The notes below the pieces were generated by a model. The model was not told the DNA's origin. It did no database searches and worked only from the letters and a program-made list of their open reading frames with translations. Position numbers and translations under genes: made by a program. This document shows positions 1 to 43,137 of a stretch of 43,137 nt of DNA, piece after piece. Source of the DNA: Salinisphaera japonica YTM-1 (GTDB lineage: Bacteria > Pseudomonadota > Gammaproteobacteria > Nevskiales > Salinisphaeraceae); contig NZ_AYKG01000026.1 in the NCBI RefSeq assembly GCF_003788585.1, positions 1 through 43,137 of the forward strand, written 5' to 3'. Positions within the stretch are counted from its first letter, which is position 1. Each line of letters opens with the position of its first letter.

Positions 1-57
1 CTTATCAGCCTCAGATCGCTCGGTGAGCCGCTTGGTTTCAGTCGGGCGAGATGGTAT

Positions 58-2262
58 CTAGACCGCCACGGGGCCGCCGTCTGTCTTCTGGATCACGACC
101 GTGGATGCGCGCGGTCGGATCCGGCCCTGGGTATCGCGGGTGGCATCCGTGCCCGCCGGCCAGTTGGCCGGATGCTGGATGTTGATGAACAGTGCGCTCT
201 TGTCCGGCGTGGCAAAGATACCGGTCACTTCGCAGCCGTTCGGGCCGACCGCGAAACGCTTCAGCTCGGTCTGGTTGGCCGAGTTGATGATTGAGGGATC
301 ATTGGCGCCGGCCGAGACGTTCTGCGGGATGACGGCCAGTACCTGATCGTTGGTGTACTCCGAGCCGCTGTCGGTCTCGATCCAGAGAATGCCTTTACCG
401 TCGCCGCGGTCGTCGTACCAGAGGCCGTCGCAGCTGGAGAAATAGTTGTCGGCGCCCAGATTCGACAGGTTGTCGTCGGCGCCGGACTGCGGGATCGAGC
501 CGAAGACGAAGATATCCCACTCGAAGGTGGTGGCCCCCACGGCGGGCTCGACCCAGCGGATGACCTGGCCGTTTTCGTTGTCGGCCCGCGGGTTGGCGGC
601 GTTCACCGGCGCCGTGGCATAGCCCACGCCGTTGTCGGTGATGGCATCGCCGCCTTCGGTGAACGTGGCCTGGCTGTCGTCTTCGGTACGGTCCGAGTTG
701 TTGGTCAGCGTCATATAGACCGCGCCGGAGTCGGGATCGACGGTGCCCCATTCGGGCCGGTCCATCGGGGTCGCGCCCATCCAGTCGGCGGCATCACAGG
801 TGTTGATGATCACGCCGGCTTGATCGTCGGCGGCCAGATTCAGGGCGCTGGCCAGCGTCTGGCTGCCGTCGGCGACTGTGGCGTCCGGGGTCAGGGGCAG
901 CCATTCGCCACTGCCGTCGGCGTTGAAGCGCGCGGCATAGAGCGTGCCGGCGTTCATGTATTTGTCGCCGATGGCCAGGCGATCATAACTGCCGCCGATC
1001 ATGTGGGCATCGGCCGGGTTCCAGGGCGTGTCGGAGACGAACTTGTAGATATACTCGTTGCGCGAGTCGTGCCCGGTATAAAAGACCACGGGCTGGCCGG
1101 CAACCAGCTTGCCCGGCCAGCAGCCTTCGTGACGGAACCGGCCCAGGGCGGTGCGCTTCACCGGGCGTGATTCGCGGGTATAGGGGTCGATCTCCACGAT
1201 ATAGCCGAAGGTGCGCGGCTCGTTGCGATAATCGCCCGCGGCCGTCTCGGCACGCGGGGTGGCATCAAACCGGCTGAATTCACCGTCGGTGTCGTCGGCG
1301 AGTTTGGCCGCGGTCTCCCAGCCGTAGCGGGTGCCCCCGGTCAGAATACCAAGCCGGTCGTCGTCGGCCTCTCGCCCGGCATCCTTGCGAAAGACGGCGG
1401 GCCAGTTTTCTTCGCAGGTCAGATACGTGCCCCAGGGCGTATAACCGTTGGCGCAGTTGTTGTTGGTGCCGCGGGTGGACGTGCCATCGTTGGAATAGGC
1501 GGTGATGGCATAGGCCGAGCCGGCCACCGGGCCGGCCAGTTTGCAGGGTGTGGCACTGGTGATGCGGCGGTTATAACGGGTGTCGTCGGCCGGTGCCCAC
1601 TGGCCGTCGTCGTCGCGGGTTACGCGCATGATGGTCACGCCGTGGGCATTGATCTCGGTGCGTACCTCGGCCGGCGGGCGCCCGCCTTCGCCGTCTTCGC
1701 GTCCGCTGGGCCCGCCCTGGGGCGCCCATAGCGCGCTCTGATCGATGTATTCGTTGTTCAGCGCCAGGATGAAATCGCTCGAGGCGGTGTCTTCGGCCAG
1801 GGCGAAGTTGTGCATGCCGTCGTGGTTCATGCCCACGGTGTTGGCCTGAATCTCTGGCGTGTAGGCCAGATCAGCCGAGAATTCGGGGGCCGAGGCATTG
1901 ATCGGCGTGCCCCAGGGAATGAGCACCTGGGCCGAGTAGCCGTCGGGCACGCTCACCCGATCACCGTTCTGGCCGGCCACGGCGCGAAAGGCCAGGGCCA
2001 TGGCGGCGGACAGATCGCTGTCGTCCATGCCGGTATCGGGATTCATGCCGCCGCCGGCACTATCGTTACCGCCGCTGTCAGTATCGACGTTGTTGTCATC
2101 GCTGCAGCCGGTGGCGCCGAAACCCGCGAACATCGTGGCCGCAGCCGCCCCCAGGCCGCCGCGCATGATGTTGCGACGCGATACGCGACGCTCCAGCACG
2201 GTGGAGAACGGCTCGTTCTCGCTGTCGTTGAACAACCGGTGGTCTTCGATCTCTGAACTCAT
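58..2262 (-). CDS. phoX: PhoX-family (DUF839) Tat-exported phosphatase
   Basis: A 734-residue protein resembling the PhoX/DUF839 family, calcium- and iron-dependent phosphomonoesterases that release phosphate from organic esters outside the cytoplasm. The N-terminus has a twin-arginine export signal (SRRNIMRGG, arginines 29-30), a small-residue hydrophobic stretch, then ATGC with Cys53. It may therefore be a Tat-exported lipoprotein, although the lipobox is weak. The mature part has the acidic, Asn/Gly-rich beta-propeller-like character of the family. The ATG at 2262 has a G-rich Shine-Dalgarno stretch about 7 bases upstream. It diverges from the acyl-CoA ligase at 2425, and a Pho-box-like pair lies between them (2328-2345), which fits control by phosphate starvation. 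Family assignment is firm; the alkaline phosphatase activity is inferred, since some DUF839 proteins have no proven substrate. Confidence 0.82.
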   Translation of the reverse strand: MSSEIEDHRLFNDSENEPFSTVLERRVSRRNIMRGGLGAAAATMFAGFGATGCSDDNNVDTDSGGNDSAGGGMNPDTGMDDSDLSAAMALAFRAVAGQNGDRVSVPDGYSAQVLIPWGTPINASAPEFSADLAYTPEIQANTVGMNHDGMHNFALAEDTASSDFILALNNEYIDQSALWAPQGGPSGREDGEGGRPPAEVRTEINAHGVTIMRVTRDDDGQWAPADDTRYNRRITSATPCKLAGPVAGSAYAITAYSNDGTSTRGTNNNCANGYTPWGTYLTCEENWPAVFRKDAGREADDDRLGILTGGTRYGWETAAKLADDTDGEFSRFDATPRAETAAGDYRNEPRTFGYIVEIDPYTRESRPVKRTALGRFRHEGCWPGKLVAGQPVVFYTGHDSRNEYIYKFVSDTPWNPADAHMIGGSYDRLAIGDKYMNAGTLYAARFNADGSGEWLPLTPDATVADGSQTLASALNLAADDQAGVIINTCDAADWMGATPMDRPEWGTVDPDSGAVYMTLTNNSDRTEDDSQATFTEGGDAITDNGVGYATAPVNAANPRADNENGQVIRWVEPAVGATTFEWDIFVFGSIPQSGADDNLSNLGADNYFSSCDGLWYDDRGDGKGILWIETDSGSEYTNDQVLAVIPQNVSAGANDPSIINSANQTELKRFAVGPNGCEVTGIFATPDKSALFINIQHPANWPAGTDATRDTQGRIRPRASTVVIQKTDGGPVAV

Positions 2263-2327
2263 GATGGCCCCCTGGCACGCAAGATGACTATGGATAAGAA
2301 ATGCGCCGTGCAGGCTAGAGTGTGTTC

Positions 2328-2345
2328 ATGACAGCGACGTGAAAC
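2328..2345 (-). promoter_or_regulatory. Possible Pho box upstream of phoX
   Basis: On the minus strand two 7-base half-sites, GTTTCAC and CTGTCAT, are separated by 4 bases (GTCG), the 11-bp period of PhoB sites. The second half-site equals the consensus CTGTCAT; the first matches 5 of 7. The pair ends 65 bases before the phoX start codon. No convincing -10 hexamer was identified downstream, so this is a candidate only. Confidence 0.4.
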
Positions 2346-2424
2346 CCCGGCGTCTACGTCGATCGTCGTCTGTGAAACAGCGCTGTTATCGGCTTGAATA
2401 AGGCAGTAACGAACAGGAGTTGTC

Positions 2425-4062
2425 ATGTCGGGCGCCTATGCCGATCTACCCAAGACCGCCGCCAATCACGTGGCGCTGTCGCCGACCGCGTTTCTGGCCT
2501 GGGCCGGCGAGGTTTACGGCGAGCGCTGTGCGCTGATTCACGGGGATTATCGTCAGAGCTGGGCCGAGACCTATGCGCGCTGCCGACGCCTGGCCGGTGC
2601 GCTGGCCGCACAAGGTATTGGTGCCGGCGATACGGTGGCTGTCATGGCACCCAATATCCCGGCCACCTACGAACTGCACTTCGGCCCGGCGATGATCGGC
2701 GCCGTGCTCAATACGCTGAACGTGCGTCTGGATGCCACAACGCTTGGCTTCATGCTGGGCTTTGGCGAGGCACGCATCGTGTTCGTGGACCGGGCTTTCG
2801 CGCCGGTGATGGCCGAGGCCATCGCCGGTCTGGACGAGCCGCCGCTCGTCATCGATATCGACGACGCCGAATACGACGGCGATGAAGCCTTGATCGGCGA
2901 GATGGATTACGAAGCCTTCATCGCCACGGGCGAGGCCGATTTCGCCTGGGCGCCGCCGAGCGACGAGTGGGATGCCATCTCGTTGAACTTCACCTCGGGC
3001 ACGACGGGCGACCCCAAGGGCGTGGTCTATCATCATCGCGGCGCGTATCTGAACGCCATGACCAATGCGCTGGTCTGGGACATGCCCACCCACGCGGTCT
3101 ATCTGTGGACACTGCCGATGTTCCACTGCAACGGCTGGTGTTTCGCCTGGACACTGGCGGCCAAGGCCGGCACCAACGTCTGTCTGCGTCAGGTGGCCGC
3201 CGAGCCGATCATCGCGGCGCTGCACACGCATGGCGTCACCCACTATTGCGGTGCGCCCATCGTGCACAACATGCTCATCGAGGCCGGGCCCGAGGCGTTT
3301 GCCGGTTTGCCCCAGACCGTGTACGGCCTGGTGGCCGGTGCGGCACCGCCGGCCGCCATGATCGAAGGCATGGAAGCGGTGGGCGTATCGCTCACCCATG
3401 TCTATGGCCTGACCGAAACCTATGGCCCGGCCGCTCTGTGTGCCAAGCAGGCCGACTGGGCCGAGCTGGGCCTGGAGGCGCGGGTGGCAAGAAACGCCCG
3501 ACAGGGCGTGCGTTATCCCACGCAGCAGGCCATGACCGTTATCGATCGCGATACCGGTGCCGAGGTGGCCCGCGACGGCGCGCAGCTGGGCGAACTGGTG
3601 TTTGCCGGCAATATCGTGATGAAGGGCTATCTGAAGAATCCCGAGGCCACGGCCAAGGCGTTTGCCCACGGCTGGTATCACACCGGCGATCTCGGCGTGA
3701 TCGAGGCCGACGGTTATATCCGTATCGCGGACCGGGCCAAGGACGTGATCATCTCGGGCGGCGAAAACATCTCCTCGCTGGAGATCGAGTCCGTGCTGTC
3801 ACGCCATCCGGCGATCGCCAGCGCGGCCGTGGTGGCGCGTCCGGATGCGCGCTGGGGCGAGACGCCCTGTGCCTTCATCGCCCTGCGCGCGGGCCAGTCG
3901 GTCACGGCCGAGGCGGTCATCGCCTACTGTCGCGAGCATCTGGCCGGCTACAAGGTGCCCCGAAGCGTGGTCTTCGGGGCGCTGCCCATGACATCGACCG
4001 GCAAGATCCAGAAATACGCGCTGCGCAGCCGGGCCGAAACGCTGACCGATCAGCCCACCTGA
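2425..4062 (+). CDS. Acyl-CoA synthetase (AMP-binding family)
   Basis: A 545-residue ANL-superfamily enzyme that would activate a carboxylic acid with ATP to an acyl-adenylate and then form the CoA thioester. Visible motifs are the P-loop TSGTTGDPKG (190-199), YGLTETYGP, the YHTGDLG hinge aspartate, the DRAKDVIISGGENIS loop and the C-terminal catalytic lysine in TSTGKIQK. The segment YLWTLPMFHCNGWCFAW is typical of the branch holding medium-chain fatty-acid and methylmercaptopropionate (DmdB-like) CoA ligases. The substrate cannot be fixed from sequence; no other dimethylsulfoniopropionate genes are here. The ATG has AGGAG 5 bases upstream (2415-2419). Its 3' end overlaps the convergent hydrolase gene by 13 bases. 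Confidence 0.88.
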   Translation: MSGAYADLPKTAANHVALSPTAFLAWAGEVYGERCALIHGDYRQSWAETYARCRRLAGALAAQGIGAGDTVAVMAPNIPATYELHFGPAMIGAVLNTLNVRLDATTLGFMLGFGEARIVFVDRAFAPVMAEAIAGLDEPPLVIDIDDAEYDGDEALIGEMDYEAFIATGEADFAWAPPSDEWDAISLNFTSGTTGDPKGVVYHHRGAYLNAMTNALVWDMPTHAVYLWTLPMFHCNGWCFAWTLAAKAGTNVCLRQVAAEPIIAALHTHGVTHYCGAPIVHNMLIEAGPEAFAGLPQTVYGLVAGAAPPAAMIEGMEAVGVSLTHVYGLTETYGPAALCAKQADWAELGLEARVARNARQGVRYPTQQAMTVIDRDTGAEVARDGAQLGELVFAGNIVMKGYLKNPEATAKAFAHGWYHTGDLGVIEADGYIRIADRAKDVIISGGENISSLEIESVLSRHPAIASAAVVARPDARWGETPCAFIALRAGQSVTAEAVIAYCREHLAGYKVPRSVVFGALPMTSTGKIQKYALRSRAETLTDQPT

Positions 4063-4961
4063 TCCAGAAACGCCTCGTAGCCGGCCATGAACGCTTCAGG
4101 CTGCTGGAAATGCGGCAGGGCCCCGGCATTGAACGCCTGCTGCGTGGAGGCCGCGTGCTGTTTCAGCATATTGTTGACCGCATCATTGGTGAAATCGCCT
4201 TTCGTGCCATAGGCCAGCCAGATCGGCGGCGCCAGGTCGACATACAGATCGGCGGCATCCGTCGAGAACAGATAGCCGGATAGAAAAGAGAACGGCGCAT
4301 GACGCGCGCCCGGCTGGTGGGCCGTTTTCCAGGCATAGTCGATCACGCCGGGGTCGACGTCTTTCTCGCCCCATGTCTTTTCCAGGAAAAAACGAATGCT
4401 CTTCTCGCTGGCCAGCCCGTTGAAGACAAAGCGGGCGAAGTTCGACGACTGGGTCAGCAGTCGATACAGCCAGGGCTTGCCCCGGGTATAGGCTCTGGGC
4501 CCGACCTCGTTGGGATCGCGATTGAAGCCGCTGGGGCTGACCAGCGCCAGGCTGCGATAGGCGTCCGGCCGGGCCTGGGCCGCGCGCGCCAGGTATTCAC
4601 AGGAGACCGAACAGGCCAGCACGTCGACGGCGCTGTGCCCGGTCGTTTCGATCAGATGATCGACCATCGCCTGGATAGCCGCGGTCATGAGATCCGGCGT
4701 ATAGCGTTTGGCATGGCGGGCCGAAAAACCATAGCCCGGCAGATCAAGTGCGACCACCGTGCGCCGGCCCTGAAAATACTCATAGATCGGCTTGATCTCA
4801 TAGGCCGAGGCCGCGGCGTTGACGCTATGAATTAACAGCACCGGCGGCGCCTCGTAGCCCGCCGACGTATCCAGATAATAGGACAAGGGCCATACGGCGG
4901 CATCCAGGGCCTGACGGCTGCCCCCCACGGCATCGGGCAACACGGGAACGGGTTCGGACAT
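4050..4961 (-). CDS. Alpha/beta-fold hydrolase
   Basis: About 303 residues from the ATG at 4961; a GTG at 5006 would add 15 residues but has no better ribosome-binding site. The order is an alpha/beta hydrolase: oxyanion region VLLIHSVNAA (41-50), DLPGYGFS, a nucleophile elbow A-C-S-V-S with Ser118 in place of the usual G-x-S-x-G, and a late histidine in ALPHFQQPE. The small residues around Ser118 still permit the sharp turn. No signal peptide is seen, so it is probably cytoplasmic. It converges on the acyl-CoA ligase with a 13-base overlap. The substrate (ester, lipid or small ring compound) cannot be predicted. Confidence 0.75.
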   Translation of the reverse strand: MSEPVPVLPDAVGGSRQALDAAVWPLSYYLDTSAGYEAPPVLLIHSVNAAASAYEIKPIYEYFQGRRTVVALDLPGYGFSARHAKRYTPDLMTAAIQAMVDHLIETTGHSAVDVLACSVSCEYLARAAQARPDAYRSLALVSPSGFNRDPNEVGPRAYTRGKPWLYRLLTQSSNFARFVFNGLASEKSIRFFLEKTWGEKDVDPGVIDYAWKTAHQPGARHAPFSFLSGYLFSTDAADLYVDLAPPIWLAYGTKGDFTNDAVNNMLKQHAASTQQAFNAGALPHFQQPEAFMAGYEAFLDQVG

Positions 4962-5413
4962 ATCGGTCTCGACGACGGTAACGGAAATCAGAGGCAGTAT
5001 GGGCACTGCCGCAGCGCTAACCTAGCTCACACGCCGGCCGTGCTCTATTGGTGTCTGTATCAAGCACGCGTTTTTCCGGGGGCCAATGGCCCGCCCGGCC
5101 GGCCCAATCGCGTATATAACGCGCACATCACGATGTTTTGGCTTGTTCGTGCATAGGGGCCGCAACTATTTTTGTGCGGCTTGTACAGCTGCCAGACAGG
5201 TTGAGCGCGCCCGCGGAACAAGACGCAAGGCATTGAATTGATTGGCTTTAAGCCGGCCAAGGGCAGCGGTTAGCCATGTTTTGGCCGGCCTGTGGCCCGG
5301 CGAAACGCCGTCGCCAACGCCCGACGAGTGAATTTCTGCTATGCACGAGGCCCACGACAGGTATGCTGCAAGGGCAGGTAACTGCATTTATTAATTAAGA
5401 CCAAGAGTTAAGT
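4962..5413. other. Non-coding leader and promoter region before csp
   Basis: No credible gene is seen here. It holds two inverted repeats: GCCGCA/TGCGGC at 5159-5180, and a longer perfect one, GCCGGCCAA at 5252-5260 with its complement at 5281-5289 around a 20-base loop. The last 40 bases before the cold-shock gene are AT-rich. A long structured 5' leader is common for cold-shock genes, so part of this may be transcribed as the csp leader; no promoter was pinned down. Confidence 0.5.
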
Positions 5414-5617
5414 ATGGCCAAAGGCACAGTGAAGTGGTTTAGTTCCGAGAAAGGCTTCGGCTTTATCGCTCCTGAAGACGGCAGCAAGGATCTGTTCGTT
5501 CATCATTCCGAAATCCAGATGAAGGGTTTCGCCTCGCTTGAGGACGGGCAGGCAGTGGAATTCGAAGTAGGCGAGGGCAAGAAGGGCCCTTGCGCTACCA
5601 AGGTCGTGCCGCTGTAA
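5414..5617 (+). CDS. Cold-shock protein (CspA family)
   Basis: A 67-residue single cold-shock domain, the normal length of the CspA family. It has both RNA-binding motifs, KGFGFI (RNP1, residues 13-18) and LFVHHSEI (RNP2), and starts MAKGTVKWF like its relatives. Such proteins bind single-stranded RNA or DNA and act as RNA chaperones in the cytoplasm. The gene stands alone, with a strong terminator 25 bases downstream (5643-5671) and about 450 bases of non-coding DNA upstream containing inverted repeats. Whether it is cold-induced or constitutive (CspE/CspC-like) cannot be told from the sequence. Confidence 0.96.
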
Positions 5618-5642
5618 AGCGCGCATAGACTGCGCAAGACCG

Positions 5643-5671
5643 GGCGGGCTGTCTTGTAGCCCGCCTTTTTT
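5643..5671 (+). terminator. Rho-independent terminator of csp
   Basis: A perfect 8-bp stem, GGCGGGCT at 5643-5650 pairing with AGCCCGCC at 5658-5665, with a 7-base loop and followed directly by six T. It lies 25 bases after the csp stop codon. Confidence 0.92.
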
Positions 5672-5711
5672 ATGTCCGGCGTTCGCGCGATCCGTTGTTT
5701 AGAGGTGCCGG

Positions 5712-5927
5712 CTACTGCCAGCCGATGCGCCAGCGGGTGTCGTCCTGCAGCACGCGCCAGGCGAGGGTGAAGCTACGTTTGGTCAGCACGGCCTGGAGCA
5801 TCACCTGCACCACGTGCTCGTCATCATCGCGAATAAGTTCGATGACGATGAAATGCTTCTCGCCGTTTGCCGGCTCGGCGGCCGTCCATTTCGAGTGGTA
5901 CAACTTGTCGGGGTTGAGTCGATGCAT
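5712..5927 (-). CDS. DUF2389 / TIGR02450 tryptophan-rich small protein
   Basis: A 71-residue protein matching the conserved pattern of the TIGR02450/DUF2389 family: an N-terminal NPDKLYHSKWTA, then EKHFIVIELI, then KRSFTLAWRVLQDDTRWRIGW. The family is common in Gammaproteobacteria and has no established function. There is no signal peptide and no membrane segment. It is divergent from the DUF3820 gene with only 20 bases between their start codons, so their promoters must overlap or one gene is read from further upstream. Confidence 0.85.
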   Translation of the reverse strand: MHRLNPDKLYHSKWTAAEPANGEKHFIVIELIRDDDEHVVQVMLQAVLTKRSFTLAWRVLQDDTRWRIGWQ

Positions 5928-5947
5928 GACGTGTCGTGTGTTGTGCG

Positions 5948-6157
5948 ATGAATGAGGATGATCTGGAACGGCTGGTGACCACGCCCATGCCGTTCGGCCA
6001 GTACGCCGGGCGCGTGATCGCGGATCTGCCGGGGCATTATCTGGCCTGGTTTGCGCGCCAGGGCGTGCCGCAGGGCGAGATCGGGCGGCTGTTGCGGCTG
6101 ATGTACGAGATCGATCATAACGATCTACGCGGGTTGTTGGCGCCGTTGCGTCGTTAG
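5948..6157 (+). CDS. DUF3820 family small protein
   Basis: 69 residues from the ATG at 5948 (an in-frame start at 5936 would add MCCA and is less likely). It matches the DUF3820 pattern: MPFGQYAGRVIADLP, GHYLAWFARQGVP, then a helix and the LRGLLAPL end. Members are often annotated as quorum-sensing-regulated virulence factors after a Pseudomonas homologue; related modules occur next to exonuclease domains. The biochemical role is unknown. It is followed 57 bases later by the YkgJ-type gene on the same strand. Confidence 0.78.
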   Translation: MNEDDLERLVTTPMPFGQYAGRVIADLPGHYLAWFARQGVPQGEIGRLLRLMYEIDHNDLRGLLAPLRR

Positions 6158-6214
6158 CCGGTATAAGATCGAGACGCGCCGTGCTCGTCGACGGTAAGGC
6201 GCGGGAGATTGGCT

Positions 6215-6655
6215 ATGCATCCATGTATGAACTGCGGGGCCTGTTGTGCGACCTATCGCGTGGCGTTTCATTGGATAGAAACGATCCACGGGCCGGTCGG
6301 CCCCGGTGTGCCCGAGACCCTGACCCAGCCGCTCGATGCCCATCGATTGGTCATGGTGGGTACAAAGTCATCGCCGGTGCGCTGCGTGGCCCTGACAGGT
6401 CATGTCGGCGGCTGCACAACGTGCCGTATCTACGACCGCCGGCCGAGCGTGTGTCGTGAAGTCATGGCGGCCGGGGAGAACGGGGTGCCAAGCGATCAGT
6501 GTGATCGTGCGCGGGCCGCGCACGGATTGGCGCCTCTGACACGCGCGGACTGGCAGGCGCACGAGAAAGCCGTGATAAGCCGGTTGGCCCCATCGCGTCG
6601 CGACGCACCGACAAACGAGTCGCCCAGCCGCCGGCGACGCGCGCGACCGGCCTGA
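6215..6655 (+). CDS. YkgJ-family cysteine-cluster protein
   Basis: 146 residues from the ATG at 6215, which has GGGAG 7 bases upstream; a TTG two codons earlier is less likely. The N-terminus MHPCMNCGACC is the signature of the YkgJ/UPF0153 family, and further cysteines follow in GGCTTCRIYDRRPSVC. This clustering is taken in the family as a zinc or iron-sulfur ligand set. The last 30 residues are Arg/Ser/Pro-rich and probably disordered. Function is unknown. The gene lies downstream of the DUF3820 gene and could share its transcript. Confidence 0.85.
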   Translation: MHPCMNCGACCATYRVAFHWIETIHGPVGPGVPETLTQPLDAHRLVMVGTKSSPVRCVALTGHVGGCTTCRIYDRRPSVCREVMAAGENGVPSDQCDRARAAHGLAPLTRADWQAHEKAVISRLAPSRRDAPTNESPSRRRRARPA

Positions 6656-7062
6656 ATGCCATCGCCTGCCTCATCGCGGCGCGCGCGCAAGACGCGCCTC
6701 GACGATACGTGCGCTGCACCAGCGCCTGTCGACTGTGAACCGTGAGTCGCGCATTCTTGTGCGTGTTCATCCGGGTTTGCTCCTTACGTCTGACGGATTT
6801 CAGCACCCGTCAGCTTCAGGGAACGCGGCTCGGATGAACGATCTACCGAGCGGTCACACCAGAGCGCTGACGCTATGGCAGCGCCACAGCGTGGCGACCG
6901 GCATCGCGATACGGGTGACAGCTACAATCGGCGTGGTGATCTGGTGGCGGCTCACCCCGCGCTGAGCCGGCGTTCAGCCAGGGTCACCATGGCGGGGGCA
7001 TAACGGCGCCAGGGGTTGCGAGATTGATCGCACCGATCAAGGAATCACCGGGGGAAGACATT
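6656..7062. other. Intergenic stretch with no supported gene
   Basis: About 400 bases. A rightward reading frame at 6735-6965 ends with a short hydrophobic stretch (TATIGVVIWW), and a 43-codon version beginning at 6834 could encode a single-span peptide, but it has no ribosome-binding site and no recognisable relatives. The opposite strand is also open from 6806 without credible coding character. I treat the stretch as non-coding. Confidence 0.4.
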
Positions 7063-8373
7063 GTGGCAAGCCATGCGGAAGAAAGCCTGACGCTGTCATC
7101 AAGCCCGGCGCGCCCGGCGCGCGAGCGTTTCATGGGGTTGGAGTGGCTGCGTTTCGGTCTGGGCGTTTTCATCATCCTGTTTCACACGCTGCATGTGTAC
7201 AAGCCGCTGCGCGTGTGGACCCACTACATCACTGATCTGGGGTTTTTCGCCACCAGCACGTTCTTCGTGCTGTCGGGGTTTCTGCTCAGCCATGTGTATC
7301 TAAAACCCGACCGGCACTACGGCATGCGCGAGCCGGCCCGTAGTTTCTGGATCAAGCGGTTCTCGAACCTGTATCCGATCCATATCGGCTCGTTGATCCT
7401 GGCCGTGGTGGTGGTCCAGCTCGTGGCCTGGCTGGCGATCACGCCGGGGGATGCGGTGCGTACGTTCCGGTTCGTGTCTTACGACATCAACCGTCCGGTG
7501 CTGTTTGCCGGTGAGATGCGTCATCTCATGGGCAACACCGAGCTGTTCGTGAATCTGGGCCTGAATCTGGTGATGCTCCAGGCCTGGAACCCGTTCTATC
7601 TGACCTTCAACCCGCCGGCCTGGTCGATCTCGGTGTTGTTCTTCTTCTATCTTTGGTTCCCGTGGATCGGCCCGGCCTTGCTACGGCTCAAGCACTACGC
7701 TCGCGCACTGGCGATCACTTGCCTGATCTATATCGTGCCGGCGTTGGTGGTTATCGCCACGACCAATTTCGACACGCCCGAAACCGGCATCCTGCACCGT
7801 AACCCGATCATCCGCATGCCGGAATTCGTGGCCGGTATCCTGTTGTATGCGCTCTATGCCCGGCGGCGTGATGCTGGCCTGGCGCTATCCCGCGGTCAGG
7901 TCGCCGGGTTGCTGGCCCTGATCGTGGCCTCGTTCTGTCTCGGCCAGTGGTTTCTGACCTTTGGCTCGGCGTTCTATTACCTGCTGCACGACGGCCTGCT
8001 CTTGCCGGCCTGTCTGGCCGCGGTGTATCTGGCCGCACGGGCCCCGGCAGCGGGCTCGGAAAATGTGAACACTTGGGCGGTAAAACTTGGCGGGGCCGCG
8101 CTGCCCATGTTCGCGCTGCATATTCCGCTGTACACGCTCTACACGCGGGTCGAAAAGATCGTGCGCGGCGAGCCGACGCTGTGCCTGACCGGACACTGGC
8201 AGGCCTGTACGCAGGCGGCCGGTGAGATCACGCTATCGTTCTGGGCGTATCCGATTTTCCTGGCGGGCACGATCGCGTTCTGTGTCGTCTTTCAGGAGCG
8301 CTTCGTGCGCGCGGTGCGTCGGCGTATCGAGCCGCCGCTCATGCGCTGGTTCATGGGCGACAAGCGCGCCTGA
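7063..8373 (+). CDS. Membrane acyltransferase (OafA/YrhL-like, acyltransferase 3)
   Basis: An acyltransferase-3 family protein of about 436 residues that would move acyl groups, typically acetyl or succinyl, onto extracytoplasmic sugars or lipids. The GTG at 7063 is chosen because GGGGGAAG lies 6 bases upstream; a TTG at 7024 would give 449 residues and the first ATG (7132) would cut into the conserved start. The core begins GLEWLRFGLGVFIILFHTLH, where R and H are family hallmarks, followed by FFVLSGFLLSHVY and about ten hydrophobic spans. The gene stands alone and meets gnd convergently. The acceptor cannot be inferred. Confidence 0.85.
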   Translation: MASHAEESLTLSSSPARPARERFMGLEWLRFGLGVFIILFHTLHVYKPLRVWTHYITDLGFFATSTFFVLSGFLLSHVYLKPDRHYGMREPARSFWIKRFSNLYPIHIGSLILAVVVVQLVAWLAITPGDAVRTFRFVSYDINRPVLFAGEMRHLMGNTELFVNLGLNLVMLQAWNPFYLTFNPPAWSISVLFFFYLWFPWIGPALLRLKHYARALAITCLIYIVPALVVIATTNFDTPETGILHRNPIIRMPEFVAGILLYALYARRRDAGLALSRGQVAGLLALIVASFCLGQWFLTFGSAFYYLLHDGLLLPACLAAVYLAARAPAAGSENVNTWAVKLGGAALPMFALHIPLYTLYTRVEKIVRGEPTLCLTGHWQACTQAAGEITLSFWAYPIFLAGTIAFCVVFQERFVRAVRRRIEPPLMRWFMGDKRA

Positions 8374-8385
8374 GCGAGCCGAGCC

Positions 8386-8414
8386 GCCCGGCGCGCTGCG
8401 AACAGGCGCCGGGC
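8386..8414. terminator. Inverted repeat between convergent genes
   Basis: A perfect 9-bp inverted repeat, GCCCGGCGC at 8386-8394 and GCGCCGGGC at 8406-8414, with an 11-base loop. It sits between the convergent acyltransferase and gnd genes and could end transcription from both sides, but there is no T-run on either strand. Confidence 0.4.
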
Positions 8415-8444
8415 AGGGCGGATCGGTCGATGATCAGCCCTTGA

Positions 8445-9860
8445 TCACTGCTCGTTCCACTGGGCGTGGAACGTGCCGTCGCGATCGGTGCGCTCGAAGG
8501 TATGCGCGCCGAAGAAATCGCGCTGGGCCTGGAGCAGATTGGCCGGTAGCCGCGCGCTGCGATACCCGTCGTAATAAGCGATCGCCGAGGCAAAACCGGG
8601 CACGGGCACGCCGGCTTTCACGGCCGTGGCCACCACCTCGCGCAGCGCGCTCTGGTAACGATCGGCGATATCCTTGAAGTGCGGGTCCAGCAGCAGATTG
8701 GCCAGCTCCGGCTCGGCCGAGTAGGCATCCGTGATCTTCTGCAAGAAGCGCGCGCGGATGATGCAGCCTTCGCGGAAGATCGCGGCGATCCGGCCATAGT
8801 CCAGCGGCCAGTCGTATTCCTCGCCCGCGGCGCGCATCTGGGCAAAGCCCTGGGCATACGAGATGATCTTCGACAGATACAACGCTTTGCGCACGGCTTC
8901 CACGAAGGCAGCCTTGTCGCCGATATCGAGCGTATCGCTCGGCCCGGTGAGCTGCTCGGATGCGGCCACGCGCTGTTCTTTTAGCGACGACAATACGCGC
9001 GCAAAGACCGATTCGGTGATCAAGGGCAGCGGCACGCCCAGATCGAGTGCCGACTGGCTGGTCCATTTGCCGGTGCCTTTCTGGGCGGCGCGGTCGAGCA
9101 CCTTGTCGACCAGATCCTCGCCTGTCTCGTCGTCTTTCTTGGTGAAGATCTGGGCGGTGATCTCGATCAGGTAACTGTCGAGCTCGCCGCTGTTCCACTC
9201 GGCGAAGATATCGGCCAGTTCGGCGTTGGAAAACCCAACGATATGCTTCAACACGGCATAGCTTTCGCAGATCAGCTGCATATCGCCGTATTCGATGCCG
9301 TTATGCACCATCTTGACGTAATGACCGGCGCCGTCCGGGCCGATATACGTGGTGCACGGCGTGCCGTCTTCGGCCTTGGCCGCGATCTGCTCGAGAATAG
9401 GCGCGACCAGCTCGTAGGCTTCTTTCTGCCCGCCGGGCATGATCGAGGGCCCACGCAGCGCGCCTTCCTCGCCGCCGGAAACTCCGGTGCCGATGAAGTT
9501 CAAGCCGTGCTCGGACAGCTCTTTCGAGCGGCGGATCGTATCCTTGAAAAAAGTGTTGCCGCCGTCGATGAGAATATCGCCTTCGTCGAGCAGCGGGCGC
9601 AGCTCTTCGATGACGTGATCGGTGCCTTCACCGGCCTTGACCATCAACAGGATACGCCGCGGCGATTCGAGCGAGGCGACGAAATCCTCGATCGAATAGC
9701 TGGGCACCAGATTCCGATCCGGAAAATCCTCGACCACGCTCTCGGTCTTCTCTCGCGAGCGGTTATAGACCGAGACCGCGTACCCGCGGGATTCGATGTT
9801 CAGGGCCAGATTGCGACCCATGACGGCCATGCCGATAACGCCGATCGCCTGTTTGCTCAT
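8445..9860 (-). CDS. gnd: 6-phosphogluconate dehydrogenase, decarboxylating
   Basis: 471 residues, the usual length of the long-form enzyme that converts 6-phosphogluconate and NADP+ to ribulose 5-phosphate, CO2 and NADPH in the oxidative pentose phosphate pathway. The dinucleotide loop is GVIGMAVMG (7-15), the family signature [19 protein letters not shown] is present, and the catalytic pair falls at K183 and E190 in [13 protein letters not shown], exactly as in well-studied homologues. The ATG at 9860 is preceded by GAAGGCAG; a longer frame to 10013 exists but its extra residues look non-coding. No zwf, edd or gluconate kinase is adjacent, so it is a lone gene here. Confidence 0.97.
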
Positions 9861-10249
9861 GACGCTGCCTTCGCTGATGAAAGCCCCGACCCTATCTGAA
9901 ATCGGTTTCCAGTGAACCCGTCGCCGGGGCGGTCTTCTCATAGCAGCGACATCACGCGCTGCGACACCGTCATGATTGCCTGGTCGAGCGCGCAGCCGAT
10001 GAACGGGCTGCATACGGCGTCTTTTCTGTATAACACTGTGTACAACTCATGTGGACAGCCGGCCCGGTTCCACGTGAATCCCTTGCCATAAAAGCGTTTC
10101 ACAGTGTTTTCACGCGATGTGGATAACGCCGGCGTAAAAACGTGATGCTGGCCTGCCTGTGCGACGTGCGCTGCGTCCGGCGAGGTCATGACACACCCGG
10201 TTTTTATCGAATACGCTGGTTATCAGGTTTTTCCATCGCTGCTTGTCGC
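9861..10249. other. Divergent promoter region of gnd and the aldo/keto reductase
   Basis: A 389-base non-coding stretch between divergent genes. It contains one perfect DnaA-box word, TGTGGATAA (10118-10126), and an imperfect inverted repeat around 10050-10076 (CATGTGGA facing TCCACGTG, one mismatch). Short frames on both strands lack coding character. No promoter could be assigned with confidence. Confidence 0.4.
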
Positions 10250-11221
10250 ATGTCTGATCTGCCTATTCACCGCGCGCTGTCTTCAGCCAGTCCGATCGTC
10301 TATGGCTGTATGGGCCTGGGCGGGCCCTGGGATACAGGCGATATCACGCGGGCCGACGTCGACACGGCGCGCCGTTGTATCGAGGCCGCATTGGCCGCTG
10401 GCATCACGGTGTTTGATCACGCCGATATCTATGCCCTGGGTAAGGCCGAAAGCGCCTTCGGTGCCGCGCTGGCCGAGTCGCCCGGCCTGCGGGAGCGGAT
10501 GATCATCCAGTCCAAATGCGGAATTCGGTTCGCCGATGCGCAAGGGACCAAGCGCTATGATCTATCACCCGAGTGGATCATGGCCTCAGTGGACGGCTCG
10601 CTGCAGCGGCTCGGCATTGAGCAGCTCGATATTCTCATGCTGCACCGCCCCGATCCGTTAATGGCACCGGATGCCATCGCCGAGGCGTTCTCGCGTCTAC
10701 AGGCCCAGGGCAAGGTGGCCCACTTCGGCGTGTCGAACATGAACGCGCCACAGATCGCGCTGCTACAACGCGCGATCGCCCAGCCGCTGGTCGTCAACCA
10801 GATGGAGATGAGCCTGTTGGCGCGCGATGCCTTCGAAGAAGAGGTGCTGGCCGGGCATCGTGGCGGGGCCAGCGTCAACTTCGGCCCGGGGCTGATCGAG
10901 CAGGGCGTAGCCGGCGAGATACAACTCCAGGCGTGGGGCAGCCTGGCCGGCGGTTGGCTGTCCGGGCGCAACCTGTCCGGGGCGATGCCGACACGTCAGC
11001 GCCTGGCCGAGCGTGTCGCCCAACTAGCTCGCAGCTATGCCACCAGCCGCGAGGCGATCGTCCTGGCCTGGCTCATGCGTCACCCCGCACGAATCCAGCC
11101 CGTGATCGGCACGACCGACGCCGCACGTATCGCGGCTTGTGGCCAGGCAACCGATATCAGCCTCTTGCGTGAAGACTGGTACTCGCTGTGGGAGACCGCC
11201 CGGGGCGAGGAGCTGCCATAG
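10250..11221 (+). CDS. Aldo/keto reductase (YdhF-like)
   Basis: 323 residues from the ATG at 10250; the frame is open further upstream but the family begins here. The AKR catalytic tetrad is visible: D56 and Y61 in FDHADIY, K89 in QSKCG and H132 in LMLHRPDPL. The sequence MGLGGPWDTGDI near the start and the domain order resemble the E. coli YdhF branch of NADPH-dependent carbonyl reductases. Cytoplasmic; substrate unknown. It converges with the kinase gene, with 20 bases between the stop codons. Confidence 0.9.
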   Translation: MSDLPIHRALSSASPIVYGCMGLGGPWDTGDITRADVDTARRCIEAALAAGITVFDHADIYALGKAESAFGAALAESPGLRERMIIQSKCGIRFADAQGTKRYDLSPEWIMASVDGSLQRLGIEQLDILMLHRPDPLMAPDAIAEAFSRLQAQGKVAHFGVSNMNAPQIALLQRAIAQPLVVNQMEMSLLARDAFEEEVLAGHRGGASVNFGPGLIEQGVAGEIQLQAWGSLAGGWLSGRNLSGAMPTRQRLAERVAQLARSYATSREAIVLAWLMRHPARIQPVIGTTDAARIAACGQATDISLLREDWYSLWETARGEELP

Positions 11222-11241
11222 AACGTATCCGAGAGCCTCGC

Positions 11242-11928
11242 TCAGGCAAAACAAAGCCGCGCCCCGCGCCAGGTCAGGTGCCGGTCGGCCTGATGCGCAC
11301 GGGCCGCAATACGGGCTGCATTCGGGGCATCGCTGTCGGCGATCCACGCGCGGGCCTCGGTCTCGCTGCGTCCGTGTTTCATGTGGCGCGCCAGCAGCCA
11401 GGCGTTGCGCCGGGCATCATCGATATCGATCGACCACACGGCATCCAGGCGGGCCCTAACCTCGGGCCAGGGCGCCTCATCGAGCAGCAGATAGTTGCCC
11501 TCGGTCACGACCAGCGGAACATCCGGTGCCACCGCGATACGGGCTGCGACGGGCTCTTCCAGCCCGCGATCGAAATCTGGCGCATACACCGTGTCCGCGG
11601 TGCCGGGCGCGTGTCGAATACGCGATAACAGCGCGCAATAGCCACTGGCATCAAAGGTATCGGGCGCGCCCTTGCGCTCGCTGCGGCCAAGGGCGGCCAA
11701 CACGCGCTGTGACAGATGAAAACCGTCCATGGGCACGCCAACGGCCGTGGCGCCGAGTGCAGCGACCAGCGCGGCACAGGCCGTGGACTTGCCGGCCGCC
11801 GGCCCGCCCACGATGCCCAGCAGCGTGCGCTGGCCCGGTCGAACGAGCGCGCGAGCCGCCTCCAGCACCGCGTCGTCGACAATGGCCTGTGGCTCGGCCG
11901 ATAAGGTTTTGCTCATGCGCTCGATCAT
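11242..11928 (-). CDS. P-loop kinase of the uridine/pantothenate kinase-like type
   Basis: 228 residues with a Walker A loop GGPAAGKST, a PMDGFHLS segment and a later RxxAWLLARHM-type lid region. This arrangement is that of nucleoside/nucleotide kinase-family proteins related to uridine kinase and bacterial pantothenate kinase (YggC/FrcK-like). Such enzymes phosphorylate a small hydroxylated metabolite, for example a sugar or nucleoside; the particular one is not recognisable. Start at ATG 11928 or 11916; neither has a clear ribosome-binding site. It lies downstream of the OYE gene but is separated by a strong terminator, so it has its own promoter or is read by leakage. Confidence 0.75.
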   Translation of the reverse strand: MIERMSKTLSAEPQAIVDDAVLEAARALVRPGQRTLLGIVGGPAAGKSTACAALVAALGATAVGVPMDGFHLSQRVLAALGRSERKGAPDTFDASGYCALLSRIRHAPGTADTVYAPDFDRGLEEPVAARIAVAPDVPLVVTEGNYLLLDEAPWPEVRARLDAVWSIDIDDARRNAWLLARHMKHGRSETEARAWIADSDAPNAARIAARAHQADRHLTWRGARLCFA

Positions 11929-11943
11929 ACCGGTCTGTCATCC

Positions 11944-11976
11944 AAAAAAAATGCGCATGCCTGGAAGACATGCGCA
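11944..11976 (-). terminator. Rho-independent terminator of the OYE gene
   Basis: On the minus strand a perfect 8-bp stem TGCGCATG/CATGCGCA (11952-11959 and 11969-11976, 9-base loop) is followed by eight T (the A-run at 11944-11951 on the plus strand). It lies 26 bases after the stop codon of the leftward Old Yellow Enzyme gene. Confidence 0.93.
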
Positions 11977-12002
11977 CTGAACATCACGGCGAGGGCAGGC
12001 GT

Positions 12003-13127
12003 TTAGTCCTCGTTAAAGCGAGCCTTGCGCTCCTGCTCCTCGGGATACGTCGGCCAGTCGACGTAGCCGCGGGCATCGCCGCCGTAGAAGGTGTCCGGGT
12101 CGAACTCGGCCAGCGGCCAGCCGTTGTACAAACGCTCGAACAGATCCGGGTTGGACGTGAAGGGCCGGCCGAACACGGCCAGATCGATCACCTCGTCCTC
12201 GATCAGCCGCTTGGCTTCGGCTTCGTCCAGGTTGCCGGCGAACAGCAGCGTGCCGGTATAGGCCTGGCGGAATGTTTTCAGGAATTCACGCGGCAGCGCG
12301 TCCTGGCCCTGGGCGCCTTGATCCATGATGTGTACATAGGCCAGATCACGCTTGGACAGTTCATCGGCCAGATACAGATAGGTCGCCTCAGTATCGTCGT
12401 AGTGCGGCATATCGAACAACGTGCCGTAGGGCGTCAGCCGCACGCCCACGCGATGCGCGCCGATCATTTTGATCGAGGCATCGATGGCTTCCAGCAGTAG
12501 CCGGCAGCGGTTCTCGCGCGAGCCGCCGTAGGCATCGGTGCGATCATTGAGCTCGGCGTTGATGAACTGCTCGAACAGATAGCCGTTGGCGCCGTGAACC
12601 TCCACGCCGTCGAAACCGGCCTGGCGGGCATTGACCGCGGCCTGGCCGAACTCGGCCACCAGGCGATGACATTCCTCGGTGGTGGCAGCGCGCGGCGTGC
12701 TGGCCGCCAGCATGTCCGGCTGACCCTGCTCATTCCAGCCGAAGGCCATGCCGCCCTGCTTGGCCGAGGCCGAAACGGGCGCGCCACCGTTCATCTGAAT
12801 CGACGTATGCGACACCCGACCCACATGCCAGGTCTGGCAGAAGATCAGCCCGCCGCGTTCATGCACGGCCGCGGTGGCTTTCTTCCAACCCGCGATCTGA
12901 TCAGGCCCGAAGATGCCGGGGTTGAACAGATAGCCCTGGCCCTCGCGCGAGATCGGGGAGCCCTCCGAGATGATCAGCCCGGCACTCGCGCGCTGGCGAT
13001 AATACAGCGCCCCCAGCTCGTCGGGCACATCGCCGCGGGCGCGGGCGCGGGTCATGGGCGCCATGATGACGCGGTTGTTCAGCCGATGGCCGGCCATGTC
13101 GTAAGGCTCGAAAAGAACAGATGACAC
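12003..13127 (-). CDS. Old Yellow Enzyme family alkene reductase
   Basis: 374 residues if translation starts at the GTG at 13127, which has GGAG 8 bases upstream. An ATG six codons earlier and a long open extension to 13373 are possible but do not resemble the family. It is an FMN-dependent NAD(P)H oxidoreductase reducing activated alkenes or nitro compounds (NemA/OYE group). Visible are FEPYDMAGHRLNNRVIMAPM at the start, the substrate-binding HGANGYL (His, Asn and Tyr as in OYE), FINAELNDRTDAYGGS, and FGRPFTSNPDLFERL near the phosphate-binding end. It is monocistronic, with its own strong terminator. No NemR-type regulator is adjacent. Confidence 0.93.
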   Translation of the reverse strand: MSSVLFEPYDMAGHRLNNRVIMAPMTRARARGDVPDELGALYYRQRASAGLIISEGSPISREGQGYLFNPGIFGPDQIAGWKKATAAVHERGGLIFCQTWHVGRVSHTSIQMNGGAPVSASAKQGGMAFGWNEQGQPDMLAASTPRAATTEECHRLVAEFGQAAVNARQAGFDGVEVHGANGYLFEQFINAELNDRTDAYGGSRENRCRLLLEAIDASIKMIGAHRVGVRLTPYGTLFDMPHYDDTEATYLYLADELSKRDLAYVHIMDQGAQGQDALPREFLKTFRQAYTGTLLFAGNLDEAEAKRLIEDEVIDLAVFGRPFTSNPDLFERLYNGWPLAEFDPDTFYGGDARGYVDWPTYPEEQERKARFNED

Positions 13128-13900
13128 GATCCAGACTCCATACATTGGAAATACGATGGCATCTATATCGAGGCGAGTCGTATCGTATACAACCGCTGAT
13201 TGACGCATCGGGGTGAACGCCAGCCCGCGAAGCGCGCGCCCAGCTGTCAGAGCAGGCAAATGAACGCACGAAAACGACCGGCTTGTTTCACATGCAACAC
13301 CTGTGGATAAAACTGTGGGGAAATCACAAGCCCGGGCGCTCCGTCGACGTATCTCCCGGCGGCCAAACCGCAATCGTCACCAACGCGCACGGACATCAAA
13401 ACAACCCAACTGTGTCGCGCATGTCTCACCGGGCACACCGCCAATGGCTTTCACACGCGCGCCGAGAGCGTACGGACAACCCGCACGAAGCGCCGCACAT
13501 GCCGTATGCGCTCAATACGCCCCAACTTGATCAATAAATCGAAGTAATTTGTTATAAATCAAATGCTTACGTAAATATCAAACCTGAGTCGATCGACCAA
13601 GGTCGTACCCGATTAAAACAGCGCGTAAAAACAACCCGCGGATTGCATGCTGCCTTGCCATCGCTACATCAAGGCAACGACAAGGCCCAAACGTACCGTG
13701 CGCGCCGGGCAAGCACATCACCGACAGTCACACCGCGCGGCACGGTAACGGCACGCCAAAACAGGCTTGGCCAGGCCAGATGAGCCTGTCGATAAGTATC
13801 AACGATCTGTGGACAAGTCCGTGCATAAAAGCCGATCGCCGGCACCTCGCCAGACGTGGCATCCTCTCAAGCGCCAAGAACACCACCATCGATACCGCCC
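13128..13900. other. Long non-coding region with DnaA-box-like words and an AT-rich core
   Basis: About 770 bases without a supported gene. It holds a perfect DnaA-box word TGTGGATAA (13302-13310), the near match TGTGGGGAA just after it, and TGTGGACAA (13808-13816). An AT-rich island runs from about 13531 to 13620, in strong contrast to the surrounding DNA. A perfect 7-bp inverted repeat TGCCTTG/CAAGGCA lies at 13651-13676. Short frames on both strands have no family resemblance. It separates core genes on the left from the defence block on the right. Confidence 0.45.
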
Positions 13901-14059
13901 ATGAATGCCCTCTGGATCATCTTCGCCATCGCAGTGGTTATCGTCGCGGTCTGGGGCTTCTATGTCTGGTACCAGAACCGCCGCGCCCGCGAGTCGTTCA
14001 AGGATATCGACTACAGCAAGCTCAACGATCTTGATGAAGACGGGTGGGACGACAAGTAA
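13901..14059 (+). CDS. Small single-span membrane protein
   Basis: A 52-residue protein: NALWIIFAIAVVIVAVWGFYVWY forms one membrane span from about residue 2 to 24, followed by a basic NRRAR patch and an acidic tail KLNDLDEDGWDDK. The positive patch after the span predicts a cytoplasmic C-terminus. The frame is open 15 codons upstream but the hydrophobic start argues for the ATG at 13901. It ends 11 bases from the convergent end of the res gene. Function unknown; its link to the defence block is only positional. Confidence 0.6.
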   Translation: MNALWIIFAIAVVIVAVWGFYVWYQNRRARESFKDIDYSKLNDLDEDGWDDK

Positions 14060-14070
14060 TCTCGCCGGCG

Positions 14071-17000
14071 TCAGTCAGTGAAGGCGTCCATGAAGCTTTC
14101 AAAGCGATCGTCAACACGGAAGGCGACGTTTTCATCGAGCGCGCTTAGGTGCGCCTTGCCGCATTCGATCTTGGCTTTCTCGACCGGGCGGAGTGCGTCG
14201 GTAAACAGGCTGCCCTTGGTTTCGACGACGAAATAGAGTCTCTCGACGCTTGCAGTTTCGACGACGACCGCCCAGTCCGGGTTGTACGACCCAAGGGGCG
14301 TATCGATCTGGAACCATGGCGGCAGCTTCGCGTAGAGCTTTATTTCCTTATTGCGCTCGAAGGCACGGGCGAAGTCCCGCTCGACCTCAGAGTCGTAAAT
14401 CACATAGTCGTAGACCGACTTCTCGGCCTCGAGCATATTGCTCGATAAATAACCGGCAAGTGGCGCTATGTCCTTGTCGTTGAAGTCGAACAACTCTTGG
14501 GCATAGAAGCTGTCGTCGCCGATGCGGTGGTACTGGATGCCGTCGACGATGAACAGGCGCATTTGATTGCGGATGATCTGTAACGTCTGTTCGATGAACT
14601 TCTGCGGGTTGTTCCTGAAATCATCGAGCCGGCCGCTGTCTACGAGAATGCGGGCCAGCGTACGGCGGGTGAGATTCGTCTCGTTCTGCAGAAAGCTCAG
14701 GATGTCGGGCAGGGCAAAGTCGCGCCGGTCATAGGTCGCCGGTGTTTCGTTAACTTCGGTCGCCTCGACGCCGCCGCGGTTCACGTCCAGGCGCGCGGTG
14801 CGCGTGATGAACTTGGCCTTGCCCACCCGCAGCTGATCGCGCATCTCCGTCGCGCAGCATTCGATGAGCTTCTCAACATCAAAATCCACGCGGTAAGTGG
14901 TCTTGTACTTGATCCGGTTCCAGAGCGCCTCGAACGCCGGGCTCAGGTAGACGGCCTTGTTGAGCTTGACCTCGTGCCGGTCGTCTCGATTCTGGATATT
15001 CAAGCGACCGGCCACCTTGCGCAGCACGGCAGTGATGGCGCCCGCGTGTTCGGCGGTTTCGTCAGGCAGGGACACCGTGTTGGCCTTGAGATTGGCCCGG
15101 AGTGCGTCCTGCACCTTGCCCTTGGCATCGATATAGTCGTGTTCCAGCAGATGCTGCCAGACCGTCTCGGACAGTTCGGTGCCGAAATATCCCGGCTCAC
15201 CGTTGTCATCGGTGATCGGAATGCTGGCGAACAGATGCTTCTCTACCACGCCGAAGCGGATGCCTTCGTCCTGCTCGATCTCTTTCTGTAGCTGGCGCGC
15301 GAAATCCTCGTAGGATTCGTTGGCCATTACCGTCAGGCGGTTCACCTCGAAACCGTGCACACGCTGGCCGCTCTGGTTTACCGCCAGCCGCAGCCCGCGG
15401 CCGATCTCCTGGCGTTTTTTCATCACCGAGGCAGTCTCGTTGAGCGTGCAGATCTGGAACACGTTCGGGTTGTCCCAGCCTTCGCGCAGCGCGGAGTGGG
15501 AGAAGATGAACTTGAGCCGGGATTCGAAGCTCAGCAGCCGTTCCTTGTCCTGCATGATCAGCTGATAGGCGCTCTCGTCGGCCTGTGTCTTGCCTTCGCC
15601 TTTCGAATCCTTCAGGCGTACGTTGCCGCGCGCGTCTTTCTTCTTGTCGGCGGCGAAGTAGCCGTTATGGACAGCGTGTGCCTCGGTCTCGATATCCACT
15701 TCGCCGAAAAGCGACTGATACTTCGGCAGCCGGGCGGCGCGGATATACTCTTCCTCGAACATACGCGCGTACTTGCCGGGCTGCGGCTCGCCGTCGGTGT
15801 TGTAGTTGCGGTAATTGGCCACGCGATCGATGAAGAACAGGCTCAAGACCTTGATGCCCATCGGCGTGAGCTGAAGCTCCTTGTCCAGGTGCTCTTCGAT
15901 GGTCTTGCGGATCTGCAGCCGCTTGTATTCGTCTTCATCCACCTGGCCGATCACCTCGCCGCGGCGGATGACCTCTGGCTTGCTGGTGAAGCTGATGTAC
16001 TCGTTGTCTGGCTCGCAGTAGATGTCGTCGACGATATAGCCGTCGTAGACCGTCCGGCCGCCGGTGGTGTCCAACAGATCCTCGCCGCTTCGCACCCATT
16101 TCTTCTTGCGCTTGACCAGGCCTTTCTGCAGCGTGTCGAGCTCCACCTGCGCGCGGATCGGGCTGTTGCGGTTATCGGTCTGGAGCAGCTTGATGTACGC
16201 CTTGTTATGGCTGTCGCGCACCTCGACGCCCGTCACCTCGATCTGTTTGACGAGCTTGCGTTCGTAGGCGTCGATGGAATCGAGCCGGTACACCATGTGG
16301 TGTTTGTCGAGATGGGTGGCGGAGTAGCGCAGCGTGCACAGCGGGTTGAGCTGGGCGATCGCCTCGCGGCTTTTCTCGGTATTCGCCACGCTCTGGGGCT
16401 CGTCGATGATCACGACCGGGTGCGTGGCCTGAATGAACTCGATGGGCTTGTTGCCCGTCATCCGGTCGTGTGGGCGATGGATGATATTGGCCTTGTCGGC
16501 CTTGTCCGGATCATCGAAGCTTTTACGAAACGCATCGATATTGATCACCATGATCTGAATGGTGTCGCTGGTCGCGAAATTGCGAACTTGCCCGAGTTTT
16601 TGCGAGTCGTAGACGAAGTAATCGAACGGCGTGTTGTCGTACAGTCCCTTGAAGTGCGGCTCTGTCATCTGGAGCGATTTGTACACGCCCTCTTTGATCG
16701 CCACCGACGGCACCACGATGGTGAACTTGGTGAAGCCATAACGCTGGTTCAGCTCGAACAGCGTGCGCAGATACACATAGGTCTTGCCGGTACCCGTCTC
16801 CATTTCGACCGTGAAATCACGCGAGGCCAGCTCGCTGGCCGGGGCCAGGCCGTTGCGCAGCTGAATGGCTTGCAGGTTGTCGAGCAGATCTTCGTCCAGC
16901 AGGCGCAGCCGGTTGCCCACACCCAGATCGCCGCTGGACTGGCCCAGGCTCAAACCCATCTGCGGCTCGTTTTTCAGCGGCGCGACGGTGAAATTCGTAC

Positions 17001-17088
17001 TGCAGATCTCCTGGCCTTCGAACAGATCGGCGACGGCGTCGATGGCCTCGCGCTGATAGTCGAGCTCAGCGTCGAACTGAAACTTCAT
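14071..17088 (-). CDS. res: Type III restriction-like helicase-nuclease (Res)
   Basis: 1005 residues, in the size range of type III restriction subunits. The N-terminal superfamily 2 helicase has Walker A ETGTGKT (97-103), the DEPQ box (229-232, the type III Res form of DEAD) and a motif III-like YSATH. The C-terminus has the nuclease motif of the PD-(D/E)xK fold: NPDW with D938, then YFVVETKG with E956 and K958. It would translocate or switch on DNA and cut when the partner Mod finds unmodified sites. It is the last gene of the five-gene operon; its ATG overlaps the end of rhuM by 4 bases, indicating translational coupling. All key residues appear intact. Confidence 0.92.
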   Translation of the reverse strand: MKFQFDAELDYQREAIDAVADLFEGQEICSTNFTVAPLKNEPQMGLSLGQSSGDLGVGNRLRLLDEDLLDNLQAIQLRNGLAPASELASRDFTVEMETGTGKTYVYLRTLFELNQRYGFTKFTIVVPSVAIKEGVYKSLQMTEPHFKGLYDNTPFDYFVYDSQKLGQVRNFATSDTIQIMVINIDAFRKSFDDPDKADKANIIHRPHDRMTGNKPIEFIQATHPVVIIDEPQSVANTEKSREAIAQLNPLCTLRYSATHLDKHHMVYRLDSIDAYERKLVKQIEVTGVEVRDSHNKAYIKLLQTDNRNSPIRAQVELDTLQKGLVKRKKKWVRSGEDLLDTTGGRTVYDGYIVDDIYCEPDNEYISFTSKPEVIRRGEVIGQVDEDEYKRLQIRKTIEEHLDKELQLTPMGIKVLSLFFIDRVANYRNYNTDGEPQPGKYARMFEEEYIRAARLPKYQSLFGEVDIETEAHAVHNGYFAADKKKDARGNVRLKDSKGEGKTQADESAYQLIMQDKERLLSFESRLKFIFSHSALREGWDNPNVFQICTLNETASVMKKRQEIGRGLRLAVNQSGQRVHGFEVNRLTVMANESYEDFARQLQKEIEQDEGIRFGVVEKHLFASIPITDDNGEPGYFGTELSETVWQHLLEHDYIDAKGKVQDALRANLKANTVSLPDETAEHAGAITAVLRKVAGRLNIQNRDDRHEVKLNKAVYLSPAFEALWNRIKYKTTYRVDFDVEKLIECCATEMRDQLRVGKAKFITRTARLDVNRGGVEATEVNETPATYDRRDFALPDILSFLQNETNLTRRTLARILVDSGRLDDFRNNPQKFIEQTLQIIRNQMRLFIVDGIQYHRIGDDSFYAQELFDFNDKDIAPLAGYLSSNMLEAEKSVYDYVIYDSEVERDFARAFERNKEIKLYAKLPPWFQIDTPLGSYNPDWAVVVETASVERLYFVVETKGSLFTDALRPVEKAKIECGKAHLSALDENVAFRVDDRFESFMDAFTD

Positions 17089-18170
17089 CCCTGGTTATCC
17101 CCGTTGTCGTCGTCGCGCTGCGGCGCCTGGCGCGCGATGTCTTCGAGCGCGCGTAGCGTATCCGCCTCGCCCTCGGCCTCCTTGAGCGCGCGCCGACGTG
17201 CATCGAATTGCCGGTACTCGCCCTTGGCCTTGTCGTCGGCCGAGCGTTTGCGCATACGGCCATAGCCATCAAGCACCGGCCAGTCGTTGAACGCCAGAAA
17301 CTGGTCGAGCTTGTCCTGCCAGTTCTGCATGAATATCTGCTGGCGGCGGCGGGCCTGGTTATCGGCGAAATCGAGCCACATCACCACCATGCGGTTCAGG
17401 TCATCGATCTCGCCGGCGCTCAGGTAGTTCTTGGCGACCGTGACATCTCGTGAACGCACGGTGTCGCCCTCCCAATTCGTGAGCCCCATATTGGCCTGCC
17501 TGTGATCGGCGCGCTGGCTGATCAACTCGGCTGCCGTATGCCCCGTGGCCGCGTAATGCAGCTTGTTCTGGATATGCTGGAAGAATCGCGTGGTTTCGGC
17601 ATCGCTCGTATCGTAGTCTGCGGCCAGCGTGAAAATCTCCTTCACCCGCAGATACATCCGCCGCTCGCTGGCGCGAATATCGCGGATGCGTTCCAGCAGC
17701 TCGTCGAAATAGTCGGGCACGCCGGGGCCGGGCGGGTTCTTCAGGCGCTCGTCGTCCATGACGAAGCCCTTGACTAGATATTCCCGCAGCCGCTCGGTGG
17801 CCCAGCGGCGGAACTGTGTGCCGCGCTGGCTACGCACGCGGTAGCCGATAGCAATAATGGCGTCGAGGCTGTAATGCCGCACGCGGTAGCGTTTCCCGTC
17901 GCGGGCAGTTGTAAAGAAATGCTTTACAACTGCCGCGGCGTCGAGCTCCTGTTCCTGGAACAGGTTGCGCAGGTGCATGCCGATGTTCTGCTTGCTCGTC
18001 TGGTACAGCTCGGCCAGCAACGTCTGGCTGAGCCAGATCGAGTCCTCTTCAAATCGGCATTCGATACGCGTAGCCCCGTCTTCGGTCTGGTAGACCAGAA
18101 TTTCACCGCGGGCCGAGGCGAGTTCCTCGTCGCTCGTTTCTGCTGCATCATTGCGTTCATCGTGGGTCAT
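17085..18170 (-). CDS. RhuM-family protein within the R-M operon
   Basis: 361 residues matching the RhuM family (named after a Salmonella pathogenicity-island gene): IECRFEEDSIWLSQTLLAELYQTSKQNIGMHLRNLF, then KRYRVRHYSLDAIIAIGYRVRSQRGTQFRRWATERLREY. The first part looks like a small DNA-binding module and the middle is helical, with many Arg and Glu. The biochemical role of the family is not established; members are frequent in mobile islands and beside restriction genes. Here it lies 22 bases after mod and overlaps res by 4 bases, so it is made together with the restriction enzyme and may regulate or accompany it. No nuclease motif was recognised. Confidence 0.82.
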   Translation of the reverse strand: MTHDERNDAAETSDEELASARGEILVYQTEDGATRIECRFEEDSIWLSQTLLAELYQTSKQNIGMHLRNLFQEQELDAAAVVKHFFTTARDGKRYRVRHYSLDAIIAIGYRVRSQRGTQFRRWATERLREYLVKGFVMDDERLKNPPGPGVPDYFDELLERIRDIRASERRMYLRVKEIFTLAADYDTSDAETTRFFQHIQNKLHYAATGHTAAELISQRADHRQANMGLTNWEGDTVRSRDVTVAKNYLSAGEIDDLNRMVVMWLDFADNQARRRQQIFMQNWQDKLDQFLAFNDWPVLDGYGRMRKRSADDKAKGEYRQFDARRRALKEAEGEADTLRALEDIARQAPQRDDDNGDNQG

Positions 18171-18192
18171 AACGTCGACGTCCCGGCGGTGC

Positions 18193-20133
18193 TCAAAGAC
18201 TCTTCACGTCTTCAACGCTGGCCTGGCGAAGAATCTGCACGGCGTTGGTCTTGACCACGTCGTCGGCAAAGCCGTTGTCCTTGAACACCACGCGCATGAC
18301 TTCCGGGGCAAGCTCGGCCTTGAGTGCGGCGATGCCGTTGACGAGATTGAGATCGACCGCATCGGCCAAGCAAACGACGAGGGCGCCGGCGCCGATGATA
18401 TGCACGGTTTTGCCGTTGATCTCACGCGCTTCGATTGGCACGGCCAGATCAAGACCGTATTTCAGCAATAGCTCGCTTAGAACATCGGCCTCGCTGCGGT
18501 CGTGACGGATGTTGTCTACATTGTCGAATAGCGACGTTTTAATATCATCATCGCTTGGTACCCAAGGAACGATGTTGCTGTCACTAAGCTTGAAAACTTT
18601 GAAGCCACACTGGTTCACGCCCAATGAATTTAAAGCCTGCTTAATACGCTCTTTACCAATCTGAGCGATGTTGTCAAACCCAGATTTAGCAGCTATTGTG
18701 TCGCTGCTACAAGGCTCCGGAAGCTGACACATAATAAATCGCCGCGCACCCTCATCCTGCGCGTTGGCTTTCAACACCGCATGCGCTGTAGTGCTAGAGC
18801 CTGAAAAAAAGTCCAAGACGATAAAGTCATTACCCGCCACCATCGCGATTAGGTATTTCAATAACTCCGATGGTTTAGGGTAATCATCGAAAGGCACTCC
18901 AATTTCTTCTAGCTCAGCAGTTGCTTTTTGAGACCCTCCTAGCCCAGAAATTACCGATATAACATGACTTGGGTTGTCAGATCGCTTTTTGACCGCCTCA
19001 ATCGCTCCAGATTGACTTATTTCAAACGATGTAAGTTGTCCTTTAGCGTCGGTAATCGCATTGCATCTATTGTCTATAAATTGCTCTAGAAGGTCTCGAG
19101 AACTCCATCCGCTCGAAACTGATACGCTTTTAAATAGTTTTCCGTTGGCTATTTTTGCGTCGGACGCATATTGTGGCCACCCCGATTTTTCGCAGCGAAT
19201 TGATCCTGAGCTGAATGCAGCTGGGAATCCTTCGGGCAGTGTAATGGATGAAACTGGATTTTTAGGCCCGTTTTTAACAATGGTGTTTCTTATTTCTTCT
19301 CGGAATATTTTGCTGTTTCTTGGAACGCTTGGATCTACTACCGGGGGTAGTGGGAAATTACTTTCATATTTTGCATATAAAAGTATGTATTCATGACACC
19401 GTTTAATACGTGCTTGATTGTCGAAGTTGCCATCTGTTTTCCAGGTAAACTGAGTGATAAAGTTCTCAGGTCCAAAAACCTCATCCATAATCTGCCGAAG
19501 GTTCTGCACTTCGTGATCGTCAATCGAGACGAAGATCACGCCGTCGTCCTTCAGTAGGTTCCGCGCGAGCCGAAGGCGCGGATACATCATGTTCAGCCAG
19601 TTGGTGTGATACCGGCCGGCAGATTCCGAGTTGGAGGATGTTTTAAAACCGTTGCCGTCCACTTGGCCGGTATAACGCAGGTAGGTATCCAGATTGTCCT
19701 GAAACCGGTCCGGATAGATGAAATCGCCGCCGGTGTTATAGGGCGGGTCGATATAAATCATCTTCACCTGTTTGTGATACGACTTCTGCAGGAGCTTGAG
19801 CACCTCCAGGTTGTCGCCTTCGATGAACAGGTTCTGTGTGGACTCCCAGTTGACGGATTCTTCCGGGCAGGGGCGTAGCGTGCCGGTGGACGGCGTCTGG
19901 GCGATGCGGCGGGCGCGGTCCTTGCCGTTCCAGGTAAAGCTGTAGCGCTCGCGCTCGTCTTCCACGTACTCGCCAAGACAGGCCTTGAGCGCGTCGAAGT
20001 CCACTTTCCAGCGCGGGCCGTCGGCGTCCGAGCCTTCGGTGAACGCGTCCGGGAAGAGCTCGCGGAGCTTGTCGATATTGTCGGCGACGATGTCTTGCGA
20101 AGTGCCGTCGGTTTTGGGGTCCAGCTTGTCCAT
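18193..20133 (-). CDS. mod: Type III-like DNA adenine methyltransferase (Mod)
   Basis: 646 residues, the length of a beta-class N6-adenine methyltransferase of type III systems. The catalytic motif DPPY is at 129-132 (MIYIDPPYNTGG) and the AdoMet-binding motif DFFSGSSTTA at 441-450; the order DPPY before FxGxG defines the beta class. The segment between them (about 220-430) is the expected target recognition domain. DNA from about 18530 to 19500, covering that domain and beyond, is far more AT-rich than the gene ends, which suggests a recombined specificity region. Mod would methylate one strand of its site and give sequence recognition to Res. It follows the DUF4391 gene by 18 bases. Confidence 0.92.
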   Translation of the reverse strand: MDKLDPKTDGTSQDIVADNIDKLRELFPDAFTEGSDADGPRWKVDFDALKACLGEYVEDERERYSFTWNGKDRARRIAQTPSTGTLRPCPEESVNWESTQNLFIEGDNLEVLKLLQKSYHKQVKMIYIDPPYNTGGDFIYPDRFQDNLDTYLRYTGQVDGNGFKTSSNSESAGRYHTNWLNMMYPRLRLARNLLKDDGVIFVSIDDHEVQNLRQIMDEVFGPENFITQFTWKTDGNFDNQARIKRCHEYILLYAKYESNFPLPPVVDPSVPRNSKIFREEIRNTIVKNGPKNPVSSITLPEGFPAAFSSGSIRCEKSGWPQYASDAKIANGKLFKSVSVSSGWSSRDLLEQFIDNRCNAITDAKGQLTSFEISQSGAIEAVKKRSDNPSHVISVISGLGGSQKATAELEEIGVPFDDYPKPSELLKYLIAMVAGNDFIVLDFFSGSSTTAHAVLKANAQDEGARRFIMCQLPEPCSSDTIAAKSGFDNIAQIGKERIKQALNSLGVNQCGFKVFKLSDSNIVPWVPSDDDIKTSLFDNVDNIRHDRSEADVLSELLLKYGLDLAVPIEAREINGKTVHIIGAGALVVCLADAVDLNLVNGIAALKAELAPEVMRVVFKDNGFADDVVKTNAVQILRQASVEDVKSL

Positions 20134-20151
20134 GGCGTGTCTTGTTGGGCG

Positions 20152-20904
20152 TTACAGGGCGGCGGCGGTGTCGCGTAGCGTCGCCTGCAGCTCCTTGATA
20201 CGTGTATTGAGCTCCACCTGTCGGTTGAAGCGGGTCTCTTTCTTGATCGCGGCGCGCAGCCGCGCGATGTCGTGTTCGAGCTGGTGGCATTCGGCCAGCC
20301 GCTCGCGTTGCGCGCTGCGTGTGTTGTGTTCTGTCGGTAGATGAAACCGGCCGCTCAGTCGGGCGCAGGCGAGCGCGATCAGGCGCTGGTGCCAGGCGGC
20401 GTAGAGCGCATAAAAGTCGGTCTGCGGCAGTTCGTCAAGCGCCAGGCTGGCGACAAACGCCTGTTCGACGTCGGTGGGCGTGTCCGAGTCGATCCAGCGC
20501 GTGGTGCGGATGTCTTTGGCCACCGTCACGCCGGCTTCGGCTCGGCTGGCGCGTTTGTCCGCGGTGCTTAACGCCCATTGGGCATCGTAGGTCAGTACCA
20601 GCAGCAGCGGATACGGGATGGCGCGGTGAATCCGTTCGGCCAATCGCGCGGCGTGCTTTGTGCTCTTGAGCGTGGCGTGTACGACGGCGAGTTCGCCGTA
20701 ATCGCGCTCGTCGTCGCGGTAGGCGTTGACGTTGATCGTGCTGGGTTTGAGCGTGTATTGCCAGGTGACGGTATCGACGTCCTCGGTAAAAGCGCGGCGA
20801 TCGGCGGCCGACAAGTCGGCGTTGTCCAGAAACAGCTTCTTGTAGACGCGTTTGCCCAGCCAGGCGGCGTCGGGCAGTCCGAGCGGGGCGTAGTCGAATG
20901 CCAT
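20152..20904 (-). CDS. DUF4391 domain protein
   Basis: A 250-residue protein with the DUF4391 pattern: start FDYAPLGLPDAAWLGKRVYKKLF, a middle TVTWQYTLKPSTINVNAYRD, then LLLVLTYDAQWALS and a predicted coiled coil at the C-terminus (about 205-245, rich in Arg, Glu, Leu). DUF4391 proteins have no defined activity; to my knowledge they occur with helicases and type III-like methyltransferases in bacterial defence loci. Its start codon overlaps the helicase stop by one base and it is followed 18 bases later by mod, so it is probably a structural partner of the helicase or Mod. No catalytic motif is visible. Confidence 0.8.
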   Translation of the reverse strand: MAFDYAPLGLPDAAWLGKRVYKKLFLDNADLSAADRRAFTEDVDTVTWQYTLKPSTINVNAYRDDERDYGELAVVHATLKSTKHAARLAERIHRAIPYPLLLVLTYDAQWALSTADKRASRAEAGVTVAKDIRTTRWIDSDTPTDVEQAFVASLALDELPQTDFYALYAAWHQRLIALACARLSGRFHLPTEHNTRSAQRERLAECHQLEHDIARLRAAIKKETRFNRQVELNTRIKELQATLRDTAAAL

Positions 20905-23900
20905 CAGGCGGCTTTCGATTCGCTTTGGACAATGAGATACGCGACGACTTCGAAATCGTCGATGCCCTGAAACGTATCGCGGCTGATTACCGTGCCGCCG
21001 GGCTGGAACAGGCTAGCTACGCCTTGTTCTTCGGCTTTGCCCGTAATGGCGGTGACCGCTCGCGCCAGCTGCTCGCGGTAGCGCGCCATCTCCCAACCGT
21101 GATTCGTGGCCTCGTTAAAACGGGCGACGGCGGCGCGGTCGGGCCGCCCACGGCCGAGCGATAGGCGCTTCAGCGCATCGAGTATGGGCCGCACATGGGT
21201 AAAGTTGCGCCGCACACTGCCGTCATCGCCCACGTAGACAAGATAGTGCGGTGCCAGCGCATAGGCCGGGTCGCCCTGGACACGCGCATTCATGTTGCGC
21301 AGGCAAAAGATCACGCCGGGGGCCAGGCCTTCGTCGGCGATGAGGTCGTCGATGGCGGTGACCGCATAGGCGCCAAGCGGCATCTGGGCGAGCGTATCGC
21401 CGTGCTCTTTTAAGTATTCGCCCAGGTCCATCCGATAGTCGTTGAGCGTGAGATCGGTGATCGAGATGCCGTCGGACAAATCTTCGATCGTCGGTACGTC
21501 GTGCTGTAGCTGGTGCATCTGCCGGCGGCGGTATTCGAGATCGTTCATCACGTCGCCTTCAGCGGTTTCGATGACGTTTTCTTCGCCGGTGGCCGAGATG
21601 TCGAGCAGCACCATGCGCCCGGCCACGCGTGCTTCGAGATCGATGTATTCGTCCAGCTCGATGTTCGGCCAGAAGTTCACGAGCTGGATGACAGCGTTGG
21701 TCGAGCCCAGCCGGTCGATGCGGCCGAAACGCTGGATGATGCGCACCGGGTTCCAGTGGATGTCGTAGTTCACCAACAGGTCGCAGTCCTGCAGGTTCTG
21801 GCCTTCGGAAATACAGTCGGTGGCGATGAGGATATCGATGGCGCCGTCATTCGGATTGCCACCGCGCTCCTTGGAGACCGGCGAGAAGGCAGCCAGGATC
21901 GACGGAATATCGCGTCGCAAGCCGGGGACTGTGCTGCGGTTGCCGCTCGACTGGCCGGTGACTTTGCCGACGTGCAGGCCGAGCTCGCTCTGCGCCCAAT
22001 CCGCGATCTGGGTGTAGAGATATTCCGCTGTGTCAGCAAAGGCCGTGAAAACGAGCGCTTTATGGTTGCCGGCGTTGATCGGGTTGCTGGCTTTATCCGC
22101 AATCAACGCGCGCAGGGCGGCGAGTTTGGCGTCGCGGGCGGGGCCGATGTCTCGTGCTTCACGTACGAGTTTCACCAGCAGCGCTTCGTCTTCTTCCAAC
22201 TCCTGGCGCCAGCGGATGCGGTCCACGTCGCGAATCAGCACTTTGATCTTGTTGCCGACCAGGTAGGGATCAAACGCGTTGTCTTCGACGGCGATGTCCT
22301 CGATGCCCCATTCCTCGATTTCGGAGGCGTCGTGGTTGTCGAGGCGATCTTTGAGTTCGCGTACGCCCTCCAACAACTTGTTCACGGTCAGCGCGAAGGC
22401 GTGGATCGAGCTCTCCATGCGCTTGAGCAGGTTCACGCGCATGAGATGGATCAGGCTTTCCTCGCGGTCGATCTGCTTGAAAACCGAGCCGCTGGCCATC
22501 GTCATGTCGTACTTGCGGCTGTATTCGCCCAGTTTTTCGGCCAGCACGTATTTCAGCGGCGCGTAGGCGCTCAAGTTCAGGCGCCGGATATCGCGATTGA
22601 TTTCGCGCAGCTCGGGGAACTGGTTTTCGCTGTCGATGGCGGGGTAGAGATTGTGGGGCGAGAGACGGCGCGGGAAGCTGCCGATCTCGCTCATGTCGTA
22701 GTATTTTTCGACGTGTTTGCGCGAGCGCGCGATGGTCAGGCGATCGAGCAGGCTGAAGTAGTCGAAGTTGAGCGCGTCCAGCAGGCCGGTGGACGTGCGT
22801 TGGTCTTCGTCTTCCCGCAGCCAGGCGTTGAAGCGTTTTTGCGCACCGCGCAGCGTTGCGTCGATGCTGGCCACGCCTTCGTTGTATAGCGCATCGTCGC
22901 GGCCTTCGGTGATGAAGGCGATCTGGTTCTTCAGATCGTTCATGCGGTTATTGACCGGCGTGGCCGACAGCATGAGCACCTTGGTTTTCACGCCGGCGCG
23001 AATGATGTCGCGCATGAGCCGGCCGTAACGTGTGAGCCCATCCTTGCGGGGCGGGTTGTTGCGGAAGTTGTGCGACTCGTCGATGACGATGAGGTCGTAA
23101 TTGCCCCAGTTGACCGTCTCGAGGTTGATTTCACCGGAATATCCGCCTTCGCGCGTCAGATCCGTGTGGTTGAGCACGTCGAAGTTGAAGCGGTCATCGG
23201 CGAGCAGATTGCGCGTGTCGTTGACGGTATAGAGGGTCCAGTTCTCGCGCAGCTTCTTGGGTGCGAGCACAAGTACGCGGTCGTTGCGCAGCTCGTAATA
23301 CTTGATCACCGCCAGCGCTTCGAATGTTTTGCCCAAGCCCACGCTGTCCGCCAGGATGCAGCCGTTGAAGCGCTCGATCTTGTCGATCGCGCCGAGCACG
23401 CCGTCGCGCTGGAAGCGATAGAGCTTGTTCCAGACGATTGTGTCTTTAATGCCCGTACGGCTTTTGATGATGTTTTCTTCGTCCAGCTCGCCGAGGTAGT
23501 CCTCGAACAGGGCGTGGAGAATACGGAAGTAGATCTGTTCCGGTGATTTATCGCCGTGGATCGTTTCGAGCGCCTGTAACAGCGCGGGCTTCATGTCGGC
23601 TTCTGCACTGGCCTCCGCCCAGATCGCGTTGAAATTATCGGCCAGTTCGGATGCTTGCTCGGGCGTATCGAAAGCCGTATTCATCTCATAATGATCGCCC
23701 GGCAAACGGCCAAGGCCGGTCGCCGTGAACGGCGAGCTTCCGTGTAGCGCGAATCGCGTGTCTGCGGCATTTTCTACGAGGTAAAGGCTGTGCCCTGCAC
23801 GGCGCGGCATGGCGCGTACCGTGACTTTTGCAGAAACCCAGTTGCTGAAATGTTTTGCCAAGGCAGCGGTCGTGAGTTCGTTGCGATAAACGCGCTCGTT

Positions 23901-24122
23901 GTGATCGCCGATCAGGCCGAGAGTTTCGACGAGATGCTTGCTGTCGTCGTTTGGTGTTGGAAGCAAAAGACGGGATTGCGCGGCATCTTGCAACACGTGA
24001 CGCAGCGGCGCGTAGGCAAAGAGCGATACGGTCGCTGTAAGCACGCTCAGGTTGGCTTTGCCCGTTAACCAAGACTCAAGCAGTGCCCCGACCGTGGCCC
24101 CCTTGCGGTTATCAATCAGCAT
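20904..24122 (-). CDS. SNF2-type helicase with degenerate PLD-like N-terminus
   Basis: A 1072-residue superfamily 2 helicase, first gene of the defence operon. Helicase motifs are intact: Walker A ADSVGLGKT (K265), DESH (348-351), SATP (386-389) and motif VI QRFGRIDRLG (797-806). Residues 1-150 resemble the phospholipase-D-like module found in front of such helicases (LSVLTATVSLFAY, then HSLYLVEN and HGSSPFTATGL). The nuclease signature HxK is replaced by H111-S-L113, so that module is probably inactive as a nuclease. The ATG has a strong G-rich ribosome-binding site (GGGAGGGGG) 5 bases upstream, and a 21-base G-run on the coding strand lies 92 bases upstream. It presumably remodels or moves along DNA with the methyltransferase or Res; the exact role is unknown. 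Confidence 0.88.
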   Translation of the reverse strand: MLIDNRKGATVGALLESWLTGKANLSVLTATVSLFAYAPLRHVLQDAAQSRLLLPTPNDDSKHLVETLGLIGDHNERVYRNELTTAALAKHFSNWVSAKVTVRAMPRRAGHSLYLVENAADTRFALHGSSPFTATGLGRLPGDHYEMNTAFDTPEQASELADNFNAIWAEASAEADMKPALLQALETIHGDKSPEQIYFRILHALFEDYLGELDEENIIKSRTGIKDTIVWNKLYRFQRDGVLGAIDKIERFNGCILADSVGLGKTFEALAVIKYYELRNDRVLVLAPKKLRENWTLYTVNDTRNLLADDRFNFDVLNHTDLTREGGYSGEINLETVNWGNYDLIVIDESHNFRNNPPRKDGLTRYGRLMRDIIRAGVKTKVLMLSATPVNNRMNDLKNQIAFITEGRDDALYNEGVASIDATLRGAQKRFNAWLREDEDQRTSTGLLDALNFDYFSLLDRLTIARSRKHVEKYYDMSEIGSFPRRLSPHNLYPAIDSENQFPELREINRDIRRLNLSAYAPLKYVLAEKLGEYSRKYDMTMASGSVFKQIDREESLIHLMRVNLLKRMESSIHAFALTVNKLLEGVRELKDRLDNHDASEIEEWGIEDIAVEDNAFDPYLVGNKIKVLIRDVDRIRWRQELEEDEALLVKLVREARDIGPARDAKLAALRALIADKASNPINAGNHKALVFTAFADTAEYLYTQIADWAQSELGLHVGKVTGQSSGNRSTVPGLRRDIPSILAAFSPVSKERGGNPNDGAIDILIATDCISEGQNLQDCDLLVNYDIHWNPVRIIQRFGRIDRLGSTNAVIQLVNFWPNIELDEYIDLEARVAGRMVLLDISATGEENVIETAEGDVMNDLEYRRRQMHQLQHDVPTIEDLSDGISITDLTLNDYRMDLGEYLKEHGDTLAQMPLGAYAVTAIDDLIADEGLAPGVIFCLRNMNARVQGDPAYALAPHYLVYVGDDGSVRRNFTHVRPILDALKRLSLGRGRPDRAAVARFNEATNHGWEMARYREQLARAVTAITGKAEEQGVASLFQPGGTVISRDTFQGIDDFEVVAYLIVQSESKAA

Positions 24123-24214
24123 TGTGTCCCCCTCCCCCGAGAGGGGCTGACGCTAGCATGTTGTGTGGCCACCTATGAAGAGAGCAAGCGGTTCAATGCC
24201 GCCGGAGGGCCTTG

Positions 24215-24235
24215 CCCCCCCCCCCCCCCCCCCCC
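24215..24235. repeat. Homopolymer run of 21 C upstream of the defence operon
   Basis: Twenty-one consecutive C on the plus strand (G on the strand of the helicase gene), 92 bases before its start codon. Runs of this length are prone to slippage and are a known cause of on/off switching in bacterial genes. Its place fits the promoter or leader of the operon, not the coding sequence. Such runs are also where sequencing errors gather, so the true length is uncertain. Confidence 0.85.
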
Positions 24236-24242
24236 GCGGCGG

Positions 24243-24343
24243 CAGTCCTCACAAGCTGCGTGGCTTAAAACTGTCCGGTGTTCGTTAACTGAAAGTCAGT
24301 TAGCAGGCCGCAGTTCCTGCAAGCTGCAGGCGTAAAAAAGACG
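24243..24343. repeat. Imperfect direct repeat with short inverted repeats
   Basis: Two similar stretches of about 30 bases, 24243-24275 and 24311-24343, share CAGT(T)CCT-CAAGCTGC and a following TAAAA tract. Between them is a perfect 7-bp inverted repeat TAACTGA/TCAGTTA (24286-24302, 3-base spacer). They lie between the defence operon and the amidase terminator and may mark an insertion boundary or a duplicated terminator. Confidence 0.45.
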
Positions 24344-24367
24344 AGTCCTTCGCGGACTCGTCTTTTT
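24335..24367 (-). terminator. Bidirectional rho-independent terminator after the amidase gene
   Basis: A perfect 14-bp stem: A5-GACGAGTCC (24335-24348) pairs with GGACTCGTC-T5 (24354-24367) around a 5-base loop. A-run and T-run on either side let it work in both directions. It lies 28 bases after the stop codon of the leftward amidase gene and isolates it from the defence operon. Confidence 0.93.
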
Positions 24368-24394
24368 CTTTATGTGCGTGCTTGTGCTCCGTTT

Positions 24395-25816
24395 TTACGC
24401 AAACTCGGCCGGGTTGGGCACGGTGGGGAAGCGTGCGGGATAGGCGTCGAGGTAGGCGTTGGCCGCGCGCAGGACGCGGATGTCGTCGAAGCGGCCGCCG
24501 GCCAGTTGGAAACCCACGGGCAGGCCGGCCCGGGTGAAGCCGCAGGGGATAGAGGCAGCGGGCTGGTTGGAGAGGTTGAAGGGGTAGGAGAACTGGGCCC
24601 ATTCTTCCCAGTCGTGCAGGTCGGAGCCGGGCGGGACTTCCTGGTTGATCTCGAAGGGCGGGATCGGCACGGAGGGGGTCATCAACAGGTGATAATCCTG
24701 GTTGAAGTGCTCGAGCTTGGCGGTGAGATCGGCGCGCTCGGCGTAGGCGCGGAACAGGTCGATGGCGGCCCAGTGTTCGGCCTTGCGGGCGTTGTCGACC
24801 AGGCCGGGGTCGAGCAGTTCTTTCTGGTTGGCGTCGCACTGGGAATAGACTTCCTGCGAGGCGGTGAACCAGAGCCGGCGAAAGATTTCGATCGGTGATT
24901 CGAAGCCGGGGTCGACTTCGACGATTTCCGCCCCCAGGGCTTCCAGGTTGGAAGCGGCTTCCTTGACGCGGGTGGCGATCTCATCGTTGACGTCGGCATA
25001 GCCCAGATCGGGGGAGTAGGCGATACGCAGGCCGGTCAGGTCACAGTTCAGATCCACGCCCCAGTCGTCGGGCTGGCCGTGCAGGGCGTAGGGGTCGTGA
25101 TAGTCATAGCGGCCGATGACGTTGAGCATGCGCGCGGCATCGCGCGGGTGGCGCGTGATCGGGCCGATGCTGGAGAGGGTGGTCATTTTGGCCGGCGGCC
25201 ATTGCGGGGTCCACCCGAAGGTGGGCATGAAGCCGAACACGCCGCAGAAGGCCGAGGGGATACGGATCGAGCCGCCCGAGTCGCCGCCCTGGTGCAACAC
25301 GCCCATGTTGAGCGTGGCCGCGGCGGCCGCACCGCCCGAGGAGCCGCCGGCGGTGAGGCTGGTGTCCCAGGGGTTGGAGGTAGCGCCGAACAGGCGGTTG
25401 TCGGTGACGGCTTTCCAGCCGAACTCGGGCGTATTGGTCTTGCCGAGGATGACGGCACCGGCCTCGCGCAGACGACAGACCGGCGGCGCGTCAAAATCAC
25501 ACAGCTCGTCGGAGGTGGTGGCCGAGCCCTCGCGACAGGGCATGCCGGCGCACGAGGTCAGGTCCTTGAGCGAAACCGGCACGCCGTCGATGGGCGAGAG
25601 CGGCTCGCCGCGGCCCCAGCGCCGGGCCGAGGCCTTGGCCTGTTCTTCGGCGCCGTCGGTATCGACATAAACGAAGGCATTCACACTGTCGTTGAACTTG
25701 TCGATACGCCCCAGCGAGGCGCGGGTGGCTTCCAGCGGCGAGGCATCGCCATTGCGGTAGAGGCCGACGAGATCGCCGGCGTCGAGATTGCCTAGATCGG
25801 TATCTTTTGCGGACAT
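24395..25816 (-). CDS. Amidase-signature family amidase
   Basis: 473 residues from the ATG at 25816; an open extension to 25924 runs into the upstream gene and is discarded. The Ser-cisSer-Lys triad of the amidase signature family is present: K84 in VPVSLKD, S159 in GGSSGGAAAA and S183 in GGDSGGSIRIP. It would hydrolyse a carboxamide to acid and ammonia in the cytoplasm. It is not GatA by context, since no gatB or gatC is adjacent. It lies 46 bases downstream of the aldehyde dehydrogenase on the same strand, so the two may form a catabolic pair. Transcription ends at the strong terminator 24335-24367. Confidence 0.9.
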   Translation of the reverse strand: MSAKDTDLGNLDAGDLVGLYRNGDASPLEATRASLGRIDKFNDSVNAFVYVDTDGAEEQAKASARRWGRGEPLSPIDGVPVSLKDLTSCAGMPCREGSATTSDELCDFDAPPVCRLREAGAVILGKTNTPEFGWKAVTDNRLFGATSNPWDTSLTAGGSSGGAAAAATLNMGVLHQGGDSGGSIRIPSAFCGVFGFMPTFGWTPQWPPAKMTTLSSIGPITRHPRDAARMLNVIGRYDYHDPYALHGQPDDWGVDLNCDLTGLRIAYSPDLGYADVNDEIATRVKEAASNLEALGAEIVEVDPGFESPIEIFRRLWFTASQEVYSQCDANQKELLDPGLVDNARKAEHWAAIDLFRAYAERADLTAKLEHFNQDYHLLMTPSVPIPPFEINQEVPPGSDLHDWEEWAQFSYPFNLSNQPAASIPCGFTRAGLPVGFQLAGGRFDDIRVLRAANAYLDAYPARFPTVPNPAEFA

Positions 25817-25862
25817 GCAGATCTGCTCTTGGTGGTGCGGCACGTGCGGCCGGCTGCCGTAT

Positions 25863-27308
25863 TCAGCGGTGGGCGTTGCCGATGCAGTAGTACTTGGTTT
25901 CCAGATATTCCTCGATGCCGACATGCGCGCCCTCGCGGCCGAGGCCGGATTGCTTCACGCCGCCAAACGGCACGTGCGGGCCGGTGATATCCATGGTGTT
26001 GATGCCGACCATGCCGAAATCCAGCCCGCGCAGGAACGTGCGGATACGGGCATCGTCGTGGGTGTAGATATAGCTGGCCAGGCCATAGATGGTGTCGTTG
26101 GCCGCGGCGATCGCATCGGCGTCGTCATCGAAGGCAGCGATGGCGGCCACGGGGCCGAACGATTCTTCGGTGGCGATACGCATCTCGTGCGTGAAGCCGG
26201 CGATGGCCTGGGGCATGAAGAACTGCGGCCCCGGGGCCTGGCTCTGGTCGCGCCCGTGGATGACGGCACCGTGATCACGGGCATCGTCGACCAGCGATTG
26301 CATGTCGGCCACTGCATCCGTATGGATCAACGGGCCGATCTCGTTGTTTTCATCCAGGCCGTAGCCGACGGGCATGGCGTCCATGCGGGCAACGAAGCGA
26401 TCCACGAATGCGTCATAGATCGAGCGGTGCACGAAGATACGATTGGCCGCGACACAATCCTGGCCGGAGGTCTGGAACTTGGCGGCGACGGCGGCCTCGA
26501 CCGCCACATCGATATCAACATCCTCGCAGACGATGAAGGGCGCGTTGCCGCCCAGCTCCATCGAGGTGGCCTTGACCGTGTCGGCGGCCTGGGCCAACAG
26601 GCTGCGCCCGACGTGGGTCGAGCCGGTGAACGACAGCGCGCGCACGCGATCATCGGCGCAGACGGTATCGGCGAATTGCCGGCCGGCGCCGGTGACCACG
26701 TTGAACACACCGGTCGGCATGCCCGCATCGTCGGCCAGGCGCGCCAGCGCCAGGGCGCAGAACGGCGTTTGTGAGGCTGGTTTGACGATGGCCGTGCAGC
26801 CGGCGGCAATGGCGGCCCCCACCTTGCGGGTGATCATCGCCAGCGGAAAGTTCCAGGGCGTGATGATGGCGGCCACGCCCATCGGTTCGCGCAGGGTGCC
26901 GATGGCCATGGTCGGGTCTTCCGGCGGGATGGTGGCGCCGTAGGTACGCCGGGCCTCTTCGGCAAACCAGCGCAGGAAGCTGGCCGCGTAATCGACCTCG
27001 CCGCGGGCCTCGGCGATCGGCTTGCCCTGCTCGCGGGTCATCAGGCGTGCCAGATCTTCGCGATTGGCCTGCATGCCTTGATACCAGGCCAGCAGGATGT
27101 CGGCACGCTCACCCACCGCGGCGTGGCGCCAGTCGGTAAACGCCGTGGCGGCCGCGTCGATGGCCTGTTGCATGCGCGTGGCATCCGCATCAGGCACATG
27201 GCCCAGCGATTCCTCGTTGCCCGGGTCGATCACGTTGATACGTGCGGCCGGGCTGTCGGCAGGCTGCCATTGTCCGTCGATGAAGGTCTGGTCGGTCCAG
27301 AGCGACAT
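25863..27308 (-). CDS. NAD(P)-dependent aldehyde dehydrogenase, succinate-semialdehyde type
   Basis: 481 residues from the ATG at 27308; an upstream GTG at 27332 adds 8 residues and neither start has a clear ribosome-binding site. Motifs of the GabD-like branch are complete: IITPWNFPLAM (cofactor), SFTGSTHVGR, the general base E251 in MELGGNAP and the nucleophile C285 in SGQDCVAANR, ending PFGGVKQSGLGREG. GabD enzymes oxidise succinate semialdehyde to succinate, and related ones use glutarate semialdehyde or other aldehydes. No aminotransferase is adjacent. Probably co-transcribed with the amidase downstream. Confidence 0.9.
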   Translation of the reverse strand: MSLWTDQTFIDGQWQPADSPAARINVIDPGNEESLGHVPDADATRMQQAIDAAATAFTDWRHAAVGERADILLAWYQGMQANREDLARLMTREQGKPIAEARGEVDYAASFLRWFAEEARRTYGATIPPEDPTMAIGTLREPMGVAAIITPWNFPLAMITRKVGAAIAAGCTAIVKPASQTPFCALALARLADDAGMPTGVFNVVTGAGRQFADTVCADDRVRALSFTGSTHVGRSLLAQAADTVKATSMELGGNAPFIVCEDVDIDVAVEAAVAAKFQTSGQDCVAANRIFVHRSIYDAFVDRFVARMDAMPVGYGLDENNEIGPLIHTDAVADMQSLVDDARDHGAVIHGRDQSQAPGPQFFMPQAIAGFTHEMRIATEESFGPVAAIAAFDDDADAIAAANDTIYGLASYIYTHDDARIRTFLRGLDFGMVGINTMDITGPHVPFGGVKQSGLGREGAHVGIEEYLETKYYCIGNAHR

Positions 27309-27340
27309 GTCGGCACCGGTTGTCCAATTCACGCCCGCGA

Positions 27341-27383
27341 CGGTAACAGCCCGCGGCGTGCAACTTTATCCGGACTGTTACCG
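27341..27383. promoter_or_regulatory. Inverted repeat between hslO and the aldehyde dehydrogenase
   Basis: A perfect 9-bp inverted repeat, CGGTAACAG (27341-27349) and CTGTTACCG (27375-27383), with a 25-base spacer, lies just upstream of the dehydrogenase start and directly after the hslO stop. It could be an operator or a leader hairpin of the dehydrogenase-amidase unit. There is no T-run to suggest a terminator. Confidence 0.4.
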
Positions 27384-27384
27384 A

Positions 27385-28278
27385 TCAATGCACCGTGGGC
27401 GGCTCGGCGTCGGGGTTGTCGATCAGGGCTTCGACGTCGGCCGGGGTGAAGACATAGGTGGTGTTGCAGAAATGACACTGGGTCTCGATCTGGCCCTGCT
27501 CCTCGAGCACGCTGCGCAGCTCGTCGGCGCCCAGCTGGTGCAGCGCTGCGCCAAAGCGCTCGCGCGAGCAGGTACACGAGAACATCAGCGGTGCCGGGTC
27601 GAACAGCCGCGTGTTTTCTTCGTGGAACAGACGATACAGCACGTCACCGGCGCCAAGCCCCGTCAGCTCGTGATCGGTCAGCGTATCGGCCAGGTGGTTG
27701 ATGCGCTCCCAGGCATCGGTGTCCTCGGCCTCGACCGCCTTGGGCAGTTTCTGCAGCAGCAGGCCGGCGGCGTTGTCGTCGTCCGCGGCCAGCCACAGCC
27801 GTGTCGGCAACTGTTCGGACTGGTTGAAATAGGTTTCCACGCAGGCGGCCAGGGAGTCGCCCTCGAGCGGCACGATGCCTTGGTAGCGCTTGCCCTCCCG
27901 AGGGTCCAGCGTGATCACCACGCGGCCGTTGCCGAACAGTTCTTCCAGCGAATGCCCGGCCAGCTCGGCCCAGGCGGCCTCGTCGAAGCGGGCGATGGCC
28001 CGTAGCTGCTGGGCGCGCTCGTGGTTGCCGGGGTTGGACTCGGCCATCAACAAGCTCAGCGCGCCCGAGCCGCGCACCTCCATCGAGAGCGTGCCGTCGA
28101 GCTTGACCGTGGCCGTGAGCAGGGCACAGGCCGCCAACAGCTCGCCCAGCAGCCGTTGAATCGGCTCGGGATACGTGTTGTTGGCCAGCACCTCTTGATA
28201 GGTGGTGTTCAGCTGGGCGATCTCGCCGCGTACGGCGGTGCCGTCAAAGAGAAAGCGTTGAAGTTGATCGGTGGCCAT
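27385..28278 (-). CDS. hslO: Redox-regulated chaperone Hsp33
   Basis: 297 residues, normal length for Hsp33, a cytoplasmic holdase that is switched on by oxidation. The N-terminal domain starts [17 protein letters not shown] and includes a [12 protein letters not shown] stretch. The C-terminal zinc-binding redox switch has its four cysteines in CTC ([10 protein letters not shown]) and CHFC. The order and spacing are as in the family. It is on the same strand as the flanking genes, 71 bases downstream of the short-chain dehydrogenase. Confidence 0.97.
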
Positions 28279-28349
28279 CGCTGCCTGCGCGTGCGTGGGG
28301 ATATCGTCTTATATGCGCTCGCGGCCCGCCTGATTCAACACGCCCGTCA

Positions 28350-29198
<849 letters not shown>

Positions 29199-29228
29199 AG
29201 TCGCTCGCCCTGTTGGCCTCAAGATCAA

Positions 29229-30332
29229 TTAATCGGTGTCGTGCGTGGCACCGGGTAGATGCGGCTCGTCGCCGATGACATCCCGTACATAAGCCAGTTG
29301 CACGATAACCGCAATCACCAGCGCGATCGGCGTGGCGAGTGCGACCCCCAGTACCCCGGCGATGGCCCCGCCAATGACCTGTACCGAAAGCAAAAACCCC
29401 GGTGCGATCGATACGGCCCGTTTCTGGATCATGGGCGCCAGGACATAGCCTTCCAGCGTGTGCAGCGCGATATAAAGCACGGCCACATACACCATGGGCC
29501 AGTAGCCGTGCAGCCCGGCCACCAGCAGCGCGGGGATAGCCGAAACCAGCGCGCCCAGATACGGGATGAAAGTGAACAGCCCGGCCAGCAGGCCCAGCAG
29601 GAACGCAAACGGGATGCCGATCAATGCCAGACCGGCGGCACTGGCGATGCCGGTCACGGTCATCGACACCACGCGCCCTGTCAGCCAGCGGCGCACGGCA
29701 TCAGCCGCCTCTTCGGAGATATCCCAGGCGCGCTGGCGCTGGCCGGGTGGGAACAGCCGCAACAGGCCGTCGCGATACAGCGACGGCTGCAAGGCCAGAT
29801 ACAGACCGATGATCACGATCACGAAGAAATCCGTGAGCGTGCTCATGGTGACCGACACCGCGCCGGAGAGTTCGCCGGTCAGGCGCTGGCCGATCGACTG
29901 GCCGGACTCACCCTGGCCAGACTCGCCCATGATCGAGCCGCTCAGAAACGTCTGGGTCAGCTTGTAGTCGTCCAGGCGCGATTGCAGCTGGTCGATCGAC
30001 TGGGCGACCTGTTGCTTGAGCTCGGGCGCCTGGTTGGCGATGTTCATCGTGGTGGCGGTGATCGATAGGCCCAGAAACAGCGCCAGCACCGTGGCCACCA
30101 CGGCCACCGCCCCATGGCGGCTGATCGGCAACACGCGCTGGAGCAGGCGCGCCAGCCCGTTCAAACCCACGGCCACGAGAAAGGCCGAGAATATGAGCAG
30201 CGCGGCGTGGGCGGTCGTCCAGGAGAACCAGGCCAGCAGGATCACCGCCAGCGCACAGGCGCCCACGATCAGGCTGCGCCGGGTGAACTCTGTCAGCGTC
30301 AGCGTGCTGGCAGTGGATTTGTCTTCAGTCAT
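29229..30332 (-). CDS. AI-2E transporter family permease (PerM-like)
   Basis: 367 residues with about eight predicted membrane spans. Two spans near the N-terminus are followed by a soluble helical segment (about 100-150, ELKQQVAQSIDQLQSRL) and then the conserved GLYLALQPSLYRDGLLRLFP, FIPYLGALVSAIPALLVAG and VLAPMIQKRAVSIAPG motifs. The family was named for autoinducer-2 export by TqsA, but many members are Na+/H+ exchangers or have unknown substrates, so the name says little about its job. It is divergent from the glycine-zipper gene at 30468. Confidence 0.88.
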   Translation of the reverse strand: MTEDKSTASTLTLTEFTRRSLIVGACALAVILLAWFSWTTAHAALLIFSAFLVAVGLNGLARLLQRVLPISRHGAVAVVATVLALFLGLSITATTMNIANQAPELKQQVAQSIDQLQSRLDDYKLTQTFLSGSIMGESGQGESGQSIGQRLTGELSGAVSVTMSTLTDFFVIVIIGLYLALQPSLYRDGLLRLFPPGQRQRAWDISEEAADAVRRWLTGRVVSMTVTGIASAAGLALIGIPFAFLLGLLAGLFTFIPYLGALVSAIPALLVAGLHGYWPMVYVAVLYIALHTLEGYVLAPMIQKRAVSIAPGFLLSVQVIGGAIAGVLGVALATPIALVIAVIVQLAYVRDVIGDEPHLPGATHDTD

Positions 30333-30467
30333 CTAGCGAATCGGCTGGCGTTCTCGATCTCCCTATCTTGGCCTGATTGGCCCGATGACGCATACATCGG
30401 TTGGGCAAGATTCAAGTGCTATTCATTTGGGCATGCGATGTTGTCCACCAGATAAAGGAGGCATTGC

Positions 30468-30758
30468 ATGAAATACGTGACTGTTCTGCTGCTGGGCTTG
30501 CTCGGTATCGCCGGGCCCGCGTTGGCAGACGACAACACGCTGGAAAACGCGGTCGGCGGGGGTGTTGGTGGCGCGGCCGGTGCGGCCATCGGCAACGAGA
30601 TCGGCGGTCAGGCCGGCGCTGCCATCGGTGGCGGCGTGGGCGGTGCCGGCGGTGCGGTTGTCGCCGACAAGCTCAGCGACGACGACGACCATTACGACCG
30701 CCATGATCATGACCACGATGATTACGATCACGATAATGATGATGACGACGACGATTGA
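30468..30758 (+). CDS. Secreted glycine-zipper protein with Asp/His-rich tail
   Basis: 96 residues in three parts: a signal peptide cleaved near PALA-DD (about residue 20), a glycine-zipper stretch (29-62: VGGGVGG, AAGAAIGNEIGGQAGAAIGGG, AGGAVV), and a tail from about 70 made almost only of Asp, His and Tyr, ending in six Asp. The zipper resembles those of outer-membrane or periplasmic small proteins (YMGG/Gly-zipper type); the tail could bind divalent metal ions, which is inference. The ribosome-binding site AAGGAGG (30455-30461) is near-perfect, so it is probably strongly expressed. The gene is followed 119 bases later by a paralogue. Confidence 0.8.
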   Translation: MKYVTVLLLGLLGIAGPALADDNTLENAVGGGVGGAAGAAIGNEIGGQAGAAIGGGVGGAGGAVVADKLSDDDDHYDRHDHDHDDYDHDNDDDDDD

Positions 30759-30877
30759 GGTGCCCGTGCCCCGTTGAGCGTCGTTACCGGCATGCGCCGG
30801 GCCGCGGCGAAACGCGCATGAATCGAATCGGGCGCGACTGCAAAACGATCAAAACAAACAGACAGGAAACGATTGTC

Positions 30878-31198
30878 ATGAAACAACAGATCACGTCGCT
30901 TGTACTCGGTTTGGGCCTGGCCATGACGGCCGGTGCCGCGCTGGCTGATGACACGCTCGAAAACGCCATTGGCGGCGGCCTGGGCGGCGCGGCCGGTGCC
31001 GCGATCGGTAACGAGGTTGGTGGCCAGACAGGCGCTATCGTCGGCGGTGGCCTGGGCGGCGCCGGTGGCGCGGTCGTGGCCGACAAGCTCGGCGATGACG
31101 ACGACTACGACCGGCGTGACCACCGCTATCGCGATCATGACCACGACCGCCGTGGCCACGGCTGCCCGCCGGGGCTGGCCAAGAAGGGCCGTTGCTAG
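30878..31198 (+). CDS. Secreted glycine-zipper protein, tandem paralogue
   Basis: 106 residues from the ATG at 30878 (CAGGAAA just upstream). The layout is the same as the gene before it: signal peptide ending ALADD, DTLENAIGGGLGG, AAGAAIGNEVGGQTGAIVGGG and GGAVVADKL. The tail differs: it is rich in Asp, Arg and His and ends CPPGLAKKGRC, with two cysteines. The PPGLAKK end occurs in several periplasmic Gram-negative proteins such as CigR/RcnB-like ones. The two genes clearly arose by duplication with divergence confined to the tails. Function unknown; a periplasmic or outer-membrane role is likely. Confidence 0.8.
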   Translation: MKQQITSLVLGLGLAMTAGAALADDTLENAIGGGLGGAAGAAIGNEVGGQTGAIVGGGLGGAGGAVVADKLGDDDDYDRRDHRYRDHDHDRRGHGCPPGLAKKGRC

Positions 31199-31208
31199 GG
31201 CCTGCAAA

Positions 31209-31229
31209 AGACCGTCTAATCGGCGGTCT
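31209..31229 (-). terminator. Weak hairpin at the end of the DAACS gene
   Basis: AGACCG (31209-31214) pairs with CGGTCT (31224-31229). On the minus strand the hairpin is followed by TTTT. It overlaps the last codons and stop of the leftward transporter gene and sits between convergent genes. Short stem and short T-run, so weak support. Confidence 0.35.
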
Positions 31230-32451
31230 CCGGCTCGGCCACGTTCGTTTGGCGTCTGGTGAAGCGCTCGATCAGCACCGTCCCGACCAGATCACCGGTG
31301 ACGTTAAGGGCGGTCGCCCCCATGCCCACCAGCGCATCGATAGCGCTCAGCAGCGCGACCGCCTCCATCGGCAGGCCGACCTGAGAGAACACGGTCGCAA
31401 TCATCACGATGCCGGCCCCCGGTACGCCGGCCGTGCCGATCGAAATGAGGGTGCCGACGGCCACGATCATGGCCAACTGGGCCAGTCCGAGGTCCAGGCC
31501 CACGATATTGGCGGCGAAAACCGCCGAAACCGCAATACGCAAAGCTGCGCCGTCCATATTGATCGTCGCGCCCAAGGGCAGGGCGGTGCCGCGCACCGCG
31601 CGTGATACCCCCAGGCGTTGGGCGGCGGCCAGCGTGACGGGCAGGGTGCCGGTCGAGCTTTGTGTGGCAAATGCCGTCAAGGTGGCCGTGCGTGCCCCGC
31701 GTACGAAGCCCGTGATGCCCACGCCAGCCATCAGCAGCAACACACCATAGAACACCAGCTGCCCGGCCAGGCCGAGATAAAACACGCCGATCAGGCGGGC
31801 CAGGGCGGCAAGCGCGCTCGTGCCCTGGGTGGCCACGGTATGTGCAACGATCGCAAAAATGCCGATCGGTAGCACGGCCAGCACCCAGCGCATCAGCAGC
31901 AGGGTGACCGTCTCCAGCCCGGACACCGCCCGATAGAGCGCGGCGACACCGTCCGGATCGTCAGCACGGCGTCTGGCGATCGCGATCCCCAGGCCGAACA
32001 CGATAGCCACGAACAGCACGGCCAGCATGTTCAGTTGGGCAAAGGCCGTAACGATATTCGTCGGTACGATCGAGGCCAGCAGGGCTGCCGTACCGGGATG
32101 TGTCGGGGCAGAGCCCTCACCGGCCGCGGGCAGGCTCAGACCGTCGCCCGGGGAGAAGACAAGTGCGACGACCAGGCCGATGCTCATCGCCACGGCCGTG
32201 GTCGTGACGTAGTACACCGCCAGCGCGGCCCCGGTTCGGCCAAGCGCGGCGGGCCCGCTCTGGTTGATGCCTACAACGATCGTGCTCACCACGATCGGCA
32301 GGATCAGCATCTGGAGCAGGCGCAGCACGATATCGCCCAGCGTGGCGGCCACCGGCACCAGCGCCTCGGGCAACATCAGGCCCGCGGCCACGCCGGCCAC
32401 CAGGGCCACGCCGATCCATTGCACCAACGAGCGATGTTTCAACCATTGCAT
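31216..32451 (-). CDS. DAACS-family (dicarboxylate/amino acid:cation) symporter with altered binding site
   Basis: 411 residues from the ATG at 32451, a GltP/DctA-type inner-membrane symporter with about eight spans and two re-entrant loops. Family motifs are present: TQSSTGTLPVTL, the cation-binding NMDGAA, GVPGAGIVM and the TM8 motif ALNVTGD (381-387). In the TM8 binding region the residues that correspond, in my alignment from memory, to GltPh D394 and R397 are G376 and A379. These normally hold the amino group and the side-chain carboxylate, so an acidic amino acid is an unlikely substrate; a monocarboxylate or other small anion is possible. A 13-bp inverted repeat abuts the start codon and no Shine-Dalgarno is visible. 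Confidence 0.85.
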   Translation of the reverse strand: MQWLKHRSLVQWIGVALVAGVAAGLMLPEALVPVAATLGDIVLRLLQMLILPIVVSTIVVGINQSGPAALGRTGAALAVYYVTTTAVAMSIGLVVALVFSPGDGLSLPAAGEGSAPTHPGTAALLASIVPTNIVTAFAQLNMLAVLFVAIVFGLGIAIARRRADDPDGVAALYRAVSGLETVTLLLMRWVLAVLPIGIFAIVAHTVATQGTSALAALARLIGVFYLGLAGQLVFYGVLLLMAGVGITGFVRGARTATLTAFATQSSTGTLPVTLAAAQRLGVSRAVRGTALPLGATINMDGAALRIAVSAVFAANIVGLDLGLAQLAMIVAVGTLISIGTAGVPGAGIVMIATVFSQVGLPMEAVALLSAIDALVGMGATALNVTGDLVGTVLIERFTRRQTNVAEPETAD

Positions 32452-32456
32452 AGGCG

Positions 32457-32504
32457 GCGAAGTGTGCCATGCCAAAGGCCGCGCGGCGCTGTGGCACACT
32501 TCGC
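32457..32504. promoter_or_regulatory. Perfect 13-bp inverted repeat abutting the transporter start codon
   Basis: GCGAAGTGTGCCA (32457-32469) and its exact complement (32492-32504) with a 22-base spacer. The inner end is 5 bases from the leftward transporter start codon, which has no Shine-Dalgarno of its own. It could be an operator or an mRNA hairpin controlling translation. On the plus strand a T-run follows at about 32514-32519, but no rightward gene precedes it. Confidence 0.6.
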
Positions 32505-32547
32505 ATCGTTTGGTTTTTTCCGCGATTGTTGTCGATGAGTGAGTCTA

Positions 32548-32814
32548 GGTCGTGTCGTCATGAGATATGCCGTCGCATTGCCCGCGCCGGGCGTGTCAGG
32601 CAAGGCGCGGACCGCCGAGCGTGGCCAGCCACGGTCAAGGTCCGTAACGCCGCATGGCGCGTCCGGCGCGAGCAACCCGAATGGGCCGGTGGCCAAGCCC
32701 CCGCAATACGGCGTTATCGCTCGTTTACGTGGAATAACCACGCCGCACGCGCGATGCCTTGTCTTGCCGCGGCTTGGCCGCCGGTGCGCCGGCTTATCTC
32801 ATGACGACACGACC
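32548..32814. mobile_element. MITE-like palindromic element, 267 bp, with TA duplication
   Basis: The ends are perfect inverted copies: CTAGGTCGTGTCGTCATGAG... at 32545 and its complement ending at 32817, 23 bp in all, with TA on each side (32546-32547 and 32815-32816) inside CTAG. Inward the similarity continues imperfectly for about 110 more bases, so the element is two inverted monomers. Each monomer holds a folded module: left 32601-32652, right 32709-32761. No transposase is encoded. CTAG targets and TA duplication recall elements mobilised by IS5-group (IS427-like) transposases, which is inference. A diverged third module lies at the end of the window. Confidence 0.75.
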
Positions 32815-34120
32815 TAGGGTGGCCGCCGGCGCGCCGATCACCGCCCGTCGGATCGCCGGTCTGGCCGTGCCTGCACTTGGCGTGCTGGCCGCCGAGCCGT
32901 TGTATGTGCTGATCGACACGGCGGTCGTCGGCCATCTGGGGGCGCTTGCTCTCGCGGGCCTGGCGCTGGGCGGCACGATGCTATCGGTGATGACCAGCCA
33001 GCTGACGTTTCTGTCGTATGGCACCACCGCCCGAACCTCGCGTCTCTACGGGGCCGATCGGCGGGCCGATGCCGTGGCCGAGGGCGGCCAGGCGACCTGG
33101 CTGGCGATATTCGTGGGGCTGGTCGTGTTCGGGCTGGGCGAGGTGTTTGCCTATGATCTGTCGATGCTGTTGGCCGGCGACGCCGACGTAGCGGCGCGCT
33201 CAGCGCAGTGGCTGCGCATCGCCCTGCTGGGGGCGCCGGCGATTCTCATCACCCTGGCCGGCAACGGCTGGATGCGCGGCGTGCAGGATACCGTGCGCCC
33301 GCTGCGCTATGTATTGATCGCCAACGCCATATCGGCCGTGCTCTGCCCGGTGCTGGTTTATCCGGTGGGGCTGGGCCTGGTCGGCTCGGCGATCGCCAAC
33401 GTGGTGGCACAGTATCTATCGGCGGCGATGTTCGTGGCGGCCATCGCGCGCGAGCGGGCGTTTCGCCGGCCCAGTCCGGCCATCATGCGGGCCCAGATGG
33501 TGCTGGGGCGCGATCTGATCCTGCGCAGTGCCTCATTCCAGATCTGTTTCCTGTCGGCCGCGGCCGTGGCCGCGCGCAGCTCGGCGGCCGCCGTGGGCGC
33601 GCACCAGATCGTCTACCAGCTCTGGGCGTTTCTCTCGCTGGTCATGGACAGCCTGGCCATCGCCGCCCAGGCGTTGATCGGCGCCGAGCTGGGCGCGCAT
33701 CGGGCCAAAGCCGCCATGGCCGCGGCCTGGCAGATCACGCGTTATTCGTTCGCGCTGGGCTGTGTGCTGGGCCTGGCCTTTGCGCTGGGTTATCTCGTGC
33801 TGCCGGGGCTGTTCACCTCGGATACCGCCGTGCTGGCCCGTATCCCCGAGGCCTGGTGGTTCTTCGTCGTTCAGCAGCCGATCGCCGGGATCGTGTTCGC
33901 CCTGGACGGCGTGCTGCTGGGAGCGGCCGATACCCGGTTTCTGCGCACCACCACGCTGGCCGCCGCACTCGGCGGGTTCTTTCCGCTGATCTGGGCATCC
34001 TGGTTCTTCGGCTGGGGCCTCACTGGCATCTGGTTCGGCCTGACCGTCTTTCTAGTGGCCCGACTGGTGGCCACGGTATGGCGTACACGTTCTGGCGTAT
34101 GGGCCGTGGAGGGCGCATGA
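32801..34120 (+). CDS. MATE-family multidrug/metabolite exporter
   Basis: 439 residues from the ATG at 32801, or 433 from a GTG at 32819. It has twelve hydrophobic segments in two homologous halves and the DinF-like MATE start RRIAGLAVPALGVLAAEPLYVLIDTAVVGHLG; such proteins export cationic compounds using H+ or Na+. The ATG and the first five codons (MTTRP) lie inside the right inverted repeat of the MITE, and no ribosome-binding site is seen, so the insertion has probably replaced the original 5' end. The GTG just outside the element may be nearer the ancestral start. The stop overlaps the cupin ATG by 4 bases. Confidence 0.88.
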   Translation: MTTRPRVAAGAPITARRIAGLAVPALGVLAAEPLYVLIDTAVVGHLGALALAGLALGGTMLSVMTSQLTFLSYGTTARTSRLYGADRRADAVAEGGQATWLAIFVGLVVFGLGEVFAYDLSMLLAGDADVAARSAQWLRIALLGAPAILITLAGNGWMRGVQDTVRPLRYVLIANAISAVLCPVLVYPVGLGLVGSAIANVVAQYLSAAMFVAAIARERAFRRPSPAIMRAQMVLGRDLILRSASFQICFLSAAAVAARSSAAAVGAHQIVYQLWAFLSLVMDSLAIAAQALIGAELGAHRAKAAMAAAWQITRYSFALGCVLGLAFALGYLVLPGLFTSDTAVLARIPEAWWFFVVQQPIAGIVFALDGVLLGAADTRFLRTTTLAAALGGFFPLIWASWFFGWGLTGIWFGLTVFLVARLVATVWRTRSGVWAVEGA

Positions 34121-34503
34121 GCAAGCAGGTTACTGATGAATCCACCGCGATGCTGGCCGCCGATGACTGGCTGACAAGCCGCTCGCCGTGGCATGGCTTC
34201 TTCGAGGGTGTGGATATCGGCACGAACATCACCGTGCTGTATTTCACCCAGGAACACGTCGGCGATGGTCCCGGTCTGCATGTCCACGACTATGAAGAGA
34301 TTTTCATCATTCGTCGGGGCAGTGCGCGCTTTACCATCGGTGAGCGGGTCATCGAGGCCGGTGAGGGCGATGTCGTCGTGGGACCGGCCAACGTGCCGCA
34401 CAAGTTCGAGAACACCGGCCCCGGGCCGTTGGAGAGCATCGACATCCACATGAGCCCGCGCTGGGTGCAGGTTGATCTCGATGATCCCGAGGCCGGCAGC
34501 TAG
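34117..34503 (+). CDS. Cupin-domain protein
   Basis: 128 residues. The single conserved beta-barrel has cupin motif 1 GPGLHVHDYEEIFIIRRG (two His and a Glu as metal ligands) and motif 2 GDVVVGPANVPHKFENTG. It is probably a small metal-binding enzyme or sensor in the cytoplasm; the exact reaction is not recognisable. The ATG overlaps the MATE stop codon (ATGA) and GGAGGG lies upstream, so it is translationally coupled to the exporter. The 3' end overlaps the convergent GntP gene by 4 bases. Confidence 0.88.
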   Translation: MSKQVTDESTAMLAADDWLTSRSPWHGFFEGVDIGTNITVLYFTQEHVGDGPGLHVHDYEEIFIIRRGSARFTIGERVIEAGEGDVVVGPANVPHKFENTGPGPLESIDIHMSPRWVQVDLDDPEAGS

Positions 34504-35870
34504 AAAATCACGTAGATCAGCACCGTCAGCGCGAAGGCGATCACGGACTGCAATGACTGCTGCACGGTCCAGGTCTTGAGCGTGGTGGCGACATCCATGC
34601 CCATGAGCCGGCCGACAAGCCAGAAGCCGGAGTCGTTGACGTGGCTGGCGAACACCGAACCGGCGGCACTGGCCAGTACGATGGCCGTGACCTGCATGGC
34701 CGAATAATCACCGGCAATGACCGTGGGCGCCATCAGGCTGGATGCCGTGACCAGCGCCACGGTGGCCGAGCCCTGGGCCAGGCGCAGCACCACGGCCACG
34801 AGATAGACCGCCACGATGACCGGCAGGCCCAGGCCGGACATGGCCTGTGACAAGGCATCGCCGATACCGGTGGCTTGTAGGACGCCACCGAACATGCCGC
34901 CGGCCCCGGTGATCAGCACCACCGAGCAGATGGCCGGCAGGGCCGAGTCCATCAAGCCCTCGAGCTCGCCGGCCGGCGTGCCCCGACGAAGCCCCAGCAC
35001 ATAAACGGCCACCAACAACGAGATGAGCAGGGCCACCGGCGTTGCCCCCAGCAGTTGCAGGCCGGCTACGAGCGCATCGTCGGCGTTGACCGTGCCGGCC
35101 TGAATGGCGAAATCCAGCGCCGCACTCATGCCGATGAGCACGAGCGGTATCGCCAGAACGCCCAGCACCGTGGCGAAACCCGGCGGCTGTGTCACGGGCG
35201 TGTCGTCGCCGGTCGCGAACAGATCGGCGGCCACGCCAAAAGGGTGGCGGCGCGCGGCAATACGACTCCACAGCACGCCCGAAACCCACCACACGGGAAT
35301 CGCCAGTACCAGCCCGGTGATGAGCACCAGCCCCGGATTGGCCCCGTAGAGCGCGGTGGCCGTGACCGGGCCCGGGTGGGGCGGGACAAAGACATGCATG
35401 ACCGAAAACGCGGCCGCCGCCGGCAGGCCATAGGCCAGCACCGGGCCATCCAGGCGGCGGGCCACGGCGAAGATGATCGGCAGCATCACGATCAGCCCGG
35501 CATCCAGAAACATGGGAAAGCCCATGGCCAGTGAGGCCAGGCCAAGGGCCACGGGGGCGCGTTTTTCCCCGAAAACCGCGACCATGCGATCTGCCAGTAC
35601 GCGCGCCCCGCCGGAATGCTCGACCAGCCGGCCCAGCATGGCCCCGAAGCCCACCAGCAGAGCCACGGCCGCCAGCGTGCTGCCAAACCCTTCGTAAAGC
35701 ACATCGATGACCTGATCGGCCGGCAGGCCAGCCACGAGGGCGGTAGCCAGGCTGACCAACGTCAGAGCCACGAAGGCATGCACCCGCAGGCGGATGATCA
35801 GAAACAGCAGCACCGCGACCGCGCCGATCGCGATCGATAGCAGGGCAGGCGTGGATAAAACCGGGGTCAT
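34500..35870 (-). CDS. GntP-family gluconate:H+ symporter
   Basis: 456 residues, about twelve membrane spans, with the family pattern MGFPMFLDAGLIVMLPIIFAVARRL, MHVFVPPHPGPVTATALYGANPG and GGMFGGVLQATGIG. GntP-type proteins bring gluconate or related sugar acids into the cell with protons. No gluconate kinase is nearby; gnd lies 25 kb to the left and is not part of the same unit. Substrate may also be a hydroxy acid such as glycerate. The start ATG at 35870 has no strong ribosome-binding site. It overlaps the cupin gene tail-to-tail by 4 bases. Confidence 0.9.
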   Translation of the reverse strand: MTPVLSTPALLSIAIGAVAVLLFLIIRLRVHAFVALTLVSLATALVAGLPADQVIDVLYEGFGSTLAAVALLVGFGAMLGRLVEHSGGARVLADRMVAVFGEKRAPVALGLASLAMGFPMFLDAGLIVMLPIIFAVARRLDGPVLAYGLPAAAAFSVMHVFVPPHPGPVTATALYGANPGLVLITGLVLAIPVWWVSGVLWSRIAARRHPFGVAADLFATGDDTPVTQPPGFATVLGVLAIPLVLIGMSAALDFAIQAGTVNADDALVAGLQLLGATPVALLISLLVAVYVLGLRRGTPAGELEGLMDSALPAICSVVLITGAGGMFGGVLQATGIGDALSQAMSGLGLPVIVAVYLVAVVLRLAQGSATVALVTASSLMAPTVIAGDYSAMQVTAIVLASAAGSVFASHVNDSGFWLVGRLMGMDVATTLKTWTVQQSLQSVIAFALTVLIYVIF

Positions 35871-35943
35871 GTCGAGCGGGCCATGCGAAACAGGGCGGCT
35901 AGACTAGGATGAAATCGGTTCCAGGGCCCTAGGCGATTGGTCG

Positions 35944-35972
35944 CACGGGCCGGCGGCCAACGCCGGCCCGTG
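35944..35972. terminator. 12-bp perfect hairpin between M13 peptidase and gntP-type gene
   Basis: CACGGGCCGGCG (35944-35955) pairs perfectly with CGCCGGCCCGTG (35961-35972) around a 5-base loop, 22 bases after the stop codon of the leftward M13 gene. A very stable stem without a T-run; it may act as a terminator or protect the mRNA 3' end. Confidence 0.5.
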
Positions 35973-35994
35973 ACGCCAGGCCCGGCGCGGCGGG

Positions 35995-38100
35995 CTACCA
36001 GATCTCGACCCGTTTTTTCGGCGGCCGCACCATGGCGTCGCCTGTCTTGCAGTCGAAGGCCTGGGCAAAGGCTTTCATGTTCGAGGGCGCGCCGATGGCG
36101 CGATAGGTCATCGGCGAGTGCGGGTCGGCGTTCAGGGCCACTTCCAGGGCCTCGGGCCGGGAATGGCCGCGCCAGACGCGCGCCCAGGCCATGAAGAAAC
36201 GCTGGGGCTGGGTATAGCCGTCGATTGTCTGCTTGGCCTCGGCCGGTTTGTCGGCCAGGGCTTTTTGTAGCGCGTCGTAGGCCAGCGTCAGCCCGTCCAG
36301 GTCGGCGATGTTCTCGCCCAGGGTGAGCTTGCCGTTGATATGCAACTCGGGCTTGTCGGGCAGCGGCGTGTAGGCGGCGAACTGATCGACCAGCCTGGCC
36401 GTGCGCGCATCAAACGCCTCGCGATCCGCGGCCGTCCACCAGTCGCGCTGGTTGCCGTCGCCGTCGAACTGGCTGCCCTGGTCGTCGTAGCCGTGGCTGG
36501 ATTCATGCCCGATGACCGCACCGATGCCGCCGTAATTGACGGCATCATCGCCGTGGGCATAGAAAAACGGCGGCTGCAGGATCGCGGCCGGGAAGTTGAT
36601 GGTGTTGTCGGTGGGGTTGTAGTAGGCGTTGACGGTCTGGGGCGTCATGGACCAGCGCTGACGGTCGCGGTGCTTGCCGACATAGGCCATCTCATAGGCA
36701 TGGTTGTAGCGGGCCGCGGCTTCCATGTCGCCGTAGAAGACGTCTTGTTCGATCGCAAGCCCCGACCAGTCGCGCCACTGTTCCGGATAACCGATCTTGG
36801 GCAGGAACTTGGCCCATTTATCCAGCGCCCGTGCCTTGGTCTCGTCGCTCATCCAGTCGTTGTTCTGTAGCCGCATCTTGAGCGCGGCGCGGATGTTGTC
36901 GACCAGCTGCTCGGCACGGGCCTTGGCCTCGGGCGGAAAGTAGTCGGCGACATACAGCTGGCCCAGCGCCTGGCCCATGGCGCCGTTGACGGCTTCCAGG
37001 CTCTGTTTCCAACGGGCTTTCTGCTCGGGCTGGCCGCCCAGCGTGGTGCCATAGAAATCGAAGTGGGCATCCCGAAAACGCTTGGCCAGCAACGGGGCCG
37101 CGTCATCGAGCGCGTGGGCAGCAAGATAAGCCCGCCACTGATCCAGCGGGGCCTTGGCCAGCAGCCGGTCGAATTCCTTGAAGAATTTCGGCTCGGATAA
37201 CGAAAACCCGTTCTGGATATCGGCGTCCTGGGCTGCGAAGAAGGCTTGCCAGTCGAAGTGCGGGGTCGCTTTTTCGGCTTCGGCCAGGCTCACGAAATGG
37301 TATTGATTGTCCGGGTCTCGCATTTCGACCCGGCTGAGCGAGTGTTTGGCCAGAGCCGTCTCGAAGGCCATGGTGTGGCGGGCGTTCTGCTCCGCCGTTT
37401 CCTTGTCCTGGCCGGCCAGCTTGAACAGCCGTGTGAGATAGGCGACATAGGCCGTGCGCTCGTCGGCGTGCGCCTTGCCGCTGTAGTAGGCCGGCGTGGG
37501 CAACGACAGCCCGCCCTGATAGGCATAGGCGATGACGTTTTCGGCGTTCTTGTAATCCGGGCTGGCATCGAGATCGAAAACCTGGCCCTGGCCGTCGGCG
37601 AATGCCCGGGTCAGGTAATCGGTCAGGGCATCACGGCTATCGATGCCGGCAATCTGTTTCAGGCGTGGCTCGACCGGGCGAAGGCCGGCTTTTTCGATCG
37701 CGGTCGTATCCATGGCCGCGGCGAACAGCGTGCCGATCTTGGCCCGCAGCGGATCCAGGTCGGCATCGTCGCGGGCCACGTCATCGGCCGCGGCTTTCAC
37801 CAGCGTGTGCTGATCGGCCAGGCTTTTTTCGCGCAGGACGTTGAATGCGCCCCAGCGGGTCTGGTCGTCCGGAATCGGGTTGTCGGCGATCCACTTGGCG
37901 TTGACGAAGTCATCCAGGTTCTTGCAGGCGCTGGTCGAGGTGTCCAGTTCCTTGGTGTCGAACACGTCCCGGGCCGCCGAGAGCTTCATATCGGCCGCTG
38001 GCGCGTCGTCGTTGTCTGGCGGAGTCGCCGCGCCGGCGCTGCCGGCGATCACAAGTGCGACAAGAACAAAACCGGTGGATCGGTTGCGATACAACATCAT
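35995..38100 (-). CDS. M13-family zinc metallopeptidase (neprilysin/PepO-like)
   Basis: 701 residues from the first ATG of a Met-Met pair at 38100; the frame extends upstream but without coding character. The N-terminus is a signal peptide (GFVLVALVIAGSAGAA), so it acts in the periplasm or outside. The zinc site is complete: HESSH (532-536) and the third ligand E596 in GENIADLDG. The C-terminus ends FDCKTGDAMVRPPKKRVEIW, the usual M13 ending with a conserved Cys and terminal Trp. These peptidases cut short peptides. The gene is single; a terminator of the next leftward gene isolates it. Confidence 0.95.
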   Translation of the reverse strand: MMLYRNRSTGFVLVALVIAGSAGAATPPDNDDAPAADMKLSAARDVFDTKELDTSTSACKNLDDFVNAKWIADNPIPDDQTRWGAFNVLREKSLADQHTLVKAAADDVARDDADLDPLRAKIGTLFAAAMDTTAIEKAGLRPVEPRLKQIAGIDSRDALTDYLTRAFADGQGQVFDLDASPDYKNAENVIAYAYQGGLSLPTPAYYSGKAHADERTAYVAYLTRLFKLAGQDKETAEQNARHTMAFETALAKHSLSRVEMRDPDNQYHFVSLAEAEKATPHFDWQAFFAAQDADIQNGFSLSEPKFFKEFDRLLAKAPLDQWRAYLAAHALDDAAPLLAKRFRDAHFDFYGTTLGGQPEQKARWKQSLEAVNGAMGQALGQLYVADYFPPEAKARAEQLVDNIRAALKMRLQNNDWMSDETKARALDKWAKFLPKIGYPEQWRDWSGLAIEQDVFYGDMEAAARYNHAYEMAYVGKHRDRQRWSMTPQTVNAYYNPTDNTINFPAAILQPPFFYAHGDDAVNYGGIGAVIGHESSHGYDDQGSQFDGDGNQRDWWTAADREAFDARTARLVDQFAAYTPLPDKPELHINGKLTLGENIADLDGLTLAYDALQKALADKPAEAKQTIDGYTQPQRFFMAWARVWRGHSRPEALEVALNADPHSPMTYRAIGAPSNMKAFAQAFDCKTGDAMVRPPKKRVEIW

Positions 38101-38214
38101 GGTTGGCCCGGATACATGGTGTGACACGCATAGCACAAACCGTGCCGACGATGCGCGAGTTGTCGCGTGATTCTGGCACGTACGCGCTGGTCGCCACGCA
38201 CGAACGCCGAGCAC

Positions 38215-38240
38215 AAAAAAGCCCGGCGCGATGGCCGGGC
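38215..38240 (-). terminator. Terminator of the small secreted-protein gene
   Basis: On the minus strand GCCCGGC/GCCGGGC (38234-38240 with 38221-38227, 6-base loop) is followed by six T (A-run at 38215-38220). It lies 30 bases after the stop of the gene ending at 38270. Confidence 0.88.
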
Positions 38241-38269
38241 TCTTTCGGTAACGCAGGCTGATCAGACGA

Positions 38270-38425
38270 TCAGCTGGCGTAATCGGTACTGCTCTGCGTG
38301 ATCGTGGTCTGGGACACGCTCTGGGAATCCGCGAGATTCGCGGCGACCAGCGGCATGGCCATGGAGGCGGCCACTAGGCCCAGCACCACGAGGGCGTTCA
38401 CAACGTTGAGCTTCACGTTGTTCAT
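38270..38425 (-). CDS. Small secreted protein (51 aa)
   Basis: A 51-residue protein starting MNNVKLNVVNALVVLGLVAASMAMPLVAA, a complete signal peptide with a likely cut after about residue 29. The mature peptide of some 22 residues, NLADSQSVSQTTITQSSTDYAS, is made mostly of Ser, Thr and Gln. AGGAGAA lies just upstream of the ATG and a proper terminator follows, so expression is well supported. The same frame is open to 38689, but the strong ribosome-binding site and signal peptide mark 38425 as the start. No family is recognised; a small exported or envelope peptide. Confidence 0.65.
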   Translation of the reverse strand: MNNVKLNVVNALVVLGLVAASMAMPLVAANLADSQSVSQTTITQSSTDYAS

Positions 38426-39127
38426 TTCAATTCTCCTGAAAACGAGTGCCAGATGCCCGAAGCATCTGTGCATGGCTTTCGACACCCGTTCGAGGCGAAC
38501 TGAAACGGTCGATTGCCCGGTTTCAGTCCGCGCTCGACCGATATCGATGGCGCGGAATAAAAAACAAATTATGCCTTTAGGGAACAAGCCCGGATTCAGC
38601 AGCTGATTCTGACGTTGCAGTGGTTCAAACGTGTGACCGCTACAGAATGTCTCGATGACGAGATCGGCGCCGAGAATTGTCTCGATCACCGGCCCTGCAA
38701 CTGCTGAGACGCGGAATTCTACGCCCGAAAACCACTTTTACAACCTTTGTCTAAGAAAAAATTTCCAACCGGTCGGCCATCGTTCAGTATCTTTCTAAAT
38801 CAACGGTTTGGGGCCGTGATTTGGCCAGGTTATGGCGCACGACAGCCCCGGCACGCCGGGGCACAGCCTGGCTGACCGGTGTGCTGCGCAGATTGTCTGC
38901 TCCTGACCGGCTGGCGGTGCCTGTTCTCTGTCTCGAATTGAATAGACCCGCTTAATGAGGGATATAGCTTGAACGCCTCGCCTTGACTGCAGAAAGCCTC
39001 GGTTTGTGACCGATACCAGGCGTTGTTGTCTTTGATTCGTGAGACGGCTTGGCCGGATCGGCGGCCTGGACCTGCGGGCCGGCCCGGCAGGGATCCCAGT
39101 CCTGTTGGCCCACCGGCTAACCGGCGA
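38426..39127. other. Gene-poor region downstream of sqd1
   Basis: About 700 bases without a supported gene. 38560-38820 is comparatively AT-rich and probably carries the promoter and leader of the small secreted protein. At 38845-38862 is a 7-8 bp GC-rich hairpin (GCCCCGG/CCGGGGC, 4-base loop) and at about 39071-39092 a GC-rich palindromic stretch around GGGCCGGCCC. A leftward frame at 38830-39216 overlaps the end of sqd1 and looks non-coding. Confidence 0.4.
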
Positions 39128-40402
39128 CTACAAGACAACCATTCCGGTCGCCATATCAGCTGTTTCGGACCGTGTTCGCCGCCACTGCGAAACACAGGCG
39201 ATGCGCCGGGCGTCACAGCGATGCGCGTAGCGCGCGGCGATATCGGTGACCTCCTCGAACAGGCCGTTGTCCAGCGTGGTCGGGCGCAGGCCCAGGCCGA
39301 TCAGGGCATCGTTGGCGACGTGCAGATCGTTTTCCGCGGCCTCGATGCGGGGGTTGTCGACGTATTCGATGGCCGCACCCGTCTGCGCGGCGATCCGCGT
39401 GGCCAGATCCCGCACGCGATGGGTCTCGGTCATCTGGTTGTAGATACGGACTCGCTCGCCGGCGGCCGGCGGCGTGGCAATGGCCAGCTCGATACAGCGC
39501 ACGGTGTCCTGGATATGAATGAAAGCTCGTGTCTGCCCGCCGGTGCCGTGCACGGACAGCGGATGGCCCACGGCCGCCTGCATGAGAAACCGATTGAGCA
39601 CGGTGCCGTAATCGCCGTCGTAATCGAAGCGGTTGATCAGGCGCTCGTCGAGTGCGGTCTGTTCGGTCTGGGTGCCCCAGACGATGCCCTGATGCAGATC
39701 GGTGATGCGCACGTGATCGTTCTTGTTATAGAAGGCGAACGCCAGCTGATCCTGGGTCTTGGTCAGGTGATAGATACTGCCGGGATTGACCGGGTAGAGG
39801 ATCTCGTCGGCGCTCAACGACCCGTCTTCGGCCTCGACGTGCACGGTTAGATAGCCTTCCGGGATCTTCATGCCCGCGCTGCCGTAGCCGTAGACGCCCA
39901 TGGTGCCCAGGTGAACGATATGCGCATCCACACCGGATTCGACCAGTGCGGCCAACAGGGTATTGGTCGCGCCCAGGTTGTTATCCATCGTATAGCGCTT
40001 GTGCCAGGCCGATTTCATGGAATAGGGCGCGGCCCGCTGCTCGGCGAAGTGCACGATGGCTTCCGGGCGCCAGTCCACCAACAGATCCAGCAGGCGCTGA
40101 TAGTTGCGGGCCACGTCGAAACGATGGAATGCGATACGCCGGCCCGAAATCGTTTCCCAGGCGGCCAGGCGCTCGCTCATGGGCCGGATCGGCGTGAGCG
40201 AGTCAACCTCCAGCTCGACGTCGATCTTGCGCCGCGAGAGATTGTCGACGATGGCCACATCGTAGCCGGCGGCTGACAGATGCAGCGCGGTCGGCCAGCC
40301 ACAAAAGCCGTCGCCGCCGAGGATGAGCACACGCTGGGCGGCGTGGCGCCCGGCCGGCAGGAAAGGAAGCGCGGTTGCAGACATGAGCGAACGCCTGTTC
40401 AT
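39128..40402 (-). CDS. sqdB: UDP-sulfoquinovose synthase (SQD1/SqdB-like)
   Basis: 424 residues of the extended SDR fold, matching SQD1/SqdB, which makes UDP-sulfoquinovose from UDP-glucose and sulfite, the first committed step of sulfolipid (SQDG) synthesis. Diagnostic stretches are LILGGDGFCGWPTALHLS (26-43), NLSRRKIDVELEVDSLTPI, HFAEQRAAPYSM, the catalytic T167 (HLGTMGVYG), Y211 and K215 (YHLTK), QGIVWGTQT and the C-terminal RCDARRIACVSQW. ATG at 40402 with GAGGT upstream; a second ATG at 40384 is possible. It is divergent from the gtrA-plcP-agt genes, with four Pho-box-like half-sites between. No sqdX/SQD2 is adjacent; the Agt-like enzyme might fill that role. Confidence 0.9.
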   Translation of the reverse strand: MNRRSLMSATALPFLPAGRHAAQRVLILGGDGFCGWPTALHLSAAGYDVAIVDNLSRRKIDVELEVDSLTPIRPMSERLAAWETISGRRIAFHRFDVARNYQRLLDLLVDWRPEAIVHFAEQRAAPYSMKSAWHKRYTMDNNLGATNTLLAALVESGVDAHIVHLGTMGVYGYGSAGMKIPEGYLTVHVEAEDGSLSADEILYPVNPGSIYHLTKTQDQLAFAFYNKNDHVRITDLHQGIVWGTQTEQTALDERLINRFDYDGDYGTVLNRFLMQAAVGHPLSVHGTGGQTRAFIHIQDTVRCIELAIATPPAAGERVRIYNQMTETHRVRDLATRIAAQTGAAIEYVDNPRIEAAENDLHVANDALIGLGLRPTTLDNGLFEEVTDIAARYAHRCDARRIACVSQWRRTRSETADMATGMVVL

Positions 40403-40432
40403 AAAAGCCTGACCTCACACTGGCCAGCGGCG

Positions 40433-40472
40433 ATGACGTTCGGGTGACGCCGCGATGACGGCTTCATGACCG
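40433..40472 (-). promoter_or_regulatory. Tandem Pho-box-like repeats upstream of sqdB
   Basis: Read on the minus strand there are four 7-base half-sites at an exact 11-bp period: CGGTCAT (40472-40466), CCGTCAT (40461-40455), GCGTCAC (40450-40444) and ACGTCAT (40439-40433), each separated by 4 bases. The consensus is xxGTCAY, like the E. coli Pho half-site CTGTCAT. The array ends 30 bases before the sqdB start codon. On the plus strand, CCGTCAT and GTGTCAG (40486-40503) have the same spacing and face gtrA. No phoB gene is in the window. Confidence 0.6.
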
Positions 40473-40525
40473 CTGTCATCGCCGGCCGTCATCCACGTGT
40501 CAGGCGCGCGTGTTAGCACCGGGGA

Positions 40526-40981
40526 ATGAGCCAACGCATCCTCGAGTTGTCGTGCACGACAGGCTGGCGGCATCGCCTGCCGCGGGCCCTGGTCTTTGCC
40601 GCGGTGAGCGGGCTGGCTTTTGGCGTGGACATGAGTGTGCTGGCCCTGCTGGTTCACGGTCTGGGCTGGCCCGGTCTCGTCTCGCGTATCGTCTCGATCG
40701 TGTCGGCGACCAGCAGCTCGTGGTTCGTGAACCGGCATGCCACGTTCGCGGCCCGGGCAGGGCCCGGCTGGGGCCGTGAATGGGCGCGCTATCTGGCCGT
40801 CAACGCCATCGGCATGGGGCTCAACTACGCCGTCTATGCCCTCATCGTGGCCGGCACGGTGTTCGGCAAGACCCATCCGTTATGGGCGGTGGTGCCGGGC
40901 GGGGTGCTGGCCATGGGGCTCAACTACGGACTCACCCGGCGCTGGGTGTTCGTTGCCGGGCGCCTGTCATCGCATCGTTAA
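40526..40981 (+). CDS. GtrA-family small membrane protein
   Basis: 151 residues with four predicted membrane spans and the GtrA hallmarks: LVFAAVSGLAFGVDMSVLALL, SSSWFVNRHATF in the second loop and a final GGVLAMGLNYGLTRRWVF. GtrA proteins are thought to move undecaprenyl-linked sugars across the inner membrane or to assist glycosyltransferases. The ATG at 40526 has GGGGA only one base away, so the ribosome-binding site is poor. It is the first gene of the rightward gtrA-plcP-agt group, 70 bases before plcP. Confidence 0.88.
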   Translation: MSQRILELSCTTGWRHRLPRALVFAAVSGLAFGVDMSVLALLVHGLGWPGLVSRIVSIVSATSSSWFVNRHATFAARAGPGWGREWARYLAVNAIGMGLNYAVYALIVAGTVFGKTHPLWAVVPGGVLAMGLNYGLTRRWVFVAGRLSSHR

Positions 40982-41051
40982 TAAACGGTCGTCAAACCGT
41001 CATCGGGCAGGGCCACGCTGCAAGGAGTCCCGATTGCACGGAGGCTCAACC

Positions 41052-41951
41052 ATGCGCTTCGACGATGACCTGATCGATCGCTCGGCCGATACCCTGGCCA
41101 ATATTCCGCCCGCGGCCACGCCGCGCCGTCGTCCGCCAACCCGCAGCACGCCCGAGGTGCACCGCTATCGCGCGGTATGGATCTCGGATTTTCATCTGGG
41201 CACGCGCGGCTGTCGCGCCGAGCGCCTGCTGGATTTTCTGGCCCAGGTGCACTGCGACACCCTGTATCTCGTGGGTGACGTCATCGATGCCTGGGCGCTT
41301 AAGAAAGCCTGGTACTGGCCGGCCAGCCATACGGACGTGATCCGGGCGATCCTGGATCTACACCGGGAGCGCGGCACGCGCGTGGTCTATGTGCCCGGCA
41401 ACCACGACGAGGTACTGCGCGATTACCTGCCGATCGACCTGTCCGGGGTCGAGGTCTGTAACGAGTGCATCCACGAGACCGCCACCGGCAAGCGGTATCT
41501 CGTGATCCACGGTGACGAATTCGATGCCGTGTGTACCCAGGCGCGCTGGCTGGCGGTGCTGGGCGATGTGGCCTATCGCGGCGTGATTCGTGCCAATAGT
41601 TATTTCAACACCGTACGGCGCCGGCTGGGTTATCCCTACTGGTCGCTGTCGGCGTTTCTGAAATACCAGGTGAAGAACGCCGTAGCCTTCATCGGCCACT
41701 TCGAAGAGGCGCTGGCGGATGAGGCCCGGCGCCGCGGCGTGGACGGCATCATCTGTGGCCATATCCATACGCCCTCGCGGCGCACCATCGAGGGCATCGA
41801 CTACTGCAACGACGGCGACTGGGTCGAGTCCTGTACTGCCCTGACCGAAGACCATGCCGGCAACATGCAGCTCCTTTACTGGGGGCGAGAAGCCGGGGAC
41901 GGTGCGGCGACGACAAACGAGGCTGATCGCGGCCTGGCGGTGTCGGCATGA
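41052..41951 (+). CDS. plcP: PlcP-like metallophosphoesterase (phospholipid-degrading type)
   Basis: 299 residues of the calcineurin-like fold with all metal motifs: ISDFHLG (D46, H48), GDVIDAW (D76), PGNHDE (N117, H118), VIHGDEFD and GHIHTP. Such proteins are commonly labelled UDP-2,3-diacylglucosamine hydrolase (LpxH). The 45-residue N-terminal extension, the adjacent GT4 gene and the nearby sqdB point instead to PlcP, the phospholipase C that strips headgroups from phospholipids under phosphate starvation in marine bacteria and rhizobia. The ATG at 41052 has GGAGG 7 bases upstream; its stop overlaps the agt start by 4 bases. Fold certain; PlcP role inferred from context. Confidence 0.78.
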   Translation: MRFDDDLIDRSADTLANIPPAATPRRRPPTRSTPEVHRYRAVWISDFHLGTRGCRAERLLDFLAQVHCDTLYLVGDVIDAWALKKAWYWPASHTDVIRAILDLHRERGTRVVYVPGNHDEVLRDYLPIDLSGVEVCNECIHETATGKRYLVIHGDEFDAVCTQARWLAVLGDVAYRGVIRANSYFNTVRRRLGYPYWSLSAFLKYQVKNAVAFIGHFEEALADEARRRGVDGIICGHIHTPSRRTIEGIDYCNDGDWVESCTALTEDHAGNMQLLYWGREAGDGAATTNEADRGLAVSA

Positions 41952-43030
41952 CGATCGCGCTGGTCACCGATGCCTGGCACCCACAGATCAACGGTGTGGT
42001 GCGGACCTGGTCGATCGTGGTCGATGAACTGGCCCGCGCCGGTCATGCGGTCGCGACCATCACGCCGGGGGATTTTCGCGGTCTGCCCTGTCCGGGTGAG
42101 CCGGATATCCGGCTGGCGCTGGCCACCCCGGCGGCCATCGGCGAGCGCCTGACCGCCATCGCCCCGGAGGCGATTCATATCGCGACCGAGGGCCCGTTGG
42201 GCACGGCCGCCCGGGCCTGGTGCCGGGCACACGGGCTGGCCTTCACGACCTCGTATCACACCCATTTTCCGCAGTATCTGAAAATGCGTCTGGGCGTGCC
42301 GAAACGGCTGACCTATGGTGTGATCCGGCGGTTTCACAAGGCCGCGGCGCGGGTGATGGTCACCACCCCCACGCTGGCCGACGAGCTGGCCCGCCACGGC
42401 ATCGACAACACCGTGCTCTGGCCGCGCGGCGTGGATGCCCGCGTGTTCGCCCCGCGAGACGACGGCGTGCGCATCGACGGGCCGGGCCCGGTGATGATCT
42501 ACGTCGGCCGGGTGGCGGTAGAAAAGAATATCCGTGCGTTCCTCGAACTGGACCGGCCCGGCACCAAGGTCGTGGTCGGTGACGGGCCTGCGCGGCGCGC
42601 GTTGGAGGCGGCCTATCCGGACGTCGTGTTTGCCGGTTGGCAGACCGGCACCGATCTGGCGCGCTGGTACGCCGCGGCCGATGTCTTCGTCTTTCCCAGC
42701 CGAACCGATACTTACGGGCTGGTCCTGCTCGAGGCGCTGGCCAGCGGGCTGCCCGTGGCGGCCTACCCGGTGCCGGGGCCACAGGACGTGTTGGGCGATG
42801 CGCCGCATGTCGCCTGCCTGCACAACGATCTGAACACCGCGATCGACGGCGCTCTTTCATTATCGCCCGAGGCCGCCCGTGCCCATGCCCTGGCGTTTTC
42901 CTGGGCCGCCTGTGCCGAGCGGTTTCTGGCTAATCTTGAGCGCCTGCCGGCAAGCGCTTGGGCCGATATCGCGCCGGCTTCGCGGCTGGCACGGGTGGCC
43001 GCCCCGGCGCGGCGCCTACTCGTGGGCTAG
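41948..43030 (+). CDS. agt: GT4 glycosyltransferase, Agt-like glycolipid synthase
   Basis: 360 residues of the GT4 family: acceptor domain starting ALVTDAWHPQINGVVRTW, YHTHFPQYLKMR, the donor-domain IYVGRVAVEKNI and SRTDTYGLVLLEALASG near the nucleotide-sugar site. Agt enzymes attach glucose or glucuronic acid to diacylglycerol, replacing phospholipids when phosphate is scarce; the same fold includes SQD2/SqdX, which uses UDP-sulfoquinovose. Either role fits beside plcP and sqdB. Its start overlaps plcP (ATGA), so the two are coupled. The TAG stop falls at the junction with a repeat element (TA target plus first G of the repeat), so the natural C-terminus may have been altered. Confidence 0.8.
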   Translation: MTIALVTDAWHPQINGVVRTWSIVVDELARAGHAVATITPGDFRGLPCPGEPDIRLALATPAAIGERLTAIAPEAIHIATEGPLGTAARAWCRAHGLAFTTSYHTHFPQYLKMRLGVPKRLTYGVIRRFHKAAARVMVTTPTLADELARHGIDNTVLWPRGVDARVFAPRDDGVRIDGPGPVMIYVGRVAVEKNIRAFLELDRPGTKVVVGDGPARRALEAAYPDVVFAGWQTGTDLARWYAAADVFVFPSRTDTYGLVLLEALASGLPVAAYPVPGPQDVLGDAPHVACLHNDLNTAIDGALSLSPEAARAHALAFSWAACAERFLANLERLPASAWADIAPASRLARVAAPARRLLVG

Positions 43031-43137
43031 GGCCTGTTGCCGTTTCATGCGAGCGCCGCGTTGGAGACCGCAAATCGTGTCCTGCAAGGCGCGAGTCGCC
43101 GCGTCGTGGCGTGCCACGATCAAGACTCGCAACGCCG
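43030..43137. mobile_element. Second copy of the MITE-like repeat, cut by the window end
   Basis: From a CTAG at 43027-43030 the sequence follows the left monomer of the 32.5-kb element: CTAG to the conserved CAAGGCGCG word is 67 bases here and 65 there. The module 43085-43137 shares CAAGGCGCG, the CGTGG/CCACG hairpin and AACGCCG. Its outer stem is CGAGTC/GACTCG where the other copy has CGGACC/GGTCCG, so pairing is kept by compensating changes. The right part lies beyond the window. Confidence 0.65.

Follow-up and report, generated by a model that had tools for sequence, protein, structure and literature searches.

A probable extended type III restriction operon in Salinisphaera japonica with a PLD-SNF2 helicase, a DUF4391 protein and a RhuM passenger

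Type III restriction-modification (R-M) systems are exemplified by EcoP15I and EcoPI, and the classical Mod-Res complex does its long-range work by sliding. Splitting at simple repeats is known for phase-variable type III Mods. The SauUSI and NgoAVII enzymes are built from a PLD domain and a helicase-type motor, DISARM class 1 comprises DrmD, DrmMI and DrmABC, and RapA is a remodeller. In Type-2 BREX-related systems, an HKD domain is fused to a Swi2/Snf2 helicase and accompanied by an N6-methylase, and the HKD endoDNase is described as the effector (PMC12839542). A guard inside an R-M operon has a known precedent in PrrC of EcoprrI (PMC12707154, PMC3710099). The occurrence of RhuM, a proposed toxin domain, in R-M neighbourhoods was noted in 2013 (PMC3710099).

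We analysed a stretch of 43,137 nucleotides from S. japonica YTM-1, referred to here as the window. It carries a block of five leftward genes (Table 1), coding for a helicase (HEL), a DUF4391 protein, Mod, RhuM and Res. As the original prediction had it, and in agreement with the ORF coordinates, HEL and the DUF4391 gene overlap by 1 bp, 18 bp separate the DUF4391 gene from Mod, 22 bp separate Mod from RhuM, and RhuM and Res overlap by 4 bp. This spacing suggests co-transcription of the five genes. Pfam assigned SNF2-rel_dom and Helicase_C to HEL, PF14335 (249.7 bits) to the DUF4391 protein, N6_N4_Mtase PF01555 to Mod, Virulence_RhuM PF13310 (364.6 bits) to RhuM, and ResIII with RE_endonuc PF19778 to Res. 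The PADLOC matches were 'HKD+Snf2' C3a139 (406 bits) for HEL, MTase_III (648 bits) for Mod, PDC-S05 (517 bits) for RhuM and REase_III (1151 bits) for Res; PADLOC has no DUF4391 model. The block forms a discrete ~10.3 kb insertion, as the sequences matching window positions 13900-14058 and 24395-27555 lie only 80 bp apart at the empty site of a same-genus genome. The ten flanking ORFs tested were metabolic or housekeeping according to Pfam and gave no PADLOC match. Neither Rfam nor tRNA searches gave a match in the window, and a promoter scan of the operon region gave sites not above the number in shuffles.

Table 1. Features of the operon and its borders in the window
Feature	Position	Strand	Remarks
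HEL	24122-20904	-	1072 aa; core gene
DUF4391 gene	20904-20152	-	250 aa; core gene
Mod	20133-18193	-	646 aa; core gene
RhuM	18170-17085	-	361 aa; facultative passenger, Mod-Res slot
Res	17088-14071	-	1005 aa; core gene
Inserted cassette extent	14060..24394	.	site empty in G407 (L183), a genome of the same genus
Terminator-like palindrome	24335..24367	.	14-pair stem + T run; lies between operon and adjacent amidase gene
21-nt poly-C (poly-G on operon strand)	24215..24235	.	93-113 nt upstream of HEL start; candidate slippage tract

Sequence comparison identified Mod as an EcoP15I-like adenine-type methyltransferase and Res as an EcoP15I-like ATPase-nuclease. The PDB relatives of Mod were 6k0w_B, also a Mod (204 bits), and the EcoP15I Mod 4zcf_A (191 bits). 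Its motifs DPPY (129) and DFFSG (441) follow the beta-class order, with DPPY before F-x-G; among Mods of at least 550 aa, DPPY was present in 90/90 and DFF.G in 88/90. Res matched EcoP15I Res 4zcf_C with 217.7 bits and contains all five motifs (ETGTGKT 97, DEP 229, SAT 256, GRGLR 563, PD..ETK 937), the counts for these patterns being 81 to 84 of the 84 Res proteins of at least 850 aa. The motifs and PF19778 describe an SF2 helicase with a C-terminal PD-(D/E)xK nuclease. The system shares with type III R-M the homology of both subunits to EcoP15I, all tested motifs and a variable Mod centre. It differs in carrying DUF4391 and a PLD-SNF2 motor ahead of Mod, in the room for cargo that separates Mod from Res, and in its Res clade, which stands apart from L246-L249, Mod-Res pairs without HEL and DUF4391 that we read as the EcoP15I-like ones. 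The variable centre was seen in five E. coli cassettes, the window's own Mod lying outside that comparison. Their HEL proteins are 99-100% and their DUF4391 proteins 92-100% identical, and Res is 100% identical in the four compared, whereas Mod identity is 66-73%; invariant columns make up 50-90% of positions 1-200, 0-7% of 241-520 and 60-100% beyond 520. The central region of Mod has, on this comparison, been swapped between otherwise near-identical cassettes; since it differs while HEL and Res hardly do, Mod would be the subunit that sets specificity. In a few relatives, Mod was broken at a simple repeat.

The N-terminus of HEL (~residues 1-170) is a PLD-fold domain and the remainder an SNF2/RapA-like helicase, with RapA as its best PDB sequence relative. 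The PLD fold was recognised with AF2 and Foldseek (SauUSI 7clg, E 1.4e-7; also NgoAVII R 4rct and BfiI 2c1l). The ATPase motifs are Walker A GLGKT (262), DESH (348), SATP (386) and QRFGR (797); across loci SATP was kept in 111/115 and the other three in 115/115. Judging from the alignment, the PLD nuclease motif is lost, as HxK occurred in the PLD stretch of one of 70 aligned proteins, off the expected column. With its ATPase motifs kept and its nuclease motif lost, HEL looks like a motor, which favours remodelling or translocation; a second nuclease is disfavoured by the absence of HxK. Like SauUSI and NgoAVII, HEL couples an N-terminal PLD fold to a helicase-type motor, but it lacks the HxK nuclease motif, and Res is expected to cut. 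An SNF2 helicase and an adenine methylase are also common to DISARM class 1, but HEL reached 156.4 bits where the DrmD cut-off is 610. The DrmA model matched HEL weakly (84 bits), and DrmB and DrmC were absent from the five genes (best 25 of up to 42 PADLOC rows) and from the ten flanking ORFs. PglZ and BrxC of BREX were found neither among the matches listed for the five proteins nor in those ORFs. The Type-2 BREX-related systems (PMC12839542) share the HKD-helicase fusion and the methylase with this locus, which differs from them by the lost nuclease motif and by its type III Res.

The predicted structure of the DUF4391 protein (AF2 mean pLDDT 96.7) has an alpha/beta head and a C-terminal helical hairpin. 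Foldseek against PDB and BFVD returned nothing at E<=0.001, and no solved relative was found by sequence (best PDB match E 0.03). Nothing is concluded from CorA, which made up most of the top PDB Foldseek rows, and a PD-(D/E)xK fold, raised by the strand order, was not supported. In the literature searched, DUF4391 was met as a word in a table of one paper, and no assigned function was found, as the original prediction had also stated.

The order HEL-DUF4391-Mod-Res was found in 90 complete loci, so the arrangement in the window is not chance. Four near-duplicates (L072, L080, L140, L147) were left out of the counts, and other close pairs (e.g. L115, L133) were retained. A scan of 84,980 species found HEL relatives encoded in at least 591 stretches, the remote ones of which may be other SNF2 helicases, and the best 80 were taken as HEL loci. 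Where at least 9 kb lay downstream of HEL, DUF4391 and Mod were present in 51/51 loci and Res in 50/51. Loci probed with DUF4391 had HEL upstream in 19/19 cases from genomes and 17/17 from viral contigs. The HEL and DUF4391 genes overlap or abut in 64/90 complete loci, and the gap between them holds cargo in 5/90. Pairwise distances in 77 loci were correlated (HEL-DUF4391 r=0.90, HEL-Res r=0.91; shuffles <=0.13), as expected from linked inheritance with or without physical contact. By gene content, the conserved unit is HEL, DUF4391, Mod and Res, four genes and not five, and DUF4391 is in practice a marker of it. The locus had been predicted to be more than a classical Mod-Res pair, and helicase and DUF4391 did prove a real addition. 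The expectation that partial versions probably exist was correct but understated, the four-gene version being near-invariant in loci with enough sequence. It is spread over many bacterial phyla, some archaea and plasmids, and includes E. coli; DUF4391 was found in 23/398 sampled genomes of one phylum. Plasmid transfer could help to hold the genes together, but would not on its own account for the same gene order in different phyla.

Joint absence of HEL and DUF4391 occurs at about six points of the Res tree; wherever the sequence suffices to tell, neither gene was found without the other. L204 and L070 were dropped from this tree, L230, L237, L238, L242 and L248 were left stateless because their contigs end too soon, and L241, whose Res has fewer than 850 aa, and L250, whose Res is short and weak, lie outside it; neither of these two shows HEL or DUF4391. 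In L240 and L244, members of the window's Res family, a DrmD-type SNF2 helicase stands upstream of Mod in place of HEL. In L235, a locus of this family without HEL and DUF4391, Mod was found only as a 243-aa piece. Six HEL contigs without DUF4391 were examined. In the short L064, L065 and L069, a gene other than DUF4391 directly follows HEL, and the contig stops too early for DUF4391 to show; these may have cargo in the gap or may be real exceptions. Listeria plasmids seemed to lack DUF4391 next to HEL, but HMM (E 6e-11 to 6e-10) and hhalign (97.5%) comparisons identified the 185-aa 'hypothetical protein' at its position there, and in plasmids of Brochothrix and E. faecalis, as a short form of DUF4391. 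The comparison of loci identifies HEL and DUF4391 as constant parts inherited alongside Mod and Res.

No name for the four-gene set was found in the literature searched, and the database records opened annotate each gene separately and name no system. On sequence grounds the four-gene set is a variant of type III R-M, new as far as that literature goes. RhuM had been predicted as part of a five-gene unit, but it is present in 6/90 complete loci. Its 4 bp overlap with Res and its recurrence at this position in several distinct lineages would fit an integral component, a reading made highly improbable by its absence from 84/90 loci and its presence in R-M loci without HEL and DUF4391. In L200, the top-ranked plasmid relative of RhuM lies between Mod and Res with no HEL or DUF4391 in 7 kb upstream, and in L201 and L203 other relatives lie inside type I operons. 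RhuM as a core gene was rejected on the 6/90 count and L200; its distribution makes it a facultative passenger outside the conserved unit. The Mod-Res slot, which in other loci is occupied by Fic, DarT/macro, Schlafen and further genes, measures at least 300 bp in 38/90 loci; taken over all slots, the inserts include Fic, GmrSD, DarT+Macro, Schlafen/AlbA_2, AAA_13, Bro-N, RVT_1, Abi_C and zeta-toxin. Such a swappable slot explains the presence of RhuM in such operons. Guard or toxin genes also occur within the EcoprrI-PrrC operon and R-M operons with RhuM/Doc/HEPN genes, but PrrC belongs to a type Ic system (PMC3710099), while the present genes sit, by preference between Mod and Res, in a type III core of four genes.

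We consider it rather probable (about 0.6) that the locus is an extended type III R-M system, in which Mod marks self, Mod-Res restricts, HEL and DUF4391 form a motor on the restriction side, and RhuM is a back-up. Methylation by Mod would fall on a single strand at an asymmetric site, and Mod-Res would recognise foreign DNA that lacks the mark. HEL would bind through its nuclease-dead PLD domain and be tethered to Mod-Res by DUF4391, a role that is a guess because no fold match was found. As an ATP-driven motor, HEL could aid Mod-Res communication along DNA or clear proteins, whereupon Res would cut; a separate sensing or remodelling step, as first proposed, is possible. RhuM would be a replaceable back-up, probably an abortive-infection element acting when restriction is blocked. 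DUF4391 gains a context and a testable role, and type III restriction a putative motor. Against this explanation, about six lineages of the window's Res family do without HEL and DUF4391. The same lineages count against a rather unlikely alternative, that HEL and DUF4391 protect the host by restraining or removing Mod-Res on newly replicated, half-marked DNA or by controlling assembly, as they show that Res is tolerated without them, although L235 has no more than a piece of Mod. This alternative is favoured by the motor motifs of HEL without a nuclease motif, by its relationship to RapA and by the one-strand modification of type III systems with its special replication-fork rules (PMC12707154). 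These lineages, together with the action of PLD-SNF2 helicases in other systems (PMC12839542), would agree with an independent defence whose only tie to a classical type III system is the shared operon. We regard that as improbable, since the gene order is fixed with overlapping genes and HEL and DUF4391 were never found apart from Mod in loci that extend 9 kb or more beyond HEL. A plain classical system with roleless hitch-hikers is very improbable: the window Mod and Res do carry all classical motifs tested, but the ATPase motifs of HEL in at least 111/115 loci and the near-perfect linkage across phyla imply selection. Going beyond the extended type III reading, it is doubtful, though conceivable, that the set forms a distinct ATP-dependent R-M class, in which a nuclease-dead PLD-SNF2 motor coupled by DUF4391 replaces Mod-Res sliding and which might escape the two-inverted-sites rule; the cassette would also serve as a docking point for exchangeable back-up effectors and be switched through slippage.

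The poly-G tract upstream of HEL is a candidate slippage element, through which the operon may be switched. It is the sole C/G run of at least 14 in the 3.26 Mb genome. Among 114 HEL loci with upstream sequence, the window alone has such a run (L119 has 13), and this lack of conservation counts against the slippage part of the preferred explanation. A search of E. coli with DUF4391 DNA gave no match, and the L153 cassette, which occupies 3254-12300 of L153 and is carried by the E. coli plasmid pEC21Z137-115K, did match when used as query. As the cassette exists in E. coli, the question of its role can be settled there; the RefSeq label for Res of the E. coli copies is type III endonuclease.

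Iterated profiles of the five proteins were used to scan DUF4391 neighbourhoods together with two further sets of loci. An alignment of the PLD-SNF2 helicase (HEL) was searched against 84,980 species, and the 80 top-ranked among at least 591 relatives were taken as loci; a DUF4391 alignment search yielded 22 viral-contig loci. The five minus-strand ORFs running from 24122 to 14071 in the window were reproduced with the spacing reported in the original prediction, and their gene families were borne out by Pfam, PADLOC and NCBIfam scanning. The proposed five-gene unit had to be narrowed. The conserved unit comprises four genes, HEL, DUF4391, Mod and Res, and RhuM was found in only 6 of 90 complete loci (the window, L030, L040, L074, L105 and L131), always in the Mod-Res slot. 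Complete loci are those with all four genes.

After removal of four near-duplicates, the HEL-anchored set consisted of 78 loci, 51 of them with at least 9 kb downstream. DUF4391 and Mod were present in 51/51 and Res in 50/51; these counts come from the 80 top-ranked HEL relatives out of at least 591, and remote relatives may differ. In the lone exception (L120, Methanobrevibacter), Mod is split and Res was not recognised within 9.3 kb. All four genes were found in every DUF4391-anchored locus that contains HEL together with 9 kb or more of downstream sequence (15/15 from genomes, 12/12 viral). HEL was located upstream of DUF4391 in 19/19 genomic and 17/17 viral loci with at least 3.6 kb of upstream sequence. 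Six HEL contigs without DUF4391 stop 2-1393 bp past HEL, too early to judge whether it follows, and in three (L064, L065 and L069) another ORF comes after HEL. By eye, that of L069 resembles a GmrSD-type gene that L091 and L101 carry between HEL and DUF4391. PF14335 (DUF4391) was detected in 23 of the 398 phylum genomes searched, including the window's own, and in 0 of 14 control genomes.

Coordinates of features in the window and in related loci
Locus	Position	Strand	Feature	Remark
Window	13901-14059	+	52-aa ORF, left flank	ends 11 bp from Res stop; left insertion edge
Window	24215-24235		poly-C/poly-G tract	21 G on operon strand, 93-113 nt before HEL start
Window	from 24395		amidase gene, right flank	other side of the G407 empty site
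L064	5314-6084		ORF directly after HEL	RecB-like nuclease by eye; contig stops before DUF4391 could appear
L069	13309-14628		ORF directly after HEL	GmrSD-like by eye; contig stops before DUF4391 could appear
L116	15982-17719		DarT and macro-domain pair	Mod-Res slot
L240	5612-8461		DrmD-type helicase	657-705 bits (both loci); window's Res family
L244	5068-7998		DrmD-type helicase	657-705 bits (both loci); window's Res family

At least one gap of 300 bp or more was found in 50 of the 90 complete loci; such gaps separate Mod from Res in 38, DUF4391 from Mod in 24, and HEL from DUF4391 in 5. RhuM aside, insert ORFs that are encoded on the operon strand and are 120 aa or longer formed 44 clusters. 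Pfam matches at E<=0.001, a few of them below the curated cut-off, were obtained for 24 of 30 chosen insert ORFs and were absent for the other six. The families include Fic, zeta-toxin, GmrSD, Schlafen/AlbA_2, AAA_13, DarT with Macro, Bro-N, PLDc_2, RVT_1, Abi_C and PD-(D/E)xK, and one of the 30 is an extra methylase-like ORF. Four plasmid loci of RhuM relatives were also inspected. In L200, a relative 65% identical to the window RhuM lies between Mod and Res, and both HEL and DUF4391 are absent from the 7 kb upstream. In L201 and L203 it lies between a type I methylase and the S gene, and in L202 outside annotated R-M operons. From these placements, RhuM is regarded as a general R-M passenger. 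An earlier study describes RhuM and Doc genes as riding in R-M neighbourhoods and proposes RhuM as a possible toxin domain (PMC3710099). L040 carries an extra RhuM piece on the opposite strand, outside the operon. A second RhuM gene (343 aa) is present in the window's genome (L187, G000:C25:11000-17000, at 2420-4045), adjoining two small ORFs that by eye resemble a RelE/ParD-type pair.

Mod and Res match the EcoP15I subunits, and both contain the expected motifs. In five E. coli copies, identity was 99-100% for HEL, 92-100% for DUF4391 and 66-73% for Mod, the centre of which has 0-7% invariant columns. Res was 100% identical in the four copies compared; an IS element interrupts the fifth. In these copies, the target-recognition part of Mod is exchanged while the rest of the cassette is constant; therefore, HEL and DUF4391 would have to serve any specificity. 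The predicted model of the HEL N-terminus (mean pLDDT 88.8) matches SauUSI, NgoAVII R and BfiI in fold, but 69 of 70 proteins have lost the HxK motif, and the one match left does not fall at the expected position. HEL retains its ATPase motifs. The DUF4391 model is confident (mean pLDDT 96.7) and consists of an alpha/beta head and two long C-terminal helices; structure searches with it found no fold relative. Its conserved residues include K22, E71, P97, P99 and Y168, as well as E223, V230 and N233 near the turn joining the last two helices. We read DUF4391 as a putative adaptor.

PADLOC's HKD+Snf2 model (C3a139) fits HEL, which means that at least the helicase had been listed as a candidate before. 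Literature linking SNF2, HKD or phospholipase D to type III restriction was searched, most subscription papers aside, and comprised reviews, a Cronobacter survey and comparative genomics of BREX, Dnd, HEPN and MORC; the parts consulted do not describe the four-gene set. We therefore regard the set as a novel type III R-M variant. In literature of similarly limited access, mention of DUF4391 was confined to a table in one paper, and RhuM together with type III restriction was not found.

The window Res matched 44 of 398 phylum genomes (E<=1e-30), and 17 matching loci outside the earlier sets were fetched. Ten have neither HEL nor DUF4391, with at least 5.5 kb upstream of Mod present, and in five the contig ends too early to tell. 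In the remaining two (L240 and L244), which lack HEL and DUF4391, the gene immediately upstream of Mod encodes a DrmD-type SNF2 helicase. This is a possible second type III and SNF2 arrangement, and it suggests that an SNF2 motor joined Mod-Res more than once. A FastTree Res tree (105 rows) separates the window's family from L246-L249, and within the family the four-gene state prevails. HEL and DUF4391 are jointly missing at about six places (L200; L235; L236; L239; L243; L240 with L244 and L245). Taken as a whole, the tree requires 7 state changes vs a mean of 10.6 in shuffles, in a sample enriched for HEL-bearing loci by design, with low support for some branches and a long L244 branch.

In the window, the operon is an insertion: in G407, a genome of the same genus, only 80 bp separate the left flank (window 13900-14058) from the right flank (from 24395). 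DNA of the left-flank ORF is matched in several same-genus genomes. Ten flanking ORFs tested gave no PADLOC match, and by Pfam they are metabolic or housekeeping. G+C is 49-52% over two kb spanning most of Mod vs ~60-69% in most flanking kb, which fits transfer. The same gene order was found in plasmid annotations from E. coli, Lactococcus, E. faecium, Acinetobacter, Lactiplantibacillus and the archaeon Methanomethylovorans. A short DUF4391, annotated only as hypothetical, forms the second core gene of plasmids from Listeria innocua, Brochothrix and E. faecalis. A tblastn search (E<=1e-5), which short Gram-positive forms probably escape, detected DUF4391 in 49 of 72,556 plasmid and 1 of 50,697 phage records. 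Among 5,426 complete E. coli genomes, 9 contain at least 80% of the cassette and 10 show some match. The L153 cassette is located close to repA on an E. coli plasmid of 115 kb that also bears phage-like replication genes. Three other E. coli plasmids (L251, L253 and L254) have remnants of WYL-domain genes directly upstream of HEL. On an E. faecalis plasmid (L258:5736-15945), an ISL3-family transposase gene splits HEL from the short DUF4391, and predicted aminoglycoside-resistance genes lie a few kb from the cassette.

The 21-nt tract upstream of the operon, the only C/G run of at least 14 in the 3.26-Mb genome, is a possible candidate for phase variation; it was not common to other HEL loci whose upstream sequences were compared. 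In L107 (~15270) and L110 (~16583), from related genomes that share the tract, Mod consists of two overlapping frames split at a nine-G run, and in L120 (~17030) it is split at a (GA)10 run. The junctions of three other split Mods inspected (L070, L075 and L108) showed no repeat of this kind. The splits in L107, L110 and L120 resemble phase-variable type III Mods and suggest that Mod may be switchable in the four-gene system.
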